DNA of 64,000 nucleotides from Candidatus Helarchaeota archaeon (lineage in GTDB: Archaea; Asgardarchaeota; Lokiarchaeia; Helarchaeales; HEL-GB-A). The position numbers were made by a program, and so were the translations under genes. Where the stretch lies: the NCBI GenBank assembly GCA_013375455.1, contig JABXJT010000012.1, positions 1 to 64,000 of the forward strand, read 5' to 3'. Of the stretch, positions 1-64,000 are shown one piece after another. The notes beneath the pieces were generated by a model, which was not told where the DNA came from, did no database searches, and was given only the letters and a program-made list of their open reading frames with translations. Numbering within the stretch: position 1 is the stretch's first letter; every line of letters starts with the position of its first letter.

Positions 1-409
1 GCGATACTAAGCACTGCAATGAGATACTCTTTGCCGTTTCTTCAACAATTTCAATTCCAATAAGTTTTTGAATCGTTTTTTTTACCGAATCTCTTTCATT
101 AGGCGAAATATTTTTTTCTGAAACAATTGTAATCGCGTCATACCCGAATAAATACGCTGCAGTTATTTCTCTTCCCAAATCAAATCCTACTTTAAGTGGA
201 TTGGATTTCGGAATTTCAATCATCACGGATTTCAATTCTTCCCTTTCCGTGTATTTTGGATCAATTATTAAACTACCTTCATTTGTTTCGAAAATAGCCA
301 CTGGATCTCCTTTCTTGAGCTTATTTTTTGTAATCCATTCTTTAGGTAAGGAAACCAGATAAGTGCTTCCACCTGTTTTCTGGAGTTTACGAACGTCCAC
401 TTTATTCAC
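1..409 (-). CDS. AbrB-domain PhoU-like regulator (C-terminus cut by window edge)
   Basis: Translating the minus strand gives an N-terminal SpoVT/AbrB swapped-hairpin DNA-binding motif (VRKLQKTGGSTYLVSLPKEW, then LKKGDPVAIF). It continues into a helical region containing GIEIVEETAKSISLQ, typical of the archaeal PhoU-type phosphate-uptake regulators that carry an AbrB domain. The start is GTG at 409 (MNKVDVRK) or the second GTG at 400; an in-frame TAG lies further upstream. The gene runs off the left edge, so the PhoU bundle is only partly visible. A regulatory role in phosphate transport is the usual family assignment and is inferred here. Confidence 0.88.
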   Translation of the reverse strand, partial: MNKVDVRKLQKTGGSTYLVSLPKEWITKNKLKKGDPVAIFETNEGSLIIDPKYTEREELKSVMIEIPKSNPLKVGFDLGREITAAYLFGYDAITIVSEKNISPNERDSVKKTIQKLIGIEIVEETAKSISLQCLVS

Positions 410-445
410 ACACCAACTTTTAATTTGACTATAAAAATAAGAATT

Positions 446-455
446 CTATATATTT
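446..455 (-). promoter_or_regulatory. TATA box of the PhoU-like gene
   Basis: Read on the minus strand the sequence is AAATATATAG, an archaeal TATA-like element about 40 nt before the GTG start at 409. It would place the transcript start near 425 with a very short leader. Confidence 0.45.
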
Positions 456-621
456 TTGTCGTTTATTTAGTACTTTTTTCCGATTTATATAAATTCTGTA
501 TTATATAAATATGGCTTTTTTTAAACGTTCCATTGGAAATTTAAAGGGTGGGTAATGGATAATCTATGGGTTCTCCTTCTTAATTCAAACTTAAGATGAA
601 CATAACGAGACTAATCATTTT

Positions 622-3600
622 TTAAACCAACCATACATAATGTCCATCTTCTTCAATAATCCTCTCGTATTCTAAATCTTTTAATACATCCCTAATTTCA
701 TTATACTTCACTCTCTGGTTTAATTTTGATTCGAAATATTTGACGATATCACGATCTTCGACAGCTTCGTTTTTCTTTTTTAAAAAATCGAGAATCATTT
801 CTCGAGAAATCTTGGCAACTAATAACCACCTTTCTCCCTTCCACTCTTTGGCAACTAAATCTTCTTTATCTAAATGATCCAGGACGTCTTTGGCAAATTC
901 TTGAGAAATTTCAAATTTTTCAGCAATATCTTTAATTGTAGCTTTTTCAGGTCTTTCTTTTATGAAATCCAAAATTAAATTAGACAACACCTCGAGAGTT
1001 TTATTATCGTTGAATTTGCTTTTTAATCGATTGAATTCTGTCAAAGTTGTTTGATTGAAGAGTTGTGGTTTTTTTTCTAAAATCAACTCATAACATTTGA
1101 AAGCTTCATTCCTAATTGGTTCATATTGATGAGATAATAGCTCAGATACAGCTTTAATTCCAGCTTGATTGATAAAGTCTGGTGCATTCAAAATAATGAT
1201 GCTGTAAGCTTTCAGTGCATCGTATTTTGGCCATATTTTAGATGACATGCACTCAATTAATTTAGTAACTCCTGCCTGGTTAATGAATACTGGACATTTT
1301 TTAATTAATTGATGGTATATCTCCAATGCTTGTTTTCTTAAATCTTCATTCCCTTCTGAACACGTCTCAATTATTCTTCTTACCCAATCATCATTGAGTT
1401 TCTCGGGAATATTTTCCAAAATTATTTCAGAGACCTCAAGTATTTCGCTTTTAGAGAAAAATTTCAAGTACTCCCCTGATAATTTGCTAACCGCTTCGGG
1501 CTTCGTTTTTAGAATTGTGATATAGGCTCTAATGGCTTTTCTTCGCATTTCCTGATTTTGATCAATGATGAGACGGAGGATTTTTGGAATGAATTTCTTT
1601 ACTATCGTTGGTCTTTCTTTACCAATTATTTCAAGAATATGATTAAATCCACTTTCCTCTAGTTTTTTTTTTCTCTTCTTCTCTGGATGGAAAGCTAATG
1701 CGAATGCTCTATTGAAATCTTCTTCAGAAATTAATTGTGGATAACTCTTAATGGTCCAATAGTAAACCGTTGTCGGTGAATCCCACCTCATTGTTCTTTC
1801 GAGTGATAGATAATCAAGGAGATGATTCACCATTCGATTCATAAGTTGGGGATTGTTCCTTAGTATTTGATCGAGGGGTGTTTGATTATACATAAAAAAG
1901 AATTCTAAAATATCAATTGCAATTCTCACTTTATCTTTTTCAAAAAGTTCTAAGATTTGAGGAAAAATTGTTTCTATAAGATTAGGGGTTTTAATTATCG
2001 CGATTTTGAGGAGATCTCGCTCCAAACCGTAATTCGCGTTATATTTTTCAAGTATTTTGATAACATCAGTTTTTTCAATGTAATTGGGGAAGTATTTAAT
2101 GATGTAATAAAAGGCCTTCTGCGCACACTCTTCTTTGTCAAAAGCTTCTAGAATTTTATTGATGCGGGATATATTTATAAGATGAGGGGTTCTCTTTAGG
2201 ATTTTAGTAAAAGTGACGAGCACGTTTCGCCACGCCAGAAGCGAAATCTGGTCGATGATACTGTCTAACTCATTTTGGTATATCCATTCATAAATTTTTT
2301 CAATAGAACTCATAGCACCTTCTTTCTGAGAATTTCCTAGTAATTTAACGCTAACTTGGTCGATTATTTCAGGAAAATTGGCTCTTAATATCTCTAAAAT
2401 TTCTTCAATTTGAGTTGATTCGGACCACCGAATATTTTGCATATCACCAAACATTTGTTGTTTTGTGGTTATGAAAGGATATTTTCTATACATTTCATAT
2501 CGATATGAGATGCTTTCAAGCATTTGGATTATGCCGTGTGAATTTATGAATTGGGGGATCCGATTGAGAGCAATTTTATAAGTATCCAATGCTTTTTCTC
2601 TGATTTGTGGATTCCAAAAAAGAAAAAGGGTAGTTATTTTTTCAATAGCTTCTTGATGGAAGAGCTGCGGCGTGTTTTTAAGCGCGATTTGATAAAGATC
2701 GAGAGCTTTTTCCAGAATCCACCCCTTCTTACTTGAAAGATATCCTGAAATTTTATTGATTACTTGTACGTCAATAAGAGGGGGTGTTTGTTCTGTGACA
2801 ATTGAAAAACTCTCTTGAGCTAAACTTTTATTCTCGTAATTTGGCAAGACGCTCTTAACACGATAATTTTTATCTAACTCGAAAATTACATCTACTACGG
2901 CTTCAATTCCTACTTGTTTAGTAAAATTAATTATGGATCGTTTTCGTATGTTTTCCTTTCTTTTTAGGACACGTGGATCATTCTTCAATATATTTCCGTA
3001 GATAAAATTCCCAACATCCCTTATTCTTTGGACCCGATCAAAAATCAAAAGACCGAGATTTTCAAGGATAATTCCAAGATGAGACTCTGCGGATAAATCA
3101 AAAAATTTAGATATTTCCTCACTAAAACTTGTTTGATGTACGCTAAGATGTTTAACACATCTCTGGATAACAGACTCTATCTGGTTTCTATTTAATGAGC
3201 TAACATCCTCCAAGACCTTCTCGATCCATAATTTAAACGCTGGATAACTAAATATTTTTAAATATTCATAAATTTCCAAATTATGCGATGCTTCTGGGTA
3301 TTCTAAATATGGACGAAGATTTACGTTATTCTTAATTAACGTTTCGAGCGGTAAATAATAACTAATTAACCGCATTATCACAAATAGATTTTTAATCATC
3401 AAAGCTATTTCATTAAAATCGAGATTACCAGAAATACTCTTCTCAATCTGGTCAATTATATCTTTAGAATAATTTAATGCCATATCTTGATTATTCTCTA
3501 TAACATCACGTGCTTCACTCTCAACTTCGTCATCGGTTGACCAGGGTTTTTCCCCCAGATTCTTTATTAAATAGGGCATAATGTTGATTTTTTTTCTGAG

Positions 3601-4440
3601 CAAGATTTCAAGGGGGTCATAACTGCTGAAATTGACCATATATGAAGATAGATTCTTTACCAAAGATAAAATTAGGTTCTCATAGATTATCCTGTTTTTA
3701 TTGAATTTTTTTTCAATCTGAGTGACTAATCCACTCCATAATTCTTCCTCGACGTCGACAATTTGCCAAGCAGGTGATTCACAAGAAATTTTACTGAGCA
3801 TTTGATCGACAATCCTTCCCGAAAATGCTTCAACAGCTTCCCATATAGTGATATCATAATCACTGGAGAACTCAGGGTTCTGCTTCCTTAGGTAATCATC
3901 GATATTCCAAAAAGTTGAAAGAAATTGTTGATATGCTGTTAGTTTTGCTACTTTTTGTTCCCCTAATTTTTCTGCACTTTTGCGATCAATAAATAGTCCA
4001 GTATGAATTACACATGAGTTTGAAGTAGTCAGTAAAGGGATTAAATCTCCTATTCTTTGAAGCACCACGGGTACGATATAAACACGTTCATTATTTATTC
4101 GTAATCCTAATCGGTATTCAATTTCATCGGTGTTCGAGTTATATCCAAAGAAAAATGCAGGGGTGAGCAGCATTGTTGAATCAGATTTATCATCAAATGT
4201 GGAATCTATCTGATGAATTTCATCACCGAACCGAATAACACCATCATACACTGTCCCCCAGTTGCCCCGCCATTCCTCATAGCCTGAAACAATGACAAAC
4301 TCATAGGGCACACCATCTTGAATGACTTCAGAGGTAACCGCTGGTCCAATCGTCTGGAGATAGATATTCACTTCGTCAGACTTGACGAATTGCTCGAATG
4401 GACCTTCCAGCGCCTTCAAGAACTGCTCGTACAGGGTCAT
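622..4440 (-). CDS. Very large HEAT-repeat protein with C-terminal winged helices
   Basis: A protein of about 1270 residues. The first 250 residues form a mixed alpha/beta region that I do not recognise. Residues about 250-1120 are degenerate helical repeats of HEAT/ARM character, with recurring units such as IREKALDTYKIAL, MRRKAIRAYITIL, LRKQALEIYHQLI and IRNEAFKCYELIL. The last 120 residues look like two winged-helix modules (KATIKDIAEKFEISQEFAKD and a second around YNEIRDVLKDLEYERIIEEDG). The start is taken as ATG 4440 because GGAGTGGGG lies just upstream; GTG 4452 sits inside that ribosome-binding site. A large scaffold with nucleic-acid binding at its end is inference; the function is unknown. 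Confidence 0.8.
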   Translation of the reverse strand: MTLYEQFLKALEGPFEQFVKSDEVNIYLQTIGPAVTSEVIQDGVPYEFVIVSGYEEWRGNWGTVYDGVIRFGDEIHQIDSTFDDKSDSTMLLTPAFFFGYNSNTDEIEYRLGLRINNERVYIVPVVLQRIGDLIPLLTTSNSCVIHTGLFIDRKSAEKLGEQKVAKLTAYQQFLSTFWNIDDYLRKQNPEFSSDYDITIWEAVEAFSGRIVDQMLSKISCESPAWQIVDVEEELWSGLVTQIEKKFNKNRIIYENLILSLVKNLSSYMVNFSSYDPLEILLRKKINIMPYLIKNLGEKPWSTDDEVESEARDVIENNQDMALNYSKDIIDQIEKSISGNLDFNEIALMIKNLFVIMRLISYYLPLETLIKNNVNLRPYLEYPEASHNLEIYEYLKIFSYPAFKLWIEKVLEDVSSLNRNQIESVIQRCVKHLSVHQTSFSEEISKFFDLSAESHLGIILENLGLLIFDRVQRIRDVGNFIYGNILKNDPRVLKRKENIRKRSIINFTKQVGIEAVVDVIFELDKNYRVKSVLPNYENKSLAQESFSIVTEQTPPLIDVQVINKISGYLSSKKGWILEKALDLYQIALKNTPQLFHQEAIEKITTLFLFWNPQIREKALDTYKIALNRIPQFINSHGIIQMLESISYRYEMYRKYPFITTKQQMFGDMQNIRWSESTQIEEILEILRANFPEIIDQVSVKLLGNSQKEGAMSSIEKIYEWIYQNELDSIIDQISLLAWRNVLVTFTKILKRTPHLINISRINKILEAFDKEECAQKAFYYIIKYFPNYIEKTDVIKILEKYNANYGLERDLLKIAIIKTPNLIETIFPQILELFEKDKVRIAIDILEFFFMYNQTPLDQILRNNPQLMNRMVNHLLDYLSLERTMRWDSPTTVYYWTIKSYPQLISEEDFNRAFALAFHPEKKRKKKLEESGFNHILEIIGKERPTIVKKFIPKILRLIIDQNQEMRRKAIRAYITILKTKPEAVSKLSGEYLKFFSKSEILEVSEIILENIPEKLNDDWVRRIIETCSEGNEDLRKQALEIYHQLIKKCPVFINQAGVTKLIECMSSKIWPKYDALKAYSIIILNAPDFINQAGIKAVSELLSHQYEPIRNEAFKCYELILEKKPQLFNQTTLTEFNRLKSKFNDNKTLEVLSNLILDFIKERPEKATIKDIAEKFEISQEFAKDVLDHLDKEDLVAKEWKGERWLLVAKISREMILDFLKKKNEAVEDRDIVKYFESKLNQRVKYNEIRDVLKDLEYERIIEEDGHYVWLV

Positions 4441-4805
4441 ATTAAACCCCACTCCAACTTAATCACTAATAATAATTAAAATTTTATAGGAAACTTTCCT
4501 ATTTAAACTCTCACTTGCTTTAATGGGGTATATATGATTTTTATTAATACATGATATGTTGTTAAAACTTAGACAAAACAATTAAAAGGGATGATTTAGA
4601 GGGAATAGGATAGTTCAGCAACACTTGAATGGGTTCGAGTGGAATGATTTGAATGCAAGCCGAGGTGATTAGGCGAGATATGGCGCGGAAGTAGCCCCGA
4701 CAAAAATCTACCACCAATTCGATTTTTTGGGAGATCTCTGTGCTTACTCCGTGTTAATATCACTACATGTACCACCCCACTTCTGAATTAAATGGGAGGT
4801 GATTG

Positions 4806-4880
4806 ATGGAAGTAAATACGAAAACCATATTGCACTGGCAAAAAGAATGGATGATCAAGTCCCTTCGAATGCTTAGTTAG
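4806..4880 (+). CDS. Possible 24-residue microprotein
   Basis: ATG 4806 to TAG 4880 encodes a 24-residue basic, tryptophan-containing peptide (begins MEVNTKTILHWQ, ends IKSLRMLS). It is preceded by GGAGGTGAT with four-base spacing, the best Shine-Dalgarno match noticed in this part of the window. It could be a real microprotein, a leader peptide for the winged-helix gene 65 nt downstream, or a relic of a longer gene. There is no homology evidence. Confidence 0.3.
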   Translation: MEVNTKTILHWQKEWMIKSLRMLS

Positions 4881-4888
4881 GATTAGGT

Positions 4889-4911
4889 AAGACTAGACAA
4901 GACAAGACAAG
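4889..4911. repeat. Short AAGAC tandem repeat
   Basis: Four and a half near-identical 5-base units (AAGAC, TAGAC, AAGAC, AAGAC, AAG) lie directly upstream of the winged-helix gene at 4945. It may be simple slippage or a binding site. Confidence 0.6.
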
Positions 4912-4944
4912 CGGAATCAGGACCTTATTTGAAGGTGTTGTAAT

Positions 4945-5493
4945 ATGAACGAAGGGACAACTCAAGGATTGCTAGTCGACGGGATCCTCTGCAAGTTACT
5001 TCAGAGGGGCTCGCAAAAGATCTTAAAAATTTTACTAGAGAGCAGCGAAGCCTTAACGTACAGTCAAATAAAGGCGAAATATGACCAAAACTGGAAATCC
5101 ATCCTCCGATACTTGGATTATCTGGCGAAAGCCGGGCTTGTTGAACGAATACCCGATGGTGGAACGATCCGTTACCAAATCATGCAGAACAAACGCGTGG
5201 AGGTAATAATGGACCTCTACCGAAGTTTTGAAGCATTGGGAGCTGGAGTTCCTCCGCGGAGTCTAAATAGGATTTTCCTCACTGTTGACGCTAAAGATCA
5301 TCTCACGATCACCGAAATGCGTCAAGAGCTGCGCAGGAAAAACAAGAATCCTAAAAACCTCGACAAGCACGTGAATGAAATGGTCAATCTTTCCCTCCTA
5401 ACAGGAGAGGGAAATAGCTATTCCATTGACTGGACGAACGAGCATTCCACCAGAATAAAAGAATGCAACTTGGCCTTTGCGTCAGCTCTCTAA
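4945..5493 (+). CDS. Winged-helix transcriptional regulator
   Basis: A 182-residue protein. The N-terminal 75 residues look like an archaeal winged helix: SQKILKILLESSEALTYSQI, then a recognition helix WKSILRYLDYLAKAGLVERI and a wing GGTIRYQI. The second half (about 100-170) resembles another degenerate HTH (LTITEMRQELRRKN). A GGTG sequence lies before the ATG. The gene stands alone between two non-coding stretches, so its target cannot be guessed from context. The DNA-binding role is inferred from fold pattern only. Confidence 0.75.
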   Translation: MNEGTTQGLLVDGILCKLLQRGSQKILKILLESSEALTYSQIKAKYDQNWKSILRYLDYLAKAGLVERIPDGGTIRYQIMQNKRVEVIMDLYRSFEALGAGVPPRSLNRIFLTVDAKDHLTITEMRQELRRKNKNPKNLDKHVNEMVNLSLLTGEGNSYSIDWTNEHSTRIKECNLAFASAL

Positions 5494-5616
5494 ATTATTT
5501 CCTTCTTTTTTAATAGAATCATCCATAATAGCGACTAGGATTAATATTTGTCCCGTAAAATTACTTTTACAGGACATTTAATATATTTTATGTTCTTAAT
5601 ACTATATTTTCTACTA

Positions 5617-5814
5617 TTACTGTTTTGTATAATACACGATGAAAAATACAACAGTGTATTCTTCTGGTTTCTGAGCAATCCTGTTGCTCAGATCATAATG
5701 TTTCAGGGCATCGCTCACAAAAGCCACGATTAAATCGAAGAAGCTATCGGAGAATGCACTGATTTCCTTTCTAACTAGTTCTTTTATATCATTTTTTGTA
5801 TACATGTTTTTCAT
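5617..5814 (-). CDS. Possible small protein, 65 residues
   Basis: The predicted product starts MKNMYTKNDIKELVRKEISA and is a plausible soluble helix followed by a hydrophobic tail. On the minus strand a TTTAAATAC box lies about 60 nt upstream and TGAG directly precedes the ATG. It could equally be the remnant of a longer gene. No family was recognised. Confidence 0.35.
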   Translation of the reverse strand: MKNMYTKNDIKELVRKEISAFSDSFFDLIVAFVSDALKHYDLSNRIAQKPEEYTVVFFIVYYTKQ

Positions 5815-5894
5815 CTCATTTTAATTTTGCGCCAAGAAAGATAGTTCCCGGCATAGAAATCAGCCGACCCTAGTATTTAAACTTACGGATCCGA

Positions 5895-6077
5895 ATGGTA
5901 AACCTCCATGTGATTTTCTTTTCTGGATTAAAATTTCTAAAACATATTACCGTGAATGCATGTGAAGAACATTTTGGAACCATATTGGGATGCATTGAGA
6001 TATACTCTTTGGAAGCCATAAAAGAAGGAATGTTTATTGAAAAAAGATGCATATATTATAAAGTACGTTATACGTAA
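5895..6077 (+). CDS. Doubtful 60-residue ORF
   Basis: The ATG lies about 17 nt after a TTTAAA element, which would suit a leaderless transcript. The product contains CEEHFG and EKRCIYYKV but matches no family I know, and an ORF of similar length exists on the opposite strand. Listed only because of the promoter-like sequence. Confidence 0.2.
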   Translation: MVNLHVIFFSGLKFLKHITVNACEEHFGTILGCIEIYSLEAIKEGMFIEKRCIYYKVRYT

Positions 6078-6165
6078 TATGAAGTGAATAATAATGGTTG
6101 ATAAGGCATGATCACTAAGAATATGTATATGATTAAGGTTGAAAATAATAGAATGGGATAATATT

Positions 6166-6176
6166 TTTTATATACC
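6166..6176 (+). promoter_or_regulatory. TATA box before the candidate RNA
   Basis: TTTTTATATAC lies about 25 nt before 6194-6198, where the foldable segment begins. This is the spacing expected between an archaeal TATA box and a transcription start. Confidence 0.45.
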
Positions 6177-6193
6177 CAGGATGGAGTGAAATA

Positions 6194-6259
6194 GGGAATG
6201 AGGCTTTACTGAAAGTATTGGAGACAGGACGTGAACGAGAGGCGCTTTCGGGCGTTCCC
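6194..6259 (+). ncRNA. Candidate structured RNA upstream of the SIR2-TPR gene
   Basis: The segment can fold into a closed multibranch structure. GGGAATG (6194-6200) pairs with CGTTCCC (6253-6259, one G-U). CTTT/AAAG forms a small hairpin at 6204-6215. CGAGAG/CTTTCG forms a hairpin with a three-base loop at 6236-6250. A TATA box at the right distance puts the transcript start at the base of the outer stem. The SIR2-TPR gene has its own TATA-like element near 6291-6300, so this may be a separate RNA rather than a leader. The segment has no good ORF and matches no known family by eye. Confidence 0.35.
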
Positions 6260-6320
6260 AAGGTTTTAACACAGTTCTAATTTCTCCAATCAATATATTT
6301 GTAAAAATTGAGGTATATAT

Positions 6321-9122
6321 ATGGATACAGACGATGAAAGTTCAATAGACCAATCAAAAAATTTAACTGACTTCGATTTTAAGGAATTTCTCCTTGGATA
6401 CGAGCCTAAAACTTTCTTGATTGGAGCAGGTTGTTCTATTGATCCTCCGGCGAGCCTTGCAGCAGGACGGGAAATGATGGTTGCGTTGATAAAACATATC
6501 TGTCTCGAGGATGAAATTGAAAAAATCCTAAAACTTGATGATCTCAGATTTGAGGGGGTGGTGGAAATTGTACGTGATTTTATAGATCCGGAGCTTTCTT
6601 TGATTGATTATTACGAAGAATCCACCAATCCTAATTATCAGCATTTTTTTTTAGCTGATAGAATTAAGCAGGGACACTTTGTTCTTACAACCAACTTTGA
6701 TTTTCTTATAGAAGAGGCTCTTATCCAGTTACAGGTAGCAAATCAGGACATTCTACCAGTTATAACTAAAGAAGATTTCATAGAAAACAGTGATCCTGAG
6801 TCACTTTGCATGTTAGGGAAATGCCCAATATATAAAATCCATGGTTCAACAAAAAACTATATTACAGGAAAAAACACTCGTAACTCATTAATTACCACTC
6901 TTCAAGCTTTTGGGAGATATAAAGAGGGGATGAATGTATTTCAGGTGGAACCATATAAAAAGGAGCTCTTTGAAAATGTAAGTAAAAATAGATCCCTCAT
7001 TATAATGGGTTACTCGGGCAGTGATGATTTTGACATAATTCCAACCCTTAGGACTAAAACAATTCTTGCCAATTTAAAGAACATTTTTTGGGTGAGACAT
7101 ATTGAAAATGATGATAGCGAGGCAAAAGTATATGAAATTAAGCCCGCTTTGGATGACAGAGTATTTACTCTTAAGGGGGATAAAGTTTCATTCTTCTTAT
7201 ATAATGTTAAGTTCAGGCAACATTCATTAAATGTTTATAAAGTAGATGTTAATGTCTCACTTTTTGCGAGTAATTTAATAAACAAGCCTAAAAAGCCTAT
7301 TCAATCAACTGCGCGGTATAATCCCGCAGAATGGCTAAAAAATCATCTACCAACACCTACAAAATTAGATAAGGCTCTTATTTCAATCAATATTTATATG
7401 GGTTTTGGGAACTATCTTGATGCCCGTCGCTGTGCTGAAGGAATACTACCACATGCTGAAGAAACAAAAGACCAACAAAAGATATTTGAATTAAAAAATG
7501 GTTTAGGGTTAATTCATCGTAAATTGGGTAATTATGAGATAGCAATAGAATATTATAGTGAAGCCCTAAAAATTGCTAATGATCTTGATAATATTTTCGA
7601 TCAATTAACTATTAAAATAAACATTTCCAGCGTTCTCTATAGTCAAGGGTATCTTGATGTGGCGCTGAACGAAAATCAAGAGCTTCTCAAGTTCAGTAAG
7701 AGGCTATATGAGGAAATTCAGGACGAAACTTTACTAGAAATCATAGGACAAGCAGAGAATAATATTGGAAATATCTTAATGATTAGAGGGAATTATGATG
7801 ACGCTCTTGAGAGGTATCAAGAAGCACTTTCAGCTAAAGAACAGCTAGTAGATCTTGTAGGGAAAGCCACGTGTTTAAATCTCATAGGTGAGATTTACTT
7901 TCTACAGGATGAATATGACAAAGCCTTCGAAAAGGTAAAGGAGGCCTACCGAATTTCCTACGAATTAGGGTATCCTGAGGGAGAGGTGCGGAGTGGTTAT
8001 CATATTGGAAGGATTTTAAATATTCAAGATAAGTTAGAGGCGGCAAGGAGTTGGTTAGTGGGAACATTAAGAATTGCTAAGAGGATTATGAATGAAAATA
8101 TGATTGGAGAAATTATGTATCAGATTGGAAGTGTTAATGAGAAGCTTAGAAATTTTGGGGAAGCCATTGATTACTACAAAAACGCTCTAGAATCATTTGT
8201 TAAACAGAAGAATACTGGTGGGGTACGGGATGTAATTAAGAATCTCGGGTTTATGTTCGTGAATTTAGGATTCTATGATGAGATGAATAAATTATTTCAA
8301 TCTATACTTCCCACTTTTGAATCTTTGGAGGATGGAGAAGATAAATTTGTATTTTTTAATCTTATTGGTCAGCTTTACTACGAACAATACCAATATACAG
8401 AAGCTTTGGACTGGTATAAAAGAGCTTGCGCTATAGGTAATAAGCTCGGTAATAAATTAATGATGGCTGCATGTTTCGGCAATATTGGAACTATTTGTAA
8501 TAGTGTTGAACGTTATGATAAAGCACTTGAACAATTTCAAGAGGCATTAGAAATATTTAGAGAAATTAATAATAAGCCCGGATTGATGAAAGTTCAAAGT
8601 AATATGAGCAGTACACTGAGAAAACAAAATAAATTGGTAAAGGCATTAAAATTGGCAAAAGAAGCCTACAAATTATCCAAAGAAGTCAATGATCCTTCAA
8701 TTGAGTTTCCTCTCCTAAATACTATAGGCTTAATATATCTTGATCTCAAAGATTATTCAAATGCTTTGAAATACCTTAGAAAAGCCCGTAGGTTGGGTAA
8801 TTCAGTCAAAAATCCCTTTAAGATAGCGATATTGTTGAAAAATTTTGGCTTAGTTTTTACTAGAAAAGGCAATTATCGAAAAGCAGTACGCTGGTATGAA
8901 GAGGCGCTTCAAGTCCTTTCGGACAAACCCAACTCAATTGTGAAAGTTTATATTTTAATGGAATATGCCCAAGTTTTAGTTTATAGAAACCAAATAGATG
9001 AAGCAATAACTGCTTTGGAGGATGCGTTAGCTATATTGCAGCTAATTGGATGGGAGACATCCGAATTAGTAAGTAATATTAAACAAAGTATTGAAAATTT
9101 GAGAAAAGAATTAGAAAAATAG
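6321..9122 (+). CDS. SIR2-domain protein with C-terminal TPR array
   Basis: A 933-residue protein. Residues about 25-270 carry SIR2-like NAD-binding motifs: GAGCS (35-39), TTNFD (123-127), KIHGS with the catalytic-type His (172-176) and GYSGSDDFD (230-238). From about 345 to the end there are roughly twelve TPR units, for example NYEIAIEYYSEALKIA and RYDKALEQFQEALEIF. SIR2 domains fused to repeat or sensor regions are known prokaryotic defence NADases, where the C-terminal part senses infection. That role is inferred here. ATG 6321 follows a TATA-like element by about 25 nt, suggesting a leaderless mRNA. No partner gene follows directly; a candidate RNA lies upstream. Confidence 0.85.
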   Translation: MDTDDESSIDQSKNLTDFDFKEFLLGYEPKTFLIGAGCSIDPPASLAAGREMMVALIKHICLEDEIEKILKLDDLRFEGVVEIVRDFIDPELSLIDYYEESTNPNYQHFFLADRIKQGHFVLTTNFDFLIEEALIQLQVANQDILPVITKEDFIENSDPESLCMLGKCPIYKIHGSTKNYITGKNTRNSLITTLQAFGRYKEGMNVFQVEPYKKELFENVSKNRSLIIMGYSGSDDFDIIPTLRTKTILANLKNIFWVRHIENDDSEAKVYEIKPALDDRVFTLKGDKVSFFLYNVKFRQHSLNVYKVDVNVSLFASNLINKPKKPIQSTARYNPAEWLKNHLPTPTKLDKALISINIYMGFGNYLDARRCAEGILPHAEETKDQQKIFELKNGLGLIHRKLGNYEIAIEYYSEALKIANDLDNIFDQLTIKINISSVLYSQGYLDVALNENQELLKFSKRLYEEIQDETLLEIIGQAENNIGNILMIRGNYDDALERYQEALSAKEQLVDLVGKATCLNLIGEIYFLQDEYDKAFEKVKEAYRISYELGYPEGEVRSGYHIGRILNIQDKLEAARSWLVGTLRIAKRIMNENMIGEIMYQIGSVNEKLRNFGEAIDYYKNALESFVKQKNTGGVRDVIKNLGFMFVNLGFYDEMNKLFQSILPTFESLEDGEDKFVFFNLIGQLYYEQYQYTEALDWYKRACAIGNKLGNKLMMAACFGNIGTICNSVERYDKALEQFQEALEIFREINNKPGLMKVQSNMSSTLRKQNKLVKALKLAKEAYKLSKEVNDPSIEFPLLNTIGLIYLDLKDYSNALKYLRKARRLGNSVKNPFKIAILLKNFGLVFTRKGNYRKAVRWYEEALQVLSDKPNSIVKVYILMEYAQVLVYRNQIDEAITALEDALAILQLIGWETSELVSNIKQSIENLRKELEK

Positions 9123-9190
9123 CCCTGCTACTGCAACAACGCCGCCAACAACGCCTAACAGGATAGAAACAATTTCTTTAAGATAGAGCG

Positions 9191-9238
9191 GGGTAAAAGG
9201 TACAGTATGAATCTCGGATAATTTGGTACCTTTTACCC
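9191..9238. promoter_or_regulatory. Perfect 13-bp inverted repeat (operator or terminator)
   Basis: GGGTAAAAGGTAC (9191-9203) and its exact reverse complement GTACCTTTTACCC (9226-9238) are separated by 22 bases. The pair lies between the SIR2-TPR stop and the winged-helix gene at 9272. It could be an operator for that regulator or a transcription-ending hairpin; there is no T-run immediately after it. Confidence 0.6.
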
Positions 9239-9271
9239 AAAAAGCATATTATAAACCAGTGCATTATATTT

Positions 9272-9616
9272 ATGTTGGTGGCACAATGGGGTTTTATCGT
9301 GGAACCTAGTATTAGAGATATTGAGCCAGAAAATGGAATGGAAGAGACGCTAATCGAGCTCACGGATTTGTTGCAGCCTCGAAACCGGCGAGTGATCCTA
9401 AATGCAATTGTCAATCATACTCAAGATGAATTTACTGTTCAAGAGGTCGTGTTTTTAACGAATCTGGATGATGCTACCGTGGAGCGACACCTAAATTTCT
9501 TCACCCGGGCCGGTATCTTGGAAAATTATACGGATCGTGAGATAAAATTTTATAATTTTACTAGAGATAACCTGAAACCCGCGCTCAGGAGGTTTTTCGA
9601 TGCGTGGGACATCTGA
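9272..9616 (+). CDS. Small winged-helix protein
   Basis: A 114-residue protein with a winged-helix core: RRVILNAIVNHTQDEFTVQE, a recognition helix around DATVERHLNFFTRAGILE, and a wing ending IKFYNF. The C-terminal pattern (aromatic-rich, ending FDAWDI) resembles the 89-residue protein at 25818-26087, suggesting paralogues. The true start may be ATG 9272 or an internal codon near residue 10. It heads a tight run of small genes reaching 10363. Given the 13-bp inverted repeat upstream, autoregulation is a fair guess but not shown. Confidence 0.7.
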   Translation: MLVAQWGFIVEPSIRDIEPENGMEETLIELTDLLQPRNRRVILNAIVNHTQDEFTVQEVVFLTNLDDATVERHLNFFTRAGILENYTDREIKFYNFTRDNLKPALRRFFDAWDI

Positions 9617-9620
9617 AACA

Positions 9621-9832
9621 ATGAATAAAGTGACCGATGAGAGAGGATTGATGGCATACCGGTAGTTCCGTGTAATTTATTAGTTTGCGCATTTGCACAT
9701 CCAGAGGGCGATCTTCCACTAGATCCCTTGCAGGGAGGCTTGGTTTCCACTCCAATCGGTGAAGCCACTTTGCGCATTGAGGTACGATCTTCGAAAAGGA
9801 GGTTAAATAGGCTAATTTCCATAAGTTATTAA
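9621..9832 (+). pseudogene. Small gene with a likely two-base frameshift
   Basis: ATG 9621, five bases after the previous stop, opens MNKVTDE and then hits a stop. Dropping one AG from the GAGAGAG run near 9638-9644 joins it to a clean frame (begins RIDGIPVVPCNLL, includes EGDLPLDPLQGGLVSTPIGE) that ends at TAA 9832. The composite would be 69 residues and sits where an operon member is expected. It could be a decayed gene, a sequencing or assembly indel, or less likely programmed frameshifting. The family is not recognised. Confidence 0.45.
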
Positions 9833-9843
9833 GGCGGTTTATC

Positions 9844-10005
9844 ATGGGTTGTAATGTTAAACTCCTTTTTCATCATGTATGTGAGGACGCAGGGCACTCT
9901 TCCTCCGTAAATAAAAAGGAGAATGGCGGTAGTGATCTACCTTTTCATGATATCATTGGAATTACTCCTTTAGAAGGCTTACATGCGCCCTTCATTACTT
10001 TGTAG
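9844..10005 (+). CDS. Small 53-residue protein
   Basis: ATG 9844 to TAG 10005, with GGCGG six bases upstream. The product starts MGCNVKLLFHHVCEDAGHSS, with two Cys and several His that might bind metal, and ends LEGLHAPFITL. It lies 11 bases before the next winged-helix start, so it is probably co-translated in the same operon. Function unknown. Confidence 0.5.
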   Translation: MGCNVKLLFHHVCEDAGHSSSVNKKENGGSDLPFHDIIGITPLEGLHAPFITL

Positions 10006-10015
10006 AGGGTTGATT

Positions 10016-10363
10016 ATGAGACATTTAATAAAGCGAGAAAAATTGCCCCGATTTGCCCGATTAGGTGAGATCTTCGCATCAAAAGGTCGGGGGAAAATGT
10101 TGGAACTTACTTTCTACTATAGAAAGTTGAATACTAGGACTCTTCACAAAAAAATAAAAACGCTGAGTTGGACATCTTTCAAGAATAACCTCAACGCTTT
10201 AATCGATCTGGGTATACTTCAGATAATAAAGGATGAAAATAAGAAATATATTACATTTAATCTCAAGAATGAGGCGGGTTTAGCAGTATTTGACGTGTTA
10301 GAAAAATATTACGCCTATTTGAAGGAGAAAGGGATTGATTTAATGGATTTTCAACCCATGTAA
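10016..10363 (+). CDS. Winged-helix-like small protein
   Basis: A 115-residue protein starting MRHLIKREKLPRFARLGEIF. The start at 10016 is preferred over the upstream in-frame ATG because GAGGG lies just before it and the previous small gene ends at 10005. The core KMLELTFYYRKLNTRTLHKK, WTSFKNNLNALIDLGILQII and a wing KKYITFNL reads as a winged helix. It is the last gene of the small-regulator run. Its target is unknown. Confidence 0.65.
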   Translation: MRHLIKREKLPRFARLGEIFASKGRGKMLELTFYYRKLNTRTLHKKIKTLSWTSFKNNLNALIDLGILQIIKDENKKYITFNLKNEAGLAVFDVLEKYYAYLKEKGIDLMDFQPM

Positions 10364-10746
10364 GAATTTCAGAAAGTGAGTTACATGTACTACTCGAGAA
10401 TGAAGCCGGACAGGTCGGATAGAACTTTCAATACTTATTTTAAAAAGAAGGGGGTAAAATTAGTATCGGCAATTTATGCCTGAATAATAAAGAGTAAGGG
10501 AAATGCACGACTAGGATGGGTGAGTTGGGTCTTAATAAATAATGTTGCCATATTATACTTGTAATATGAATGAAAAATTCAAATAAAAGACATAAAAAGA
10601 TTGTAGGTGCCGACAAAATTGACAAAATTTTCTAAATTAGGGGGGAAACGTATCAGCATTTTTAAAAATCCACAAATCAACTTTAATATTCCCTGTATTA
10701 AATTCAAATTACTAAATAGTGTCAATGTAAGATTTGAAGAAATAGG
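10364..10746. other. Intergenic region, no clear gene
   Basis: About 380 AT-rich bases. A 32-codon ORF at 10384-10482 (starts MYYSRMKPDRSD) is too short and lacks supporting signals. TTTAATATT and ATTAAATT stretches around 10680-10705 may contain the promoter for the radical SAM gene. Nothing else was recognised. Confidence 0.4.
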
Positions 10747-11982
10747 ATGGTAAAAAAGGTAAATTGTATGGCCCTGAAATATATCGTCATAGATAGTACC
10801 ATTGGTCGGAATGAAGAGGATCTCAAGATCTTGGAGGAAATTTCAACCAACGGGGCCTTTGATGATAAAGAACTATTGTTATTACAGTTCACCAAGTCCA
10901 ATAACAAAGTCAAAGATCTGTTAGGGGACTTTTCAAATCTGGAGGTCATTGAACTCGAAAATAAAGCGAACTCCAGTGACATCAAAAGCATTTTCCAGCA
11001 TTTCTCTGAAATTGAAGGTAAAAATGTTGATTCATTCAAAGATAAAATCAAGTTGGGGAAGCAGATCCTTTACCTGGACGCCGTCTCCAATTCTTTCATT
11101 CGGAGATTTGAAAGCAACCAAGAATGCCCCGGATTCTGGAACTTGGCCATTGGCACTTTCTGCCGACATAGCTGCACCTATTGCTTTTTAAATCTAACAA
11201 TGCGAATACGACCGCTCTGCATAGAACACGTTAATTTGAGTCGTTTGAAGAACAATTTGAAGCGCTTTAACAAAAAACACGGGCACATCAACGCCTTGTT
11301 GAATGCGGGCGAGACCTCAGATCCATTAGACAATGAGCCAATGCTTCATCTTTGGAATAAAGTCGTGGAGATCGTAAGAGATTCTGGAAATCAACTATTA
11401 TGCCTGACGAAAAGCAATAATATCGACTCCATTCTTGAATCGGATGGCGATGAACTAGCCAATTCGGTCATTTATAGTTGGAGTGTAAACCCCCAACCGA
11501 TCGTGCGTCGCTATGAACCAAACACCGCATCTACACTAGAACGCCTCAAGGCAGCACAAAAATTAAAGGATCTTGGATATCGCATTCGGTTCCGCGTAGA
11601 TCCAATATTACCCGTTCAGTTTATGAAAGAACTTTCAGATGGAATAGAACTTTCTCTAAAAGATATAGATTTAGAGGATTATTACACCTTGATTGATAAA
11701 TTTTCGGAAATTGGACCAGAGATGATCACTTTCGGGACCTTTCGCGCATTACCGCCCCTCTTTAATTTTCTTTCTGATAAAACTTTTAAAAAACAGCACT
11801 TGAAGAAAAATGGGAAACGATTTAGAATCCCAAAAGAATTCCGCCATCATATTTATGAGCAATTAGGAAAATATTCTCATAATTCTCTTAGTTGTCATAT
11901 CGCTATTTGTAAAGATCCAACAATTAATTTAAATTTTAGCACTTTAAAAGTTCCCTGTCAATGTATGAAATTAATTGATTAG
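10747..11982 (+). CDS. SPL-family radical SAM protein
   Basis: A 411-residue protein. The cluster-binding motif CRHSCTYC (CxxxCxxC, about residue 139) identifies a radical SAM enzyme. The following motifs match the spore photoproduct lyase-like family: NAGETSDPLD, LLCLTKSNN, SWSVNPQPIVRRYEPNTAST, and GYRIRFRVDPILPV. The N-terminal 120 residues resemble the SPL N-terminal region. The start may be ATG 10747 or MALKY at 10768. The next gene encodes a TcmP-like protein, and proteins with a three-cysteine motif next to TcmP are a known pairing. The substrate is unknown; DNA or RNA modification is possible. Confidence 0.78.
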   Translation: MVKKVNCMALKYIVIDSTIGRNEEDLKILEEISTNGAFDDKELLLLQFTKSNNKVKDLLGDFSNLEVIELENKANSSDIKSIFQHFSEIEGKNVDSFKDKIKLGKQILYLDAVSNSFIRRFESNQECPGFWNLAIGTFCRHSCTYCFLNLTMRIRPLCIEHVNLSRLKNNLKRFNKKHGHINALLNAGETSDPLDNEPMLHLWNKVVEIVRDSGNQLLCLTKSNNIDSILESDGDELANSVIYSWSVNPQPIVRRYEPNTASTLERLKAAQKLKDLGYRIRFRVDPILPVQFMKELSDGIELSLKDIDLEDYYTLIDKFSEIGPEMITFGTFRALPPLFNFLSDKTFKKQHLKKNGKRFRIPKEFRHHIYEQLGKYSHNSLSCHIAICKDPTINLNFSTLKVPCQCMKLID

Positions 11983-12102
11983 CTCTCTTTTACTATAACT
12001 TGTATAAACTTGACTAAATTGATTTAAACTACTTTTTAAATGATGAAATCTCTTATTATTCGTATCTAATACGGATAATTGTAAATAATTTGGGGTTACC
12101 TA

Positions 12103-13434
12103 TTGAACGAAAATAAGGTTTATCATGGGTTTGGAGAACACACAAAATCCAAATTAAAACTTTTAGAATCTTATATACCCCAATGGGACTATATCGTTGG
12201 GAGGAGGAGACCTAAGCATTTTATTATTGACTGTATGGCAGGAACCGGTTATAATAAAATAGAAAATCAAATAGTTAAAGGATCTGCGCTAATTGCATGC
12301 AAAAGATTACAATATAAACGGAATTTAGAGATTATTTTAATAGAAAGAGATAGAAAAAATTTTGAAACTTTACAAAAATCTGTAAAAGAGTATCTAAAAG
12401 GCAAAAATCTAATAGATGAGTTAGAAAAAATTGAATTTCATTGCAGAGATTGTAATAAAATCATAGACTCCGTTCTAAATGATATTAGAGGCAATATTTC
12501 ACTCTTTGTAATAGATTCCTTTAGCGCACCATTTAATGAATTAATAGAAAAAATTGGTTCTAGAACTTTAAATCCAAGACCTTTTAGAATGGGCACAGAA
12601 ATTTTTATCTTTTTTAATGCGCCTTATCTAAATCAATATGGAAAAGCATGTGTAAATTATAAATATGAAGACTTAATAAAAAAGGCGCACCTTTCAGAAG
12701 AAGAAGTTGGAGCAAAAAAGAAAATCGAAGAATTTAATAGGATTTTCGGAGATGAATCATGGCAAATTATATTCAAAAATTACTCAAAGTCAAAGGATAG
12801 AATAGTTCATCTATTGAAATTATATATTAATAAATTGAAGCGATTTTTCAGATTTGCAGTTCCATTATCTGTAAAGGATTATAAAGGAAAATTAAAATAC
12901 TTCTTTATTTTCGTGACAAATCACTATGAAGCTTTTTATATGGTTTACAAAAAAAGAAACCAAATAGAAATAGAAGGCACGCTAATTCAATACTGTAATT
13001 TAGGAAGAGAATTCAACCCGCAGGCAAATGCTAGACGCATTTTGCTTAAAAACCTTAAAAAAAGAATTTCCAAAGATGAAAGACTTTTATTATCAAAAAT
13101 GCTACGCTATAAAGTCGATTTTGAAACTGATTTTTTTGATGAAAATCTAGAACGATTCTTTGAAACGCTTCTAAAGAATAGATTAGAGAAGCAGAGTGGG
13201 AAGGCTTCATTAAAACCGGGGCAGAAAACTTTAAGTCCTTTAAAGAAAAAAGTTGTGAAGGTTTCAAGAACAAATGCATTAGATTACCTTCAAAATTTAC
13301 TCAATCAATTGCATGAAAAGAAGATTTTGAAAAAAGAAAAACATATAAATGGAATAGATGAACCATTTAACCGCTATTATATTAATCCTAGATTCCTGAA
13401 GCCTCCTCAGACTCAGCTTACTAATTTTAAATAA
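12103..13434 (+). CDS. tcmP: Three-Cys-motif partner (TcmP)-like protein
   Basis: A 443-residue protein with a TTG start. The N-terminal half fits TcmP: HTKSKLKLLESYIPQWDYIV, then IDCMAGTGY (a Rossmann-like strand-loop resembling methyltransferase motif I), GSALIA, IILIERD and LFVIDSFSAPF where TcmP proteins usually have a D-x-F-G motif. The C-terminal 150 residues are lysine-rich and helical, perhaps a winged helix (DYLQNLLNQLHEKKIL). It follows the three-Cys radical SAM gene by 120 bases, as the family name predicts. The molecular function of TcmP is not settled; I infer a nucleotide- or nucleic-acid-linked role. Confidence 0.72.
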   Translation: MNENKVYHGFGEHTKSKLKLLESYIPQWDYIVGRRRPKHFIIDCMAGTGYNKIENQIVKGSALIACKRLQYKRNLEIILIERDRKNFETLQKSVKEYLKGKNLIDELEKIEFHCRDCNKIIDSVLNDIRGNISLFVIDSFSAPFNELIEKIGSRTLNPRPFRMGTEIFIFFNAPYLNQYGKACVNYKYEDLIKKAHLSEEEVGAKKKIEEFNRIFGDESWQIIFKNYSKSKDRIVHLLKLYINKLKRFFRFAVPLSVKDYKGKLKYFFIFVTNHYEAFYMVYKKRNQIEIEGTLIQYCNLGREFNPQANARRILLKNLKKRISKDERLLLSKMLRYKVDFETDFFDENLERFFETLLKNRLEKQSGKASLKPGQKTLSPLKKKVVKVSRTNALDYLQNLLNQLHEKKILKKEKHINGIDEPFNRYYINPRFLKPPQTQLTNFK

Positions 13435-13641
13435 TTCCTGATATCGCATTAAACACCTCAAACATAATAAAAATTAATAATCTTTCGTACTTTACTTTTA
13501 ATTCAACCAAAATTTGATTTAATTTTCCAAAAATCAAGTTCGCATTCTTTTATTAAAACAAAATCTTTTTTACTGGAAGGATCCACTATACATCAAAAAC
13601 CATTAATTAATAATAAAATCTACTATTTTATAGCAAAAAAG

Positions 13642-13667
13642 TTTAAATAACATCCTGTATTCAGGAT
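13642..13667 (+). promoter_or_regulatory. TATA box overlapped by a palindromic operator candidate
   Basis: TTTAAATAA (13642-13650) is a strong archaeal TATA box. The perfect inverted repeat ATCCTG-TATT-CAGGAT (13652-13667) sits between it and the expected transcript start near 13670-13675, a position where a bound repressor would block initiation. Confidence 0.55.
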
Positions 13668-13705
13668 CCTTGGATTTTGATAGTTATAAATGGATTTGTA
13701 TTAAA

Positions 13706-14263
13706 ATGAGTAAAAAAGAAGAAGAGATTGAAATTTCGATAACCCCAAAAATAATGGGTAGTTCGATCACCGAAATCGAAGTTCAGGGTTTAAAGCTGCC
13801 GTTACGGGAGAAAGTATCAATCGATAACCTCTCCGCAGTAGTTTCAAGCGTCCGAAGTTTTAATAAATTCATCGATTTGAAATTAATTTTGAAGAAGCTC
13901 GCGGAAGTCAAATTGAAGCAGCTTTCACCTTGGGAGGCACGGGATCTTCATTTCTTTGTCCTGAAGGAATTACTGGAAACTCAGGCAAAGGCGATGGAGA
14001 TCTTGGCCAAGAGCGGTGAAGTTGTACGTGAGAAGTATCTTGATGAGATGGGGCCATATCTCAGGAAGAAAGATATGGCGAGCCTTGGCGGCCTTTTAGC
14101 GGGCATTACGCTGAGGGCCAAAAGTCGAGGGCACGAAAGCCCGTTCGTTATTGAGTGGAAGATTGTAAAGAACGATTATGAGTGTTTTTATAGGTTACGA
14201 CGGGAGACTTATGCGGAGCCCATCTTAACGGCGGCCGAAGAACGAATGGAGGAGAAGGAATAA
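13706..14263 (+). CDS. Unknown helical protein, first gene of a small operon
   Basis: About 185 residues if it begins at ATG 13706 (MSKKEEEIEISITPKIMG); an in-frame TTG at 13670 is possible but would be read with almost no leader. A beta-rich N-terminus is followed by a long helical region (LKLILKKLAEVKLKQLSPWE, ARDLHFFVLKELLETQAKAM). The C-terminus has FVIEWKIVKNDYECFYRLRR. No family recognised. Its stop abuts the next ATG, so the two genes are co-transcribed. It is more G/C-rich than the TcmP gene before it, which may indicate separate ancestry. Confidence 0.6.
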   Translation: MSKKEEEIEISITPKIMGSSITEIEVQGLKLPLREKVSIDNLSAVVSSVRSFNKFIDLKLILKKLAEVKLKQLSPWEARDLHFFVLKELLETQAKAMEILAKSGEVVREKYLDEMGPYLRKKDMASLGGLLAGITLRAKSRGHESPFVIEWKIVKNDYECFYRLRRETYAEPILTAAEERMEEKE

Positions 14264-14494
14264 ATGCCGGCTTACATCAAACCCTTTATTAAGGGTGACA
14301 AAGTGGAACAAATTACCCTCATCTTTGAAAAGCCCATTTCCATCCGCGAACTGGTTTCAATGATCAAGAAAGCGAACGGCAAACCACGACACACCCACCA
14401 GTTCACTTCCCCACACTACGTTTACAGCCATGGCGAAATCATCGCAGTAATGCTCCGCTGTACCTGCGGTCGGTCCAAGCGCGAATTCGTATAA
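14264..14494 (+). CDS. Small unknown protein with CxC motif
   Basis: 76 residues, ATG directly after the previous stop. There is a His-rich middle (PRHTHQFTSPHYVYSHGE) and a C-terminal LRCTCGRSKREFV, so metal binding is possible. It is translationally coupled to the gene before it. No known family recognised. Confidence 0.6.
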   Translation: MPAYIKPFIKGDKVEQITLIFEKPISIRELVSMIKKANGKPRHTHQFTSPHYVYSHGEIIAVMLRCTCGRSKREFV

Positions 14495-14516
14495 TTTCTA
14501 CCTTTTTTTCTCAAGG

Positions 14517-14816
14517 ATGATGGTGCTAAAAATGGTAAGAATTGAAGAATATAGGATCTACACCAAAAAGCCTGCCTTCAGGCCAAAGGTAGTCATCTTC
14601 TGGTTGCGGATTTTAAGGAACAATGCCAATAAAGTTGAAATGAAGATCTTCGAGCTCCTCCCTCCGAAAGTTGTACAGTGCGCGCTGTACAGGAGCAAGA
14701 AATACCTCAAGTTCTGGGCGAAGTGCCCAGTTGGGCCCAGCGAACCGTGGCAAGTTGAAAAACAATTTCTTGAAATCCTTACTAGCATTCTGAACTTAGG
14801 CAATAATGGATATTAA
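14517..14816 (+). CDS. Small unknown basic protein
   Basis: 99 residues (start ATG 14517 or the internal ATG at 14532). The sequence is basic with scattered aromatic residues (KPAFRPKVVIFWLRILRNNA) and two Cys. It lies 22 bases after the previous gene on the same strand and probably belongs to the same operon. A long reverse-strand ORF overlaps it; the plus-strand reading is preferred because of the operon context. Function unknown. Confidence 0.45.
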   Translation: MMVLKMVRIEEYRIYTKKPAFRPKVVIFWLRILRNNANKVEMKIFELLPPKVVQCALYRSKKYLKFWAKCPVGPSEPWQVEKQFLEILTSILNLGNNGY

Positions 14817-14827
14817 GCTTTCAAGCA

Positions 14828-15283
14828 TTAGACCCTTATTTCAGGATCGATCTTTTGGAGGAAGGACCGCACGTCCTTGGGGGCGATGACCTCTACGGAC
14901 TGATCTTCCCGGATGATAATGAGGCTAATATGGAGCGCTTCAAAAACCATTGACTCCCTGTATTGGTGGAGCACGCGGCGATAGGACAAGCGCTCGCCCC
15001 GCTCGGTCCTGCTATATGGAATACAAACTGCATAACGAAAGCCTGATTCCAAAGTCAACACGCTCTTCATCAATTGCCCCATCGCCGTATCAAAATCCAC
15101 CTGGTAACTTTCAGTGCGGGAGTAATCTTCACCCTTCACCTCGACTAACCACCGATCACCGAGTCCTTTAAACGCGAGCAGGTCGATTTCATTCCCCCCA
15201 GGCATTATCTCGTCTTCAATGACTTCGTATCCCTTCTTTTTAAACCAATTGACTAAAATCTGCCGTGCTGCTGTTTCATCCAT
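14828..15283 (-). CDS. PD-(D/E)XK-type nuclease-like protein
   Basis: 151 residues. An N-terminal helix (LVNWFKKKGYEVIEDE) leads into NEIDLLAFKG and WLVEVKGED, which match the catalytic D...ExK pattern of the restriction-endonuclease/Holliday-resolvase fold. A later Q (DTAMGQLMKSV) also suits the fold. The C-terminal half has strands FRYAVCIPY and HISLIIIRED. It stands convergent to the small operon on its left. A DNA-cutting or repair role is inferred; the family contains both defence and housekeeping enzymes. Confidence 0.72.
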   Translation of the reverse strand: MDETAARQILVNWFKKKGYEVIEDEIMPGGNEIDLLAFKGLGDRWLVEVKGEDYSRTESYQVDFDTAMGQLMKSVLTLESGFRYAVCIPYSRTERGERLSYRRVLHQYRESMVFEALHISLIIIREDQSVEVIAPKDVRSFLQKIDPEIRV

Positions 15284-15402
15284 TTTAATCCTTCTCGGAA
15301 TTATTTAAAAAATCTCAATATATATCACTTTTTTTTATACTAACAACTAATTTTTAATTTAACCTTCATTTTTATAGAGTAAAAAATTTGGGATGATGTG
15401 AA

Positions 15403-15570
15403 ATGATAAAATATAAAGTAGCACAAGTAAATTTTAGTCAAATTTCCGTTCTTGAAGAAGAACTGAATCATTTCGCAAAGGATAATTGGGATTGCGTTCA
15501 GGTGTTATTAGTTCATCAAAGAGCGAGTAATAGGAATGTTATACTCATACTGAAACGTAACGAAGACTAA
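15403..15570 (+). CDS. DUF4177-like small protein
   Basis: 55 residues from ATG 15403 to TAA 15570, with GGATG shortly upstream. The pattern KYKVAQVNFSQISVLEEELN, then NWDCVQVL and a final NVILILKR strand, matches DUF4177 proteins (strand, helix, GWELVQV-type strand, basic end). Function of the family is unknown. It may be co-transcribed with the RNase III-like gene 74 bases later. Confidence 0.65.
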   Translation: MIKYKVAQVNFSQISVLEEELNHFAKDNWDCVQVLLVHQRASNRNVILILKRNED

Positions 15571-15644
15571 ACTGATTAAATTATGGCTATTCCGTTAACT
15601 CTAAAAAGGTTGCCTCCTTCATCAACACATCTGGGGGCGATAAC

Positions 15645-16334
15645 TTGTCAGAACATTATATCGCAAAAAAATTGAAATGGGATATCTATGGTGCTTTTGA
15701 CGGCATTCCCGATATTAAAAAAGTCTTAGAGGAGGAATTAGCTCAGATCCCCAAGGAACATTCAAGAAAATGGGCGAAGGTGGAACGGTGGCTCGCGCAA
15801 GTAACGGATGTCCTGAAAAAACTCGAGTATATAGAAAAAATATTAATTCCAAAGATAATGGATGCCTTTCATTATGAATTCGAATCGCCCGATCTGGTGA
15901 AAGTGATTTTTTTCCAACCGAGCATTAAGAAGTTGTTCGATGAGCTAGTCATCCACTTCAATGCCAATGAAATCACGGTCGGAGCGGATTTTGAAGTGCT
16001 GTGTAACATAGGTGAGGCAGCGAAGGTAATGGCGCTCTTAGGGGATTCGACCTTGGGGCTTGCTGCCGTCCAAGCGTATTGGGAAGCAAAAATTTCTAGG
16101 GTGGGGAATATATCCCAAAAAAGAGCGGCGCTGGTAAGCAATGAGAACCTCGCGAGAACGTGTGAGCGCCTCGATCTCTATGACTACCGTATCCATGACA
16201 CGTTCGATCAAGAGCCGCAAAACGAGGAGAAAATTGCCCACGTGAAGGGCACCTTAATCGAGGGGATCTATGGCATCATCTATGCCGAGAAGGGCATCGA
16301 CGCGGTGTTTGATGCCCTGATCGCAATTAAATAG
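15645..16334 (+). CDS. RNase III-like domain protein, catalytic site degenerate
   Basis: 229 residues, TTG start preceded by GGGGGCG. The second half follows the RNase III signature order: LLGDSTLGLA (131-140, compare EFLGDAVLGL), RAALVSNENLARTCERL (160-176), DYRI and TLIEGIYGIIYAEKG (203-217, compare ALEALIGAIYLDGG). The Asp of LLGD and one Glu (IEG) remain. The first catalytic Glu is replaced by Ala and the second catalytic Asp by Thr, so strand cleavage looks unlikely. There is no double-stranded RNA-binding domain; the first 110 residues are an unrelated helical region. RNase III domains are uncommon in archaea. It could be an RNA-binding pseudo-enzyme. Confidence 0.65.
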   Translation: MSEHYIAKKLKWDIYGAFDGIPDIKKVLEEELAQIPKEHSRKWAKVERWLAQVTDVLKKLEYIEKILIPKIMDAFHYEFESPDLVKVIFFQPSIKKLFDELVIHFNANEITVGADFEVLCNIGEAAKVMALLGDSTLGLAAVQAYWEAKISRVGNISQKRAALVSNENLARTCERLDLYDYRIHDTFDQEPQNEEKIAHVKGTLIEGIYGIIYAEKGIDAVFDALIAIK

Positions 16335-16361
16335 CCGAGTTGAAAATTTTTTTATCTGGAA

Positions 16362-17939
16362 TTAATAAAATTTCTTTACAAGATCAAGATCTATGTCCCT
16401 GATCCTTTCGATAAATTCCAGCCGATGATCCTGCATGACCCCTTCGAGTTCCCAAGTTGTTAAAATGCCGTCTCGCCGCTCATCATAATATTGGAGGCGT
16501 TCGGTGGTGAGAAACTCGAGCTCCGGGGAGAATTCCATCATTTCCTCCATAAATTCGCGAGCAAAGTCAAGATCGGGGTCTTCAGTATCCCAGACTATTT
16601 TTTTACACTCGACGATGAAGGCTTCTGGTTCGTGATAAAAACTTCTGCAAAGATAGGCGATCGCTGACGGGAGCGCCTTACAGATGCAAGTTTCGAAGTT
16701 ATTCAAGGCTAACTCCTCGCCATCGGATGTTAATGGTACACTGAGCACGCCTTTGACCAGGTTAAACATCTTTGCGTCCAGTTTTACCAATATGTAGCGA
16801 TACTGGGGAACTATCAACGTTAATGCGTAGGGAAGTTCGATTGGACGAGGTTCGTATTGGGTACAACTTCCCGAGGCTTCAGTCATCCTGAATTGTTTCT
16901 TGGAAAACCCGTACAGCCACAACCATCGAAGTTCGTCTAACAGGCAAAGCTCCCCATCCTCTGCAGCCACGGGGCCCAACACCCATTCCCCCTCCTCGTC
17001 ATAGTTATCCTCCATGGAGAGATCCTCATCAGTGTATTGCCATTTTTGGTGGGCTTCCGACTTCAGGTACGCCCTTAGGTAGGGGAGCGGCACCTGATGG
17101 GGGCTCCAATGCACGCACGTCGCACACATCTTGGGGAGCGAATGAAACCTATCTAACTCTGCATCCCACTCCAATTTGACATAAGAAGTAAAAAAGCGCA
17201 CGATCTGTGATATATTGTACACGGATTGTCCTGCGTTTGCCGCACACACATCTCTCAGCCTCTTTATTAAAGCCTCAAATTCTTCACGCAATGAGTGCTT
17301 CCGATAGATCCTGAAGAGTATCCGCACGACATAATCTCCCATTTGGATTCCTGAGACTGGGTCCTTTATTGGCAAGTCTTCGATGTTCTGTACTAAAAAA
17401 TCTGCCAAGGTTTGAAATACCATTCGCGGTCTTTTTTCACCCCGATGGCGGATTATTTCCGCAGCAACTTCTCGAATCCAATACGCGCCATCATCAAAAA
17501 ATGATAGGAGCTTAGTAAGAAGCGAATCATCCCAAAAATCCCTTTTCATTATTAGTTTGCCCAGTGTCGTTAAAGCCTTACCTCGAATATATTCCTCGTC
17601 ATTGTTGAACTGTTCAATCAAAAAATTAGCTATAGTTGCATCCGCATTTCCCTTGTAAGTTCCACCTGATTGCACGATAAAGATCAGGGCACACTGATCT
17701 ACAAAACCACTGTCTATCAGTGCATTGAAGACAATTCTTAAGGTTTTTATTCGATTGATCCTTTCTTTTTCCTTTTTCTTTTCCCTAATTTCCGCTTCTA
17801 TAATATATCTACTCCTTTTTATCTTCAAGGGATTCTTACAAACAGGGCACACATATTGATAATTGGCAGACTCAGCTTCCTTGTGTGAATAATCTTTATT
17901 ACAGGTATGGCAGAACAGGATAATCGTGTCTTTTTTCAT
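16362..17939 (-). CDS. Zinc-ribbon protein with HEAT-like repeats
   Basis: 525 residues. Residues 10-44 form a zinc ribbon (FCHTCNKDYSH ... YVCPVCKNPLKI). Then comes a charged helix and a helical repeat region with HEAT-like units (EEYIRGKALTTLGKLI, AYWIREVAAEIIRHRG). In the middle are further Cys (CATCVHW, C-L-L-D, SCTQYEP), possibly a second metal site. The C-terminus is acidic and helical. It is the last gene of the minus-strand Hsp70/TPR cluster, 23 bases after the small TPR gene, and is probably a scaffold or client-binding partner. Function unknown. Confidence 0.72.
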   Translation of the reverse strand: MKKDTIILFCHTCNKDYSHKEAESANYQYVCPVCKNPLKIKRSRYIIEAEIREKKKEKERINRIKTLRIVFNALIDSGFVDQCALIFIVQSGGTYKGNADATIANFLIEQFNNDEEYIRGKALTTLGKLIMKRDFWDDSLLTKLLSFFDDGAYWIREVAAEIIRHRGEKRPRMVFQTLADFLVQNIEDLPIKDPVSGIQMGDYVVRILFRIYRKHSLREEFEALIKRLRDVCAANAGQSVYNISQIVRFFTSYVKLEWDAELDRFHSLPKMCATCVHWSPHQVPLPYLRAYLKSEAHQKWQYTDEDLSMEDNYDEEGEWVLGPVAAEDGELCLLDELRWLWLYGFSKKQFRMTEASGSCTQYEPRPIELPYALTLIVPQYRYILVKLDAKMFNLVKGVLSVPLTSDGEELALNNFETCICKALPSAIAYLCRSFYHEPEAFIVECKKIVWDTEDPDLDFAREFMEEMMEFSPELEFLTTERLQYYDERRDGILTTWELEGVMQDHRLEFIERIRDIDLDLVKKFY

Positions 17940-17962
17940 TCCTAATCATTCCTGGTAAAAGT

Positions 17963-18487
17963 TTAGTATTCTTTATACTGTCGGAGTAATCTCGGCTTTT
18001 GATGTGGAATTTTCTCCCTAATATAGTCAAGATATTGTTCCACTAATTGCGTAGAAGCATATATGGAGGAATATAAAATGCTGAAATAATGATACGCCGT
18101 ATGAAAATGATCATATGCATCCGAATAATTCCCTAGATTATATAATATTTTTCCCATGTTGAAGAAGTAGGCTGCCTCGCGCTTTGGGTCGCAAAGCCGC
18201 ATGACAACGGAGAAAGATTCCTTTTGATGTTTCAGCGCGTTCTCCAGTTGGTTTTTTGCGTTTTTTTCGTCGTTGGTATTCAACAGATATATCCCTTGAT
18301 CATAATAGGATGTGGCAATATGCCTCATGCAAGTTGCTACCAGGTCTGGATCTTTTGATTTCTTGGCTAACTTAAGTGCTTTTTTATACGATTTTATGGC
18401 TCCAGAATAATTCGTCTGTTCCTGATTGGCGTCACCATCTTTGAGAAATGCATAGATTTTAAGTTTTAACTCGTCATCCCGGGTCAA
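17963..18487 (-). CDS. Small TPR protein
   Basis: 174 residues with about three TPR-like helix pairs: NYSGAIKSYKKALKLAKKSK, ATSYYDQGIYLL through ALKHQKESF, and AAYFFNMGKILYNLGNYSDA. The basic tail ends LLRQYKEY. It lies 46 bases after the tail-anchored Hsp70 stop, on the same strand. TPR proteins commonly contact Hsp70 tails, though this Hsp70 lacks the cytosolic EEVD tail, so a different contact would be needed. The co-chaperone role is inferred from position. Confidence 0.72.
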   Translation of the reverse strand: MTRDDELKLKIYAFLKDGDANQEQTNYSGAIKSYKKALKLAKKSKDPDLVATCMRHIATSYYDQGIYLLNTNDEKNAKNQLENALKHQKESFSVVMRLCDPKREAAYFFNMGKILYNLGNYSDAYDHFHTAYHYFSILYSSIYASTQLVEQYLDYIREKIPHQKPRLLRQYKEY

Positions 18488-18533
18488 CGCAACCCCTCTT
18501 ACTCATTTTTTATTTTTTTAAAGCATCTTCTCG

Positions 18534-20198
18534 TCAACGCCCAACGACTAAGACGATAATTACTATTACAACTATAAACAAACAACAACAAAAAACGCTC
18601 ATATAAGATACATCCGTAGGTTCAGAATCCACTGAAGATACAGGCGATGAAGTTCTAACAGGAGTGGACCCACTTCTAACAGAAGTCGCTCTCAATGGAA
18701 ATTGGATGCGTGAGGTTCTTCGACCAGAAACTATCGTGGCAGGAGTGATGGTGGCTTTATGTTCCCGTCCCGTGCCTAAATCTTTTGCGGATACGGTAAA
18801 AGTGCCGCTTGCGTTGATATCAAAAGTGACTTGAATCTTGGGAACACCTCGTGGTGCGGGTGGAATGCCCGTGAAAAGAAACCTGCCCAAGGTGATATTA
18901 TCGCTCGCTCGTGGTCTTTCACCTTGAAAGATGCGGATTTCCAAGGCAGGTTGATTGTCGGAAACCGTTGTAAAGATTTCAGTTTTTTTCGTCGGAATGG
19001 TGGTGTTGCGTTCGAATACTTTAGTAAATACATTACCGAGCGTTTCTACTCCGATAGAAAGGGGGTTCACGTCCAGTAAAAGTAGATCTTTTACTTCTCC
19101 AATTAGAAGACCCCCAAGAATCGCGGCACCAATCGCCACACACTCCATCGGATCGATCCCACGCTCTGCTTCTTTTCTAAAATTTTTTGCAAACCGAGCT
19201 CGAACGCTTGGCATCCGAGTAGGTCCACCTACCAGGATAATTTTATTCACGTCATTTGGCTCCCACTTGGCATCTCTGAGTGCTCTTCGAATTGGTTCAT
19301 CTAACCAGCCAAGAACTGGTTCAACTAACTCCTCTAATTTTGCCCGAGTTAACGCGAGAGTCATGTGTTTGGGACCGGTAGAATCCGCTGTCAAATGCGG
19401 CAAATTAATTTGAGTAGTAAGTGTTGTTGAAAGCGTAATTTTAGCTTCTTCCACAGCTAAGAAAATGCGCGCTATTGCCGTTAAATCACTTCTCACGTCA
19501 ATTCCATGCTCTTCCTGAATTTCAGCAACAATATACTTCACGATTTCTTTATCAATGTCTATTCCACCGAATTTCGTATCACCACAATAAGCTGCGACTT
19601 CAAAGACACCCTCCCCCATCTCCATCAGACAAACATTATAATGTCCCCCGCCCAAATCTAGCATTGCAACTTTTAGCTCACGTATTTCTTTGTTCCATCC
19701 ATACGCGAGTGCCGCAGCAGTTGGAGCAGAAACAATCTTTAATACCGGCAATCCTGCACGCGAAGCTGCTTCGATCATAAGCGATCGTTGCCAGTCATTA
19801 AAATATGCGGGAACTGTCAATACTGCCCCCAGTTTTTCATCACCTAGGAAAGTTACGGCATCATTTCGGATCTTTTTAAAAAATTTAACCAGCAAATCCT
19901 GAGGTCTATACCTTTTTCTACCGATTTTAATTTGATGATCCGTTCCAATTTTCCGTTTAAGCGCAAAAACGGTTCGTTCGGGATTTGTGATCGCTTGGCG
20001 AAGCGCAGGCTCCCCTACTAACCAGATACCATCAGCGGTAAGAGCTATCACTGACGGAAAACATTTACCCCCTACAATAGCGACTCCCTCCGTGCTAGGA
20101 ATGATTGTTGGGATCCCATCTCTCAGCACAGCTACCGCTGTATTGCACGTCCCGAAATCAATTCCAATGATTTTGGTAAATTTTTTTTGTTGGACCAA
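18534..20198 (-). CDS. Tail-anchored Hsp70-like protein lacking the lid domain
   Basis: 554 residues. The ATPase domain is complete: phosphate-1 loop GIDFGTCNT (12-20), VPAYFNDWQR, phosphate-2 loop LDLGGGHYN and adenosine motif VGGPTRMPSV. The linker (LLLLDVNPLSIGVETLG) and the beta-sandwich substrate domain follow (IFQGERPRASDN, GTFTVSAKDLGTG). The usual alpha-helical lid of over 100 residues is absent. Instead a short Ser/Thr/Pro-rich stretch leads to a C-terminal membrane helix (CCCLFIVVIVIIVLVVGR). This would hold the chaperone on the inner face of the membrane. It starts 12 bases after the AN1-TPR gene stop, and TPR genes flank it. It is a paralogue-type Hsp70, not the standard dnaK with grpE and dnaJ neighbours. 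Confidence 0.88.
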   Translation of the reverse strand: MVQQKKFTKIIGIDFGTCNTAVAVLRDGIPTIIPSTEGVAIVGGKCFPSVIALTADGIWLVGEPALRQAITNPERTVFALKRKIGTDHQIKIGRKRYRPQDLLVKFFKKIRNDAVTFLGDEKLGAVLTVPAYFNDWQRSLMIEAASRAGLPVLKIVSAPTAAALAYGWNKEIRELKVAMLDLGGGHYNVCLMEMGEGVFEVAAYCGDTKFGGIDIDKEIVKYIVAEIQEEHGIDVRSDLTAIARIFLAVEEAKITLSTTLTTQINLPHLTADSTGPKHMTLALTRAKLEELVEPVLGWLDEPIRRALRDAKWEPNDVNKIILVGGPTRMPSVRARFAKNFRKEAERGIDPMECVAIGAAILGGLLIGEVKDLLLLDVNPLSIGVETLGNVFTKVFERNTTIPTKKTEIFTTVSDNQPALEIRIFQGERPRASDNITLGRFLFTGIPPAPRGVPKIQVTFDINASGTFTVSAKDLGTGREHKATITPATIVSGRRTSRIQFPLRATSVRSGSTPVRTSSPVSSVDSEPTDVSYMSVFCCCLFIVVIVIIVLVVGR

Positions 20199-20209
20199 CT
20201 CAACCCCTC

Positions 20210-21412
20210 TTAATTGTTGTATTTAACATTCTTATTTGATTTTTTTCTCTGAGGTTTTGATTTTCGGGGTTTTTTAGCAATTTTTTCTTTTTCAGGTTTT
20301 AATGTCGAAGCTGGTAATTTCGTTTCATCTGAATCTTCGCGAACTAGTGCCTTTAGAGCCCATTGAGATCTCCCATAGCTCTTGAACCCTTTCCATCCTC
20401 GCATCGCCATCTCTTTATTGAATGTAGCTGATATATTTTGGGGATTGAGCTTAAGCACCTTATTGAAGCATTCGATCGCCTCTTTAAACCGTCCCAGCTC
20501 CCGAAAAAACACTCCTTTATTGTATAAAGCGTTCTCATTCTCCGGATCAATGGCGAGGGCTTTATCAAAACATGCAATAGACTCTAGATTTGATGATCCC
20601 AGGGCAATTCCTTTAAGGGTCCATCCTGCTATGTTATTAGGATCGAGTTCTAAGGCTTTCTCATAGCATTTTAGTGCCTCATCAGGGCGTAACAAGTCAT
20701 ATAAAATAAAACCTTTATCGACCCATGCATCTGCATTGGTCTTGTCCGTTTCTAATGCTTTCTTATATTGTTCAAGGGCGTCCTCCAACTTCCCCTGCTG
20801 ATGGAGAAGTTCTGCTTTCCTTTTCCACGTCATCGCATCTTGTTGCTCTTTCGACATTATCGATAATCGCTGGATACCTTCTTGCGTTTCCACATCATAG
20901 GGATTAATTTCAAGGGATCGCCTGTAACATTTAAGTGCTTCAGGAAAACGTCCTAACTCTTCTAATAATTGCGCACGAATCAACCATGCTTTTGCATTAT
21001 TAGGTCTAATCTTTAGGGCCTTCTCCAGGCATCTCAAAGCCTCTTCATAATCCCCCTTTTCATCCGCTTCTCTTCCTTTTATTATCCAAGTATCATATGC
21101 AATCAAATTCTTGAATTTTTGAGGAACACCTGGTAATACAGCCTTTGACTTTTTAGGAGGTTTCGGTAATACAGGTTTCGGTGATACTTCAAAACATGAT
21201 TTTTCTCGTATTATTTTGTACGGTTTAACTGAGGGCGTGCTTTTTTGAACTTCCTTATCAAGATGAACGGCCTTTCGGATATTTTTCAATTTTTTACACT
21301 GATGCACCTCAGGAAGGTGATGATCGGCACAAAAGAGTTTTTGGCAGGATTTACAGCGAAATAGCAAGGATAAAGGTGCCCCGCAAAACGAGCATTTATT
21401 ATACTCACCCAT
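20210..21412 (-). CDS. AN1-type zinc finger protein with TPR array
   Basis: 400 residues. The N-terminus has an AN1 zinc-finger pattern: CSFCG, CKSCQKLFC, then HHLPEVHQC (residues 7-39). A basic linker follows, then about six canonical TPRs from about 105 to 345 (EEALRCLEKALKIRPNNAKA, PDEALKCYEKALELDPNNIA, FKEAIECFNKVLKLNPQNIS). The tail is lysine-rich. AN1 fingers are widespread in archaea and are linked with stress and ubiquitin-type pathways in eukaryotes. The gene precedes the tail-anchored Hsp70 by 11 bases. A co-chaperone role is inferred. Confidence 0.82.
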   Translation of the reverse strand: MGEYNKCSFCGAPLSLLFRCKSCQKLFCADHHLPEVHQCKKLKNIRKAVHLDKEVQKSTPSVKPYKIIREKSCFEVSPKPVLPKPPKKSKAVLPGVPQKFKNLIAYDTWIIKGREADEKGDYEEALRCLEKALKIRPNNAKAWLIRAQLLEELGRFPEALKCYRRSLEINPYDVETQEGIQRLSIMSKEQQDAMTWKRKAELLHQQGKLEDALEQYKKALETDKTNADAWVDKGFILYDLLRPDEALKCYEKALELDPNNIAGWTLKGIALGSSNLESIACFDKALAIDPENENALYNKGVFFRELGRFKEAIECFNKVLKLNPQNISATFNKEMAMRGWKGFKSYGRSQWALKALVREDSDETKLPASTLKPEKEKIAKKPRKSKPQRKKSNKNVKYNN

Positions 21413-21540
21413 TTTTCTCCCTTTAGCAAATCTTTATTTATCCTAATTGCTGTATAATCGCAATTAATAAATGAATAATTAGCTCTAGATCCCGTGATCT
21501 ATTTTGAAGAGCATCACCTTATTTAAATTATTCATTCTAT

Positions 21541-23127
21541 TCACTTTTTAATCACTTTTTTAAAGCATTCATCCGCCTTTACATACTCCCCGATCTCCAC
21601 GTAGAGTTCCCCCAGCAGTTTCCGCGCTTGGCTGTTGGTCGGGTCTTTTTCAAGAGCGTTCTCGCAGCATTCAATCGCTTCTTGGAAATTTCCTGAAGTT
21701 CTAAATTCATTTGCCTGATCCAACAAGTCCCCTTTTCCGCGTTTTTTCTTTTTGCGTTTTTTAATGGATGGTTTTTTTCGTTGTATTTTTGAAGCTTTTT
21801 TACCTCCAGTCTCGGTTTCCTTTTTTTCGCTGTAATTTTCACACACTCCAAAGCTCGTAGCTTCCCCCTGCCATTCGCAGTTAATAGCGCAAGTTACACA
21901 GGTTGCTAACGGATGTGAAAAAATGATCTCTTCAATCGTTTTTTTAGGCGGAGAACTGATCTCCTGCACGGGTTTTCCCTTATCTGATTTTTCCAAATGA
22001 TCTTCGATAGTCTTAATAGATGAGTAATTAAATCCTATAGCTGGTTTATTACCTAGTTTAGTCCAAGCGTCTAAAGCTTCTTGGTAATACTTCAACGCTT
22101 CCTTTAAATTATTTTGAAAATGATATGATATTGCAATGATTTCCAATTCACACGCTATCATGTATGGGTCATTGAGCTTTCTATAGACACTTAATCCATC
22201 TAATGAATATTTTATTGCTGAGTTTAATGCATATATCGCACCTTGTTCCTTTCTATCTATGGTATTCCACCTTTCTCTATATAACAATCCGAGGTTATGG
22301 AGAGTTGTTGCTTTAGCAACTAAATAATAAGTATCTCCCCCGGCCTTTAGCACCTCTCTGATTATTTCTAAGTTTTCTTTAAGAATTTGGATTGTTTCCG
22401 AAGATGAATATTTATTAATTTCTCGTTGAATTGCTGCCTTAGTATTCAATGCATGCACTAAGGTGTTCTTCTCTGCAAGTCCACGAGAAATTTTCAATGC
22501 ATCTTCGCAAACATCACGCGCATGCCAAAAATTCCCAGTATTATAACGTGCTAAAGCTAAATTACAAAGTGCCATCGCTTTTTGCTTGTCATCTCCTTTT
22601 TTTATTGCATCCTCCAGCGCATCTCTAAAAAACCTAATTTTCCAGGATAAATCCTTCATTTTAAAAGCCCTCGCGATTTTTGTCTCAACCATAAAATATG
22701 AATAGAACACGTTAGTCGCCACTCCAGGAAAGGAGGGCGTATTTACTCTCAATCCTTTTTCGAGGAAGCTATCAAAAGGTTTTAAAAACATCTTTGATAG
22801 CATTTGCGCTGCGCTGTCTTTCGCCGCACGAACCTCTTCTTCGGGGATTTCCCCTTCGACCATTTCATCGCTCTCTTTATCCAATCGCGAGGTTGGATGG
22901 TTTTTATGATTTTTTATGCATTCTGAACAAAAGATACCCCCCCTACTGCAAAAACACATATATATATGAGGCTCGTCAGCAAATTGTTTTCCACATTCTT
23001 GACAAGAACCCTTCCAGAGCGATTCTCGCATTTTTTCTGCCCCCTCCTCATCGAAAATAACCGTATCGCCTGATTTACTCTTTTTTATTTTTCTTTTTCC
23101 GTACTTCTTTATAATCGTCACATCCAA
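21541..23127 (-). CDS. Zinc-finger TPR protein
   Basis: 528 residues. A basic N-terminus is followed by a zinc-finger-like region: CQECGKQF, MCFCSRGGIFCSEC and HKNH (residues about 42-72), resembling a B-box or AN1-type arrangement. Residues about 140-390 are TPR-like (AMALCNLALARYNTGNFWHA, LKEALKYYQEALDAWTKLGN). Another Cys cluster (CVTCAINCEW, C-ENY) sits near 415-430, then a highly basic segment and a final TPR pair (FQEAIECCENALEKDPTNSQ). It lies 40 bases downstream of the propeller protein gene and 128 bases before the AN1-TPR gene. Confidence 0.75.
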   Translation of the reverse strand: MDVTIIKKYGKRKIKKSKSGDTVIFDEEGAEKMRESLWKGSCQECGKQFADEPHIYMCFCSRGGIFCSECIKNHKNHPTSRLDKESDEMVEGEIPEEEVRAAKDSAAQMLSKMFLKPFDSFLEKGLRVNTPSFPGVATNVFYSYFMVETKIARAFKMKDLSWKIRFFRDALEDAIKKGDDKQKAMALCNLALARYNTGNFWHARDVCEDALKISRGLAEKNTLVHALNTKAAIQREINKYSSSETIQILKENLEIIREVLKAGGDTYYLVAKATTLHNLGLLYRERWNTIDRKEQGAIYALNSAIKYSLDGLSVYRKLNDPYMIACELEIIAISYHFQNNLKEALKYYQEALDAWTKLGNKPAIGFNYSSIKTIEDHLEKSDKGKPVQEISSPPKKTIEEIIFSHPLATCVTCAINCEWQGEATSFGVCENYSEKKETETGGKKASKIQRKKPSIKKRKKKKRGKGDLLDQANEFRTSGNFQEAIECCENALEKDPTNSQARKLLGELYVEIGEYVKADECFKKVIKK

Positions 23128-23167
23128 TTGAAATTCCTTGGTGGTTGGAGTAATATTCGCTTTTGAA

Positions 23168-25735
23168 TTATCTATTACTTTCTAATTTTCTCGTTCTTAA
23201 TTTCTCTAAATCTTTAATTCGCCTTAGATTGGCCGTATAGAGAATTGCAATAGGTAAGAATGCCCCGATCCAGACAAGCGCACCAAGTGCAAGCCATCCT
23301 CCGCCCCACTGAAAAAATAGATACCAAATAAACAAGGTCATACAGAATAGACAACTATAAATCTGATTACGTGCTTTCCGAGATTTTATTTCTGCAGATA
23401 ATTGTGCGACTGTCATGGAGCTATCTTGGTCGAGGTGATCTACGATTGAAGTCTGACTTTCTACCTGAACGTGTCTTTCAGCTTCTCTACGTTCTTCAGC
23501 TAAAATGCCTAAACTCTTCCCTTCTAATTCACAACCACATCCCTTACAAAAGACTAAATCATTTTTATTTTCTAAACCACAAGAAGGGCAGTTAATGAAC
23601 ACAGGGGCTGGAGGTATGATGTCAATAGTTTTATCTAGAAATTTTATTTGAATTTTTGACCTATCTTGAGGCGTCTGTTTAAGTCTGGTTCCTTTTGATC
23701 GTCGGAAATACTTGGTGTATACAAATAAGGAACTTCCTATAATAGCAATTATTCCGATTATTATCAAAACTAAGACTAAGGGGTCAATGAAAAGATCGGA
23801 AGGAATTGCAACATTGACATATACGCAATTAGAAATATTACTTGTACCTGTGGCATTACCCGCCACAACTGCATAATAGTACCCTCCATTTTCAGTGATA
23901 TGATCTTGATAAAAATTCGTTGTTATTTGTGCAATTGGGGTCATATTCCCCACGGATGTAATGAACTCCTTGCTCCTATAAATGTAATAAAACGTAGCGG
24001 TGGGTATTACGTTCCAATTAAGTATTATAATTCCATCTTCATCGTTACTAGGTGAAATTGGATTTAAATCAGGAGGTTCTGGTGGAATAGCAACCCAGCC
24101 CCATACACAATTAGAAATTGAACTGTTTCCTGAAGCATTACTAGCTACAATTACGTAATAATAAAATCCATTTGTTGTAATTATGTCCGAATACTCATTT
24201 AAACTAGTTACTCCGATTGGAGACATGCCAAAAACGGATGAAATTGGTGAGTTTGCTCGATAAACAAAATATTCTATGGCACCCGTGATATTATTCCAAT
24301 TTAATGTTAAACATCCATTTCTACTCGGATTAGGTGGAACAATTTCTATTGTAGGTTTATTAGGAACCCAAATAGATTTCTTATAGAAAATATCTATATC
24401 GGTACCTGAATTATTGTAATCGGAATTATCTTGCCAGAAAAGATGGATATGGTTGTTAGCGTCTAACTTAATTTTTGGGTATTTGGATTCTCCTATACAT
24501 TCCTCAGCAACTGAAGTTATATCTGTCCATTGATTCGTTGAAACATTTCTATACTTGTAATATAAATTTTGATGCCAGGGATCAGAGGCTTCGTGTTCAT
24601 GCCAAACTACATGAACATTTTCAAATTCATCTACCGCGATTGACGCAGTTTCGGACGTGTCTTGACTTTCTGAAGTAACTACTTCAGTAGTACTCCAAGT
24701 ATGTGATGCAATATCTAATTTTTTATAAAAGATATCCCGATCTGAGCCTGCACCATAATAGTCTGAGATATCTGCCCAAACAAAATGTAAATAATCAGAC
24801 GGGCTGATTATCATTCTTGGGTAGTACGAGTGGTCCATGCTTTCTGTTGATACAACTTCAATGGATGTCCAATTTCCAGTTGATACATTCAAAGATCGAT
24901 AGAAAATATCCCGATCATTTCCAGACCCACCATCGGATGTCCATTCTTCCCACGAAACATGGATATTATTTGATGCATCGATTACTAATGATGAACATAT
25001 CGAATCATATTGTGAAACTTGTGAAACTACTTCATAGGGTGTCCAAGTACCCGAAATATTATCCCTACATGCGTAAAAAATGTCATAATATAACCAAGAT
25101 GGCTCTGATTTATCCATCCAAACAGCATGTATATTCCCCATTCCATCTATAGCAATCTGCGCACCCCCAGATTTTTTTGTACAATTAATTGAAACCACTT
25201 CAGTGGGATTCCAGCTGGATGTACTAGCATTTCTACATCGATAAAAAATGTCAGGATCTGCTCCTGAGCCATTAATATTTGTGGCATCAATCCATAATAC
25301 ATGTAGATTTCCAGATTCATCTATTGCAATCGATGCCCCGCCAAGCACTTGAGTACTCTCACTAGAAACCCATTCAATTGAAGTCCATAAACCTGAACTT
25401 GCGTTCCAACACCTATAAAATACATCTAAATCTGACCCCTCGCCAATTAAATCGGTACGATCAACCCAAACTAGATGAATATTTCCAGAATCATCAAATA
25501 CAAATGATAGGCCACCCGAAAAATTTACGCTTTCTTTAGTAAATACCTCAAGTAAGCCCCAACCTCTTGCTGCGATGTTTAACATTACTGGTGGATTACT
25601 TACAAGCGATTCTTTATTTCGATCCCCGAAATTCAATTTGTTATCTAAAGGAAATGCTAGAATGAAATGTGAAAAAACGAGTAAATTGAGAAAAATTATT
25701 AAACCAAATTTATTAGACCTCTTTCTTTCAACCAC
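23168..25735 (-). CDS. Membrane protein with extracellular beta-propeller and two FN3 domains
   Basis: 855 residues, GTG start. An N-terminal signal/anchor (FGLIIFLNLLVFSHFILAF) is followed by at least six repeats of about 55-60 residues with the pattern IAIDESGNLHVLWID, then DIFYRC and a W. These read as sialidase/BNR-like propeller blades. Two FN3-type domains follow (LTLNWNNITGAIEYFVYR and IILNWNVIPTATFYYIYR). Then comes a membrane helix (LVLVLIIIGIIAIIGSSLFV), a cytoplasmic zinc ribbon (CPSCGLENKN ... CKGCGCEL) and two more membrane helices. The FN3 units closely resemble those in the protein at 34323-35702. It heads the Hsp70/TPR cluster; a surface sensor linked to cytosolic partners is an inference. 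Confidence 0.8.
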   Translation of the reverse strand: MVERKRSNKFGLIIFLNLLVFSHFILAFPLDNKLNFGDRNKESLVSNPPVMLNIAARGWGLLEVFTKESVNFSGGLSFVFDDSGNIHLVWVDRTDLIGEGSDLDVFYRCWNASSGLWTSIEWVSSESTQVLGGASIAIDESGNLHVLWIDATNINGSGADPDIFYRCRNASTSSWNPTEVVSINCTKKSGGAQIAIDGMGNIHAVWMDKSEPSWLYYDIFYACRDNISGTWTPYEVVSQVSQYDSICSSLVIDASNNIHVSWEEWTSDGGSGNDRDIFYRSLNVSTGNWTSIEVVSTESMDHSYYPRMIISPSDYLHFVWADISDYYGAGSDRDIFYKKLDIASHTWSTTEVVTSESQDTSETASIAVDEFENVHVVWHEHEASDPWHQNLYYKYRNVSTNQWTDITSVAEECIGESKYPKIKLDANNHIHLFWQDNSDYNNSGTDIDIFYKKSIWVPNKPTIEIVPPNPSRNGCLTLNWNNITGAIEYFVYRANSPISSVFGMSPIGVTSLNEYSDIITTNGFYYYVIVASNASGNSSISNCVWGWVAIPPEPPDLNPISPSNDEDGIIILNWNVIPTATFYYIYRSKEFITSVGNMTPIAQITTNFYQDHITENGGYYYAVVAGNATGTSNISNCVYVNVAIPSDLFIDPLVLVLIIIGIIAIIGSSLFVYTKYFRRSKGTRLKQTPQDRSKIQIKFLDKTIDIIPPAPVFINCPSCGLENKNDLVFCKGCGCELEGKSLGILAEERREAERHVQVESQTSIVDHLDQDSSMTVAQLSAEIKSRKARNQIYSCLFCMTLFIWYLFFQWGGGWLALGALVWIGAFLPIAILYTANLRRIKDLEKLRTRKLESNR

Positions 25736-25817
25736 AAAAATCCCTTGCTACTCCACTTACTTAAGACTATAGCAATCTTAGTAGATTTATATTTGATATA
25801 ATTTAGGTATTTAACAT

Positions 25818-26087
25818 TTAAATATCAAACAGGTCCTTGACCGCCCGCACGAACGCATCCTCCAGTCGTAAAATGTACGTGCCATCGCTCATTCGTTCCA
25901 AGAACCCGATGTCCTCGAAGAAATCCAAGTGCGGTTGGGCATTAGGGATCTCATCCTTGAGCATCAAGATCTCAAAGGGGAGGAGTTGACGCCTCTCAGC
26001 GAAGATTCCTAAGATCTGGAACCGCTCTTCGGGGCAGAAAATGTCGGCAAGTTCGATGCCCTTCCATCTCCAGGGTTGCACGGTCAC
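25818..26087 (-). CDS. Small winged-helix protein
   Basis: 89 residues, GTG start. ERFQILGIFAERRQLLPFEI, a recognition-like helix NAQPHLDFFEDIGFLERMSD and a wing TYILRL fit a winged helix. The end (AVKDLFDI) and the HLxFFxxxGxLE core echo the protein at 9272-9616. It lies just downstream of the minus-strand membrane operon and may be its last gene. Target unknown. Confidence 0.62.
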   Translation of the reverse strand: MTVQPWRWKGIELADIFCPEERFQILGIFAERRQLLPFEILMLKDEIPNAQPHLDFFEDIGFLERMSDGTYILRLEDAFVRAVKDLFDI

Positions 26088-26134
26088 CTCTCCTTGGTCT
26101 CTCTTGTTTTGAAATAAATAATTGTTTCACCAGA

Positions 26135-26971
26135 TCAGGTAACGTATTGCAGTTCTTTTTTCCGATTAGCTGAAGTATTCTCGAAGGAATTCACGACCTC
26201 GCGAATTTCTTGAAGCAGACCGGGATTTTTCTCAAGTTCCTTTTTAACCCGAATCACTCGCGGCAAGTCGACTCTCTTTTGTTCTTCAGTACCTTTAGTC
26301 TTTATGTAGCGAATCATTGCATCAATGTCAGCGTTAAACTGCTTGATTAAAATTACGTAGATTGGGGCATCCTCTTTATCCTGCTGGATGGCTTCAATCC
26401 CTTTGATGTATTCTCGTTCGATACCCCAAAAGAACTCGCTAGGTTCTACAAATTCATAGATGCTTTCGGAAGTTTCAATCAACGTATTCCCGCAGTCCGG
26501 GCAGTAGGTATAGGCGGGAACATGTACCTTATCGCACTCATCGCACAATTTCACGTTCCCATCGACTTTATTTCCACAATACGGGCAAAAATTTTGGATG
26601 ATGATGGGTCTATTGCATGCCGAGCACTCCACGAGATGTCGTCTCTCTAGGGTTTTTTGAGTGTCATAGAGGTTCTCTTTTATCCGATTGAGCAGTCCAA
26701 TTGTACCCATATCTATGCTAGCGTAAGAACTGGTCTTGAATACCTCGAATTCATTTTTGAGGTCTTCCAGAATGCGGTCGTAGGCTTCATCGCGAGCATG
26801 GAGGCTTATTGTATTCGCGGAACTGATCCCATCAATGTAATTATTTCCCTTATACCTCCGTCCTACTATCAATACCTCTATATCAAATTTTTTACACAAG
26901 GTCTTAAAAATTCGGAGATTCTTTCGGTGAACCTTCTTATTATATCCTCCAAACAAGCTTATTTCTGTCAT
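26135..26971 (-). CDS. Double zinc-ribbon protein
   Basis: About 278 residues from ATG 26971 (MTEISLFGGYNKKVHRK); an upstream ATG at 26986 is possible. The first 120 residues are an alpha/beta region. In the middle are zinc-ribbon knuckles CSACNRP, FCPYCGNK, LCDECDK and YCPDCGNT (about residues 120-165), enough for two metal sites. The C-terminus is helical and charged. It is not a membrane protein, but it is encoded between the winged-helix gene and the membrane protein genes of the minus arm. Function unknown. Confidence 0.68.
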   Translation of the reverse strand: MTEISLFGGYNKKVHRKNLRIFKTLCKKFDIEVLIVGRRYKGNNYIDGISSANTISLHARDEAYDRILEDLKNEFEVFKTSSYASIDMGTIGLLNRIKENLYDTQKTLERRHLVECSACNRPIIIQNFCPYCGNKVDGNVKLCDECDKVHVPAYTYCPDCGNTLIETSESIYEFVEPSEFFWGIEREYIKGIEAIQQDKEDAPIYVILIKQFNADIDAMIRYIKTKGTEEQKRVDLPRVIRVKKELEKNPGLLQEIREVVNSFENTSANRKKELQYVT

Positions 26972-27002
26972 TTTTCTCACCATCAAATAAATTTTTTGTT
27001 AT

Positions 27003-27374
27003 TCATTCCCGAAGCGACTTGATGTGCTGCTCGATGACCTCCAAGGTCCGCATTATCTCAGGCGATTCTCGTCCTTGGTTAGATACCTTCTCCCGGCGCG
27101 CCAGGAGATTTCTCGGGATGAATTGCCTGAACAGCAACACGCCAAGATACGTCGAAAATAGGATGTAAATCCAAACGGAATTGAAGGGGGTCATTATCAA
27201 ATTATCCAAGGTGAACTGAGAAGTGAGGATGATGATGTTCGGGAGTATGGCGATGAAGTATAGAATGATACAGGTAAATTTTTGAAAATGATGCCCTGGA
27301 AGGATCCAAATCGCGCACATTATTGCTAAAAGAAAAACCAGAGCTACTATTATGGTATGATAATCAATTCCCAC
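27003..27374 (-). CDS. Small membrane protein, three to four helices
   Basis: I place the start at GTG 27374 (MGIDYHTIIVALVFLLAIMC) because GGGGGAG lies six bases before it; an upstream GTG at 27398 is also in frame. The gene overlaps the end of the thioredoxin-like gene by 11 bases, indicating translational coupling. Hydrophobic segments: TIIVALVFLLAIMCAIWIL, FTCIILYFIAILPNIIIL and VWIYILFSTYLGVLLF. The basic C-terminal tail is probably cytoplasmic. No family recognised. Confidence 0.65.
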   Translation of the reverse strand: MGIDYHTIIVALVFLLAIMCAIWILPGHHFQKFTCIILYFIAILPNIIILTSQFTLDNLIMTPFNSVWIYILFSTYLGVLLFRQFIPRNLLARREKVSNQGRESPEIMRTLEVIEQHIKSLRE

Positions 27375-28635
27375 TTTTTTCTCCCCCGTTTGAGTCACTC
27401 TGGGTCTGATAAGTCCCCAAGATCCCCAATAAGTTTAACAGCTCGCGTTTGACCGTCCGGTGGGGATCCCCTTCACCCTGTTCCTTCACTGGAGTAATCC
27501 AATAGAGCTTGTCTTGGTATTTCAAGGTAGGGGTCCGTCTGATGCCATACACACCCCGACACCAACCTGCATCAATCGTGAATTGTACATCGTAGGTCTT
27601 TATTTGGAGTTCTAGGTCGTGAGCTAGCTGCTGGATATATTCCCAGAGGGAACTCGCGTAGAGCATCTGACAAACTACGCATTTGCGATTGGAAATTAAT
27701 TCTAATACGCCTTTAGGCTTGTCTTCTCCAACCTGTAAGAATGAGGGGGTCGCGCGACCTCCTTGCCTAGCTACTTCAAAGGAAGTACTTGCAATGTAGT
27801 GTTGGGTGAAATCGACGAATACTTTCAACTCGGCAAAAACTTGGAATAAAAAATTGAGGAGCATGTCTGGTTTCATTAAAACCGTCTTAGAAGAGACATC
27901 GAAATATTCCAGGAGGTCCGTGGTGATGGCTAAGGTCCGAGCAATGCTATTCGTTATGTAGTGTTTGACGGAAGGAGTAATGCTCTCGGTGATCAGATAC
28001 ACGGTGAGATAGGAGAATAACGTTTTCGTTATGGTCAGGAAGAGCAAGCTAAGAAATTCGACGAGCTCTTGAGCTTCAAATTTCTCGTTTCCCTCTAGCT
28101 CCATCTGTTCTAACTTCTTTGCCTCTTCAACTTTCTTACTCACTACCTCTACCAAGCTCTCGCGGTATTTATCCAAGAAATCTTTAATGTATTTGATCTC
28201 TGGGTATTCCTCGCTTTCAATGACCTCGAAAATGCCAACTATCTTCAGGAAGACGACTTGGAGTCGAGTCAGGTAGTCGAATAATTTGGCCTCTTCCAAT
28301 TTGCTTTCACCCGAAGCGAGGAGGACCCGTGAAAGATCCCGTGCGTCTTTTTGAAATTGATTAACGAAATACATGAAAAACGTGTTGAACGAATCCTTTA
28401 ACTGCTGAGTGTTGAAATCAGCCACGATACTTGATACCGCACCCCGTAACTTCTCAATATATTGCAGGAGTTTTTGCGTGTAAGCGGGATCTATGTTTAC
28501 TTCATCTTGAAATATCGGTTCGGTGCTAATCCAGGATCTCGTAACGAGGAACTCTGAGAGTCCAATACCCAGGGCTTCCAAATAATCAATCGTGCTGACT
28601 TTTGGGGGATCCTGATCCGAAATTTCTGAAGTCAT
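27364..28635 (-). CDS. Helical protein with C-terminal thioredoxin-like domain
   Basis: About 423 residues from ATG 28635 (MTSEISDQDPPKVST), 14 bases after the previous stop; longer in-frame starts lie inside the upstream gene. Residues 1-320 are helical, with hydrophobic stretches (LVEFLSLLFLTITKTLFSYL). The last 100 residues look like a thioredoxin fold: a CxxC (RKCVVCQMLY), a helix, the strand LQIKTYDVQF and a cis-proline-type loop GIRRTPTLKY. No signal peptide is seen. It is encoded beside membrane genes and opposite an operon rich in paired-cysteine proteins. A redox role is inferred. Confidence 0.65.
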   Translation of the reverse strand: MTSEISDQDPPKVSTIDYLEALGIGLSEFLVTRSWISTEPIFQDEVNIDPAYTQKLLQYIEKLRGAVSSIVADFNTQQLKDSFNTFFMYFVNQFQKDARDLSRVLLASGESKLEEAKLFDYLTRLQVVFLKIVGIFEVIESEEYPEIKYIKDFLDKYRESLVEVVSKKVEEAKKLEQMELEGNEKFEAQELVEFLSLLFLTITKTLFSYLTVYLITESITPSVKHYITNSIARTLAITTDLLEYFDVSSKTVLMKPDMLLNFLFQVFAELKVFVDFTQHYIASTSFEVARQGGRATPSFLQVGEDKPKGVLELISNRKCVVCQMLYASSLWEYIQQLAHDLELQIKTYDVQFTIDAGWCRGVYGIRRTPTLKYQDKLYWITPVKEQGEGDPHRTVKRELLNLLGILGTYQTQSDSNGGEKSGN

Positions 28636-28648
28636 ATCACTCAACTCT

Positions 28649-29455
28649 TTAGTTTGTTTCACTAATGGTCTTTTGAACGCTTGCCTTCGCTTTTTTGAAA
28701 GTGGTCTGCTCAGCCCCAGCATCTTGAGGGGATGCAGGCGTGGATGTCTTGGGAGGAGTGATGTGTAATGCATCTCCTATTTGTCCTAATTTTTTCATGT
28801 ATTTCTGCCTAGTTCTTCGAATGTATTGCTTGACATAATCGGGTGCATTGATAATCTCTTGGTAGAGCTCACCAATCAATTCACCAACTTTCTCTTTAAG
28901 TTCATTAAATCGGCGCAAGTGGTCTCTGGTATGTCTAATTACTTCCTGTTGATATTGTTCCTCAACCTCCTTCAGCATCTCCTCGAGATATTCAATTTGG
29001 GTGTATAAGGGATTGATTTTATCAGTAAGCATCTTTAACCCCCTGGTCAAGCCCAGCTTCAGGATTTCGATGTCAAACAAGGGTTCGATTTTCTGATGCT
29101 TAAAATCACTCTTTTTGAAATTACAAAGGATCATCAGTTCTTTAGGCCCCTCTTCAGGAGCATAATTCCTGGAAATTGCCTCGAAACTATACTGAGTCCC
29201 AAGATTAATCATCCATTCTTGGACGGTTTCCTCCTCTGCTAGAACTCGAATTTTGAATTCTTTATTTTCCGTCCCCAAAGAGAGAAACTTTCCAATTTGG
29301 CGCATTTGACCATCCAGATCCCGCAGGACAACATACCGAGATTCATCGTGTGTCAGGTCGTAGTATTTCGAGTAATAATTCCATGCCCTAATTATTACAA
29401 TGACTAATGCAATGAATTGGCCAATGATCAGCCCCATGCTAATCGGATCTACCAT
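28649..29455 (-). CDS. Membrane-anchored coiled-coil protein
   Basis: 268 residues. An N-terminal membrane helix (GLIIGQFIALVIVIIRAW) is followed by a cytoplasmic alpha/beta domain (YVVLRDLDGQMRQIGKFLSL). A long coiled coil covers about 140-215 (IEYLEEMLKEVEEQYQQEVI, RRFNELKEKVGELIGELYQE). The tail is Pro/Ser/Thr-rich. It is the first gene of the minus-strand arm and so sits directly under the promoter region with the 17-bp repeats. Function unknown. Confidence 0.68.
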   Translation of the reverse strand: MVDPISMGLIIGQFIALVIVIIRAWNYYSKYYDLTHDESRYVVLRDLDGQMRQIGKFLSLGTENKEFKIRVLAEEETVQEWMINLGTQYSFEAISRNYAPEEGPKELMILCNFKKSDFKHQKIEPLFDIEILKLGLTRGLKMLTDKINPLYTQIEYLEEMLKEVEEQYQQEVIRHTRDHLRRFNELKEKVGELIGELYQEIINAPDYVKQYIRRTRQKYMKKLGQIGDALHITPPKTSTPASPQDAGAEQTTFKKAKASVQKTISETN

Positions 29456-29775
29456 CTAAATTCACTTCTCCAAATTTACAAATTTGACTGATATTCCTTG
29501 TTTATAAAATAGAACAATAAGGAATAAAAATTAAGAGTCTATACTTCGTCGGCGCCGACACTTCGTCGATGCCGACACTTCATCGGTGTCGACACTTTGT
29601 CAATGCCGACACTTCGTCGGCGTCTATTAATCGTCGGCAAATTTTTTTTATTCTCAATTCACATTATTATAATTCAAGAATTATTCAATTTTCAATTCAA
29701 GTTTCCCAAGGTTCTCTAGAACTGATTGGGAAGGGAAGAATTGAATTTATATTCAAAATAAAATGGTGAAGCAAA
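29456..29775. other. Divergent promoter region
   Basis: 320 bases between the divergent membrane operons. It holds the 17-bp palindromic tandem repeats (listed separately), AT-rich flanks suitable for TATA boxes on both sides (TTTATAAAATAG on the minus side near 29500-29512) and a T-rich stretch after 29640. An ORF across the repeats (29569-29769) is a by-product of the repeat sequence. Confidence 0.5.
29543..29627. repeat. Five tandem 17-bp units, each with a GTCG-CGAC palindrome
   Basis: Units start at 29543, 29560, 29577, 29594 and 29611. The first reads ACTTCGTCGGCGCCGAC; the others differ at one to a few positions and the last is degenerate at its right end. Each contains a dyad of the form GTCGNNNNCGAC or close to it, with the first being a perfect 12-bp palindrome. 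A further half-site TCGTCGGC follows at 29631. Regular phasing of 17 bp in a divergent promoter region suggests cooperative binding of a dimeric protein. The repeats are much more G/C-rich than their surroundings. Confidence 0.85.
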
Positions 29776-30510
29776 ATGAGTGAAGAGAAAAAAGAGCGTG
29801 ACCCAATGACCTACGAGACGTGGAAAACGATGAATAAAATCAAGAGGGATATGCAGGAACTGGTGAAAGAAAAGGGTACTCATGGAGGATCCAGCCTGAA
29901 ATACGAGAGGAACTATTCACTAGAAGTAGGACGGATCGATAATAGAGAATCAAGGCCGCCCATGACTATTGATGCGTGGGACGTGCTAACCTGCGTCTTT
30001 GCAGCATTGTTCTTTATGCTACCCTGGATTGTACCGGGGACAGATGTAGCATACCTTTTTGGTATTGCACTTTTATTCAGCTTGGTAACTCGAAGCGTAC
30101 TGACCCGCATTGCAACCTTGACTTTTACTGCTACGTATTTTCTGTTATTTCTACTGGCCGGCTGGTATTTCTCTCTAGAAGAAGTTTTCAGCTTCATTTT
30201 TGGCATCAACACCATTACGTTGGTACCAGTAATCGTTGGTACATTGATGTCAATCTGTATGATGGGGTCAGGAGTCGTGTATGGGCTTTCTGGTTCGACA
30301 AAGTATGCGGGATTATTCATCATTGCAGGGGCGTTTCTCATTTCAGCAGTGGATTCAGCGGTCGGATACTTCTTCTTCGCGATGGAGGATTGGTACATCC
30401 TATTCGCGACGCACCTCGCCATTTACATCACCGCGTTCTTAATTGCATGGGGTATATTCTACCTCGCGGCGCGGTTGATTCGGGCGGGCGTGCTATCGGC
30501 GGTGAGGTGA
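29776..30510 (+). CDS. Polytopic membrane protein
   Basis: 244 residues. A charged cytoplasmic N-terminus of about 65 residues (MSEEKKERDPMTYETWKTMN) precedes about six membrane helices, including VLTCVFAALFFMLPWIV, TFTATYFLLFLLAGWYFSL and LFATHLAIYITAFLIAWGIF. It is the first gene of the plus-strand arm downstream of the 17-bp repeats, with GTGAAGC just before the ATG. No transporter signature was recognised. Confidence 0.7.
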   Translation: MSEEKKERDPMTYETWKTMNKIKRDMQELVKEKGTHGGSSLKYERNYSLEVGRIDNRESRPPMTIDAWDVLTCVFAALFFMLPWIVPGTDVAYLFGIALLFSLVTRSVLTRIATLTFTATYFLLFLLAGWYFSLEEVFSFIFGINTITLVPVIVGTLMSICMMGSGVVYGLSGSTKYAGLFIIAGAFLISAVDSAVGYFFFAMEDWYILFATHLAIYITAFLIAWGIFYLAARLIRAGVLSAVR

Positions 30511-30514
30511 GGCA

Positions 30515-31345
30515 ATGGTACGGATGACAAAAGCAGCCAAAATGACGATGGTAATCATTTTAGTAGCATTTGGTGGATTTTTAGTCTATTGGCTCGGCTT
30601 CAGAGGATCTGTATTTGATCCAACCCCACCAGCCCCCCCTCCAGAATACGCAGAAGGATACGCGATAATTCAGTTCCAAGATCCGCTAAATGAGGTAATA
30701 GTGACAGAGGTAGACTTGTACATTCAATTTAGGAATGGAACAAACTATCTGAACACTACTTCTGGAACCACCTTTTACGTTCCTGAGGCAAGCTGGTTTT
30801 TTGCAGTGAAAGCAGGCTATTGGAATCTGACAGGCTCGGTTTACGCGCAAGGTGACGCCCCTGGAGATGCTCATATCCAAACTTATTCGTTAACTCAAAT
30901 CGCTCCCAAAAATAATGTCCAATTTTTGATAAGCGCCATCGACGGGGTTTATGGAACATATAGTTCATCTGAGATTCCCGATGGATATCATACGATACTG
31001 ATTTCCTACTCTATAACTGGGGATTGGTGTTATAATTCATCTTGGGGTGATTCGTCTTGGGTTCCTGATATGTTCATCCCAATTGGGAGTTACGCTGATC
31101 AATATAACATATCAATTACAGGATTATGGATCGGCTGGAACGGGTCAATCACAGATTATTCGCTTGGGGGATCGCCTGTTGGTTATTATTTAGTCTACGA
31201 TGTCGGTGTCTGCAATAGCACGCATTTCTATGGCATTGCATTCTCTGGACAATTACAAGTTTCGGGAGTGTTCAGCAATATATCAAATGCTACAATTTAC
31301 TTTGGGCTACTAGATGATACTAATAACTTGGTTATACACTTCTAA
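30515..31345 (+). CDS. Membrane-anchored extracellular protein
   Basis: 276 residues. An N-terminal membrane anchor (MTMVIILVAFGGFLVYWLGF) is followed by a Pro-rich linker and a beta-rich extracellular domain with many N-x-S/T sequons (NGTNY, NTTSG, NLTGS, YNSSW, NISNA), consistent with archaeal N-glycosylation. The start lies five bases after the previous stop behind GAGGTGAGG. Function unknown. Confidence 0.68.
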   Translation: MVRMTKAAKMTMVIILVAFGGFLVYWLGFRGSVFDPTPPAPPPEYAEGYAIIQFQDPLNEVIVTEVDLYIQFRNGTNYLNTTSGTTFYVPEASWFFAVKAGYWNLTGSVYAQGDAPGDAHIQTYSLTQIAPKNNVQFLISAIDGVYGTYSSSEIPDGYHTILISYSITGDWCYNSSWGDSSWVPDMFIPIGSYADQYNISITGLWIGWNGSITDYSLGGSPVGYYLVYDVGVCNSTHFYGIAFSGQLQVSGVFSNISNATIYFGLLDDTNNLVIHF

Positions 31346-31364
31346 AATGATGGAAGGAATTAAA

Positions 31365-32891
31365 ATGAGAATAAACAAAAGGCTTTTACTCTATGTTGTA
31401 TGGATGACAATGCTCTTCATCCTACCATTAAGTATTATTCCTACAGGGGATGCTCAAGAGGGAATAGAAAGTGGATTGTCCCCGGAAGCCTTCGATGCCG
31501 CTCTTGGGTTTATCTATGTCGATCCATCTAGCTACAAATTCAATGGCCTTGGTTTCGGAAGCGACCTAATGATTCACAATATGAGCCTATTCCATGATCT
31601 CCCCCTCGCTATAACGGGGGGGATCCCATATGATATCGACATAATAAACAAGGGGAGCATTCAACAGACAGTTAATGGAAAGCTAAATACCGTATTCGCC
31701 TACGAGGTGTGGTTTTATTACACGATAACCTTATATACAGTAGGCTCTAGCGATGTAATCCAAGCTCCTAGCGCTCCCAAATCGGATTGGTTGTACCACT
31801 CTGGATGGGGGCTTCTTCCTTGGGGATGTGGGCAATGGACGCTCGCTACGATGACATTCAAGAATTATGACTTACAGCAGTTCTCGGATGATCCCTATAC
31901 CAAGCTTCAGAGATGGCGTTGGTTAGGGACGTTATCATTCGATATTTCCATTATTCCAGAACTAGACTTCCCCAAGACAATTACCGTCGAAAACGGCGAA
32001 TGGAATTACGGTGACATACATTACGGTTTTCTCCCCTCGATCTTCTTGGAAAATCGCAGGGGCATTGCCCAAGATAAGACAGTATATGTAGAAGGTGGGG
32101 CAATCGGTACATCTGAACACAGAGTAAGCAATAGCCCAACTCTTAACGAAGGTTCCTTGCTTAATAATCGATATTTTAGCGAGGATGTGGATGCTGAATA
32201 TTATGGCTACACGAATGACAATTGGAATTCTCCTGCTGACCTTATATCCCCGCCAAATCACACTATTTGTGTGTCGGTGTCGCGCGTTACCAAGCAAGAA
32301 CTTCAAGATCTTGCAACCTTTGACACCAGCCCCACTTCTTTAAGTATTTTTGATCAACAAAGAGAGATAACCGTGCATGTTCCAAGTATCGGATTGAGGC
32401 CGGAAGTATGGATTTTTGAGGGTGTTCATAACTACAAAAAGGTCGATTTCAATGGAGGACCTCTTGGGCAAGGGGTGTTTACCCACAAAGAGACGAGTTT
32501 TGATTCAAGGCGGTGTGTTATTGGATGGGATGTATGGAATGTCTATCAGACTCTTTACATGAAGTCAGGCGTGCGCATCTTAAGTTTGTACGAATGGAAA
32601 CCAGCATTCAACACCACACTAGGAATCCCACAAGGACCACCAAACTGGGAAACGGGAGATCGATATTTAAACGCTGGTTTCGAGGGCGCTATTGGAGCCA
32701 AGACTGAGACTTGGTTTGATAAGCTCGGATCCTGGTTGTGGGTGATAATCGGTATCATTGGCATCATCGTAGTATTAAAAATCATCCGCAAGTTGAGGGG
32801 TAGCAGTAAATCCAAAGCTAAAATCGACCAAACCATCAACCTCTGGAGCAACCAATCCAATAAAGGAGGCATTGAAAAAGATGCCAAGTAA
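31365..32891 (+). CDS. Secreted domain with C-terminal membrane anchor
   Basis: About 508 residues from ATG 31365, which has GGAAGGA seven bases upstream; an earlier in-frame ATG at 31314 lies inside the previous gene. There is a signal peptide (RLLLYVVWMTMLFILPLSII), a large beta-rich ectodomain with many Trp, Tyr and Asn, a membrane helix near the end (WLWVIIGIIGIIVVLKII) and a short basic cytoplasmic tail. No family recognised. It probably forms a surface complex with the neighbouring proteins. Confidence 0.7.
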   Translation: MRINKRLLLYVVWMTMLFILPLSIIPTGDAQEGIESGLSPEAFDAALGFIYVDPSSYKFNGLGFGSDLMIHNMSLFHDLPLAITGGIPYDIDIINKGSIQQTVNGKLNTVFAYEVWFYYTITLYTVGSSDVIQAPSAPKSDWLYHSGWGLLPWGCGQWTLATMTFKNYDLQQFSDDPYTKLQRWRWLGTLSFDISIIPELDFPKTITVENGEWNYGDIHYGFLPSIFLENRRGIAQDKTVYVEGGAIGTSEHRVSNSPTLNEGSLLNNRYFSEDVDAEYYGYTNDNWNSPADLISPPNHTICVSVSRVTKQELQDLATFDTSPTSLSIFDQQREITVHVPSIGLRPEVWIFEGVHNYKKVDFNGGPLGQGVFTHKETSFDSRRCVIGWDVWNVYQTLYMKSGVRILSLYEWKPAFNTTLGIPQGPPNWETGDRYLNAGFEGAIGAKTETWFDKLGSWLWVIIGIIGIIVVLKIIRKLRGSSKSKAKIDQTINLWSNQSNKGGIEKDAK

Positions 32892-33273
32892 GAACTTTAA
32901 GCAGCGGATTGATGAGTTAGGGAAAAATTTGCTTTCGATCAGTGGAGGTGCATTCCCCGATAGGCTGGGACACGATTCGGACCAATGCAAGGGAATTACG
33001 AAGGAGTTGGCCGAAATTCTCAACCTCTCTAAAGAGGCTCGACTCGGGTTTTACAAGTATTGTATGGTGCGAAGCTTGCAGGGGCACTCAGCACAACGAA
33101 CCTTGCAAGAAGAGGAACGCCGTATTAAAACCTGTATCAATCTTGCCACCCGGATCGTGGATGATCCGACGGAAGCAGCTGAATTCGTTGGGTGGTGCAC
33201 TACGAAACTAAGGGCAGGGGAGTCTGTGGAAGATATCCTGCAAGAACAGGATGATGAGGTGAGTGATACATGA
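32881..33273 (+). CDS. Small helical protein with paired cysteines
   Basis: About 130 residues, beginning at ATG 32881 or at TTG 32872 next to AAAGGAGG. Four Cys fall into two pairs in predicted helices: QCKGITKELAEIL with YKYCMVRSL, and KTCINLATRIVDDP with GWCTTKLR. A similar Cys...LVDDP...C arrangement occurs in the N-terminal domain of the TnpB fusion at 38997. There is no signal peptide. It overlaps the previous gene by a few codons and the next by four bases. Function unknown. Confidence 0.62.
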   Translation: MPSKNFKQRIDELGKNLLSISGGAFPDRLGHDSDQCKGITKELAEILNLSKEARLGFYKYCMVRSLQGHSAQRTLQEEERRIKTCINLATRIVDDPTEAAEFVGWCTTKLRAGESVEDILQEQDDEVSDT

Positions 33274-33503
33274 AAAAGAAGGACACTGAATGTGAGGTGC
33301 CACGCAAGCTACAACAAGCGGTCTTAAAAGCGGAAGAAGCAGATGTTCCGATGGAAAAGGTCAGGGAAATCTCTGAAAATTGCGTGATCAAAGCAAATAA
33401 TCTCGGCGGCGCGACAACTGAAAAGCTTGACCATCATCAAGCTTGTACCATTAAAGGAATCAAGGATGAAATAAAGAAACAAAAAGAAAGGAAGATCCTT
33501 TAA
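33270..33503 (+). CDS. Small helical protein with three cysteines
   Basis: 77 residues, starting in an ATGA overlap with the previous stop. Charged helices carry TECEVPRKLQ, ISENCVIKANNL and HHQACTIKGI. The tail is lysine-rich (KKQKERKIL). It resembles its upstream neighbour in size, helical charge and spaced Cys, and the overlap implies coupled translation. Function unknown. Confidence 0.6.
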   Translation: MKKKDTECEVPRKLQQAVLKAEEADVPMEKVREISENCVIKANNLGGATTEKLDHHQACTIKGIKDEIKKQKERKIL

Positions 33504-33558
33504 CTCCCATTTTATATTTTTTTAAGAATAATCTCGAAGAAAGAAAGGAAAAGTTGGT

Positions 33559-34326
33559 TTGGGTAAGAGAATGAATGGCAGCATGAAAGGTCCTGCCATT
33601 GGGGCGGGATTTCTTGGCATTGGCTTTATTATTCTTTACTCACATTTACTCATTGAAGAAATTAGCTATCTTTACGTCACCTATACATTTGCATTTTTCT
33701 TCATTCTAGGGGGGTTGACTGTCTTTGTACGGCTGACGGCCTTAACGTACCGGGTGGCAGAGTCACGCGGGGGGTTTAGAACCTTGAATGAGGAAGTTCA
33801 TTTCTATGCCTTGGAGTTCACGAAAGTCACGGCCGTTACCTTCTTTGCATTTTACTATCCTTGGGAGGCGTTTTTAATGTGGGTCATTTTAGATTGCATG
33901 GATGGGTTCACGCTCTCATATGGGAAGCGGAGCCTTCCCTTGAGGCATAAAATCGATAAATTTACCGATTTCCTCTGTCAAATTCCCCTATTTATTGTTG
34001 CCCTTCAGCTCTGGGCCGATCTCCCGGTATTGAGCATTTTCTTCACGGCATTTTTTATCTTGCTCGCGATAAAGACGGCACTGTTTGTCATTACGGGGAA
34101 CCGTGACGCGTTACTGTACCTTCCAGGTGCGTTTGCCATCCTCTATTTAGTAGTCACTACCCTTTACACCTTCTTTCCATCTCAATTTTCAGTCATCTTT
34201 GGGAATGTTCATAATACAATTGCCTGTATCGCGGTGGTCCTGGTCATTTGCACTGCCTATGAGGTCATTTACAATGGGGTGCTAATTCGGCTTCGTTACC
34301 GGGTACAGAAAGGAGGGCGAGAATGA
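33559..34326 (+). CDS. Divergent CDP-alcohol phosphotransferase-like membrane protein
   Basis: 255 residues, TTG 33559 or ATG 33571 start, with about six membrane helices. The cytosolic loop DCMDGFTLSYGK ... HKIDKFTD keeps all four Asp of the family motif DxxDGxxAR-x8-GxxxDxxxD at exactly the right spacing (0, 3, 21, 25). The A-R pair is replaced by L-S and the second Gly by Arg. The Asp residues bind two metal ions in active enzymes that join a CDP-linked lipid to an alcohol. Activity is uncertain. The stop overlaps the next ATG. Confidence 0.58.
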   Translation: MGKRMNGSMKGPAIGAGFLGIGFIILYSHLLIEEISYLYVTYTFAFFFILGGLTVFVRLTALTYRVAESRGGFRTLNEEVHFYALEFTKVTAVTFFAFYYPWEAFLMWVILDCMDGFTLSYGKRSLPLRHKIDKFTDFLCQIPLFIVALQLWADLPVLSIFFTAFFILLAIKTALFVITGNRDALLYLPGAFAILYLVVTTLYTFFPSQFSVIFGNVHNTIACIAVVLVICTAYEVIYNGVLIRLRYRVQKGGRE

Positions 34327-35702
34327 CGCAGAAGCAGAAGGGCAAACCGCTAGATGCGCCGCGAAAGGTTAAACTCTCCTTGATGATTATGGGCATCGTT
34401 GCTTTGGGTGCCCTTGCTTTCAGCGTGCTCCTGTCTCCACAGGGACAAACCGCTGCCCCTGAATTTGGAGATCTCCAAGTGCGCGTTCAAAATCTTTATG
34501 GAGATGTCGTGGTGGGGGCGAACATTTCGCTTTTTTATATGGGTGATTTGATCCAGTCAAACCTCTCGGATGTCTGGGGACTTTGCATCTTCGAAGATCT
34601 CCCGTGGAACACGTATAATTTAACAATCATAAAAGAGGAACACGTGCCTCACTCTATTATTCTCGACTTTAACCAATCCCAGACGCACATATGCGTTCTT
34701 GCCTATAACATTTATAACTTAACGGTCAAAGTGACTGATGCAGAATCCAGGGAACGCATCTCCAATGCCTCTGTCTTGGTCTATCGCTATAACTACGAAG
34801 AGGTGTATGAATCCATCACCCAGCGGACAAATGATTCTGGAACTAGCCTATTTCCTGCGTTAGAGTACGACGAGTACGCCATTTGCGTGTCACACGAGAA
34901 TTACTTCAATACCAGTAGGTTGATCTTCTTGAATGAAGATTTAACTATCACTCTTAATTTGCAACGCATCCCTGGACCCCCAGCAACGCCCACGCTTCAC
35001 CCACTGTGGCCGAATCCATCGAATGGGACGGTCTATTTGAATTGGACGAATGTAAGGGATGCGGGTTACTATCACGTCTTCCGGAACCTGTCCATCATTA
35101 CATCCATCGATGGATTGTTACCCATCGCTCTTACCTGGGTCAGTGAATACCAAGAGGTGCTGACGACAGGTGGAACGTACTACTATGCGGTGGTGGCTTA
35201 CAACGGCGAGGGAAACAGCTCCGTTTCAAACAGCGAGAACGTGACTGTCATAATACCTCTTCCGATGGTACCCACGCTCCATTCCATTTCTCTGAATCCA
35301 TCGAATGGGAAGGTGTATTTAAACTGGACAGACGTGGATGATGCAGAGGCATATTATGTCTTTCGGAATGTATCCCTTATTAACTCTACCGCAGGGTTGG
35401 TACCCATCGCCATGGTCTTGACGAGTGAATACCAAGAAGTTCTAACGGCAAATGGGACGTATTACTACGCGGTAATGGCGAGCAACAACGGGGGAAACAG
35501 CTCTCTTTCAAATAACGTGAACGTAACCCTTACAATTTCTTCACCGACCGATATCGACGGCATTCCCATAGTCCAAGTCGTGCTCATTGGTGGCTTCATC
35601 TTGGGTTCTGCGCTCGTCTATTTCTCCCTGCAGCGAAGGAGACGAGCTGATATGCCCACTTCCCATAAAAAAGGATCAATTATTGGGGGTCAATGTCCAT
35701 GA
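34323..35702 (+). CDS. Membrane protein with carboxypeptidase-regulatory-like and FN3 domains
   Basis: 459 residues. An N-terminal membrane anchor (LMIMGIVALGALAFSVLLS) leads to two Ig-like segments of carboxypeptidase-regulatory type (DLQVRVQNLYGDVVVGANIS, NLTVKVTDAESRERISNASV). Two FN3-type repeats follow (VYLNWTNVRDAGYYHVFRNL, VYLNWTDVDDAEAYYVFRNV), both ending in NGTYYYAV or GGTYYYAV and SSLSN-type strands. There is a C-terminal membrane helix (IVQVVLIGGFILGSALVYFS) and a basic tail. The FN3 units match those of the propeller protein at 23168-25735, showing shared ancestry of the two surface clusters. Confidence 0.75.
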   Translation: MTQKQKGKPLDAPRKVKLSLMIMGIVALGALAFSVLLSPQGQTAAPEFGDLQVRVQNLYGDVVVGANISLFYMGDLIQSNLSDVWGLCIFEDLPWNTYNLTIIKEEHVPHSIILDFNQSQTHICVLAYNIYNLTVKVTDAESRERISNASVLVYRYNYEEVYESITQRTNDSGTSLFPALEYDEYAICVSHENYFNTSRLIFLNEDLTITLNLQRIPGPPATPTLHPLWPNPSNGTVYLNWTNVRDAGYYHVFRNLSIITSIDGLLPIALTWVSEYQEVLTTGGTYYYAVVAYNGEGNSSVSNSENVTVIIPLPMVPTLHSISLNPSNGKVYLNWTDVDDAEAYYVFRNVSLINSTAGLVPIAMVLTSEYQEVLTANGTYYYAVMASNNGGNSSLSNNVNVTLTISSPTDIDGIPIVQVVLIGGFILGSALVYFSLQRRRRADMPTSHKKGSIIGGQCP

Positions 35703-36391
35703 GCCATGAGGCGCGACAATCCGAATCAATCTATAACCAACCCGATAGATTCGAGATGATCATGGTTGCCATCTTGATCCTGTTTTTTGTGGCAGTCTTC
35801 GCGAATCTCGGGTTTATCTCCACGACTGCAACGTTCGCGGAGCGGATTCTAGCTTACCAATACCTTGGCATTGCCGCTCTGGGTACCGCGGGCTTGGCAA
35901 TTCGCGGAACTTTTCAACGGCTGAGTGTACGGAGAGGGAATGATGCAATCGAGGCAGTTCCTCTTGCTGCACCAACGATCTATGAAAGTAAAAATCCTTC
36001 GAGCATTTTCCAGTCGCTCTTCTATTTTGGCGTGGCATTCATTGTCCAAGCAGTAATGTGTTTCGTAGTCATGTCCCTTCCCCTCTCCTTCTATGGCTTT
36101 TGGTCCGTGCAGATGCTCGTGATAAGCGTCATTGGGGCCGTAGGTGAGGAGTTATTCTTTTCCTATTTCCTCACTGGTGTTTTAGTTCAGAAAATCAAGT
36201 GGATGGTAATCCCTGCCACTTCCATCATCTTCGTCTGGTACCATTTTCTCGTCTATCAGACGCTCACGGCGCTCTTATACGTGGGTATCATGCGAGTGGT
36301 CTACTCGACCGTGTATCTCTTCTCGCGCCGGCTCTCGTCCGTCACGCTGGCCCACGTCCTGAATAACTTGATCGTAGGATTGCGAGTGTAG
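35693..36391 (+). CDS. CPBP-family intramembrane protease-like protein
   Basis: 232 residues with about six membrane helices. Motif 1 GEELFFSYFLTG keeps the Glu pair of EExxxR but has Ser where Arg is usual. Motif 2 FVWYH fits FxxxH and motif 3 LAHVLNN fits HxxxN. These are the catalytic elements of the CAAX-protease/bacteriocin-processing (CPBP) family, so proteolytic activity is possible. The ATG overlaps the end of the previous gene by ten bases. In bacteria such proteases process peptides or prenylated proteins; the target here is unknown. Confidence 0.72.
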   Translation: MSMSHEARQSESIYNQPDRFEMIMVAILILFFVAVFANLGFISTTATFAERILAYQYLGIAALGTAGLAIRGTFQRLSVRRGNDAIEAVPLAAPTIYESKNPSSIFQSLFYFGVAFIVQAVMCFVVMSLPLSFYGFWSVQMLVISVIGAVGEELFFSYFLTGVLVQKIKWMVIPATSIIFVWYHFLVYQTLTALLYVGIMRVVYSTVYLFSRRLSSVTLAHVLNNLIVGLRV

Positions 36392-36399
36392 GTGTGATA

Positions 36400-36594
36400 A
36401 TGTTGAATGAATTGCGTGAAAAGAAAATCAAATGGTTGATAGAAGAAGCAAAAATCTCATCAGATGAGATACTTCAAGAACATGAAAGTTGCTTCGCGAA
36501 TAGCAACTCTGAAGATGAATATAACGGGTGTTTTGATGATAAACTGAACCGTCTTAAAAAATGGAAGGAGGCGATGCACAATGAAACGGAATAA
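36400..36594 (+). CDS. Tiny helical protein with two cysteines
   Basis: About 64 residues from ATG 36400 (a GTG at 36394 is also possible). Charged helices carry QEHESCFANSN and EYNGCFDDKL, a Cys pair 14 residues apart. It lies nine bases after the protease-like gene and overlaps the next start by 14 bases. It belongs with the small paired-cysteine proteins of this operon. Function unknown. Confidence 0.55.
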   Translation: MLNELREKKIKWLIEEAKISSDEILQEHESCFANSNSEDEYNGCFDDKLNRLKKWKEAMHNETE

Positions 36595-38974
36595 AGTACT
36601 GCTTTTGATTGTTGGATTCAGTATATTGCTTGTTATTTCGGTCAACTTTACATCTTTGGAATCAGATTCAAAGGAAATTTGGGTGGAGGATGGACAATTT
36701 TCCTCCGATTGGTATGCTCAAGTTGAATCTATTATCAATGGATCACAAATAGGCAGTTTTGACGAAGCTTATTTGCTTAACATTGATGAGGACTACCACA
36801 GAATCAGTTCAACTGCTGTGGGTGGCAATCAGAAAGTTGAGGCTCAATATAAATACAATTTCTCGGATTTACCTCCTAATGTGATAGAAAGATTATCACT
36901 CAGATATGCTTATAATACAACTACTGCTTCTCCCGACCGTCTAGTAACCCATTTCAACGATTCGGGAGATTTTGCTGCATGGACCATAACTAGCGGAACC
37001 TTCGATGCTTATAGTGATTCTGGTGATCTTCTTTATGCAAAAAAAGGAGTTAGCACTTCAGGATATGCCCATGCTAAAAGAGATTTACCAAATGTTCCAA
37101 CTAATAATATAACTCATGTCTCTTTCCATATTAGAGAAAAGCTTTGGGCAGGTGATATAGGTGAACCTATATGTTCTTATACATTGGAACTGGTATATAC
37201 TGATGCCACTAGAGAAATGATTTGGTGGACAACTTCGATTAGATATGAAGAACCGATAGATCGGACCTTTACTGTAACTAGAGCTTTAGATAGCAAAAAA
37301 ACGATAGACTATATTGATTTAGAATTAATTAGATCATTTGAATCGGGTCCTGTCGAAGTTTGGATTTATGAGGAAAAGTATTTAGGGTATGCCCCTGCGA
37401 CTGCTCAACCGACGGTTTCTCTTTTTAATTACACTGATTCCACTTGGTTATCAATAATAGAAGAGCCAGGAGCACAATCCCAGACATTTAATAGAGCTTT
37501 AGAAGGTAATCTATCTGATTTTTTTAATCCTCAATCCATTTTACTTGTAAAAGTTGAGGCGATAAATCTTAGTGGGTCACCCTTCATTTTACTAATTAAC
37601 CAACTTCTAATAAACGTAAGTACGGCTCTTCCCTACTTCCATTTTATTTCTCAAGTGGACATATCCCCAACCATTCGCCCCCTCCCCTCAGTATTTTATT
37701 TAAATTTTAGTTGCTTAGTATTTGACACGCATCCCGGACTCCATGCTGTATTGTTACAGGAAAATTTGACGGGGTCTATCATAAACCATTTAATGCAAAA
37801 TGAGACCCTTTCGAAGTATTGGTATTATTTAGACATATCATCGCTCACGACAGAAACGCTCGCCTACCGGTTCTGGGCGAACGATACCGAAGGTAATGCC
37901 AACTGGACGCAGTGGTATTATGTAGAACGCGATTATGAGGGACCATCCATTATGAGTTGGGGAGATCCTCTTACTCCCGAATATGATGATGCGGTAAACA
38001 TCTTCGCGAATATTACTGATCTAAACGGCGTATCCTCCGTCAAGATGACGTGGTCGCTGGATTGGATCGTGAATATTTCCCGTACAATGACCAATGTACA
38101 TGGAAACACGTGGAAGACGGACCTCCCGATTCCGAACCACGCCCATGATACGTCCGTGGCGTGGGAGATCTGGGCCAATGATACTGGCGGCAATGTCGCA
38201 GTCGAATACTTCAGTTATCAAGTGATGGATGAAACGAAACCGGAAGTTCTTGACATCCATTACATCCTCCCAGCGCAAGCGGGTACCCCCTTCACGATAA
38301 ACATCACGATGGCAGAGCCAGCCGGCGCAAGTGGCATCGATCCGAACACCGCGTTCTTGCGTTATACCTTAAGCTCAGAAGGATATAACACTACATACGA
38401 GGTGACGATAGATTTATTACCGGGAGATGTCTGGAGCGTTTCCATTCCCGCCCAACAAGCTGGCGAAACCGTCCTCTGGTGCATCTACGTTCAGGATCTT
38501 GCGGGGAACTCTTACGAAAGTGAGATCTATGGCTTCACTGTCGTGGGAGAAGCTGAGCTCATCGATTGGGTGAATTTCGGGTGGTGGGCGCTCCTTGTGC
38601 TGCTCATCACCGGGGTGTTCACCATCTATCGGCGGCATTCGGCGCGGAAAGGGAAGAATCGGCTTGCTGGGACGAAGTTCTTGGGAGCGGGAATTGCTTC
38701 CGTCATCGGTGCCACGACCATCACGTGGCTGGGTCCCTTGGCGTGGTTTGACCTCCGCAACCTGGCTTTCCAAGAATGGATGCTGCAGGTGGGGCAAACG
38801 GACTCTTGGTTCTTCTTGATCCTTCTCTTATCTTTAATGTTTTTCACGTTGGGCGCCTCGTTGGGCACGCTCTACCACGTGGATAAGCGGACAGCCGCCA
38901 AGTGGGCGGGACGCGAGATCCAGCGGACGCTGCACCGCATTAACCAAGATCTGCAGGAAAAGTTTGGGGCTTAG
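36581..38974 (+). CDS. Large surface protein with Ig-like domains and C-terminal membrane helices
   Basis: 797 residues. A signal peptide (VLLLIVGFSILLVISVNF) is followed by a beta-rich ectodomain with numerous N-x-S/T sites. The second half holds Ig-like repeats of the type found in archaeal S-layer and adhesion proteins (YRFWANDTEGNANWTQWYYV, VAWEIWANDTGGNVAVEYFS, LWCIYVQDLAGNSYESEIYG). Three hydrophobic segments near the C-terminus (WWALLVLLITGVFTIY, FLGAGIASVIGATTITWLGP, FFLILLLSLMFFTLGASLGT) end in a basic tail. Base composition becomes clearly more G/C-rich in the last 1 kb. Confidence 0.72.
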   Translation: MKRNKVLLLIVGFSILLVISVNFTSLESDSKEIWVEDGQFSSDWYAQVESIINGSQIGSFDEAYLLNIDEDYHRISSTAVGGNQKVEAQYKYNFSDLPPNVIERLSLRYAYNTTTASPDRLVTHFNDSGDFAAWTITSGTFDAYSDSGDLLYAKKGVSTSGYAHAKRDLPNVPTNNITHVSFHIREKLWAGDIGEPICSYTLELVYTDATREMIWWTTSIRYEEPIDRTFTVTRALDSKKTIDYIDLELIRSFESGPVEVWIYEEKYLGYAPATAQPTVSLFNYTDSTWLSIIEEPGAQSQTFNRALEGNLSDFFNPQSILLVKVEAINLSGSPFILLINQLLINVSTALPYFHFISQVDISPTIRPLPSVFYLNFSCLVFDTHPGLHAVLLQENLTGSIINHLMQNETLSKYWYYLDISSLTTETLAYRFWANDTEGNANWTQWYYVERDYEGPSIMSWGDPLTPEYDDAVNIFANITDLNGVSSVKMTWSLDWIVNISRTMTNVHGNTWKTDLPIPNHAHDTSVAWEIWANDTGGNVAVEYFSYQVMDETKPEVLDIHYILPAQAGTPFTINITMAEPAGASGIDPNTAFLRYTLSSEGYNTTYEVTIDLLPGDVWSVSIPAQQAGETVLWCIYVQDLAGNSYESEIYGFTVVGEAELIDWVNFGWWALLVLLITGVFTIYRRHSARKGKNRLAGTKFLGAGIASVIGATTITWLGPLAWFDLRNLAFQEWMLQVGQTDSWFFLILLLSLMFFTLGASLGTLYHVDKRTAAKWAGREIQRTLHRINQDLQEKFGA

Positions 38975-38996
38975 GGGGCAAAAAATTTGAGGTTTC

Positions 38997-40976
38997 GTGT
39001 GGTTGATGGATAAGAAAAAACGGCGGCGCGAAGAGGACGAGGCGGAGGATGTCTGCTCCAAGTTTGTCGAGGAGCTCGATCTCCCGGACGAGGAGAAGGC
39101 ACCTCTCAAGGCACAGTGCGATGCGAGGTTGAGGAAGGCATCCCCAAAAATGCTTTATGACCTAGAAAGCTCGTGTTCGCGCTTGGTGGATGATCCTGAT
39201 TCCATTGCTGCCTGCATTGGGTTCGGTCTCGCGCATCCCGAAGTCAAATTAGCAGCATTTAACAAGGAAATGGCGCAGAAGGTGCAATTCTGCCTGACTC
39301 AAATGGACAAGGCGCGAAAGCACGGGGATGCAAGGGAGTATGGTGAGTTCTGTCTGGACCAAGTTCCCGAGGTGAAAAATCCCAAGGATCTCATCAAATC
39401 GTCTAAGGGATATGGCCCACCCGCCTTTGATCATGGGACGTTTTCTTCTGCGATTCCGGATGGCGTGAATGACCTTGGATCCGCAGGTGCGAGTCCGGGA
39501 AATTCTAGGCAGCCAATCTCTCCAACTCAAATAAAAACCGTGCGATTCCGGCTCTTTCCAACGGAACGGCAAATTCCCGCCTTGAATGAAATCTTCACGA
39601 TTTACAATCGGGTGAAGCGCAGCGGGTATCAGATGCGCTTCAATGGTGAGTCGGACATACAGCAGAAGTTGATGCGGATCTGCAGGAATAATCCCTACGT
39701 GAATACGATTCTAATCGAAAATACCGCAAAATTGCAGGCTCAAGAGACCTGGCTTAAAAAAATGCGGAAGTATATAGAAGGAAAGATAGAGGTCATACAA
39801 GACAAAATTAATGATATTAAAGGGAAAGATAAAAGAGATAGACGCCTTCGAGGTTTGTTCGCAAAATTGTCATCCCTACAGAACAAACTTAGAACTCTAA
39901 AATTGAAGCCCGTGACCTTTGGCACGAAAGGACTTTTCAAAAACCGCAGTAAGGGAAAACTTACTCGCGAAGAATTTAGAATTCGTCGAGATGCGTCATT
40001 TGTATGTATTGGAAAGGCGCAGGGCGGTGTGAAAAATCTCAATTTAAAGATCTTACCGGGTAATGAATTAAGAATTGCGACTTTTAAAAAAGAAAAGGGA
40101 AATCGGGCAAGGAAAATTATTATTCCCTTCTCCGCGAATACCACAAAACAAAAGGCATGGCTCCAGGAAATCGATCAAGCCGATAAATATACTGTTTGCG
40201 TGAAACGACAGATCACTCGAGGGGATATTCGATACTATATGTATGTTAGTTATGAAATCCCCGCCCCCACGCCTAAACATGGTTTCGGTAATGGCGCGAT
40301 TGGGCTGGATTTCAATTATGATTTTGTCTCACTCACGAACGTGGATGCAAGGGGACGGTTGTTGAGTTACCAGACCATTAAATTTAGGAATCTACATTCC
40401 TATCGGAAAAACAGGCGGGCTGATTATGCCAGTTATAAGATGGATAAGGTAGTTAATTATTGTATTCATAAGAGAAAGGGGTTGGTCATTGAGGATCTCT
40501 CCTTTAACCAATCTTTCTCCTATAATAAAAAGTTGAATCGGAAATTGTCCAATTTCAAAACTTCAATGCTTGAGATATTGGAACGCAAGTGCACCCGCAA
40601 GGGTGTTGCCATCCGAAGGGTGCACCCTGCCTACACCTCGATCATAGGCAGGCTCAAGTACTCGCGATCATATAACTTATCAGTGCATCACTTGGCAAGT
40701 TATGTGATAGCTCGGAGAGGTCTGGGCTTCCAGGAACTCCTTCCACCCCTTCACAAGTGGTTGCTCTCACAAGTCGGGGGCGTTCTAAAACCCCGGTTGA
40801 AACAGGGCAGTCCCTACCGTGATTGGGCGAAGCTCCACGACCTGTTCAAGCACTGCGGGATAACTTCCTTCAGACCTCCGGAGATAATGAAAAAAGTATC
40901 GGTGAAGTATGGTTTGAACCCGGCGACGGGCGCACGGCCTGATAACCTTAGGACTGGTCTACCCTTCCCAGGGTAG
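38997..40976 (+). CDS. tnpB: Paired-cysteine domain fused to a TnpB-like RuvC nuclease
   Basis: 659 residues from GTG 38997, or ATG 39006. Residues 1-175 form a helical domain with Cys pairs (DVCSKFV/KAQCDARL, SSCSRLVDDP/AACIGF, QFCLTQM/EFCLDQV), like the small proteins upstream. From about 178 (IKTVRFRLFPTERQIPALNE) it is an IS200/IS605 TnpB-type protein: RuvC-I Asp in AIGLDFNYDFVSL (about 438), RuvC-II Glu in GLVIEDLSF (about 499), and the C-terminal SVHHLASYVIARRGLG. The CxxC zinc finger normally between RuvC-II and III is missing, and His replaces the usual RuvC-III Asp. GTG 39540 could start TnpB alone. The fusion looks like an in-frame insertion into a host gene. Confidence 0.78.
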   Translation: MWLMDKKKRRREEDEAEDVCSKFVEELDLPDEEKAPLKAQCDARLRKASPKMLYDLESSCSRLVDDPDSIAACIGFGLAHPEVKLAAFNKEMAQKVQFCLTQMDKARKHGDAREYGEFCLDQVPEVKNPKDLIKSSKGYGPPAFDHGTFSSAIPDGVNDLGSAGASPGNSRQPISPTQIKTVRFRLFPTERQIPALNEIFTIYNRVKRSGYQMRFNGESDIQQKLMRICRNNPYVNTILIENTAKLQAQETWLKKMRKYIEGKIEVIQDKINDIKGKDKRDRRLRGLFAKLSSLQNKLRTLKLKPVTFGTKGLFKNRSKGKLTREEFRIRRDASFVCIGKAQGGVKNLNLKILPGNELRIATFKKEKGNRARKIIIPFSANTTKQKAWLQEIDQADKYTVCVKRQITRGDIRYYMYVSYEIPAPTPKHGFGNGAIGLDFNYDFVSLTNVDARGRLLSYQTIKFRNLHSYRKNRRADYASYKMDKVVNYCIHKRKGLVIEDLSFNQSFSYNKKLNRKLSNFKTSMLEILERKCTRKGVAIRRVHPAYTSIIGRLKYSRSYNLSVHHLASYVIARRGLGFQELLPPLHKWLLSQVGGVLKPRLKQGSPYRDWAKLHDLFKHCGITSFRPPEIMKKVSVKYGLNPATGARPDNLRTGLPFPG

Positions 40977-41075
40977 ATGGAGAATTGGCATAGAAATTTA
41001 TAAGTTTTTATAACTAATTTGAAGGTTATCACACCAACATTTATGCACGGCCTGATAACCTTAGGGCTGGTCTAC
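40932..41075 (+). repeat. Duplicated 31-base TnpB-element right end with hairpins
   Basis: A 31-base sequence at 40932-40962 (the last codons of the TnpB fusion) recurs at 41045-41075 with a single A-to-G change. AAGGTTATC at 41022-41030 is complementary to GATAACCTT inside both copies and can form a stem with the second copy. CTACCC-TTCCCA-GGGTAG at 40960-40977 is another hairpin covering the stop codon. Subterminal hairpins and an RNA made from the 3' end of tnpB are typical of IS200/IS605 elements. No tnpA was found. Confidence 0.7.
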
Positions 41076-41126
41076 TTTTGGAAAAAAATTAAATCATCAG
41101 ATGAATAAGTCAATTAGTGTGATAAT

Positions 41127-42806
41127 ATGCCAAATCCCGAGGTAAACGATTCAACGGACTTGGCTTTTTTTAATAAAAAAATAATAGAATTATGCACCAG
41201 CTCTAATCTCTTGATATCACCCGAAACACTTCAATTCATTAACCAGAAGAGGTATCCTTTAGATTTCATTCAAAAAACCATTGCTGAAATCGCAAATTCT
41301 GAAAAAAAACCGTTAGTCTTGACTAAAGACATATTAGAAAAAATACTTCAGCAAAAATCATTGTTAACTGAAAGTTCTGTCCCCATTTCCCAAGAAATTG
41401 AACATTCCCCTCCATCAATCTCAAAAGAGACACCCGAATTGATGCCAAAACCTGCCGAAGAACCTACCGAAATTACAACTCCATCCGTTTCATCAACTGA
41501 TCATATTAGTCCGTTTGCAGCAGCTGATATCCCTGAAGATATCGTGATCCTTAAAGATCCAACAGGATTAATGCTGGGAGAGGGAAAAATAGGTGATATG
41601 AGGGCCTATTCTAAAGATAAATTTAAAAAATTAAGAAGTTTGCTATTTAAACGTCCTGACTGTAAAGGTGCAATTTCCATCGAGCAGGCTAAATCACGTG
41701 CCAATTCCGCTGAGAATAAAGTTCGTGTAATTGGAATGATTTTAAATAGAAAAGAAATGTCTGCAAAATCTAAATCCAAACTGAATGACACTACCTCGAA
41801 TAGCATAAGTATCGAACTGGATGATCTCGAATCTTCAATGACTGTTATATTTTCTGGCAAAAATGACGAATTAATAAAAAAGGCTGCAAGAATTACGACT
41901 GATCAAGTTATTTGTATTGAAGGATTTGTAAGTGAAAATGGTGTTCTCATCGCCTCCGATTGTTTTTGGTCAGAAGTACCATTTCATCCGATGAAAGCGC
42001 ATGATATTCCTCCCATTTCTGCAATATTCATTTCAGATACACATTTCGGAAGTAAATACTTTTTAACAGATAAATTTGAAGCATTTTTGGAATGGCTTCA
42101 AGGCCGAACGGGAAGTGAACTACAAAAAGCGCTTGCCAAGTCAGTTAAGTACATCATCATTGCAGGCGATTTAATTGAAGGGATCGGTGTCTATCCCGAT
42201 CAAGAAAAAAATCTCGCGATCATTGATATTTCTGAACAATATGATTTCGCCGCAAAATATCTCAAACGAATTCCAAATCATATCAAAATTATTATAATTC
42301 CCGGAGGGCCCCATGATGCAGTTCGGAAAGCATATCCTCAACCTGCATTAGGTAAGAAATATGCCAGTGCATTATATTCGTTGAATAATGTTATTCTATT
42401 AGGAAATCCCGCCCAACTGACGATTCATGGCGTAAACATCCTAGTATTCCATGGTGACAGCTTAGATGATTTAGTTCAAGTCATTCCAGGATTAAGTTAC
42501 GAAAAACCCGCTGAAATCATGAAAGAATTGGTAGTGAGTCGCCATTTAACACCGATATATGGATATTCGACTTGGATTGCTCCTGAAAAGGAGGATTGGA
42601 TGGTAATTGATGAAATACCTGAGATAATGCATTGCGGACATACTCACGTTTCCGATTTTAAACAATATCGGGGAGTTATTTTGTTGAATAGTGGTACTTT
42701 TCAAGGAGAAACTGATTATCAGCAAAGCCTTGGGGTTAAACCCACTCCTGGTAAAATCCCCATCGTAAATTTACAGAATATGAAGGTTAAATTTCTCCAA
42801 TTTTAA
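41127..42806 (+). CDS. polB: DNA polymerase D small subunit (DP1)
   Basis: 559 residues. A helical N-terminal domain and a Pro/Ser-rich linker are followed by an OB-fold (KVRVIGMILNRKE ... CIEGFVSENGVLI) and a calcineurin-like phosphoesterase domain. Metal-site motifs are SDTHFG (about 303), AGDLIEGIGVYPDQ (about 350), FHGDS, and CGHTH (about 503). The third motif reads PGGPHDAVR instead of the common GNHD, so the metal-binding Asn is absent or displaced. DP1 is the proofreading-type exonuclease partner of the large subunit DP2, which is not in this window. A hairpin terminator follows the gene. Confidence 0.93.
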   Translation: MPNPEVNDSTDLAFFNKKIIELCTSSNLLISPETLQFINQKRYPLDFIQKTIAEIANSEKKPLVLTKDILEKILQQKSLLTESSVPISQEIEHSPPSISKETPELMPKPAEEPTEITTPSVSSTDHISPFAAADIPEDIVILKDPTGLMLGEGKIGDMRAYSKDKFKKLRSLLFKRPDCKGAISIEQAKSRANSAENKVRVIGMILNRKEMSAKSKSKLNDTTSNSISIELDDLESSMTVIFSGKNDELIKKAARITTDQVICIEGFVSENGVLIASDCFWSEVPFHPMKAHDIPPISAIFISDTHFGSKYFLTDKFEAFLEWLQGRTGSELQKALAKSVKYIIIAGDLIEGIGVYPDQEKNLAIIDISEQYDFAAKYLKRIPNHIKIIIIPGGPHDAVRKAYPQPALGKKYASALYSLNNVILLGNPAQLTIHGVNILVFHGDSLDDLVQVIPGLSYEKPAEIMKELVVSRHLTPIYGYSTWIAPEKEDWMVIDEIPEIMHCGHTHVSDFKQYRGVILLNSGTFQGETDYQQSLGVKPTPGKIPIVNLQNMKVKFLQF

Positions 42807-42829
42807 TTGAAACGTCTTTAATTAGATTT

Positions 42830-42873
42830 GGACACTCTTTTTTTGCCCCTTTACGTTTTAGGGGCGGGTGTCC
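42830..42873 (+). terminator. Hairpin after the DP1 gene
   Basis: GGACAC (42830-42835) pairs with GTGTCC (42868-42873), and GCCCC (42845-42849) pairs with GGGGC (42861-42865) within it. A T-rich run (ATTATTTTTTAT) follows directly, which suits archaeal termination. Confidence 0.55.
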
Positions 42874-43001
42874 ATTATTTTTTATCGCCTTTTTTAGTGA
42901 TTTTGGTATTATCCCAATGTCACTCCCATATCTCATGAATATTTAGGAGATTCATATTTTCTCTCATTAGTTTATAAATTAACAAATCATGAGGACTTGA
43001 A

Positions 43002-43469
43002 ATGAACAAAATACGAAAGGTAAGTATAATGGGCCTCCCGGGCGTAGGAAAATCAACGCTCATTAAAATGCTAACTGGACAACAAATTCCGCGTGATTAC
43101 ATTCCAACCGTCGCTTTGGATTTTGGTGATGCCCTAATAGGAGAGTACAAAGTAAGTTTATGGGATCTCGGTGGCCAAGACCAATTTCGCTTTATGTGGG
43201 ATAGCTTTTTACCTGGTACCAATACTATATTATTAGTTACTGACTCTTCAATTGAAAATGTCCAAAAAACAAGGGAATTAGTTGAAAAATATTCCAATTT
43301 TAATGGAACAAAACTCTTGGTCATTGCCAATAAACAGGATTTACCTGGAGCTCTCTCTCCTAGTGAGGTAGAATCTATTGTGGGCGCAACAACCCATGGA
43401 CTCGTTGCCATTGACTCCGTTTCGAAACAAGCTCTCTTCAAGATACTTGAGCAACAATTTTCCTCTTAG
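43002..43469 (+). CDS. Arf-like small GTPase
   Basis: 155 residues with all G-motifs: G1 GLPGVGKST, G2 Thr in YIPTVALDFG, G3 WDLGGQD, G4 NKQD and G5 AIDS. WDxGGQ and the short length suit the Arf/SAR/Rab-like Ras superfamily members that are numerous in Asgard archaea. No N-terminal amphipathic helix or C-terminal prenylation motif is seen. It stands alone between the DP1 and OB-fold genes, so no effector can be proposed. Confidence 0.88.
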   Translation: MNKIRKVSIMGLPGVGKSTLIKMLTGQQIPRDYIPTVALDFGDALIGEYKVSLWDLGGQDQFRFMWDSFLPGTNTILLVTDSSIENVQKTRELVEKYSNFNGTKLLVIANKQDLPGALSPSEVESIVGATTHGLVAIDSVSKQALFKILEQQFSS

Positions 43470-43570
43470 ATTTCCTCTTTCTTCTACTTTATTTCTCGCC
43501 TGCCTGTCATGCACAGAGGAAAGGATTATTTAAATAAAAGAACTTATAACATATTTTTGAGGATATTTGG

Positions 43571-43930
43571 ATGGAACGACCACGACGAAGGAAGCCAGCT
43601 CAAGAGCGATGGATAAGGGAGCTCTCTGATCAAGATCTTCAGAAACGCGTGAAGGTTTTAGGTTCCATTCTTGATATAAAATCAGAGCCCAATCAGGATC
43701 AAACATATGCCATCTTAGATGATGGGACGGGGCGAGTGGAAATAGTTGTAAATCATCCTATCTCTTTCAAAACTGGTAATCAAATTCGCATTCTTGGGAT
43801 CCTAGGAAAGACTGACCAAGATGAGTACATAATCGACGCAGAAATCATTCAAGATATGAAGGACCTGGATATTAATCTGTACAAGCGAGTTAAAGAAGTC
43901 AAACGAAAATTCAAAGAAAAACACTCTTAA
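43571..43930 (+). CDS. OB-fold (RPA-like) nucleic-acid-binding protein
   Basis: 119 residues. After a basic N-terminus (MERPRRRKPAQERWIREL) there is a single OB-fold: KRVKVLGSILDIKSE, TYAILDDGTGRVEIVVN, NQIRILGILG and EYIIDAEIIQDM. The pattern DDGTGxVE is typical of RPA32-like and related archaeal OB proteins. The C-terminal helix is lysine-rich. A TATTTAAATA box lies about 40 nt upstream and GAGGA precedes the ATG. The likely role is single-stranded DNA binding in replication or repair. Confidence 0.78.
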   Translation: MERPRRRKPAQERWIRELSDQDLQKRVKVLGSILDIKSEPNQDQTYAILDDGTGRVEIVVNHPISFKTGNQIRILGILGKTDQDEYIIDAEIIQDMKDLDINLYKRVKEVKRKFKEKHS

Positions 43931-43934
43931 CTCA

Positions 43935-44372
43935 CTAATCTTGAATTAAATAAAAATACACAACGAGTAATGTACATCCCCCTAATGTAGCTAGAGTATC
44001 AGCAATTCCAGTTGGAAAGTCAAACAGGAAATACGCTAATAATAGTGTGATTATTAATATAGCAATTACATCAAACCATCCTGAAAGTTTAAAGATATAG
44101 TATTCGCGTATATTAGCAATTCCTACGATTAAGGTAGTAAAAAATATCAGGAGTATCACAACTCGAATTAAACCGGGGAGTAGATGGCTTACGCTCCCCA
44201 ATGTTCCATATAAGTCAAGTACATTGATCCTAATTAATATCAGAAGTAAAACGCTTACAATTGCTGCTGCTGTACAAATGATGAATGTCGATAACATTCT
44301 TTTACGGTCTTCTAATCTTTGTAAGACTCGTTCTTTCGATTTTGAAACGCCTTCGGACAAGGAAGAATTCAA
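43935..44372 (-). CDS. Four-helix membrane protein
   Basis: 145 residues, TTG start at 44372 (uncertain). A cytoplasmic charged N-terminus is followed by four hydrophobic segments: STFIICTAAAIVSVLLLILI, LIRVVILLIFFTTLIVGIAN, FDVIAILIITLLLAYFLFDF and ADTLATLGGCTLLVVYFYLI. It is convergent with the OB-fold gene, with stops only four bases apart. No family recognised. Confidence 0.62.
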   Translation of the reverse strand: MNSSLSEGVSKSKERVLQRLEDRKRMLSTFIICTAAAIVSVLLLILIRINVLDLYGTLGSVSHLLPGLIRVVILLIFFTTLIVGIANIREYYIFKLSGWFDVIAILIITLLLAYFLFDFPTGIADTLATLGGCTLLVVYFYLIQD

Positions 44373-44446
44373 CTCACACTTATAAAATGACCAATATCAG
44401 ATTCTTTCAGTTGGCAATACTTATAATTTTTGTGTGTCAAACGTTT

Positions 44447-45715
44447 TCACATTGAAATTCGGGCACTACTGGGGGCGCCAAATACCTTTTCCGCAGCTTT
44501 CGTTACAACTTCTCGATATTCTTCCGTGGTATAAACCCTTACAATGTTTAAGAACCCTTTCAGAACCCGGATTATCTCAGATACATCTGTCATTCGCTGC
44601 GCAATTTTTTCTCCCTTAGTGTTTTTCACAAACATTGGGATTTCCATCGGTTCTAAGCTGATTGAATGATGGTAGGGCACGGAGGGGAGCGTTGGCACAT
44701 CAATCCAAATCACTTCCGGGTCAATATTTGTTTCTTCAGCAATTTCCTCTTCGATTTGTTTCCTTATCTTATTTTTAGTTAGAATAGCCGGGACCATTTC
44801 ATTTTTCATGTGTGAAGTCTGTTCATAGGCAACCTTGATCAATTTACGCCTTTCTATATTATTGATGATGGAACTGGCGCTCTTTGAGTTACGGAGGGCT
44901 GTCCACGTGCTGTAATCATCCCATTTTAAGTAATCCAGGGGATTATCATACTGAATTAGGCTCAATTCATCCTTTGCTTTATCTAAAGCTTGTTCCAACA
45001 TTATTTGGACAGCACGAGAGGTTTTATGAAAATAAATGCTCTTAAATGATTCATAGCGGGCAAGCAAAAATGCTTCCAACGTGGATAATGCTGATAAATT
45101 AACTGCTAAATCCCCTTCAAAGACATCCATCGTGTATATTAAACGAAAAATATCCGCAGAATATTCTGCTCCACTGAAATGGCTATCCCGAACGATATAA
45201 TCCATTGAATCAACATCAACAGCACTGGCGATGATTTGATTTAAATAATTCTGATCCGAGGTGGGTAATTTACCTACGGCGAGTTTTGATATTTCTATTG
45301 GATCCAGTCCCTGCTTTTCTATTATTCCTGCAAGTTCAGATTCAGCAATAATCCACGTTGTCATATCTTCGTGGGTTTTGTCTAGATAATTAATTAACAC
45401 TGACTCAAAAATATGCGAAAAAGGACCGTGTCCAACGTCATGTAATAATGCTGCGATTTTGATGCGATTCACGAGCTCCTCTGTTACTTCGATCGATTTT
45501 GCGAGATTCATTATTAGTTGTTCAGCAAGGTGCATGACACCCAAGCAATGGGCGAATCTTACATGTGTCGCAGTAGGATAGACATATTCTGATCCTGCTA
45601 GCTGGCGAATCCTCCGTAGTCTTTGGAAAGGGTAACTATCAATTATTTGTTTAATAGCATGCGTAATCGAAATATACCCGAATACGGTATCTTTTATGAT
45701 TAAAATCGATTTCAT
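44447..45715 (-). CDS. HD-domain phosphohydrolase (SAMHD1/dGTPase-like)
   Basis: 422 residues. The HD metal-site motifs are in order: THVRFAHCLGVMHLAEQL (H), AALLHDVGHGPFSHIFE (HD plus following H) and VDSMDYIVRDS (D). The N-terminus (SYPFQRLRRIRQLAGSEYVY) is typical of the SAMHD1/YdhJ-like group, which often hydrolyses dNTPs. The C-terminal 200 residues are the usual helical extension with a small alpha/beta end. Its role in nucleotide pool control is inferred from the family. Confidence 0.88.
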   Translation of the reverse strand: MKSILIIKDTVFGYISITHAIKQIIDSYPFQRLRRIRQLAGSEYVYPTATHVRFAHCLGVMHLAEQLIMNLAKSIEVTEELVNRIKIAALLHDVGHGPFSHIFESVLINYLDKTHEDMTTWIIAESELAGIIEKQGLDPIEISKLAVGKLPTSDQNYLNQIIASAVDVDSMDYIVRDSHFSGAEYSADIFRLIYTMDVFEGDLAVNLSALSTLEAFLLARYESFKSIYFHKTSRAVQIMLEQALDKAKDELSLIQYDNPLDYLKWDDYSTWTALRNSKSASSIINNIERRKLIKVAYEQTSHMKNEMVPAILTKNKIRKQIEEEIAEETNIDPEVIWIDVPTLPSVPYHHSISLEPMEIPMFVKNTKGEKIAQRMTDVSEIIRVLKGFLNIVRVYTTEEYREVVTKAAEKVFGAPSSARISM

Positions 45716-45869
45716 TTCTAACTACCTAATTATTCGTATAATGAAGTGATTAGGAAACTTCTTAATTTAATGAATTTTTTCCTACTATAAAAAAATTTAT
45801 TTATCTACGAGCGAGTATCTTAACTATCCGACAAAAAAAGAGTTTTTCCTTCGGTTTTTTGGTGCAGAT

Positions 45870-47798
45870 ATGCCATCGAAAGTGTTTTTAGGGCCGAATC
45901 ATAATTTTTGGTGTAATAAATGCAATATACCGATTCTAGAATTAAAAGAATGCCCTATTTGTGGATCTATAACCAAACAATTACAAATTACACCACCATA
46001 TGAAACCACACCTGCATTTGAAAGGGATTTACGATTAATTCGAGGAGTAATTGATGCCCAATACGGAAAGGGGATTGGGAATCAATTAATTCCACCCGAA
46101 AAGATTGTTCTATTAAATAAGGCCCCATACTTCGACCGAATGGATGAGATTATTGTAGATGGCTTCGTTCTCGGAAATCTCCGGTTCAACCCATCCATAT
46201 TAAACTGGGAATTCATTCTAAAAATCGAGGGAGCCCGCCGCTTAGCCGAATTAAACTCTAAAAACTGGTTAGAGGTTGATGATGGCGCAATTAATCATAT
46301 AGCCAAGGGTGCAAATGTATTGGCACCTGGAGTTGTTGGTTACGACCAAAACTTCAAAAAGGGCGATTATCTCGTCGTAATAACCTCGAAAAAACAAGCG
46401 ATATCTACAGGCCCCGCGAAATACTCTGCCGCTGAGTTAGATGATATTAAAAGAGGGATGGTTGTTAAAACAAAAGATCATGCCTTCCCTAAAGCTCCTT
46501 TAATTAGACCAGCAGGTCAAAACTGGAATGAAGTTATCAACGCAAATAAACGCGTTCTAGTTAAAAGAGAAAATCAAGCAAAAAGATTCGTCTATAAAAC
46601 TCTAAAAAGATATAAGGCCCTTCCCCTTGCAGTTTCTTTCAGTGGCGGGAAGGATTCCTTATGCGTGCTATTAATAGTATTAGAATCGATTGGGAAAACA
46701 GATATCTTTTTTATTGATACAGGTATTGAATATGAAGAAACTATTAATTTTACTAAGGAAATCATCAATGATTTCGAATTAACGAACAATTTTACCCTAA
46801 AGAAATCAAGAGAATCATTCTGGGATAATTTAGAAAAATTTGGTCCTCCTAGTAAGGATTATAGGTGGTGCTGCAAGGTAATTAAATTGGCAAACGTCAC
46901 AGAATTTCTGAATGAACAATATCCCGGCAAAAAGGTTCTCACTTTCATAGGTATTCGGCAATACGAAAGTGTTTCTCGATACCGCGATAAAAAAATATGG
47001 ACAAACATGTTCCTCCCTCAACAAATTGGAGCGTCTCCCATTTATAAATGGCCATCATTACTCGTATGGATGTATCTCCTTTTCAAAAACGTAAAAATAA
47101 ATCCCCTTTACTACGAAGGTTATAAGCGAGTAGGTTGCATTTATTGTCCCGCCACGAAATTATCAGAGCTACGGATTTTAAAAGAGTTACATCCCGAGTT
47201 ATATTCACGATGGATGGGATTTTTAAAAAATTGGGCTGAAAAATATAATTTATCACCTGAATGGGCAGAACGCGGATTCTGGAGATGGCGAAAATTCAAA
47301 GAACGTGGTCAAATCAATCTCGCAAATGAAATTGGCATTCCTGAAGATAAGGTTATTTGGCAAAAAGAAGATAAATTGGAATTTCACTTAGTTGATGGCA
47401 TTAATCCCTGTCAAGATGGCTCATTTTCCATAGAGGGGAGAATTAATGGCTATTTGAAAGCCGAAAATGTTGCAAATCAACTCGGAATCCTTGGAAAGGT
47501 AAAATATGGTCAAGATTTAGGCGTAACTAGCCTTCGCACAACTGAATTTTCTTTTAATCTATTTTCTGATGGCACTATTACTATTCGTGGTAGTAAAGAA
47601 AAACTCGAAAAAAATCTACAAATAATTTTATCCTTAATTAAGAGGGCTAATGAGTGCATTGGATGCGGCATTTGCATTCCATCCTGCCCTGAAACTGCAC
47701 TCAGTCTCAAAGATCAAAAAATATGGGTCAACACTAGTGGATGTAATGGTTGTCAAGCTTGTTTTGAAGTATGTCCAATATTAAAATATGTCCCTTAA
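45870..47798 (+). CDS. Zinc-ribbon/PUA/PAPS-reductase-like protein with ferredoxin domain
   Basis: 642 residues. The N-terminal zinc ribbon is WCNKCN ... CPICGS (14-33). Residues about 135-220 form a PUA-like domain (VDDGAINHIAKGANVLAPGV, GDYLVVITSK). Then an adenine-nucleotide alpha-hydrolase domain of the PAPS reductase type carries the PP-loop SFSGGKDSLC (about 250), DYRWCCKVIK and GCIYCPATK. The C-terminus has a 2[4Fe-4S] ferredoxin (CIGCGICIPSCPE, CNGCQACFEVCP). Archaeal proteins of this layout are annotated as PAPS reductases, but PUA suggests an RNA substrate and possibly tRNA thiolation; this is inference. Confidence 0.85.
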   Translation: MPSKVFLGPNHNFWCNKCNIPILELKECPICGSITKQLQITPPYETTPAFERDLRLIRGVIDAQYGKGIGNQLIPPEKIVLLNKAPYFDRMDEIIVDGFVLGNLRFNPSILNWEFILKIEGARRLAELNSKNWLEVDDGAINHIAKGANVLAPGVVGYDQNFKKGDYLVVITSKKQAISTGPAKYSAAELDDIKRGMVVKTKDHAFPKAPLIRPAGQNWNEVINANKRVLVKRENQAKRFVYKTLKRYKALPLAVSFSGGKDSLCVLLIVLESIGKTDIFFIDTGIEYEETINFTKEIINDFELTNNFTLKKSRESFWDNLEKFGPPSKDYRWCCKVIKLANVTEFLNEQYPGKKVLTFIGIRQYESVSRYRDKKIWTNMFLPQQIGASPIYKWPSLLVWMYLLFKNVKINPLYYEGYKRVGCIYCPATKLSELRILKELHPELYSRWMGFLKNWAEKYNLSPEWAERGFWRWRKFKERGQINLANEIGIPEDKVIWQKEDKLEFHLVDGINPCQDGSFSIEGRINGYLKAENVANQLGILGKVKYGQDLGVTSLRTTEFSFNLFSDGTITIRGSKEKLEKNLQIILSLIKRANECIGCGICIPSCPETALSLKDQKIWVNTSGCNGCQACFEVCPILKYVP

Positions 47799-47824
47799 AA
47801 AGAATTCATGTTCTCGCATTCACT

Positions 47825-48700
47825 TCATACATCAGTTACTTCAGGATTATCAACAAATTCTTTGCTAATCATTCCAAATAATTGTTTAATTTGTCGATTT
47901 AGACTCCAAGACCAGTATTCAGGAAGCCATGTGGCTGAATGGTAAAATTCTCGATTCCAGGGGGCTTGGAGAGGAGAAAATGAAAACTGGTTCAAATAAT
48001 TTAATTTGAATTCATCAAGAAAAATGAGCGAATCGCCGAAAGCAATGCGATTATCTGCATTAACCGGGACTGACGTATCCGGGCGGATGATAATATCTTT
48101 TTTTCTATGCCGATTCGGTAGATAGAAGATCGATCCAAAATTGTGTGCTCCTCTGTTGCAATGAAATCCGTTATCTTTGTGAAATTTTATTTTTCTTTGG
48201 TCATTTATTTCAACGAACGTGCCGTGAGCTGAAATACTATAAGAAAGTACTTCATAATTGTTAGCGGCTCCAACTTTTTCTAATGCAACTTGAATTACTT
48301 CCCAATCGTGCCGATGATTAAGGAAAGGGACCTGAATTTGCCCCCAATAATAAATATTGTAGGCAAAATAATAGAAATACTGAATGACAAAGGGGACTCG
48401 TCTTTTCTTGTATCTTATTTCAATATCAATGTCTTCGAGAAAATGCACGTAAGCAGTGGGTGAAAACCAGTATAAATCCGTTTCTTTGTCGAAAATCGCC
48501 TTTCTGTTCCATTTAACTTCAGGATTTGAACCCTTGAAATCGATTTTTCCATCTGGTTTTTTGAATAATTCAATAAAATTCGTTGGAGTATATTTTTCTT
48601 TATTGTTCATGCGAAGAACCGGGCAAAACTTTCGTGCAAGAGTCTTCTTCTCCAACATCAATTTAAAAATCACAAACCCATTATCATTTAAAACTAGCAC
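47825..48700 (-). CDS. Protein with NLP/Vps62-like HxHDWE motif
   Basis: 291 residues, GTG start at 48700 or a later internal codon. The centre contains YFAYNIYYWGQIQVPFLN followed by HRHDWEVIQV, close to the GHRHDWE heptapeptide of necrosis-inducing NPP1/NLP proteins and to the H-x-x-DWE of related Vps62-type proteins. SAHGTFVEI and CNRGAHNFGSIF follow, and both are consistent with a metal-binding beta-sandwich. No signal peptide was found. Several His (HRHD, SAHG, GAHN) may form a metal site. Function unknown; toxin activity is not implied. Confidence 0.55.
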   Translation of the reverse strand: MLVLNDNGFVIFKLMLEKKTLARKFCPVLRMNNKEKYTPTNFIELFKKPDGKIDFKGSNPEVKWNRKAIFDKETDLYWFSPTAYVHFLEDIDIEIRYKKRRVPFVIQYFYYFAYNIYYWGQIQVPFLNHRHDWEVIQVALEKVGAANNYEVLSYSISAHGTFVEINDQRKIKFHKDNGFHCNRGAHNFGSIFYLPNRHRKKDIIIRPDTSVPVNADNRIAFGDSLIFLDEFKLNYLNQFSFSPLQAPWNREFYHSATWLPEYWSWSLNRQIKQLFGMISKEFVDNPEVTDV

Positions 48701-48744
48701 AAGAATTTATTAAAATATGATGGATTTGTTTTGTAGGTGAATTT

Positions 48745-49257
48745 ATGTTTGGGAGATTTGCGTCGTATCAACCAAAAATTGCTCCATCCGCCTTTATTGC
48801 TCCCAATTCCGTAATAGTAGGAAACGTGACCATTGGAGAGAATTGCGTGATCTGGTTCGGCGTGGTCATTCGGGGCGCGGAAAATGAAATTATTATTGGA
48901 GAACAAACGATTATTGAAGATAATTGTGTAATTCACGGTACTAATCCCATACGAATAGGAAATAACGTCATCATTGGACACAATTCGGTCATTCATAGCT
49001 GCAGGATTGAAGATGAAGTCTTAATTGGCCCCAATGTCTGTATCTATGATGGTGCAGAAATTGAAAAGGGGGCGATGATCGGAATTAATAGTGTCATTCA
49101 ACCGAAACAAAAAATCGAGTCTGAAAAGTTTTATCAAGGAAATCCCATAGCAAAGAAGATTAAGAAAGTTAAAGTAGATTTAGAGCGGAATAGAAGGTAT
49201 ATTGAGAAAAATATAGTGCAAGCACGAGAATTTAAGAAAAAATTTGTAAAAATATGA
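48745..49257 (+). CDS. Gamma-class carbonic anhydrase-like protein
   Basis: 170 residues forming a left-handed beta helix of hexapeptide repeats (IGENCVIWFGVVIRG, IGEQTIIEDNCVIHG, IGNNVIIGHNSVIHSC). The three zinc His (VIHG, IGHN, VIHS) are at the expected spacings. The C-terminal helix is basic. GGTGA lies before the ATG. Members are called gamma-carbonic anhydrase/PaaY-like; some are acyltransferases rather than anhydrases, so the exact reaction is open. Confidence 0.88.
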   Translation: MFGRFASYQPKIAPSAFIAPNSVIVGNVTIGENCVIWFGVVIRGAENEIIIGEQTIIEDNCVIHGTNPIRIGNNVIIGHNSVIHSCRIEDEVLIGPNVCIYDGAEIEKGAMIGINSVIQPKQKIESEKFYQGNPIAKKIKKVKVDLERNRRYIEKNIVQAREFKKKFVKI

Positions 49258-49335
49258 ATTTTAAAAGATAGCTAACTTCAAAATTGAGGGGTTTATATAT
49301 GCGCGTTAGAAAATACTTATCTCAAGGTGAGCTAA

Positions 49336-49587
49336 ATGCAGGTGGAAGTGAAACCCGTTTTGGCAGCGCGATTAGAGGCGCTTCACAATTGGTTCCAAGC
49401 CGCGCGACCCGTCTGTTTCCGATGCAAGCGTCAGTTACGTTGGAATCAGCGACGGTTCTGGGAGGGACGAAAAAGAAAGCGAGTCTATTTTTTCTGTGAC
49501 TGTGGATTCGAAAACCCTCTTGCCTTCCTCCAATTCAAGTGGGAGACGGAACAGGAGTTTTTTACCCGGAATATAAAAACGAGGTAA
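49336..49587 (+). CDS. Small zinc-binding protein
   Basis: 83 residues from ATG 49336, with GGTGAG four bases before it. Cys residues CFRCKR and FFCDCG form a likely zinc site, with basic residues between them (RFWEGRKRKR). The tail is rich in aromatic and charged residues. A different-frame ORF overlaps it, but this frame has the metal-site pattern. Function unknown; RNA binding is possible. Confidence 0.6.
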   Translation: MQVEVKPVLAARLEALHNWFQAARPVCFRCKRQLRWNQRRFWEGRKRKRVYFFCDCGFENPLAFLQFKWETEQEFFTRNIKTR

Positions 49588-49636
49588 ACCGGATGTTCCG
49601 TATGATAAATAAGACGTTACTGAACAATGTATTTCT

Positions 49637-49867
49637 ATGAAACCACCTATTTGTTGTCTTTGTGACAAGGAATTAGAAGAAAATGAGGGCGGATTAGTGT
49701 ATTTTAAAAAGAGTCCGTCAGATCTTGAATGGGATAACAAGATGAAACAACCTGGAATGACTGGGCATCCACCATATGCGGATTGGTTCTGTGATGTTCA
49801 TCTTGGGAAGGCAAAGAAATTAACAAATCTCACGATTCAAGAGGCCCTTAAACTCTTAAAAGCTTAA
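49637..49867 (+). CDS. Small Cys-rich conserved-type protein
   Basis: 76 residues. The N-terminal MKPPICCLCDKEL and the later WFCDVHLGKA provide CxxC and CxxH metal ligands. The C-terminus NLTIQEALKLLKA is a short helix. GGLVYFKK and TGHPPYADWFC look like conserved-family signatures. It is 50 bases after the preceding zinc protein. Function unknown. Confidence 0.6.
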   Translation: MKPPICCLCDKELEENEGGLVYFKKSPSDLEWDNKMKQPGMTGHPPYADWFCDVHLGKAKKLTNLTIQEALKLLKA

Positions 49868-49912
49868 TAGAAACGAATTAATTTACTCTTTCCACTTAAA
49901 GTCATAGATTAT

Positions 49913-50143
49913 TTAAATTGGAGCGTAAAGTATCCCGAATTGGTCAAATAAGGAACCAAAAGATTTCCCGATCCACTCAAAGACTCCGAAAATAATTCCA
50001 ACGACTATTAGAATTGCGACTATAGCAATGCCAATCAAGAGACCTTCTTCCATTATAGGCGACATGGTGGTGTTTGCCAAAATAAGTCGTGATTTTGCTA
50101 GGGAACCTTTTTGAATATCATTTGAACCCAACATGTAAATCAT
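49913..50143 (-). CDS. Single-pass small membrane protein
   Basis: 76 residues. The ATG at 50143 is preceded by a TTTAAATAG box about 20 nt upstream, suiting a leaderless mRNA. One long hydrophobic helix (LLIGIAIVAILIVVGIIFGV) is followed by a short amphipathic C-terminus. No family recognised. Confidence 0.5.
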   Translation of the reverse strand: MIYMLGSNDIQKGSLAKSRLILANTTMSPIMEEGLLIGIAIVAILIVVGIIFGVFEWIGKSFGSLFDQFGILYAPI

Positions 50144-50262
50144 AAATTTGTTTTAAAAACCCTATTTAAACTTCCATAAAATATAACAATTGCTAAAAGC
50201 CCTCTAATCCAAGAATTACTAGCATTTTCCAATAGTTCAACTAAGTTATGCGTGTTCCATTC

Positions 50263-50721
50263 CTATTTTTCAGTTGAAGTCTTTCCTCTTGCTGAGAAAT
50301 ATTCGCGAATTGCCTCTTCTGCAAACTTCAAAGACCGTTGAGCTAATTCAGGCGATTCATCAGGTAAAAAGACATTTGCGATAACAATTTTTTGGCAAAT
50401 ATGCGCCACCCGCTCTGCAATTGCGCGACAAAACAGTTCGTTACGGACTCCAAAAACAATTGGAACTGAGGAAGCATCAATCTGGCTCTTTATAGATATA
50501 TTTGGAATCCCTATTGCGATGGTTCCAATTCTGGGTCCCCGATCCGAGATGATTAAAAAGATGCCGTTCTCAACCTCAGTTAAATGTAGCCTGAGTGGAT
50601 TTGTTTGATCTTTTTCCATCCAAGAATGCCATTCTATTTCTTTCTTTTCCATCATTCTCACGATTACATTCTCTTGCAAGAAATAAGTTAAGTTAAAATG
50701 CGGATAATTTTTCAAGCTCAA
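50263..50721 (-). CDS. Possible proteasome-assembly chaperone (Pba3/Pba4-like)
   Basis: Up to 152 residues; the TTG at 50721 and the ATG at 50655 are both possible starts. The core order matches the eukaryotic PSMG3/PSMG4 fold: FLIISDRGPRIGTIAIGIP, then VPIVFGVRNELFCRAIAERV, a strand KIVIANVFLP and a C-terminal helix ELAQRSLKFAEEAIREYF. PSMG3 has a GKIGTLV strand, an L-L-G-x-x-E-P-L helix start and a matching final helix. The resemblance was judged by eye and is weak at sequence level. Other small alpha/beta folds remain possible. Confidence 0.5.
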   Translation of the reverse strand: MSLKNYPHFNLTYFLQENVIVRMMEKKEIEWHSWMEKDQTNPLRLHLTEVENGIFLIISDRGPRIGTIAIGIPNISIKSQIDASSVPIVFGVRNELFCRAIAERVAHICQKIVIANVFLPDESPELAQRSLKFAEEAIREYFSARGKTSTEK

Positions 50722-50765
50722 TTAAGTACTATAAATAACCTGTCGTAAAAACTTTTACAAATCTT

Positions 50766-50992
50766 TTAACGGTTTAGACTCGCAACAATCGCTATCGCCC
50801 GCGCTCCCCAAAAATCACGGTTTCCCTCAAATCGGGTAATGTTATCGTTGTTATCGCAGAAAAACAGGGTCCCGCACCGTAACACAAGGTGACAGTTCGG
50901 TCTCCTGCCCTCCACCCGCGCAAGAGGTCGACCAGCGTACATCTTGGGCATGGAATCCATTCGTTGCAGCACTCGCATTTTACCCGATGCAC
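50766..50992 (-). pseudogene. Zinc-finger gene split by a frameshift
   Basis: On the minus strand one frame begins at GTG 50992 with VHRVKCECCNEWIPCPRC. A second frame ends at 50766 with CHLVLRCGTLFFCDNNDNIT and DFWGARAIAIVASLN. Each half looks coding only in its part, and together they would give a four-to-six-Cys zinc protein of about 75 residues. A single indel near 50930-50950 would join them. Either the gene has decayed or the sequence contains an error. Confidence 0.45.
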
Positions 50993-51093
50993 GGGATACG
51001 TTCGTTTTATCTCCCTAAAGCTGATCTTTGGGGTTTTGGATGAACCAGTTTGATTTTTATTTACAAAACAGTAAATAAACTTGTTCTACATTT

Positions 51094-51474
51094 TTATGTG
51101 AAAATCAAAATAATGTATAGAGCTAAGGCCCCACTTAATCCCACTAAAGAAACCACAAAACCCACAGTTCCCACCTTAGATCTTGCTTTTTTAACGGCAA
51201 GCCGTGAACAAATAATCCCTGCTACTGCAAAAATTATCGCCATAACTATGCCAATCCAAGCAAACGCAGGTTCCCATCCATAAGGTGTAGAAATAATGCT
51301 AAGATGAATTAAAAAGGCAATTGATAAACTGACTACGGAGATACAACTTAAAATTAATCCAATGATTGAGAGCCCATTAGAAATATTCCTATGATAAATT
51401 AAAAAGGCAATTAATAAAATCGTTACGGAGATGCAACTTAAAATCAATCCAATGATTGAGAATGCCATTAACAT
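51094..51474 (-). CDS. DUF4190-like four-helix membrane protein with internal duplication
   Basis: 126 residues, four hydrophobic helices. The first two helices are near-identical repeats (SIIGLILSCISVTILLIAFL and SIIGLILSCISVVSLSIAFL, each followed by IxH and a short loop), indicating a recent tandem duplication of about 105 bases. The second half (FAWIGIVMAIIFAVAGIICS, VGFVVSLVGLSGALALYIIL) has the character of DUF4190-type proteins. Function unknown. Confidence 0.62.
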   Translation of the reverse strand: MLMAFSIIGLILSCISVTILLIAFLIYHRNISNGLSIIGLILSCISVVSLSIAFLIHLSIISTPYGWEPAFAWIGIVMAIIFAVAGIICSRLAVKKARSKVGTVGFVVSLVGLSGALALYIILIFT

Positions 51475-51830
51475 CGCCTCAATCTTTTCTAATTCAAAAG
51501 AGAGTAATTATCTCCTAATTTTAAAGCATTTGGATTTAAATTCTATTCCTTGAAAAAGTTTCGGTTTATTTTGATTTTGGTTATCAATAAATTTGAAATC
51601 TTCGATAATAAAAATTGAAAGATCTTTTTGATGCTATTCTAGAGGAAAGTAAGTTAGAACTGACGGAGTGAATGGGGGGATATCCGAAAGTATTTTGCGC
51701 AAATGGGTAATGGATTCGTAATATTTTTAACTGGCGATGTGATTTATAAGATAATGCATCTAGAGAAGTGGTTTATAAAAAAGTTGAGGAGTTTAAATAG
51801 GATTTTTTTAAAGAGAAAATAAAAACGGAG
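51475..51830. other. Intergenic region before the RAMP cassette
   Basis: About 355 bases. It contains an 18-codon ORF at 51615-51671 that could be the tail of a lost gene, and a good TATA box TTTAAATAG at 51792-51800 about 35 nt before the Cas7-like start. No direct repeats resembling a CRISPR array were found. Confidence 0.45.
51792..51800 (+). promoter_or_regulatory. TATA box of the RAMP cassette
   Basis: TTTAAATAG lies about 35 nt before ATG 51831, giving a likely transcript start near 51820. Confidence 0.5.
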
Positions 51831-52778
51831 ATGATTGATTTGGTAGTTGAAAAAAAGGTGATTGAGACGGCTTTTTTGGGCGAAAGCGTGACAAATCGAA
51901 GTAACGCGCTCGTTATGTTCACGCACGCGAAAAACGAGTCGGAGCGGAAGAAACAATCCCCGTTTACCAAAGTTGGTCGGATCGGAGGGCAGACGATAAA
52001 GGGTTGGATTCGGCACGCGATGACAAAGCTCTTGATAAGCCATGGCGTGAGCGCGTGTCATCCATTACTTGGCTCTAGCGTGACCAGCGATCGCAACAAG
52101 GAATTTTTCAAGCGCGATCTGGCGATCGGGTATCATCCTCGCGGGGAATGCAAGTCTGAGGGGGGATGCCTCATTTACCACATGTTCGGGGATTTGGATG
52201 TACCTGCCAATCTAATGGTAACGTCAGTCTATTTCTATCCCTCTACGACGGGAAATTCCAGCGCCACTAAAAGCATTAACAGGGCGTTTGGAAGCGTCGG
52301 GAGTGGGCGTTGCGAAATGATCAGGAGTAGTCCCCGGTGTCAGAGTAGCACCCATCAAACCTACATGAGTATCGAGCACGCCGCAGGGGTAATGATCGAA
52401 GCTCCGTTCAAGTTGGTGTTACGGAATTCCAACCCGGATCAGGAAGTGGTGCTCCTGAAAACGCTCCAGTTTCTGAATGATATGGTGGAGAACGAGGAAT
52501 TTGATTTCCTCCTCGGGGGTATGAGAACCGCTGGATACGGGCGGGCGAAGGTTTTACCATTAGTGCCGAAGAAACGGCGGCGCGCGAGTAAGACCAATGC
52601 TCAAGAACCTGACGAAGAGCCTGCGGAGTCAGAGGATGGGGACCGCAGGAATTACAAGATTCAGTTCAAGCTGAAGCGGGCTGACGCAGAAAATCTGGAG
52701 AAGCAGTTTGAGGGCGTAATTGCAAGAGAGAAGGAGAAATTTTCGATGAGTAATGAGGGAAAACCGAACGATGACTGA
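51831..52778 (+). CDS. Cas7-like RAMP protein (Csc2/Csf2-like)
   Basis: 315 residues. The order of motifs follows Cas7: TNRSNALVMFT, the KVGRIGGQTIKGWIRHAM helix with the GxxIKGxxR pattern, a Cys-containing insert (ECKSEGGCLIYHMFGD) that may bind zinc, SIEHAAGVMIEAPFKLVL, and the terminal glycine-rich loop LLGGMRTAGYGRAKV (about 227-241). The C-terminal 70 residues are a charged extension not usual for Cas7. It begins a tight three-gene operon. It most resembles Cas7 of type I-D or IV, but the subtype cannot be fixed by eye. The genes look more G/C-rich than their flanks. Confidence 0.72.
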   Translation: MIDLVVEKKVIETAFLGESVTNRSNALVMFTHAKNESERKKQSPFTKVGRIGGQTIKGWIRHAMTKLLISHGVSACHPLLGSSVTSDRNKEFFKRDLAIGYHPRGECKSEGGCLIYHMFGDLDVPANLMVTSVYFYPSTTGNSSATKSINRAFGSVGSGRCEMIRSSPRCQSSTHQTYMSIEHAAGVMIEAPFKLVLRNSNPDQEVVLLKTLQFLNDMVENEEFDFLLGGMRTAGYGRAKVLPLVPKKRRRASKTNAQEPDEEPAESEDGDRRNYKIQFKLKRADAENLEKQFEGVIAREKEKFSMSNEGKPNDD

Positions 52779-53484
52779 GATTCTCCGATTGCTTTTCGAG
52801 TTTGAGACCGAATATAAGGGCGATCCGCGGTTCATCATGGGGAACGCGCTTCGCCACGCGCTATCATTGCAGTTGGACGCATCGATAGGAATTTTTACAG
52901 ATGTGTATCGCCTGAGCTTGCCGCGAACCTATCAAGATTACTTCGCGATTCGAACCAAGAAGTGTCTCCTGCATCCCCATTTTGAATTTTTCCTTGATCA
53001 AGTTCGGGATCAACGGAAGTTTCGGTACTTCTTCACGCCACAATGCGTGACTTTTGACGTTCTAGAACCACCCGAGAATTTGATCGAATTGATAAAGTCC
53101 GTACAACTGTTCCAATTGGGCGGCGCGCGGAATTATGGATTTGGCGCGGTGGAGCTTCGCGATTCCCTCTCCATCGATGTGGATGAATTGGAGCTGATCG
53201 AAAGAGCGTCTCATCTCACATTCATCGCGCCTATCGTGCACGTGCCCTCCATCGTCGAGAAGTACCGCTTCCGTCAGGAAAACATCCTCCTCTGGAACAA
53301 CGGAAAGTCCAATTCCGTGCAGGTGGTTGCGCCAGGGCAATTTTTTCGCTTAAAACCGGGGTTGAATGTCCAAAAGATAGCGAGAGAGGGGATTCTGCGG
53401 AGAGAGAAAGCGCATAAACGGCTGTTAGGGCAATTCGGGTTTGGAGAATTTATGTTGCATAATTGGAAGAAGCAAGGTGGATGA
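52771..53484 (+). CDS. Cas5-like RAMP protein
   Basis: About 237 residues from ATG 52771, overlapping the Cas7-like stop by eight bases (an in-frame ATG at 52753 is less likely). The N-terminal strand ILRLLFEFETEYKGDPRFIM leads to GNALRHALSL. The central glycine-rich loop LFQLGGARNYGFGAVEL is a RAMP hallmark, and LLGQFGFGEFML near the C-terminus is a second G-rich loop. The His in ALRHA has no second catalytic partner that I can see, so a Cas5/Csc1/Csf3-like structural role is favoured over Cas6 processing. Confidence 0.65.
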   Translation: MTEILRLLFEFETEYKGDPRFIMGNALRHALSLQLDASIGIFTDVYRLSLPRTYQDYFAIRTKKCLLHPHFEFFLDQVRDQRKFRYFFTPQCVTFDVLEPPENLIELIKSVQLFQLGGARNYGFGAVELRDSLSIDVDELELIERASHLTFIAPIVHVPSIVEKYRFRQENILLWNNGKSNSVQVVAPGQFFRLKPGLNVQKIAREGILRREKAHKRLLGQFGFGEFMLHNWKKQGG

Positions 53485-54179
53485 AGTTGGTTACGGATAA
53501 AGAATTCCTCCAAGTATTACGGCATGACCTGCACAAGATCGAAGCCCCTGGCGCGTTAGCTCACGGGGCTGCCATACCTGATGATGCGGCGCGGGAGGTA
53601 GATGGCGTGGCTGCGTGGTTGAGTCGTAATTTCCTACGAGAACCGTTCATGGATAAACTGTACAGGAAATCGCTCATCTTCCCAATGCGGAACCTCGAGA
53701 ATCCGCGCGCCCTGATCAACCAGCACAAGGCCGAAGTTGCCGAGCTGTTCGAGGAAAGTGATGCAGTTCAGTTGCACGAGCTCGTTCTCACCTCGAAACT
53801 CCTGAATTTCTTCTCAGAGGCAAGGCACTACCCCTACACGTCGTTAAAATATCATATTTTGTTAACCTGCGCGCTTTATTTCAATTTAACTCATAATTAT
53901 AAATTGAATGAGTTGTATCTCTGCGAAAATCCCCCCGTAACTAGCCCGTTCCAGGTCATATACAGTGATGGGGCAAGGACATGGGCTATCCTTCCCAAGC
54001 GCAGGGAGGATGGGCTCACGCGGGTCCAAGCCCGGTTCTGTACTAGCTGGGATCGTCGCAGAGAATTAATTTTTGGAGGTGATTATCGGATTTTAGGTGG
54101 GTTTCTCTCTTCCATCGGGAGCTGGTCGACCGCTTTGGCGGTCATCGAGGATTTCCAAGAACTCGTTGATTGCTGTTGA
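53481..54179 (+). CDS. Unknown third protein of the RAMP cassette
   Basis: About 232 residues from ATG 53481, in an ATGA overlap with the Cas5-like stop. The first 130 residues are helical (LVTDKEFLQVLRHDLHKIEA, QLHELVLTSKLLNFFSEARH). The C-terminal part has strands FQVIYSDGARTWAILPKRRE and a glycine-containing IFGGDYRILGGFLSSIG. No GGDD, HD nuclease or zinc-finger motif is present, so it is neither a standard Cas10 nor a clear Csf1. By position it could be the large or small subunit of a minimal effector complex. Function unknown. Confidence 0.6.
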   Translation: MKLVTDKEFLQVLRHDLHKIEAPGALAHGAAIPDDAAREVDGVAAWLSRNFLREPFMDKLYRKSLIFPMRNLENPRALINQHKAEVAELFEESDAVQLHELVLTSKLLNFFSEARHYPYTSLKYHILLTCALYFNLTHNYKLNELYLCENPPVTSPFQVIYSDGARTWAILPKRREDGLTRVQARFCTSWDRRRELIFGGDYRILGGFLSSIGSWSTALAVIEDFQELVDCC

Positions 54180-54243
54180 TGCCTGCTATTGTTTAGTCCT
54201 CAAAACACTTAAAACTCAGCCCAAGCATTGCATAGTATAGAAA

Positions 54244-54327
54244 ATGAGCCAGTATACGAAAACTTCTAAAGAAGCGGTTTGCGAGAGTTTGGGTGAGCTT
54301 CAGAAGATTTTGGAGGGCATTGTATAG
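54244..54327 (+). CDS. Possible 27-residue leader peptide before the helicase
   Basis: ATG 54244 to TAG 54327 encodes MSQYTKTSKEAVCESLGE followed by a short helix. It ends at the very point where the helicase frame becomes open, and the GGAGGG that could serve the helicase lies inside its last codons. It may be a real small protein, a coupling leader, or chance. Confidence 0.3.
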   Translation: MSQYTKTSKEAVCESLGELQKILEGIV

Positions 54328-56294
54328 TAAAGATAAAAAAACAGAACAAATCCGAGATTTTTCCCGAGGTAGCAATCTATTTTCCGTATCCTAAATTGAG
54401 GGCTGGGCAAGATTTAGTCATTAATACAGTCTTTAATGCTTTGAAGGAGGAAAATCACGTGGTGCTCTCAGCCCCAAATGGATTCGGAAAAACTATTACC
54501 ATCCTTGCATCAGTATTGCCAATAATTAAGGAAAATGATGATGGACTAAAAATAGTGTATCTTTGTCGCACGCATATCCAGAGCCAACATGTAATTCATG
54601 AATTAGATACTATTATAAAGCATTTAAATCGCTCTAATTACGTGGTAGAATTAGGGGGGATTTCATTACGAGGGAGGAGTTCAATGTGCTTTCACCCTCA
54701 AATTCTTCAATATGCACGAGACCCTCTCAATGCACAATTGCTATGTAGCGAACTTAGGAAAATGGATCAGTGTCAATATGATTTAAATCTGAAAGAAAAT
54801 CCTAAAAAATTAGCTGATTTGTTACAAAAAATGCGATTTCACGCAATCGACGCCTCAGAATTATTAGAAATTTGTCGAAACTGGCAATATTGTCCGTATC
54901 AAGTAAGTAAATTAGTTTTAAATGGAATGGATGTCATCGTTGGTAGCTATCAATGGATGTTTTCACCATTTATTCGAGAATTTTTTCTTGAGAACATCGG
55001 AACAACCCTTCGCAACATAATTCTAATCTTGGATGAGGCTCATAATGTTCCAGAAGTTGCAAGAGAGATTTCTTCTGATCAATTGACCTATTTTGCAGTA
55101 CGACAAATGATACGTGAAGCCGAAACTCTAGAACTCTACCCCATCATCGATTTTGGCGAGAACCTCCTCAAGCTCATGGATGCTTTAAAAGATAAAGTTA
55201 CAGATGAATTACCGATTTCCCCGCAATTAACCCTAAAGAAAGCATTCCAAAATGTAGAAAAAGAATCATTCATTAGACAAATTATTCAATTGGGAGAAAA
55301 ATGGCAAAAACTCCAGCTGAACCAGGGAAAGAACCCCCGATCCTTTTTATACTCGGTTGGAACGTTTTGGTTAAATTGGTTAATGAAACAAAATAGTTCA
55401 AGCTACTTTTTCTGTGCATCAAAATTTTATACAAAAAGAGGAAATGAGAGCTTAAAACTTGAAATCATTTCCTTAGACCCAAAAGATATATTAAAACCCC
55501 TTATAAAGAATATTTACGCCTCTATTAATATTTCGGGTACTATTGAGCCCATTCATTATTATTCAGATATAGTTGGCCTTCCTGATACAACGGTTGAGCT
55601 TTCAGTCCCATCTCCCTTTCCTAAAGAAAATATATTAGTTTTAGCAATGAAGAATCTTTCTACAAAGGGTACCAGCCGCACTTCAGAAATGTATAATAAA
55701 TATATCATTAGATGCCGCGAAGCAGTGGAAGCCATTCCGAAAAATGTGGGTATCTTTACCGCAAGTTATGATGTTCTTAATGGGCTCATAAAAAATGGAA
55801 TATTAAAAGCATTAAAATCATCTGATAAGGAGATCTTTTACGAACAACCTAATCTGACGTCTAATCAAAATGACCAAATAATTGCACGATTTAAACGCAG
55901 TGCATCTAAAAAAGGGGGTGTCTTGTTAGGCGTGTGTGGAGGGCGGAATGCAGAGGGTGAGGATTTTCCAGGCGATTTAATGAATGGCGTAATTCTGTGT
56001 GGCGTCCCTTTCGCTAAACCTACTTCCAGGATCAAGGCAATAATCGATTACTATGGGGGGTCGCAGAGAGGAAAAGATTATGCGTATAACATGCCTGCTT
56101 TTAGAAGAGCAAATCAAGCAGCAGGGCGCCCCATCCGTACGCTAACCGATAAGGGCGTCATCATTTTGTTGGATTACCGTTTTAACCTGCCCTTTTACAA
56201 AAGGTTCTTAACCCCTTGGCTACGAAATCGAATAATTTCCCTTCCTGATGGGGATGGGAATTTGGCCATCAAAATTCGAAGCTTTTGGAAATAA
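54324..56294 (+). CDS. xpd: XPD/Rad3-type FeS DNA helicase
   Basis: SF2 helicase of about 640-655 residues. Walker A is APNGFGKT and the DEAH box is LDEAHN. FeS cysteines lie between them (SSMCFHP, LLCSELRKMDQC, YCPYQVSK). Later motifs include VLLGVCGGRNAEGEDFPGD and QAAGRPIRT. The conserved XPD start (YFPYPKLRAGQ) lies upstream of the first ordinary start, TTG 54396. The same frame has no ATG, GTG or TTG further up, so initiation may be at ATA 54324 (six bases after GGAGGG), or an A7 run at 54335-54341 shifts the frame from TTG 54320. It is probably a repair helicase, though it follows the RAMP cassette as DinG does in type IV systems. Confidence 0.85.
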   Translation: MVKIKKQNKSEIFPEVAIYFPYPKLRAGQDLVINTVFNALKEENHVVLSAPNGFGKTITILASVLPIIKENDDGLKIVYLCRTHIQSQHVIHELDTIIKHLNRSNYVVELGGISLRGRSSMCFHPQILQYARDPLNAQLLCSELRKMDQCQYDLNLKENPKKLADLLQKMRFHAIDASELLEICRNWQYCPYQVSKLVLNGMDVIVGSYQWMFSPFIREFFLENIGTTLRNIILILDEAHNVPEVAREISSDQLTYFAVRQMIREAETLELYPIIDFGENLLKLMDALKDKVTDELPISPQLTLKKAFQNVEKESFIRQIIQLGEKWQKLQLNQGKNPRSFLYSVGTFWLNWLMKQNSSSYFFCASKFYTKRGNESLKLEIISLDPKDILKPLIKNIYASINISGTIEPIHYYSDIVGLPDTTVELSVPSPFPKENILVLAMKNLSTKGTSRTSEMYNKYIIRCREAVEAIPKNVGIFTASYDVLNGLIKNGILKALKSSDKEIFYEQPNLTSNQNDQIIARFKRSASKKGGVLLGVCGGRNAEGEDFPGDLMNGVILCGVPFAKPTSRIKAIIDYYGGSQRGKDYAYNMPAFRRANQAAGRPIRTLTDKGVIILLDYRFNLPFYKRFLTPWLRNRIISLPDGDGNLAIKIRSFWK

Positions 56295-56357
56295 TCCAAA
56301 AAATTAAGTATTATATTCTTTTTAAGAAATATACAAAATTACTTTTGGTGAAAAAAA

Positions 56358-56795
56358 ATGGGTGCTGGTAGAGTCCTCGTGGGAACGCTTTTCTGTGCAG
56401 TAGCGGCTTATTTAATCGTGTTTTTCGTGACTTTAAACTATGATTATTCAGCATTAGGGGATCCAGTAAGTGCTTTGGCCGTCTTTTTTTGGTTAGTACA
56501 CCCCCTTGCGGCGATTAACGGTGCAATGTGGTCCGCACTAGCAGCGCTTGCCGTGGGCGCATTAATCGGAGGATTAGTTTCCAAAAGCCCTGGTGGCGGT
56601 CTGGCAGTGGGGATCTTGAGTTTTATAGTTATGTTCATAATGTTCATAGGTTTAACAGTAGGCTTCGATATAGGTGTATGGATAACTTGGATTGAGACCT
56701 ATAGTGGAATAATCGCACTAGATCTTTTACTCAGTGTCGCCATTTTAGCCGTAGTTGGAGCTATCGGAGGAAAATTAACTGCAGAAAGCGATTAA
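56358..56795 (+). CDS. Four-helix membrane protein
   Basis: 145 residues with hydrophobic helices LVGTLFCAVAAYLIVFFVTL, AMWSALAALAVGALIGGLVS, GLAVGILSFIVMFIMFIGLT and IALDLLLSVAILAVVGAIGG. It is glycine- and alanine-rich. GGTG precedes the ATG. No family recognised; such proteins occur widely in archaea. Confidence 0.62.
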   Translation: MGAGRVLVGTLFCAVAAYLIVFFVTLNYDYSALGDPVSALAVFFWLVHPLAAINGAMWSALAALAVGALIGGLVSKSPGGGLAVGILSFIVMFIMFIGLTVGFDIGVWITWIETYSGIIALDLLLSVAILAVVGAIGGKLTAESD

Positions 56796-57099
56796 ACTCG
56801 AATTTCTTTCCTTTTTTTTATAATTCTGAACCTAAAAATAATTTTCAGATGACTATGCATCCCAGATTTTGGATATATTCGATTAATGGAACGATTAAAT
56901 TTAATCCAATTAAAACTGCGATAGTGAGACTAATCGCAATAAGGAGTGCTTTCTCTATGGTTAATTCAACCATATTAGTACATTATTATAGAATAATTTA
57001 AACTCCCCTAAAGCCGTTATTTTAGTGTGAAGCTTTAATAGGCATCGATGATAATATAATAGTGTTCGATTCGTTTTATTTCATCGAAGCAAATATTAG
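56796..57099. other. Intergenic region holding a tiny membrane gene
   Basis: About 300 bases. A minus-strand 42-residue ORF lies at 56845-56973. To its right are AT-rich sequences including TTATTATAG and ATAATATAATAG, suitable as promoters in either direction. Nothing else was recognised. Confidence 0.4.
56845..56973 (-). CDS. Tiny single-pass membrane protein
   Basis: 42 residues from ATG 56973 to TGA 56845. A short N-terminus (MVELTIEK) precedes a membrane helix (ALLIAISLTIAVLIGLNLIV) and a short polar tail with one Cys. It resembles the single-pass protein at 49913-50143 in layout. Its coherent membrane-protein pattern makes it likely to be real. Confidence 0.5.
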   Translation of the reverse strand: MVELTIEKALLIAISLTIAVLIGLNLIVPLIEYIQNLGCIVI

Positions 57100-58200
57100 G
57101 TGCAATGCGTGTTTCGTGGAAGCAGAAGAAAGGGACAAAATGTTTTCAAGGAAGACGAGAAATCCAAAGAATTTCGAGCAGTATTGGATAAAAATACCAG
57201 TCTCGTTATAATTGAAAAACGGCACAATTTCCAAGTTGTAATAAAGAAGGAATTGATGGATTATAATTTAGAGATCACTGCTTCAGAGGCACCCATTAAA
57301 AATAATATATCTGGAGGGGAAATTCTCCCATACGAATATGTGGTTGCTGAAAGTGGGATTTTAGAGGATGAAATCATAAAGTTTAATCAAAAAATTAAGA
57401 AAATTTTTGGAAAAAGATACGATCTCAAATTGAATTCCATACGTTTATGCGTGGGGACTGAAGAGAATTACGTAACTATTGATGAAAGCAACTTGAAAGA
57501 AGTCGACATCATCCCTACGATTCAAGGGTTGCAAGAATTCATTCAAGCCAATAAAAAATCCATTGTTGGCTTTACTGTTCGCCGATATAATACAAAAAAG
57601 GGCAATTTAATATTTTGTGAATGCGACTTGAATCATCCAATTTTTGACATCCGATCGATTCGCGTTAAAATAATAGCAAGCCTATCACAACGTGGCCTAT
57701 ACATGCAGAAGCATCACGTAGCCTATGGGTTGCACCTTTATTACATTTTAGATTTAAGTAAATTTTCAGACAAGATCATCAACTTTTTCAATGAATTGGA
57801 AATTCCAATAGAAATGATTTACCTAAAACGGAAAAGTTCAATTCAAAATTGGCGCGCGACCGAATGTGAATTAGATGAAAAAAATCTAAAAAATTATCTT
57901 CAATTTCAGTACACTCATTTAAGCCACGTAGATGTCGATCAAATCGTTTCAATCATTCGAGAGAATAAATTCACGTTTGAAATTGCCAATATGATGGCTG
58001 ATCTATTAAACCGGATGAAGCATGATCGCGTTAAAATAGAAGATGCCCTCTATTCCCTTGAACAGGAAGATATTGCTGCAGCCGCAAAAGTAGTAGTAAA
58101 CTACTTTGGCTTCAACGAACAAGACTTAAACTTACCATCGAATCTTGATTTCAATATAATTAAAAAAAGTATTGATAAATTAGATGATTATCTACACTAG
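57100..58200 (+). CDS. Unknown conserved-looking protein, 366 residues
   Basis: GTG start at 57100. The sequence alternates strands and helices: TSLVIIEKRHNFQVVIKKEL, RVKIIASLSQRGLYMQKHHV, LHLYYILDLSKFSDKIINFF. A helical C-terminal third follows (NMMADLLNRMKHDRVKIEDA). No catalytic motif or known fold was recognised. It has its own promoter region and no clear operon partner. Confidence 0.62.
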   Translation: MQCVFRGSRRKGQNVFKEDEKSKEFRAVLDKNTSLVIIEKRHNFQVVIKKELMDYNLEITASEAPIKNNISGGEILPYEYVVAESGILEDEIIKFNQKIKKIFGKRYDLKLNSIRLCVGTEENYVTIDESNLKEVDIIPTIQGLQEFIQANKKSIVGFTVRRYNTKKGNLIFCECDLNHPIFDIRSIRVKIIASLSQRGLYMQKHHVAYGLHLYYILDLSKFSDKIINFFNELEIPIEMIYLKRKSSIQNWRATECELDEKNLKNYLQFQYTHLSHVDVDQIVSIIRENKFTFEIANMMADLLNRMKHDRVKIEDALYSLEQEDIAAAAKVVVNYFGFNEQDLNLPSNLDFNIIKKSIDKLDDYLH

Positions 58201-58220
58201 GATTCAAAAGCGATCACGAC

Positions 58221-58319
58221 TTAATATTTACGAATGAGTTTTTTCTTCTTCTTTTTGAAATCCCTCATATCCTTTTTCAATTTACTGACATTTTTCCGCT
58301 TTATTGGATCTTTACCCAT
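58221..58319 (-). CDS. Tiny lysine-rich protein
   Basis: 32 residues from ATG 58319 to TAA 58221 (MGKDPIKRKNVSKLKKDMRD, then a poly-lysine stretch). It is convergent with the gene at 57100. It might be a small ribosome- or nucleic-acid-associated protein; an ORF this short can also arise by chance in AT-rich DNA. Confidence 0.35.
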   Translation of the reverse strand: MGKDPIKRKNVSKLKKDMRDFKKKKKKLIRKY

Positions 58320-58432
58320 CACAATCTTCCCATTTTAATTGAATTGAATAAATGCTTGTACCAAAAGCTTATTAAATTTCTTAAAAAATTACTATATTGG
58401 AAACCAATTATAAGTTAATTTATGATGAAAAA

Positions 58433-59032
58433 ATGGTAACTAAGAAGCAGAAAAAGCCGAAAAGAGGTAAATCTTACAAACGAACGCAGGTTCCCGAGAA
58501 ACCTAGTCTTAAAACAAAGGTGGAGAATTTAGGATCCAGATTAACTCAATTAGAGAAAAAAGAATTTTGGCATTCTCACCTACCCTGGCCCAAATTTCTT
58601 CGTAAACCAAGAATCCGCTTTGTTGCGCCCCGAATTAGCCGAACACTTCCAATTCCGAGTAGGAATGTAATGTTCGTGCTCGCCTTAATTCTTGTAGGGT
58701 TTAGCCTTGCTGGCGGCGCATATGATCTCACCAGTAAAACCTATGGAAAAATTCCAGTGGGGTATGATACCTCTGTAGAACCCGCCCGCCCAGTTTTCTT
58801 TGTTTCTGGATTGCATGATCAATTTTTTTTGGAGGGGATAATCGCATTTTTATTAATTATTTTAGGGTTTGTTGGCTTCTTGTTCATACACCAATCAACG
58901 AAGCATTTTTACAGGCCTAAGTATTCCTACATGTTATTCTCTGTGGGAATAGGTTTTCTCTTCTTCTCCTTTATCGCCATGCTGTTAATCGTGAATAAAG
59001 GCAAAGGTCTAACCATGTATAGTCCGTGGTAA
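58433..59032 (+). CDS. Ost3/Ost6-like membrane protein (oligosaccharyltransferase subunit family)
   Basis: About 199 residues from ATG 58433 (TTG 58397 also in frame). A basic cytoplasmic N-terminus of about 75 residues precedes three membrane helices: NVMFVLALILVGFSLAGGAY, LEGIIAFLLIILGFVGFLFI and MLFSVGIGFLFFSFIAMLLI. The C-terminal half parallels human TUSC3/OST3: HDQFFLEGIIAFLLI resembles its QAQFVAESHIILVL, and GIGFLFFSFIAMLLIVN followed by a Tyr/Pro-rich end resembles GLGLVVFFFSFLLSIF and its tail. The luminal thioredoxin domain of eukaryotic Ost3/6 is absent. Ost3/6-like proteins are reported eukaryotic-signature genes in Asgard archaea. Partnership with an AglB/STT3 transferase is inferred. 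Confidence 0.68.
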   Translation: MVTKKQKKPKRGKSYKRTQVPEKPSLKTKVENLGSRLTQLEKKEFWHSHLPWPKFLRKPRIRFVAPRISRTLPIPSRNVMFVLALILVGFSLAGGAYDLTSKTYGKIPVGYDTSVEPARPVFFVSGLHDQFFLEGIIAFLLIILGFVGFLFIHQSTKHFYRPKYSYMLFSVGIGFLFFSFIAMLLIVNKGKGLTMYSPW

Positions 59033-59109
59033 TAATTTATCTACAAATTTTATTTTTTCTAGCTTGATTTACTAAAAAATTACCCGATTAGGTTGGGAGT
59101 TGATACCCA

Positions 59110-59619
59110 TTGACTGAAATAGAAGAAATTGAAAAGCGGTTTAAAAAAAAGATTGAAGAATTGAGGATTGAATTACCAAAAAAATATACTGAAGGTAAAA
59201 TCGCCACGCAAAATTGTGCTGCCTTGACTATGCGGAGTTTCTTGGAAATTATAGATGTCAAAAATTTAAATTACATCAACATGGCATCGCCCCTTGCTTC
59301 TATAGCCAATACCTGTGGGGCAGTTAATGCAGCTTTAATGATAATAGGAATGATAGCTGGTCGAAATGGAAAAAAAGAACTGCACCAACTGGCTGCAGCA
59401 ACAGAAGGAATGAAATTTATCAACCAATTCAATAAGGAATTTGGATCAATTCAATGCCTTACTTTAACAGGAGGATACGACTTACTGACTCTTGAGGGGA
59501 TGGAAAATTATCTAAAGGATAAAATATGGGAAAAAAAGTGTTATAAATATGTTGTATTGGCTATTGACATAATTGGGAAACTATATAAAAAACAAGTTGC
59601 ACGAATCTTTTTGAAATAA
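59110..59619 (+). CDS. C_GCAxxG_C_C-type redox-active protein
   Basis: 169 residues, TTG start. After a helical N-terminus come NCAALTMRSFLEI, then NTCGAVNAALMIIG and later IQCLTLTGGYDL and KKCYKYVVL. Four spaced Cys with a CGA-x-x-A core match the C_GCAxxG_C_C family, which is thought to bind a metal or take part in redox transfer. The GCA triplet is CGA here, so the match is variant. It is convergent with CarS. Confidence 0.65.
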   Translation: MTEIEEIEKRFKKKIEELRIELPKKYTEGKIATQNCAALTMRSFLEIIDVKNLNYINMASPLASIANTCGAVNAALMIIGMIAGRNGKKELHQLAAATEGMKFINQFNKEFGSIQCLTLTGGYDLLTLEGMENYLKDKIWEKKCYKYVVLAIDIIGKLYKKQVARIFLK

Positions 59620-59628
59620 TTGTACTGG

Positions 59629-60360
59629 TTACCACGGTTCTTTTGAATAACCCAGTTTAAAGGCTAACGTGTTAGCAAGGATGTGTAAGAGGAGAGTTAC
59701 GAGGAGGGCAAAAACGATATACATCCACCATAGAGGAAATATTATGAATGTTAGAAAGATTGCTCCTAGTAAAAAATCAAGCTGATCAATGATTGGAGCC
59801 GGCGCCCCTCTTACTAAATTAAGTCTTCGTTTGAGAAAAGAGCCAATTAAATCACCAATCGGAGCCCCTAAGGAAATTAAAAAGACACGAAGCAGACCAA
59901 GTAGAAATGGTGGGTTGTAAAACTGATTTAAATAAGTAGGATCGGCAAGATACATTGGATATCCTAAAGCAATTTGTTCTTGGACGTATGGCCAAATTAA
60001 AAAAATTGACAAGGTTGTAAGAAGAACTCCCGTGAGAGTTCCAGAAATAACACCCCCGATGAATCCCTGCCATGTTTTTCCACCCCCCAGAAGGCGTTTC
60101 CCATCGATGAAGTTCCTTCCACCATCGATTGGGGTTCCATTGCGTCCGAAAACGACCATACAGGCATTTGTAGCGTAAGCGGGGGCTATAAACAAGAAGC
60201 TTCCAGCAACAATTAGAATTACATCATACCACGTCCAACTTCCTACTAAAGGAGGAATTATAACAAATAAGATTAATCCAACGCCAAAAATGATGCATAA
60301 GATATACGCTAATCTAATTCCTTTGGGATCCACTTCTTTTTCTTGCTGGCTATCTTCCAT
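59629..60360 (-). CDS. carS: CDP-archaeol synthase
   Basis: About 243 residues from ATG 60360; a TTG at 60381 is also in frame. Seven or so membrane helices surround the family signatures PAYATNACMVVFGRNGTPID, GKRLLGGGKTWQGFIGG, and GAPIGDLIGSFLKRRLNLVRGAPAPIIDQ near the C-terminus. The enzyme couples CTP with unsaturated archaetidic acid to make CDP-archaeol for archaeal polar lipids. This is a firm archaeal marker. Confidence 0.94.
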   Translation of the reverse strand: MEDSQQEKEVDPKGIRLAYILCIIFGVGLILFVIIPPLVGSWTWYDVILIVAGSFLFIAPAYATNACMVVFGRNGTPIDGGRNFIDGKRLLGGGKTWQGFIGGVISGTLTGVLLTTLSIFLIWPYVQEQIALGYPMYLADPTYLNQFYNPPFLLGLLRVFLISLGAPIGDLIGSFLKRRLNLVRGAPAPIIDQLDFLLGAIFLTFIIFPLWWMYIVFALLVTLLLHILANTLAFKLGYSKEPW

Positions 60361-60435
60361 CAAAAATCCCAACAGCTCCAAGATTAATTTTTTACATATT
60401 TAAGGTTTTTTTACATGAAATAAAAATAACCTACA

Positions 60436-61140
60436 TTAACCTTCTTGAATGCCCTCATCAGTCAGGCGAACTTCTATAGATAACTTCCCGGTTTTAGTCT
60501 GATGCTTTGTTATCGTGGCAATTCTTTTGCTCATTTGGCGATCTGGGAGAAAATCTAACCGAATTTCATAATCGGCCCAATAGTTGAGAATTGCGGCAGC
60601 TACTGGTTCCATTCCATCCTTCTCATCTGGTCGTTTCATGACGCCCCGAACTTGATTGGTTACGAACACGAGTAAATCAAACCTCATGGCTAAATCTTTG
60701 AGAATAGCAAGTTGTCGATTGAGATTTTTGTTTAAAAGTATATTTTTATCACTTTTTTCAGTGAGTGCACGCCGATATTGTGTGGTTAAGGTGTCGATAA
60801 TTATCATTTTTGTTTTGTCTGTAATGTATTTTTCCAAAGCTTCTATTGTTTCAGATTGATTTTCAAAGGATGCAGGTTCGTACACAAAAATAGATTGAGC
60901 GATTTCTGTGTAGTTAGTTTCACAGATCGTTTTTAACCTTGTACTTGAACAAGTGCGTTCATTATCTAGAACTAAAACCTTCCATCCATTTACAACACAA
61001 TTTTTTGCACATTGCATTGCAAATGTCGATTTACCTGTTCCGCTTTCTCCATATACATGAATTAATGTTTTAAAAGGGAGTCCATTTTGTATCGTATCAT
61101 CCAGGCCTTTGATTCCAGTTGAAATTCTTGCCTCTACCAC
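60436..61140 (-). CDS. radB: DNA repair and recombination protein RadB
   Basis: 234 residues, RecA-fold only. STGIKGLDDTIQNGLPFKTL leads to the Walker A GESGTGKST. Walker B is MIIIDTLTTQYRR, followed by VFVTNQVRG. There is no N-terminal helix-hairpin-helix domain, which separates RadB from RadA. The C-terminus TITKHQTKTGKLSIEVRLTD is typical. RadB is a RadA paralogue that assists homologous recombination. It is divergent from galK. Confidence 0.92.
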   Translation of the reverse strand: MVEARISTGIKGLDDTIQNGLPFKTLIHVYGESGTGKSTFAMQCAKNCVVNGWKVLVLDNERTCSSTRLKTICETNYTEIAQSIFVYEPASFENQSETIEALEKYITDKTKMIIIDTLTTQYRRALTEKSDKNILLNKNLNRQLAILKDLAMRFDLLVFVTNQVRGVMKRPDEKDGMEPVAAAILNYWADYEIRLDFLPDRQMSKRIATITKHQTKTGKLSIEVRLTDEGIQEG

Positions 61141-61223
61141 GCGATTTTTCCTCAGAAAGAGTTTATTAAATATTTTTACTATTGATAATGATATTAAGCT
61201 ATTGGATTTTAAGTTGTGAAAAA

Positions 61224-62402
61224 ATGGAACAAAGGATGAAACTTATATTATCAAAGTTGAGGGCAAATTATAAAATTGATGAGAAGGAAATCAGAATCAC
61301 CGTTGGCCCAGGGCGGGTGAATCTAATAGGTGGACATACTGATTATAATATGGGATTCGTCCTCCCGTGTGCTATCGATAAAGATACAATGATTGCTGCA
61401 GCCCCAAATAACACTGACACCGTCAATTTATTTTCTATTAATTTGAATGACTCTATTAGCTTTTCTTTAAAGAGCCTTGAATATGACCCGCAGGACCGGT
61501 GGGCGAATTATGCGAAGGGGATTTGTTTTTATTTATTAGAGGCAGGACACGAAATTGGTGGAATTGATGGAGTTCTCCAAGGAACGGTTCCAATTGGAAG
61601 TGGAATGTCCTCATCCGCTGCTTTAGAGGTTAGTATTGGATATATTTTTCAAAAATTGTTTAACTTAGACATATCCCCTAAAGAACTAGCCATGATTGCT
61701 TATCGGGCAGAGCGTGAATTTATTGGGGTTCAATGTGGAATAATGGATCAATTCGTGAGTGTTAATGGGGTCAGAGATAGCGTGATATTCCTTGATTGCA
61801 GGTCTTTAGATTATGAAGTGATTACAATGCCAAGTAAAGATCTACAGGTAGTGATTTTACACACTAACGTGAAACGATCAGCGAGTTCTGCATTGAATCA
61901 AAGAAAGAATGAATGTTTTGAAGCAGTGAAACTCTTTCAACAATATGACTCTTCAATAGAAGCTCTTCGAGATGTCACACCTGACTTTTTTGAAAAACAT
62001 AAGGATTTTCTATCACCCATCCTAAGAAAAAGATCTCAACACATAGTTTATGAGAATCAAAGAGTAATCGATGCAAAAGACGCCTTAAAACAAGAAGATC
62101 TGGAAGAACTGGGTAAATTAATGGTGGAATCCCACCGAAGTTTAGCTAAACTTTATGAAGTAAGTAGTAAAGAGTTAGATGCTATGATAAAAATATCGAC
62201 AGATGTTCAGGGTGTTATAGGGAGTCGAATGACTGGAGCTGGTCTAGGAGGCGCTGTGGCATGTATAGTGGAAAATGAAAAGGTTGATGATTTAATTAAA
62301 GCCGTCTATCTCAGATATCCGCAACTTACGAATAAAAAACCGATAACTTATATCTGCAAAATTGCTGATGGGGTTAGAGAAGTTCCATTGAATGAATTAT
62401 AA
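61224..62402 (+). CDS. galK: Galactokinase (GHMP kinase)
   Basis: About 392 residues from ATG 61224 (MEQRMKLILSKLRANY); an earlier in-frame ATG at 61182 is less likely. The signature PGRVNLIGGHTDYNMGFVLP matches galactokinase except that Gly replaces the usual Glu of GEHTDY. The ATP motif is VPIGSGMSSSAALE, the catalytic region includes CGIMDQFVSVNG, and the third motif is MTGAGLGGAVAC. It phosphorylates galactose at C1 in the Leloir route or acts on a related sugar. The Gly substitution could alter sugar binding. Confidence 0.88.
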   Translation: MEQRMKLILSKLRANYKIDEKEIRITVGPGRVNLIGGHTDYNMGFVLPCAIDKDTMIAAAPNNTDTVNLFSINLNDSISFSLKSLEYDPQDRWANYAKGICFYLLEAGHEIGGIDGVLQGTVPIGSGMSSSAALEVSIGYIFQKLFNLDISPKELAMIAYRAEREFIGVQCGIMDQFVSVNGVRDSVIFLDCRSLDYEVITMPSKDLQVVILHTNVKRSASSALNQRKNECFEAVKLFQQYDSSIEALRDVTPDFFEKHKDFLSPILRKRSQHIVYENQRVIDAKDALKQEDLEELGKLMVESHRSLAKLYEVSSKELDAMIKISTDVQGVIGSRMTGAGLGGAVACIVENEKVDDLIKAVYLRYPQLTNKKPITYICKIADGVREVPLNEL

Positions 62403-62444
62403 TTACTTTCAAATGATCTAGAATTATTTTGAGAGGGATATAAT

Positions 62445-63836
62445 TTGATTGATTTTTTAGAGAAGCTCATTGATCAAACAATACAAAAAGAAGCAGAATT
62501 TATCGATTTACGTTTGCAGAATAATTATTATAACCATATTAACCTGATAAATGGTAAGACTCGGAATATAATCTCTGCTTTAGATAAAGGCATTGGCATT
62601 AGGGTTTTTATTAATGGTGGATGGGGATTTTCTAGCACTGATAAACTCGATAAAACCTCAATTACAAAAGCAATGAGTTCCGCTTTTAAAATTGCTAAGG
62701 TTACAGGTGAGAGGGCGAAAGTTAAATTTAAACTCAAAGAGCCACCTACTCATCGAAAAAAAGTATCCTTTCCTCAAAAAAAGAAACTTCTTGATGTATC
62801 AATCGATGAAAAACTAAATCTAGCAATTGCATTAGATAAACAGGCAAAAGAATTTGATCCACGAATTATTAACACTAATACAGCTTACTTAGACTTTGTT
62901 GGAGATCAACTCTTATTAAATTCTAATGAGATGTGCCTGGAAATTACAGTGAATTTCATTAGAATCGCAAGTATTAACTATGCTTTCGAAGCAGGCATAC
63001 GCCAAAGAGGCTATGAAAGCATTGGAGAAACTGGTGGGTATGAAATAGCTGAATCAGAAAAAGCACAGAACTTGGGGACAAAGGCATCCAGAAAAGCAAT
63101 TCAATTATTAAAAGCAATTCCTGCAAAAGCGGGTAAGTTTACAGTTATAATGGATCCAAGCCTAACAGGCGTTTTCATTCATGAAGCTTTTGGACATGCT
63201 TGCGAAGCTGATGCAATCCTTTCGGGTGAATCAATTCTTGCTGGTAAAATCGGAACGCGTGTTGGAGTTGAATCCGTAACAATTATGGATGATCCCACTC
63301 TCCAGGGAAACTTTGGGTATTATCCTTTTGATAATGAGGGTAGCAAATCACGAAGGAAAAATTTAGTTGAAAAGGGGGTATTGAAGAATTTTCTTCATAG
63401 TTTAGAAACTGCTAGTCGTTTAGATGCTCAACCCACGGGAAATGCGCGATCGCAAAATTATCAGATGGTACCGATTGTACGGATGTCAAATACCTTTTTC
63501 CAACCGGGTTCATGGACATTAGAAGAGTTATTAGAGGAAGTCAAAAATGGTTTGTTTTTAGAGGGTTGGACTTATGGTTATACAGATCCCGCTAAAGGTT
63601 CTTTCACTTTTAAATGTAAACAGGCACGTGTAATAGAAAATGGTGAAAAGAAGGATTTATTACGGGATGTTTCTCTTTCTGGAATGACGCTCGAAACGCT
63701 TAATAATGTTATCGGTGTGGGTCGGAATTTAGAATTCTCTGAGGGGTATTGTGGAAAAAGCGGTCAGAATGTCCCCGTTAGCGATGGGGGGCCTCATGTT
63801 GCTCTCAGCGAGGCAGTAATTGGAGGATTAAAATAA
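62445..63836 (+). CDS. tldD: TldD metalloprotease
   Basis: 463 residues, TTG start. N-terminal alpha/beta region with LRLQNNYYNHINLINGKTRN and GIGIRVFINGGWGFSSTD, then the zinc-site motif VFIHEAFGHACEAD (HExxxH) and the C-terminal Cys/His region FKCKQARVIENGEKKDLLRD and SGQNVPVSDGGPHV. TldD and TldE form a heterodimer that cleaves small or unfolded peptides. The gene is followed 21 bases later by the TldE start. Confidence 0.93.
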   Translation: MIDFLEKLIDQTIQKEAEFIDLRLQNNYYNHINLINGKTRNIISALDKGIGIRVFINGGWGFSSTDKLDKTSITKAMSSAFKIAKVTGERAKVKFKLKEPPTHRKKVSFPQKKKLLDVSIDEKLNLAIALDKQAKEFDPRIINTNTAYLDFVGDQLLLNSNEMCLEITVNFIRIASINYAFEAGIRQRGYESIGETGGYEIAESEKAQNLGTKASRKAIQLLKAIPAKAGKFTVIMDPSLTGVFIHEAFGHACEADAILSGESILAGKIGTRVGVESVTIMDDPTLQGNFGYYPFDNEGSKSRRKNLVEKGVLKNFLHSLETASRLDAQPTGNARSQNYQMVPIVRMSNTFFQPGSWTLEELLEEVKNGLFLEGWTYGYTDPAKGSFTFKCKQARVIENGEKKDLLRDVSLSGMTLETLNNVIGVGRNLEFSEGYCGKSGQNVPVSDGGPHVALSEAVIGGLK

Positions 63837-63857
63837 TCTTAAAAGAGGAAATTGAAC

Positions 63858-64000
63858 ATGAAATATAATTATCACGGTAGGAAATGTCTGAAATTCGCTG
63901 AGAATCAAGATATCGATCATGCTGAAATCTGTATTACGAACGCAAGGCTAATCTCTGCTGAAGTAGAGAAAGGTTCCATCAAAACTGCTAAGGAATCGTA
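63858..64000 (+). CDS. TldE/PmbA homologue (N-terminus only, cut by window edge)
   Basis: ATG 63858 opens a frame to the window end (MKYNYHGRKCLKFAENQD, then HAEICITNARLISAEVEKGS). The pattern of an alternating strand with a conserved Glu in AEVEKGSIKTA suits the TldE N-terminal domain, and position after tldD fits the standard pair. Only 47 residues are visible. Confidence 0.75.
   Translation, partial: MKYNYHGRKCLKFAENQDIDHAEICITNARLISAEVEKGSIKTAKES

Follow-up and report, generated by a model that had tools for sequence, protein, structure and literature searches.

Few proteins are as highly conserved as Hsp70, and TPR clamps bind an EEVD tail at the Hsp70 C-terminus. Ssz1, which has no lid, binds ATP without hydrolysing it and serves as a chaperone in transient contacts; in lidless DnaK, the on and off rates are 10–100 times faster (PMC7083937; PMC8476630). 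In DnaK, the gamma-phosphate is sensed by T11 and K70, and mutant T199A has a much reduced ATPase with unaffected allostery and kinetics of ATP-induced change (PMC12406271). Catalysis involves K70 and E171, and replacement of K155 or R167 in otherwise intact E. coli DnaK raises basal ATPase (PMC4595643). Simulations indicate that J-domain stimulation depends on the contact between T199 and the gamma-phosphate and on salt bridge D35–R167; hydrolysis is said to require T199, a residue described as universally conserved (PMC13012618). E. coli HscC with the tail-anchored J-proteins DjlB and DjlC has been suggested to form a plasma-membrane Hsp70 system (PMC8215388). Judged by title and opening of the abstract, none of the matching open-licence PMC papers concerns a tail- or membrane-anchored Hsp70/DnaK gene of the type described below, and nothing was found in the open-licence PMC literature on Helarchaeota with Hsp70.

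We analysed a stretch of 64,000 nucleotides from a Candidatus Helarchaeota archaeon (the window), which encodes an Hsp70 variant with an unusual C-terminus. The features are as follows.

16362..17939, minus strand: orphan protein, 525 aa, with an N-terminal zinc ribbon and possible HEAT-like helical repeats
17963..18487, minus strand: small TPR protein, 174 aa (Pfam); leader AAGAGGGGTTG in common with the Hsp70 gene
18534..20198, minus strand: Hsp70 variant, 554 aa (open reading frame, Pfam, structure alignment, hydropathy, model)
18537..18605, minus strand: predicted tail-anchor helix plus the final two residues, codons 532–554 (hydropathy against 119 relatives)
19635..19781, minus strand: interdomain, J-domain-facing and catalytic stretch, codons 140–188 (K155I, R167K, N170S, E171A, T199H, D201N)
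20210..21412, minus strand: AN1 zinc finger and TPR array, 400 aa (zf-AN1 35.6 bits, cut-off 27.9; TPR_1 173.5 bits)
21541..23127, minus strand: Cys/His-rich zinc finger (from residue 42) and TPR protein, 528 aa
23168..25735, minus strand: surface protein, 855 aa, with signal anchor, propeller-like repeats, Fn3-like part, transmembrane segment, zinc ribbon and a further transmembrane segment
25818..29455, minus strand: five more co-directional genes, upstream (89, 283, 131, 469 and 268 aa)

Lid loss and the C-terminal anchor

The Hsp70 variant consists of a nucleotide-binding domain (NBD, residues ∼8–366), the interdomain linker VKDLLLLD, the beta part of the substrate-binding domain (SBDbeta, ∼378–488), a flexible linker of 43 residues (489–531), a transmembrane helix (∼532–552) and the tail GR, with no lid. 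The Pfam HSP70 profile (PF00012) matches with 518.5 bits (cut-off 20.6; best stretch residues 90–490), residues 8–494 align to a DnaK structure, and the NBD is modelled with high confidence. The protein scores below the cut-offs of both DnaK equivalog profiles, TIGR02350 (593.9 bits, cut-off 822.55) and NF001413 (588.8 bits, cut-off 648). Among the equivalog features, K70 is present, and E171, T199, D201 and the alpha-helical lid are absent. Lid-deletion DnaK structures, e.g., 5obu, are among the fold matches.

The preliminary description had noted the absence of the lid, and our searches agree: five canonical lids (tblastn) find no match at the end of the gene, and their best match anywhere in the window has an E-value of 0.079, at position 7113. 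A frameshift or truncation concealing a lid was rejected, as no frame at the end of the gene matches these lids.

The terminal segment (530–554), proposed to be a membrane helix, has a mean Kyte–Doolittle hydropathy of 3.56 over residues 535–553, and the 21-residue window starting at residue 532 has a biological-scale sum of −5.3. Across 119 relatives, no 19-mer exceeds 1.5 on the Kyte–Doolittle scale and no biological-scale sum falls below +7.6; within residues 1–520 of the variant itself, the extremes are 1.8 (19-residue mean) and +6.2. Since both are far less hydrophobic, the terminal helix cannot be put down to a hydrophobic patch arising by chance. A 19-mer above 2.0 occurs in none of the 236 listed relatives, and the C-terminal segment is the sole transmembrane-like stretch of the variant at a mean of at least 1.9. 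Judged by its sequence, the variant is a predicted tail-anchored protein: it has one C-terminal transmembrane segment, followed by a short tail, and lacks an N-terminal signal. The helix is preceded by acidic residues and followed by one Arg, and the positive-inside rule does not favour an N-in topology. AlphaFold2 models the tail without a helix (pLDDT ∼24–34), which is uninformative because no relative covers this region. A membrane anchor on the Hsp70 is supported, but the earlier statement that its substrate-binding face is held at the membrane is overstated, because the 43-residue linker (pLDDT under 50) parts SBDbeta from the anchor.

The gene neighbourhood

The six minus-strand open reading frames within 16362..25735 were confirmed, with gaps of 23, 46, 11, 128 and 40 bases. 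They are not the full co-directional run, which reaches 29455 and comprises eleven genes; the five upstream genes possibly belong to the same transcription unit. A loose TATA pattern precedes three of the eleven gene starts (four matches) and decides nothing about a promoter. For 27364–28773, a thioredoxin-like end suggested by eye (CVVC and TPT) was unsupported in Pfam and PDB. The open reading frame map, together with the lid and hydropathy analysis, supports the earlier view that the setting of this lidless, membrane-anchored Hsp70 differs from a dnaK operon. A scan of genome contigs for this context elsewhere gave a single match, a bacterial (Duncaniella) DnaK.

Pfam recovers the small TPR protein, and the two zinc-finger TPR proteins are also borne out: 20210–21412 combines its AN1 finger with six TPR_1 stretches (Pfam), and 21541–23127 combines a Cys/His-rich finger with TPRs. 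By eye we take the latter finger to be B-box-like; it has no Pfam match shown. In the orphan protein, CxxC pairs at residues 10 and 31 uphold the zinc ribbon, and the HEAT-like part is plausible but not established, its signals being weak (HEAT_2, E 0.2; a designed alphaRep, E 2.3e-6). The model of this protein (mean pLDDT 41.7) was too poor for a fold search, and a protein search returned no homologue but itself; the six-gene set as a whole was therefore not seen to be widespread. In the surface protein, a zinc ribbon (CPSC/CKGC at 716/730) and an anchor are present, as described before. All of its domain matches are weak: the propeller match is marginal (SBBP, 20.6 bits against a cut-off of 20.5, with no individual stretch reaching significance), and a search against PDB gave one Fn3-like match (E 0.096). 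It has three transmembrane-like segments (9–27, 642–660 and 813–831) and therefore more than one anchor, rather than the signal anchor alone.

The Hsp70 variant ends in IIVLVVGR and has no EEVD, and none of the 204 listed relatives of at least 600 aa ends in EEVD. This rules out an EEVD–TPR partnership between the variant and its TPR neighbours and leaves their suggested role as Hsp70 co-chaperones weak. A local J-domain partner was also sought, and no J-domain gene was seen in window frames of at least 60 aa; their sole HPD motif lies antisense inside 16362–17939, without J-domain context.

Catalytic residues, descent and competing explanations

Relatives were collected in two protein searches, with the whole Hsp70 and with the altered stretch 134–212, taking the best 120 of 8000 scored in each; the 236 different relatives were chosen by similarity to the variant and include fragments. 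Substitutions are numbered on E. coli DnaK, mapped through the structure alignment, which is gap-free in the stretch around 158–188.

Residues 158, 186 and 188 of the variant correspond to E171A, T199H and D201N; the altered positions lie in the motifs SAPTAAALAYG and DLGGGHYN. Like K70, E171 and T199, D201 has a role in DnaK function. All 236 listed relatives retain E171, T199, D201 and R167, and no second lidless or altered Hsp70 is found among the matches listed in either search. Three J-domain-facing positions also differ: R167 (R in 236 of 236) is Lys, N170 (N in 234 of 236) is Ser, and K155 (K in 235 of 236) is Ile. The residues for ATP binding and gamma-phosphate sensing are retained (D8, T11, K70, D194 and the GGG loop G196–198; one relative, P0126, has no residue at the K70 position), as are N13, R71, E267, K270, P143, Y145, F146, D148, R151, T173 and D393. 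Near-invariant sites are unchanged at 5 of 5 positions in the linker, 23 of 25 in residues 213–366 and 31 of 39 in SBDbeta. The changes do not cluster at the active site; their densest one-dimensional cluster is residues 102–123 (permutation p 0.037).

In SBDbeta, the variant carries A429V and V436L, at what we take to be peptide-pocket positions, and these changes may reduce peptide binding. The position of D481 is occupied by Ser (Asn in 214 of 224 relatives). Together with K155I and R167K, this Ser could weaken SBDbeta docking, so that an ATP-locked, docked state is uncertain.

The variant falls among DnaKs that have a lid and come from probable Helarchaeota (Asgard). Its nearest rows in the tree are P0004 (Candidatus Helarchaeota; 68% identical over 89% of the query) and P0002 (Helarchaeota kin; 69% over 86%), which share its NBD, linker and SBDbeta. 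In contrast to the variant, both have a lid and an acidic tail, retain E171, T199, D201 and R167, and lack a transmembrane-like segment. In this tree, which contains no Ssz1, the variant lies inside an 11-row set of archaeal DnaKs (SH-aLRT 99), and with the nearest listed relative 69% identical, descent from the Ssz1 lineage is not indicated.

We give about an even chance to the reading that a DnaK duplicate has been maintained as a membrane-tethered Hsp70 that binds ATP and probably does not hydrolyse it, working in an Ssz1-like manner with no kinship to Ssz1 implied. ATP cycling, as in a membrane quality-control chaperone of the kind proposed in the preliminary description, is unsupported because E171, T199 and D201 are all replaced. 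Such a chaperone, tolerating the altered residues and driven by a J-protein encoded elsewhere in the genome, would fit the largely conserved SBDbeta, linker and nucleotide pocket and the higher basal ATPase of E. coli DnaK with K155 or R167 replaced (PMC4595643). We consider it quite improbable, given the combination of E171A, T199H and D201N at positions that are E, T and D in 236 of 236 listed relatives and an antisense, context-free HPD motif as the window's only one in frames of at least 60 aa. An unlikely competitor is a scaffold without chaperone function, i.e., a membrane-tethered ATP-binder of actin fold that organises the TPR and zinc-finger neighbours into a hub for signalling beneath the propeller receptor. 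The changed catalytic residues beside a retained nucleotide pocket, the altered SBD pocket (A429V, V436L), the intergenic distances of 11 and 46 bases and the leader shared with the small TPR gene all agree with it; the retention of SBDbeta, with most near-invariant sites unchanged, and the missing EEVD do not.

A duplicate whose lid was lost when a hydrophobic tail was fused to it, and which is drifting towards a pseudogene, is rather improbable. The end branch is about twelve times the median (0.88 versus 0.076), the composition is odd, 28 of 133 near-invariant sites are changed and the matches listed contain no second copy. Against decay, the frame is open, with 0 stops in 554 codons where 102 missense changes would predict 4.7 (P 0.009); there is no internal indel relative to P0004 over residues 1–488, near-invariant sites are spared relative to variable ones (126 of 349 changed, p 0.0015), and the NBD is modelled with confidence. 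An assembly artefact or chimera, in which part of a DnaK was joined to a membrane tail of other origin, is highly improbable: the variant is one sequence on one contig among the matches listed, but this contig has 146,807 bases, the neighbouring orphan is present on two contigs, the reading frame is unbroken across the join, and the changes are spread through the entire DnaK part rather than the tail alone.

Proposed function and comparison with known systems

For the maintained, ATP-binding duplicate, we infer the following course, partners and role. An Asgard, probably Helarchaeal, DnaK gene would have been duplicated and one copy become the variant. The sequence of this copy shows the flexible linker and predicted tail anchor where the lid would be and other residues at the hydrolysis positions; it retains the interdomain linker, the residues that sense the gamma-phosphate and the nucleotide pocket. 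The protein would be anchored at the cytoplasmic side of the cell membrane and bind ATP with very slow hydrolysis or none, and ordinary J-domain proteins would no longer drive it. SBDbeta would be offered as a fast-exchange, low-affinity peptide-binding platform. The variant may provide a membrane docking site from which clients or partners pass to a soluble DnaK, or at which the TPR and zinc-finger proteins encoded next to it are held, a docking role resembling that of Ssz1 for Ssb at the ribosome. More tentatively, and on balance doubtfully, it could be an archaeon's independently evolved Ssz1-like Hsp70 whose tail anchor makes it a permanent ATP-state platform, recruiting DnaK clients or TPR/zinc-finger signalling partners under the propeller receptor.

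The loss of the lid and of key hydrolysis residues, together with the predicted anchor, suggests that an Hsp70 which once cycled as a folding machine now serves as a stationary binding platform at the membrane. If a gene has been maintained with its ATP sensors, but without the hydrolysis residues or the lid and with an added anchor, it would be a natural split of ATP binding from hydrolysis; its significance is limited by being the single example known. The Ssz1 solution would then have arisen by convergence, not in a eukaryote but in the archaea most closely related to eukaryotes. The variant lets one ask whether an ATP-state Hsp70 can do useful work without hydrolysis.

Ssz1 of the fungal ribosome-associated complex and the variant both lack the SBDalpha lid and both have SBDbeta, and ATP binding without hydrolysis is reported for the former and predicted for the latter. 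Ssz1 is eukaryotic, is tethered at the ribosome through Zuo1 and has a unique detached linker, whereas the variant has its own putative transmembrane helix, a canonical linker and a place among archaeal DnaKs. In the HscC system, the anchor is on the J-protein; here it is on the Hsp70 itself, and the J-domain contact is altered. The T199 change and the missing lid, known from the laboratory constructs DnaK T199A and lid-deleted DnaK, are joined in this natural protein, which differs from them in carrying His rather than Ala at T199, in addition to E171A, D201N and its predicted membrane tether.

Anatomy and descent of the Hsp70

The protein encoded at 18534–20198 (−) is a new variant of Hsp70. 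It matches the HSP70 profile with 518.5 bits, and residues 8–494 align to a DnaK structure. In canonical relatives the substrate-binding β domain (SBDβ) is followed by a helical lid and then by an acidic tail, whereas here a 43-residue linker (60% Ser/Thr/Pro/Arg) takes their place. The preliminary description of a lidless Hsp70 ending in a hydrophobic helix is borne out: the helix, which is followed by two residues only, has a mean hydropathy of 3.56, compared with at most 1.5 in 119 relatives. Residues 1–520 peak at 1.8, and none of the 236 relatives collected in protein searches contains a 19-mer above 2.0. Three consecutive cysteines (residues 537–539) lie near the end of the tail anchor that would face the cytosol and could allow lipidation, metal or redox contacts.

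In an AlphaFold2 model calculated from a 50-row alignment, the nucleotide-binding domain is confident, SBDβ less so (blocks of 57–82) and the tail unstructured. The top entries of a Foldseek search with this model are DnaK structures, including lid-deleted ones.

Most of the nearest proteins with an organism name belong to the Promethearchaeota (Asgard), Candidatus Helarchaeota among them; one near relative, P0011, is labelled Candidatus Deferrimicrobium. An Arf-family GTPase is encoded in the window as well. The source is probably an Asgard archaeon. A quick tree of 50 rows places the Hsp70 inside an 11-row set (SH-aLRT 99), and its ten companions include Helarchaeota proteins P0004, P0006 and P0007 and Promethearchaeota protein P0013. 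Its end branch measures 0.88 (median 0.076); the placement of so long a row is unsure, and its composition is odd. No second Hsp70 of this kind is present among the matches listed (best 120 of 8000 scored per search, 5.8 billion proteins).

Catalytic and J-domain-facing residues

Residues Ala158, His186 and Asn188 occupy the positions of Glu171, Thr199 and Asp201 of E. coli DnaK (single positions below follow DnaK numbering). The alignment is gap-free over this stretch, and Glu, Thr and Asp are kept in 236 of 236 relatives; the preliminary description overlooked this feature. Position 167 is Lys in place of the Arg found in all 236 relatives, and Arg167 of DnaK is described as pairing with the Asp of the J-domain HPD motif (PMC13012618). 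Further changes are Ser170 (Asn in 234/236), Ile155 (Lys in 235/236) and, in the SBD, Val429 (Ala in 224 of the 225 relatives having a residue there), Leu436 (Val in 221/222) and Ser481 (Asn in 214/224).

The retained residues include Asp8, Thr11, Asn13, Lys70, Arg71, Asp194, the GGG loop, Glu267 and Lys270, with Thr11 and Lys70 described as γ-phosphate sensors (PMC12406271). Pro143, Tyr145, Phe146, Asp148 and Arg151, reported as invariant in the allosteric core (PMC4595643), are also kept, as are Thr173 and linker Asp393.

Of 377 sites at which no more than one of the 13 nearest DnaKs deviates, 102 are changed, and the gene has no stops, compared with 4.7 expected by chance for 102 missense changes (P 0.009). 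With site classes taken from the 236 relatives, 28 of 133 near-invariant sites are changed versus 126 of 349 variable ones (p 0.0015). The near-invariant changes amount to 5/22 in residues up to 124, 9/27 in 125–170, 4/15 in 171–212, 2/25 in 213–366, 0/5 in the interdomain linker and 8/39 in SBDβ. The densest one-dimensional cluster of changes is residues 102–123 and not the active site, which counts against a simple story.

DnaK T199A is reported to have a much lowered ATPase with intact allostery (PMC12406271). Since Thr199, Glu171 and Asp201 are all altered, the Hsp70 most likely would have lost hydrolysis and kept ATP binding; the latter is favoured by the retained residues, short of proof. 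Lys155, Arg167 and position 481 are reported to contribute to SBDβ docking (PMC4595643), and because all three are altered, docking may be weakened. Judged from the sequence, the anatomy of the variant is well supported and its predicted biochemistry probable.

Gene neighbourhood and other loci

The six minus-strand ORFs of the preliminary description, and all five gaps between them, were confirmed. Five further ORFs (25818–29455) lie upstream of the propeller gene in the same direction, closely spaced or overlapping, and the eleven may form a single unit.

Seven of the genes accompanying the Hsp70 gene in the co-directional run
16362–17939, −, orphan zinc-ribbon protein
17963–18487, −, small TPR protein
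20210–21412, −, AN1-TPR protein
21541–23127, −, zinc-finger TPR protein
23168–25735, −, surface (propeller) protein with several anchors
26135–26986, −, double zinc ribbon protein, 283 aa (CSAC, CPYC, CDEC, CPDC)
27364–28773, −, 469 aa protein, CVVC and TPT motif close to the C-terminus (by eye)

The orphan (525 aa) matched only itself in a protein search. A thioredoxin-like C-terminal end of the 27364–28773 protein, suggested by eye, was unsupported in Pfam and PDB searches.

A loose TATA pattern has four matches upstream of the eleven starts. The first gene has TTTATAAA at −53, the propeller gene a single match at −87 and the small TPR gene two, at −91 and −35; this falls short of proving an eleven-gene unit. 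The leader AAGAGGGGTTG precedes the starts of both the Hsp70 and small TPR genes and, together with the spacing, hints weakly at a tie between the Hsp70 and its neighbours. Adjacency alone is weak evidence because a further TPR protein is present at 6321–9122. TPR binding through EEVD is ruled out for this Hsp70.

The 6321–9122 (+) protein (933 aa) joins a SIR2-like domain to a long TPR array, a layout akin to some anti-phage proteins. A 459 aa membrane protein at 34323–35702 (+) has two Fn3-like stretches resembling, by eye, those of the propeller protein. The genes at 51831–56294 (+) resemble a type IV-like CRISPR effector set: a RAMP-family Csm3-like gene, a weakly Cmr3/Csf3-like gene, a 238 aa gene of no assigned family and a DinG-type helicase, which matches the CRISPR type IV-A DinG model (309 bits) and additionally has DEAD_2, HBB and Helicase_C_2 domains. 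GC is 0.50 at 52–54 kb and 0.37–0.38 in the flanks. The 659 aa protein at 38997–40976 (+), with a long N-terminal part, weakly resembles TnpB/Cas12f (E 1.8e-5 for the Cas12f model and 0.04 for Cas12f1-like TNB), and GC is 0.505 at 38–40 kb.

Comparison with Ssz1 and HscC

The closest functional analogue would be Ssz1, which is described as lacking the lid, retaining SBDβ, binding ATP without hydrolysis and acting as a chaperone for transient contacts (PMC7083937; PMC8476630). We do not claim membership of Ssz1, because the Hsp70 groups with archaeal DnaK (in a tree that left out Ssz1), has a canonical linker and is tethered by a transmembrane helix of its own. In HscC with tail-anchored DjlB/DjlC, as described in PMC8215388, the anchor is on the J-protein, whereas here it is on the Hsp70.
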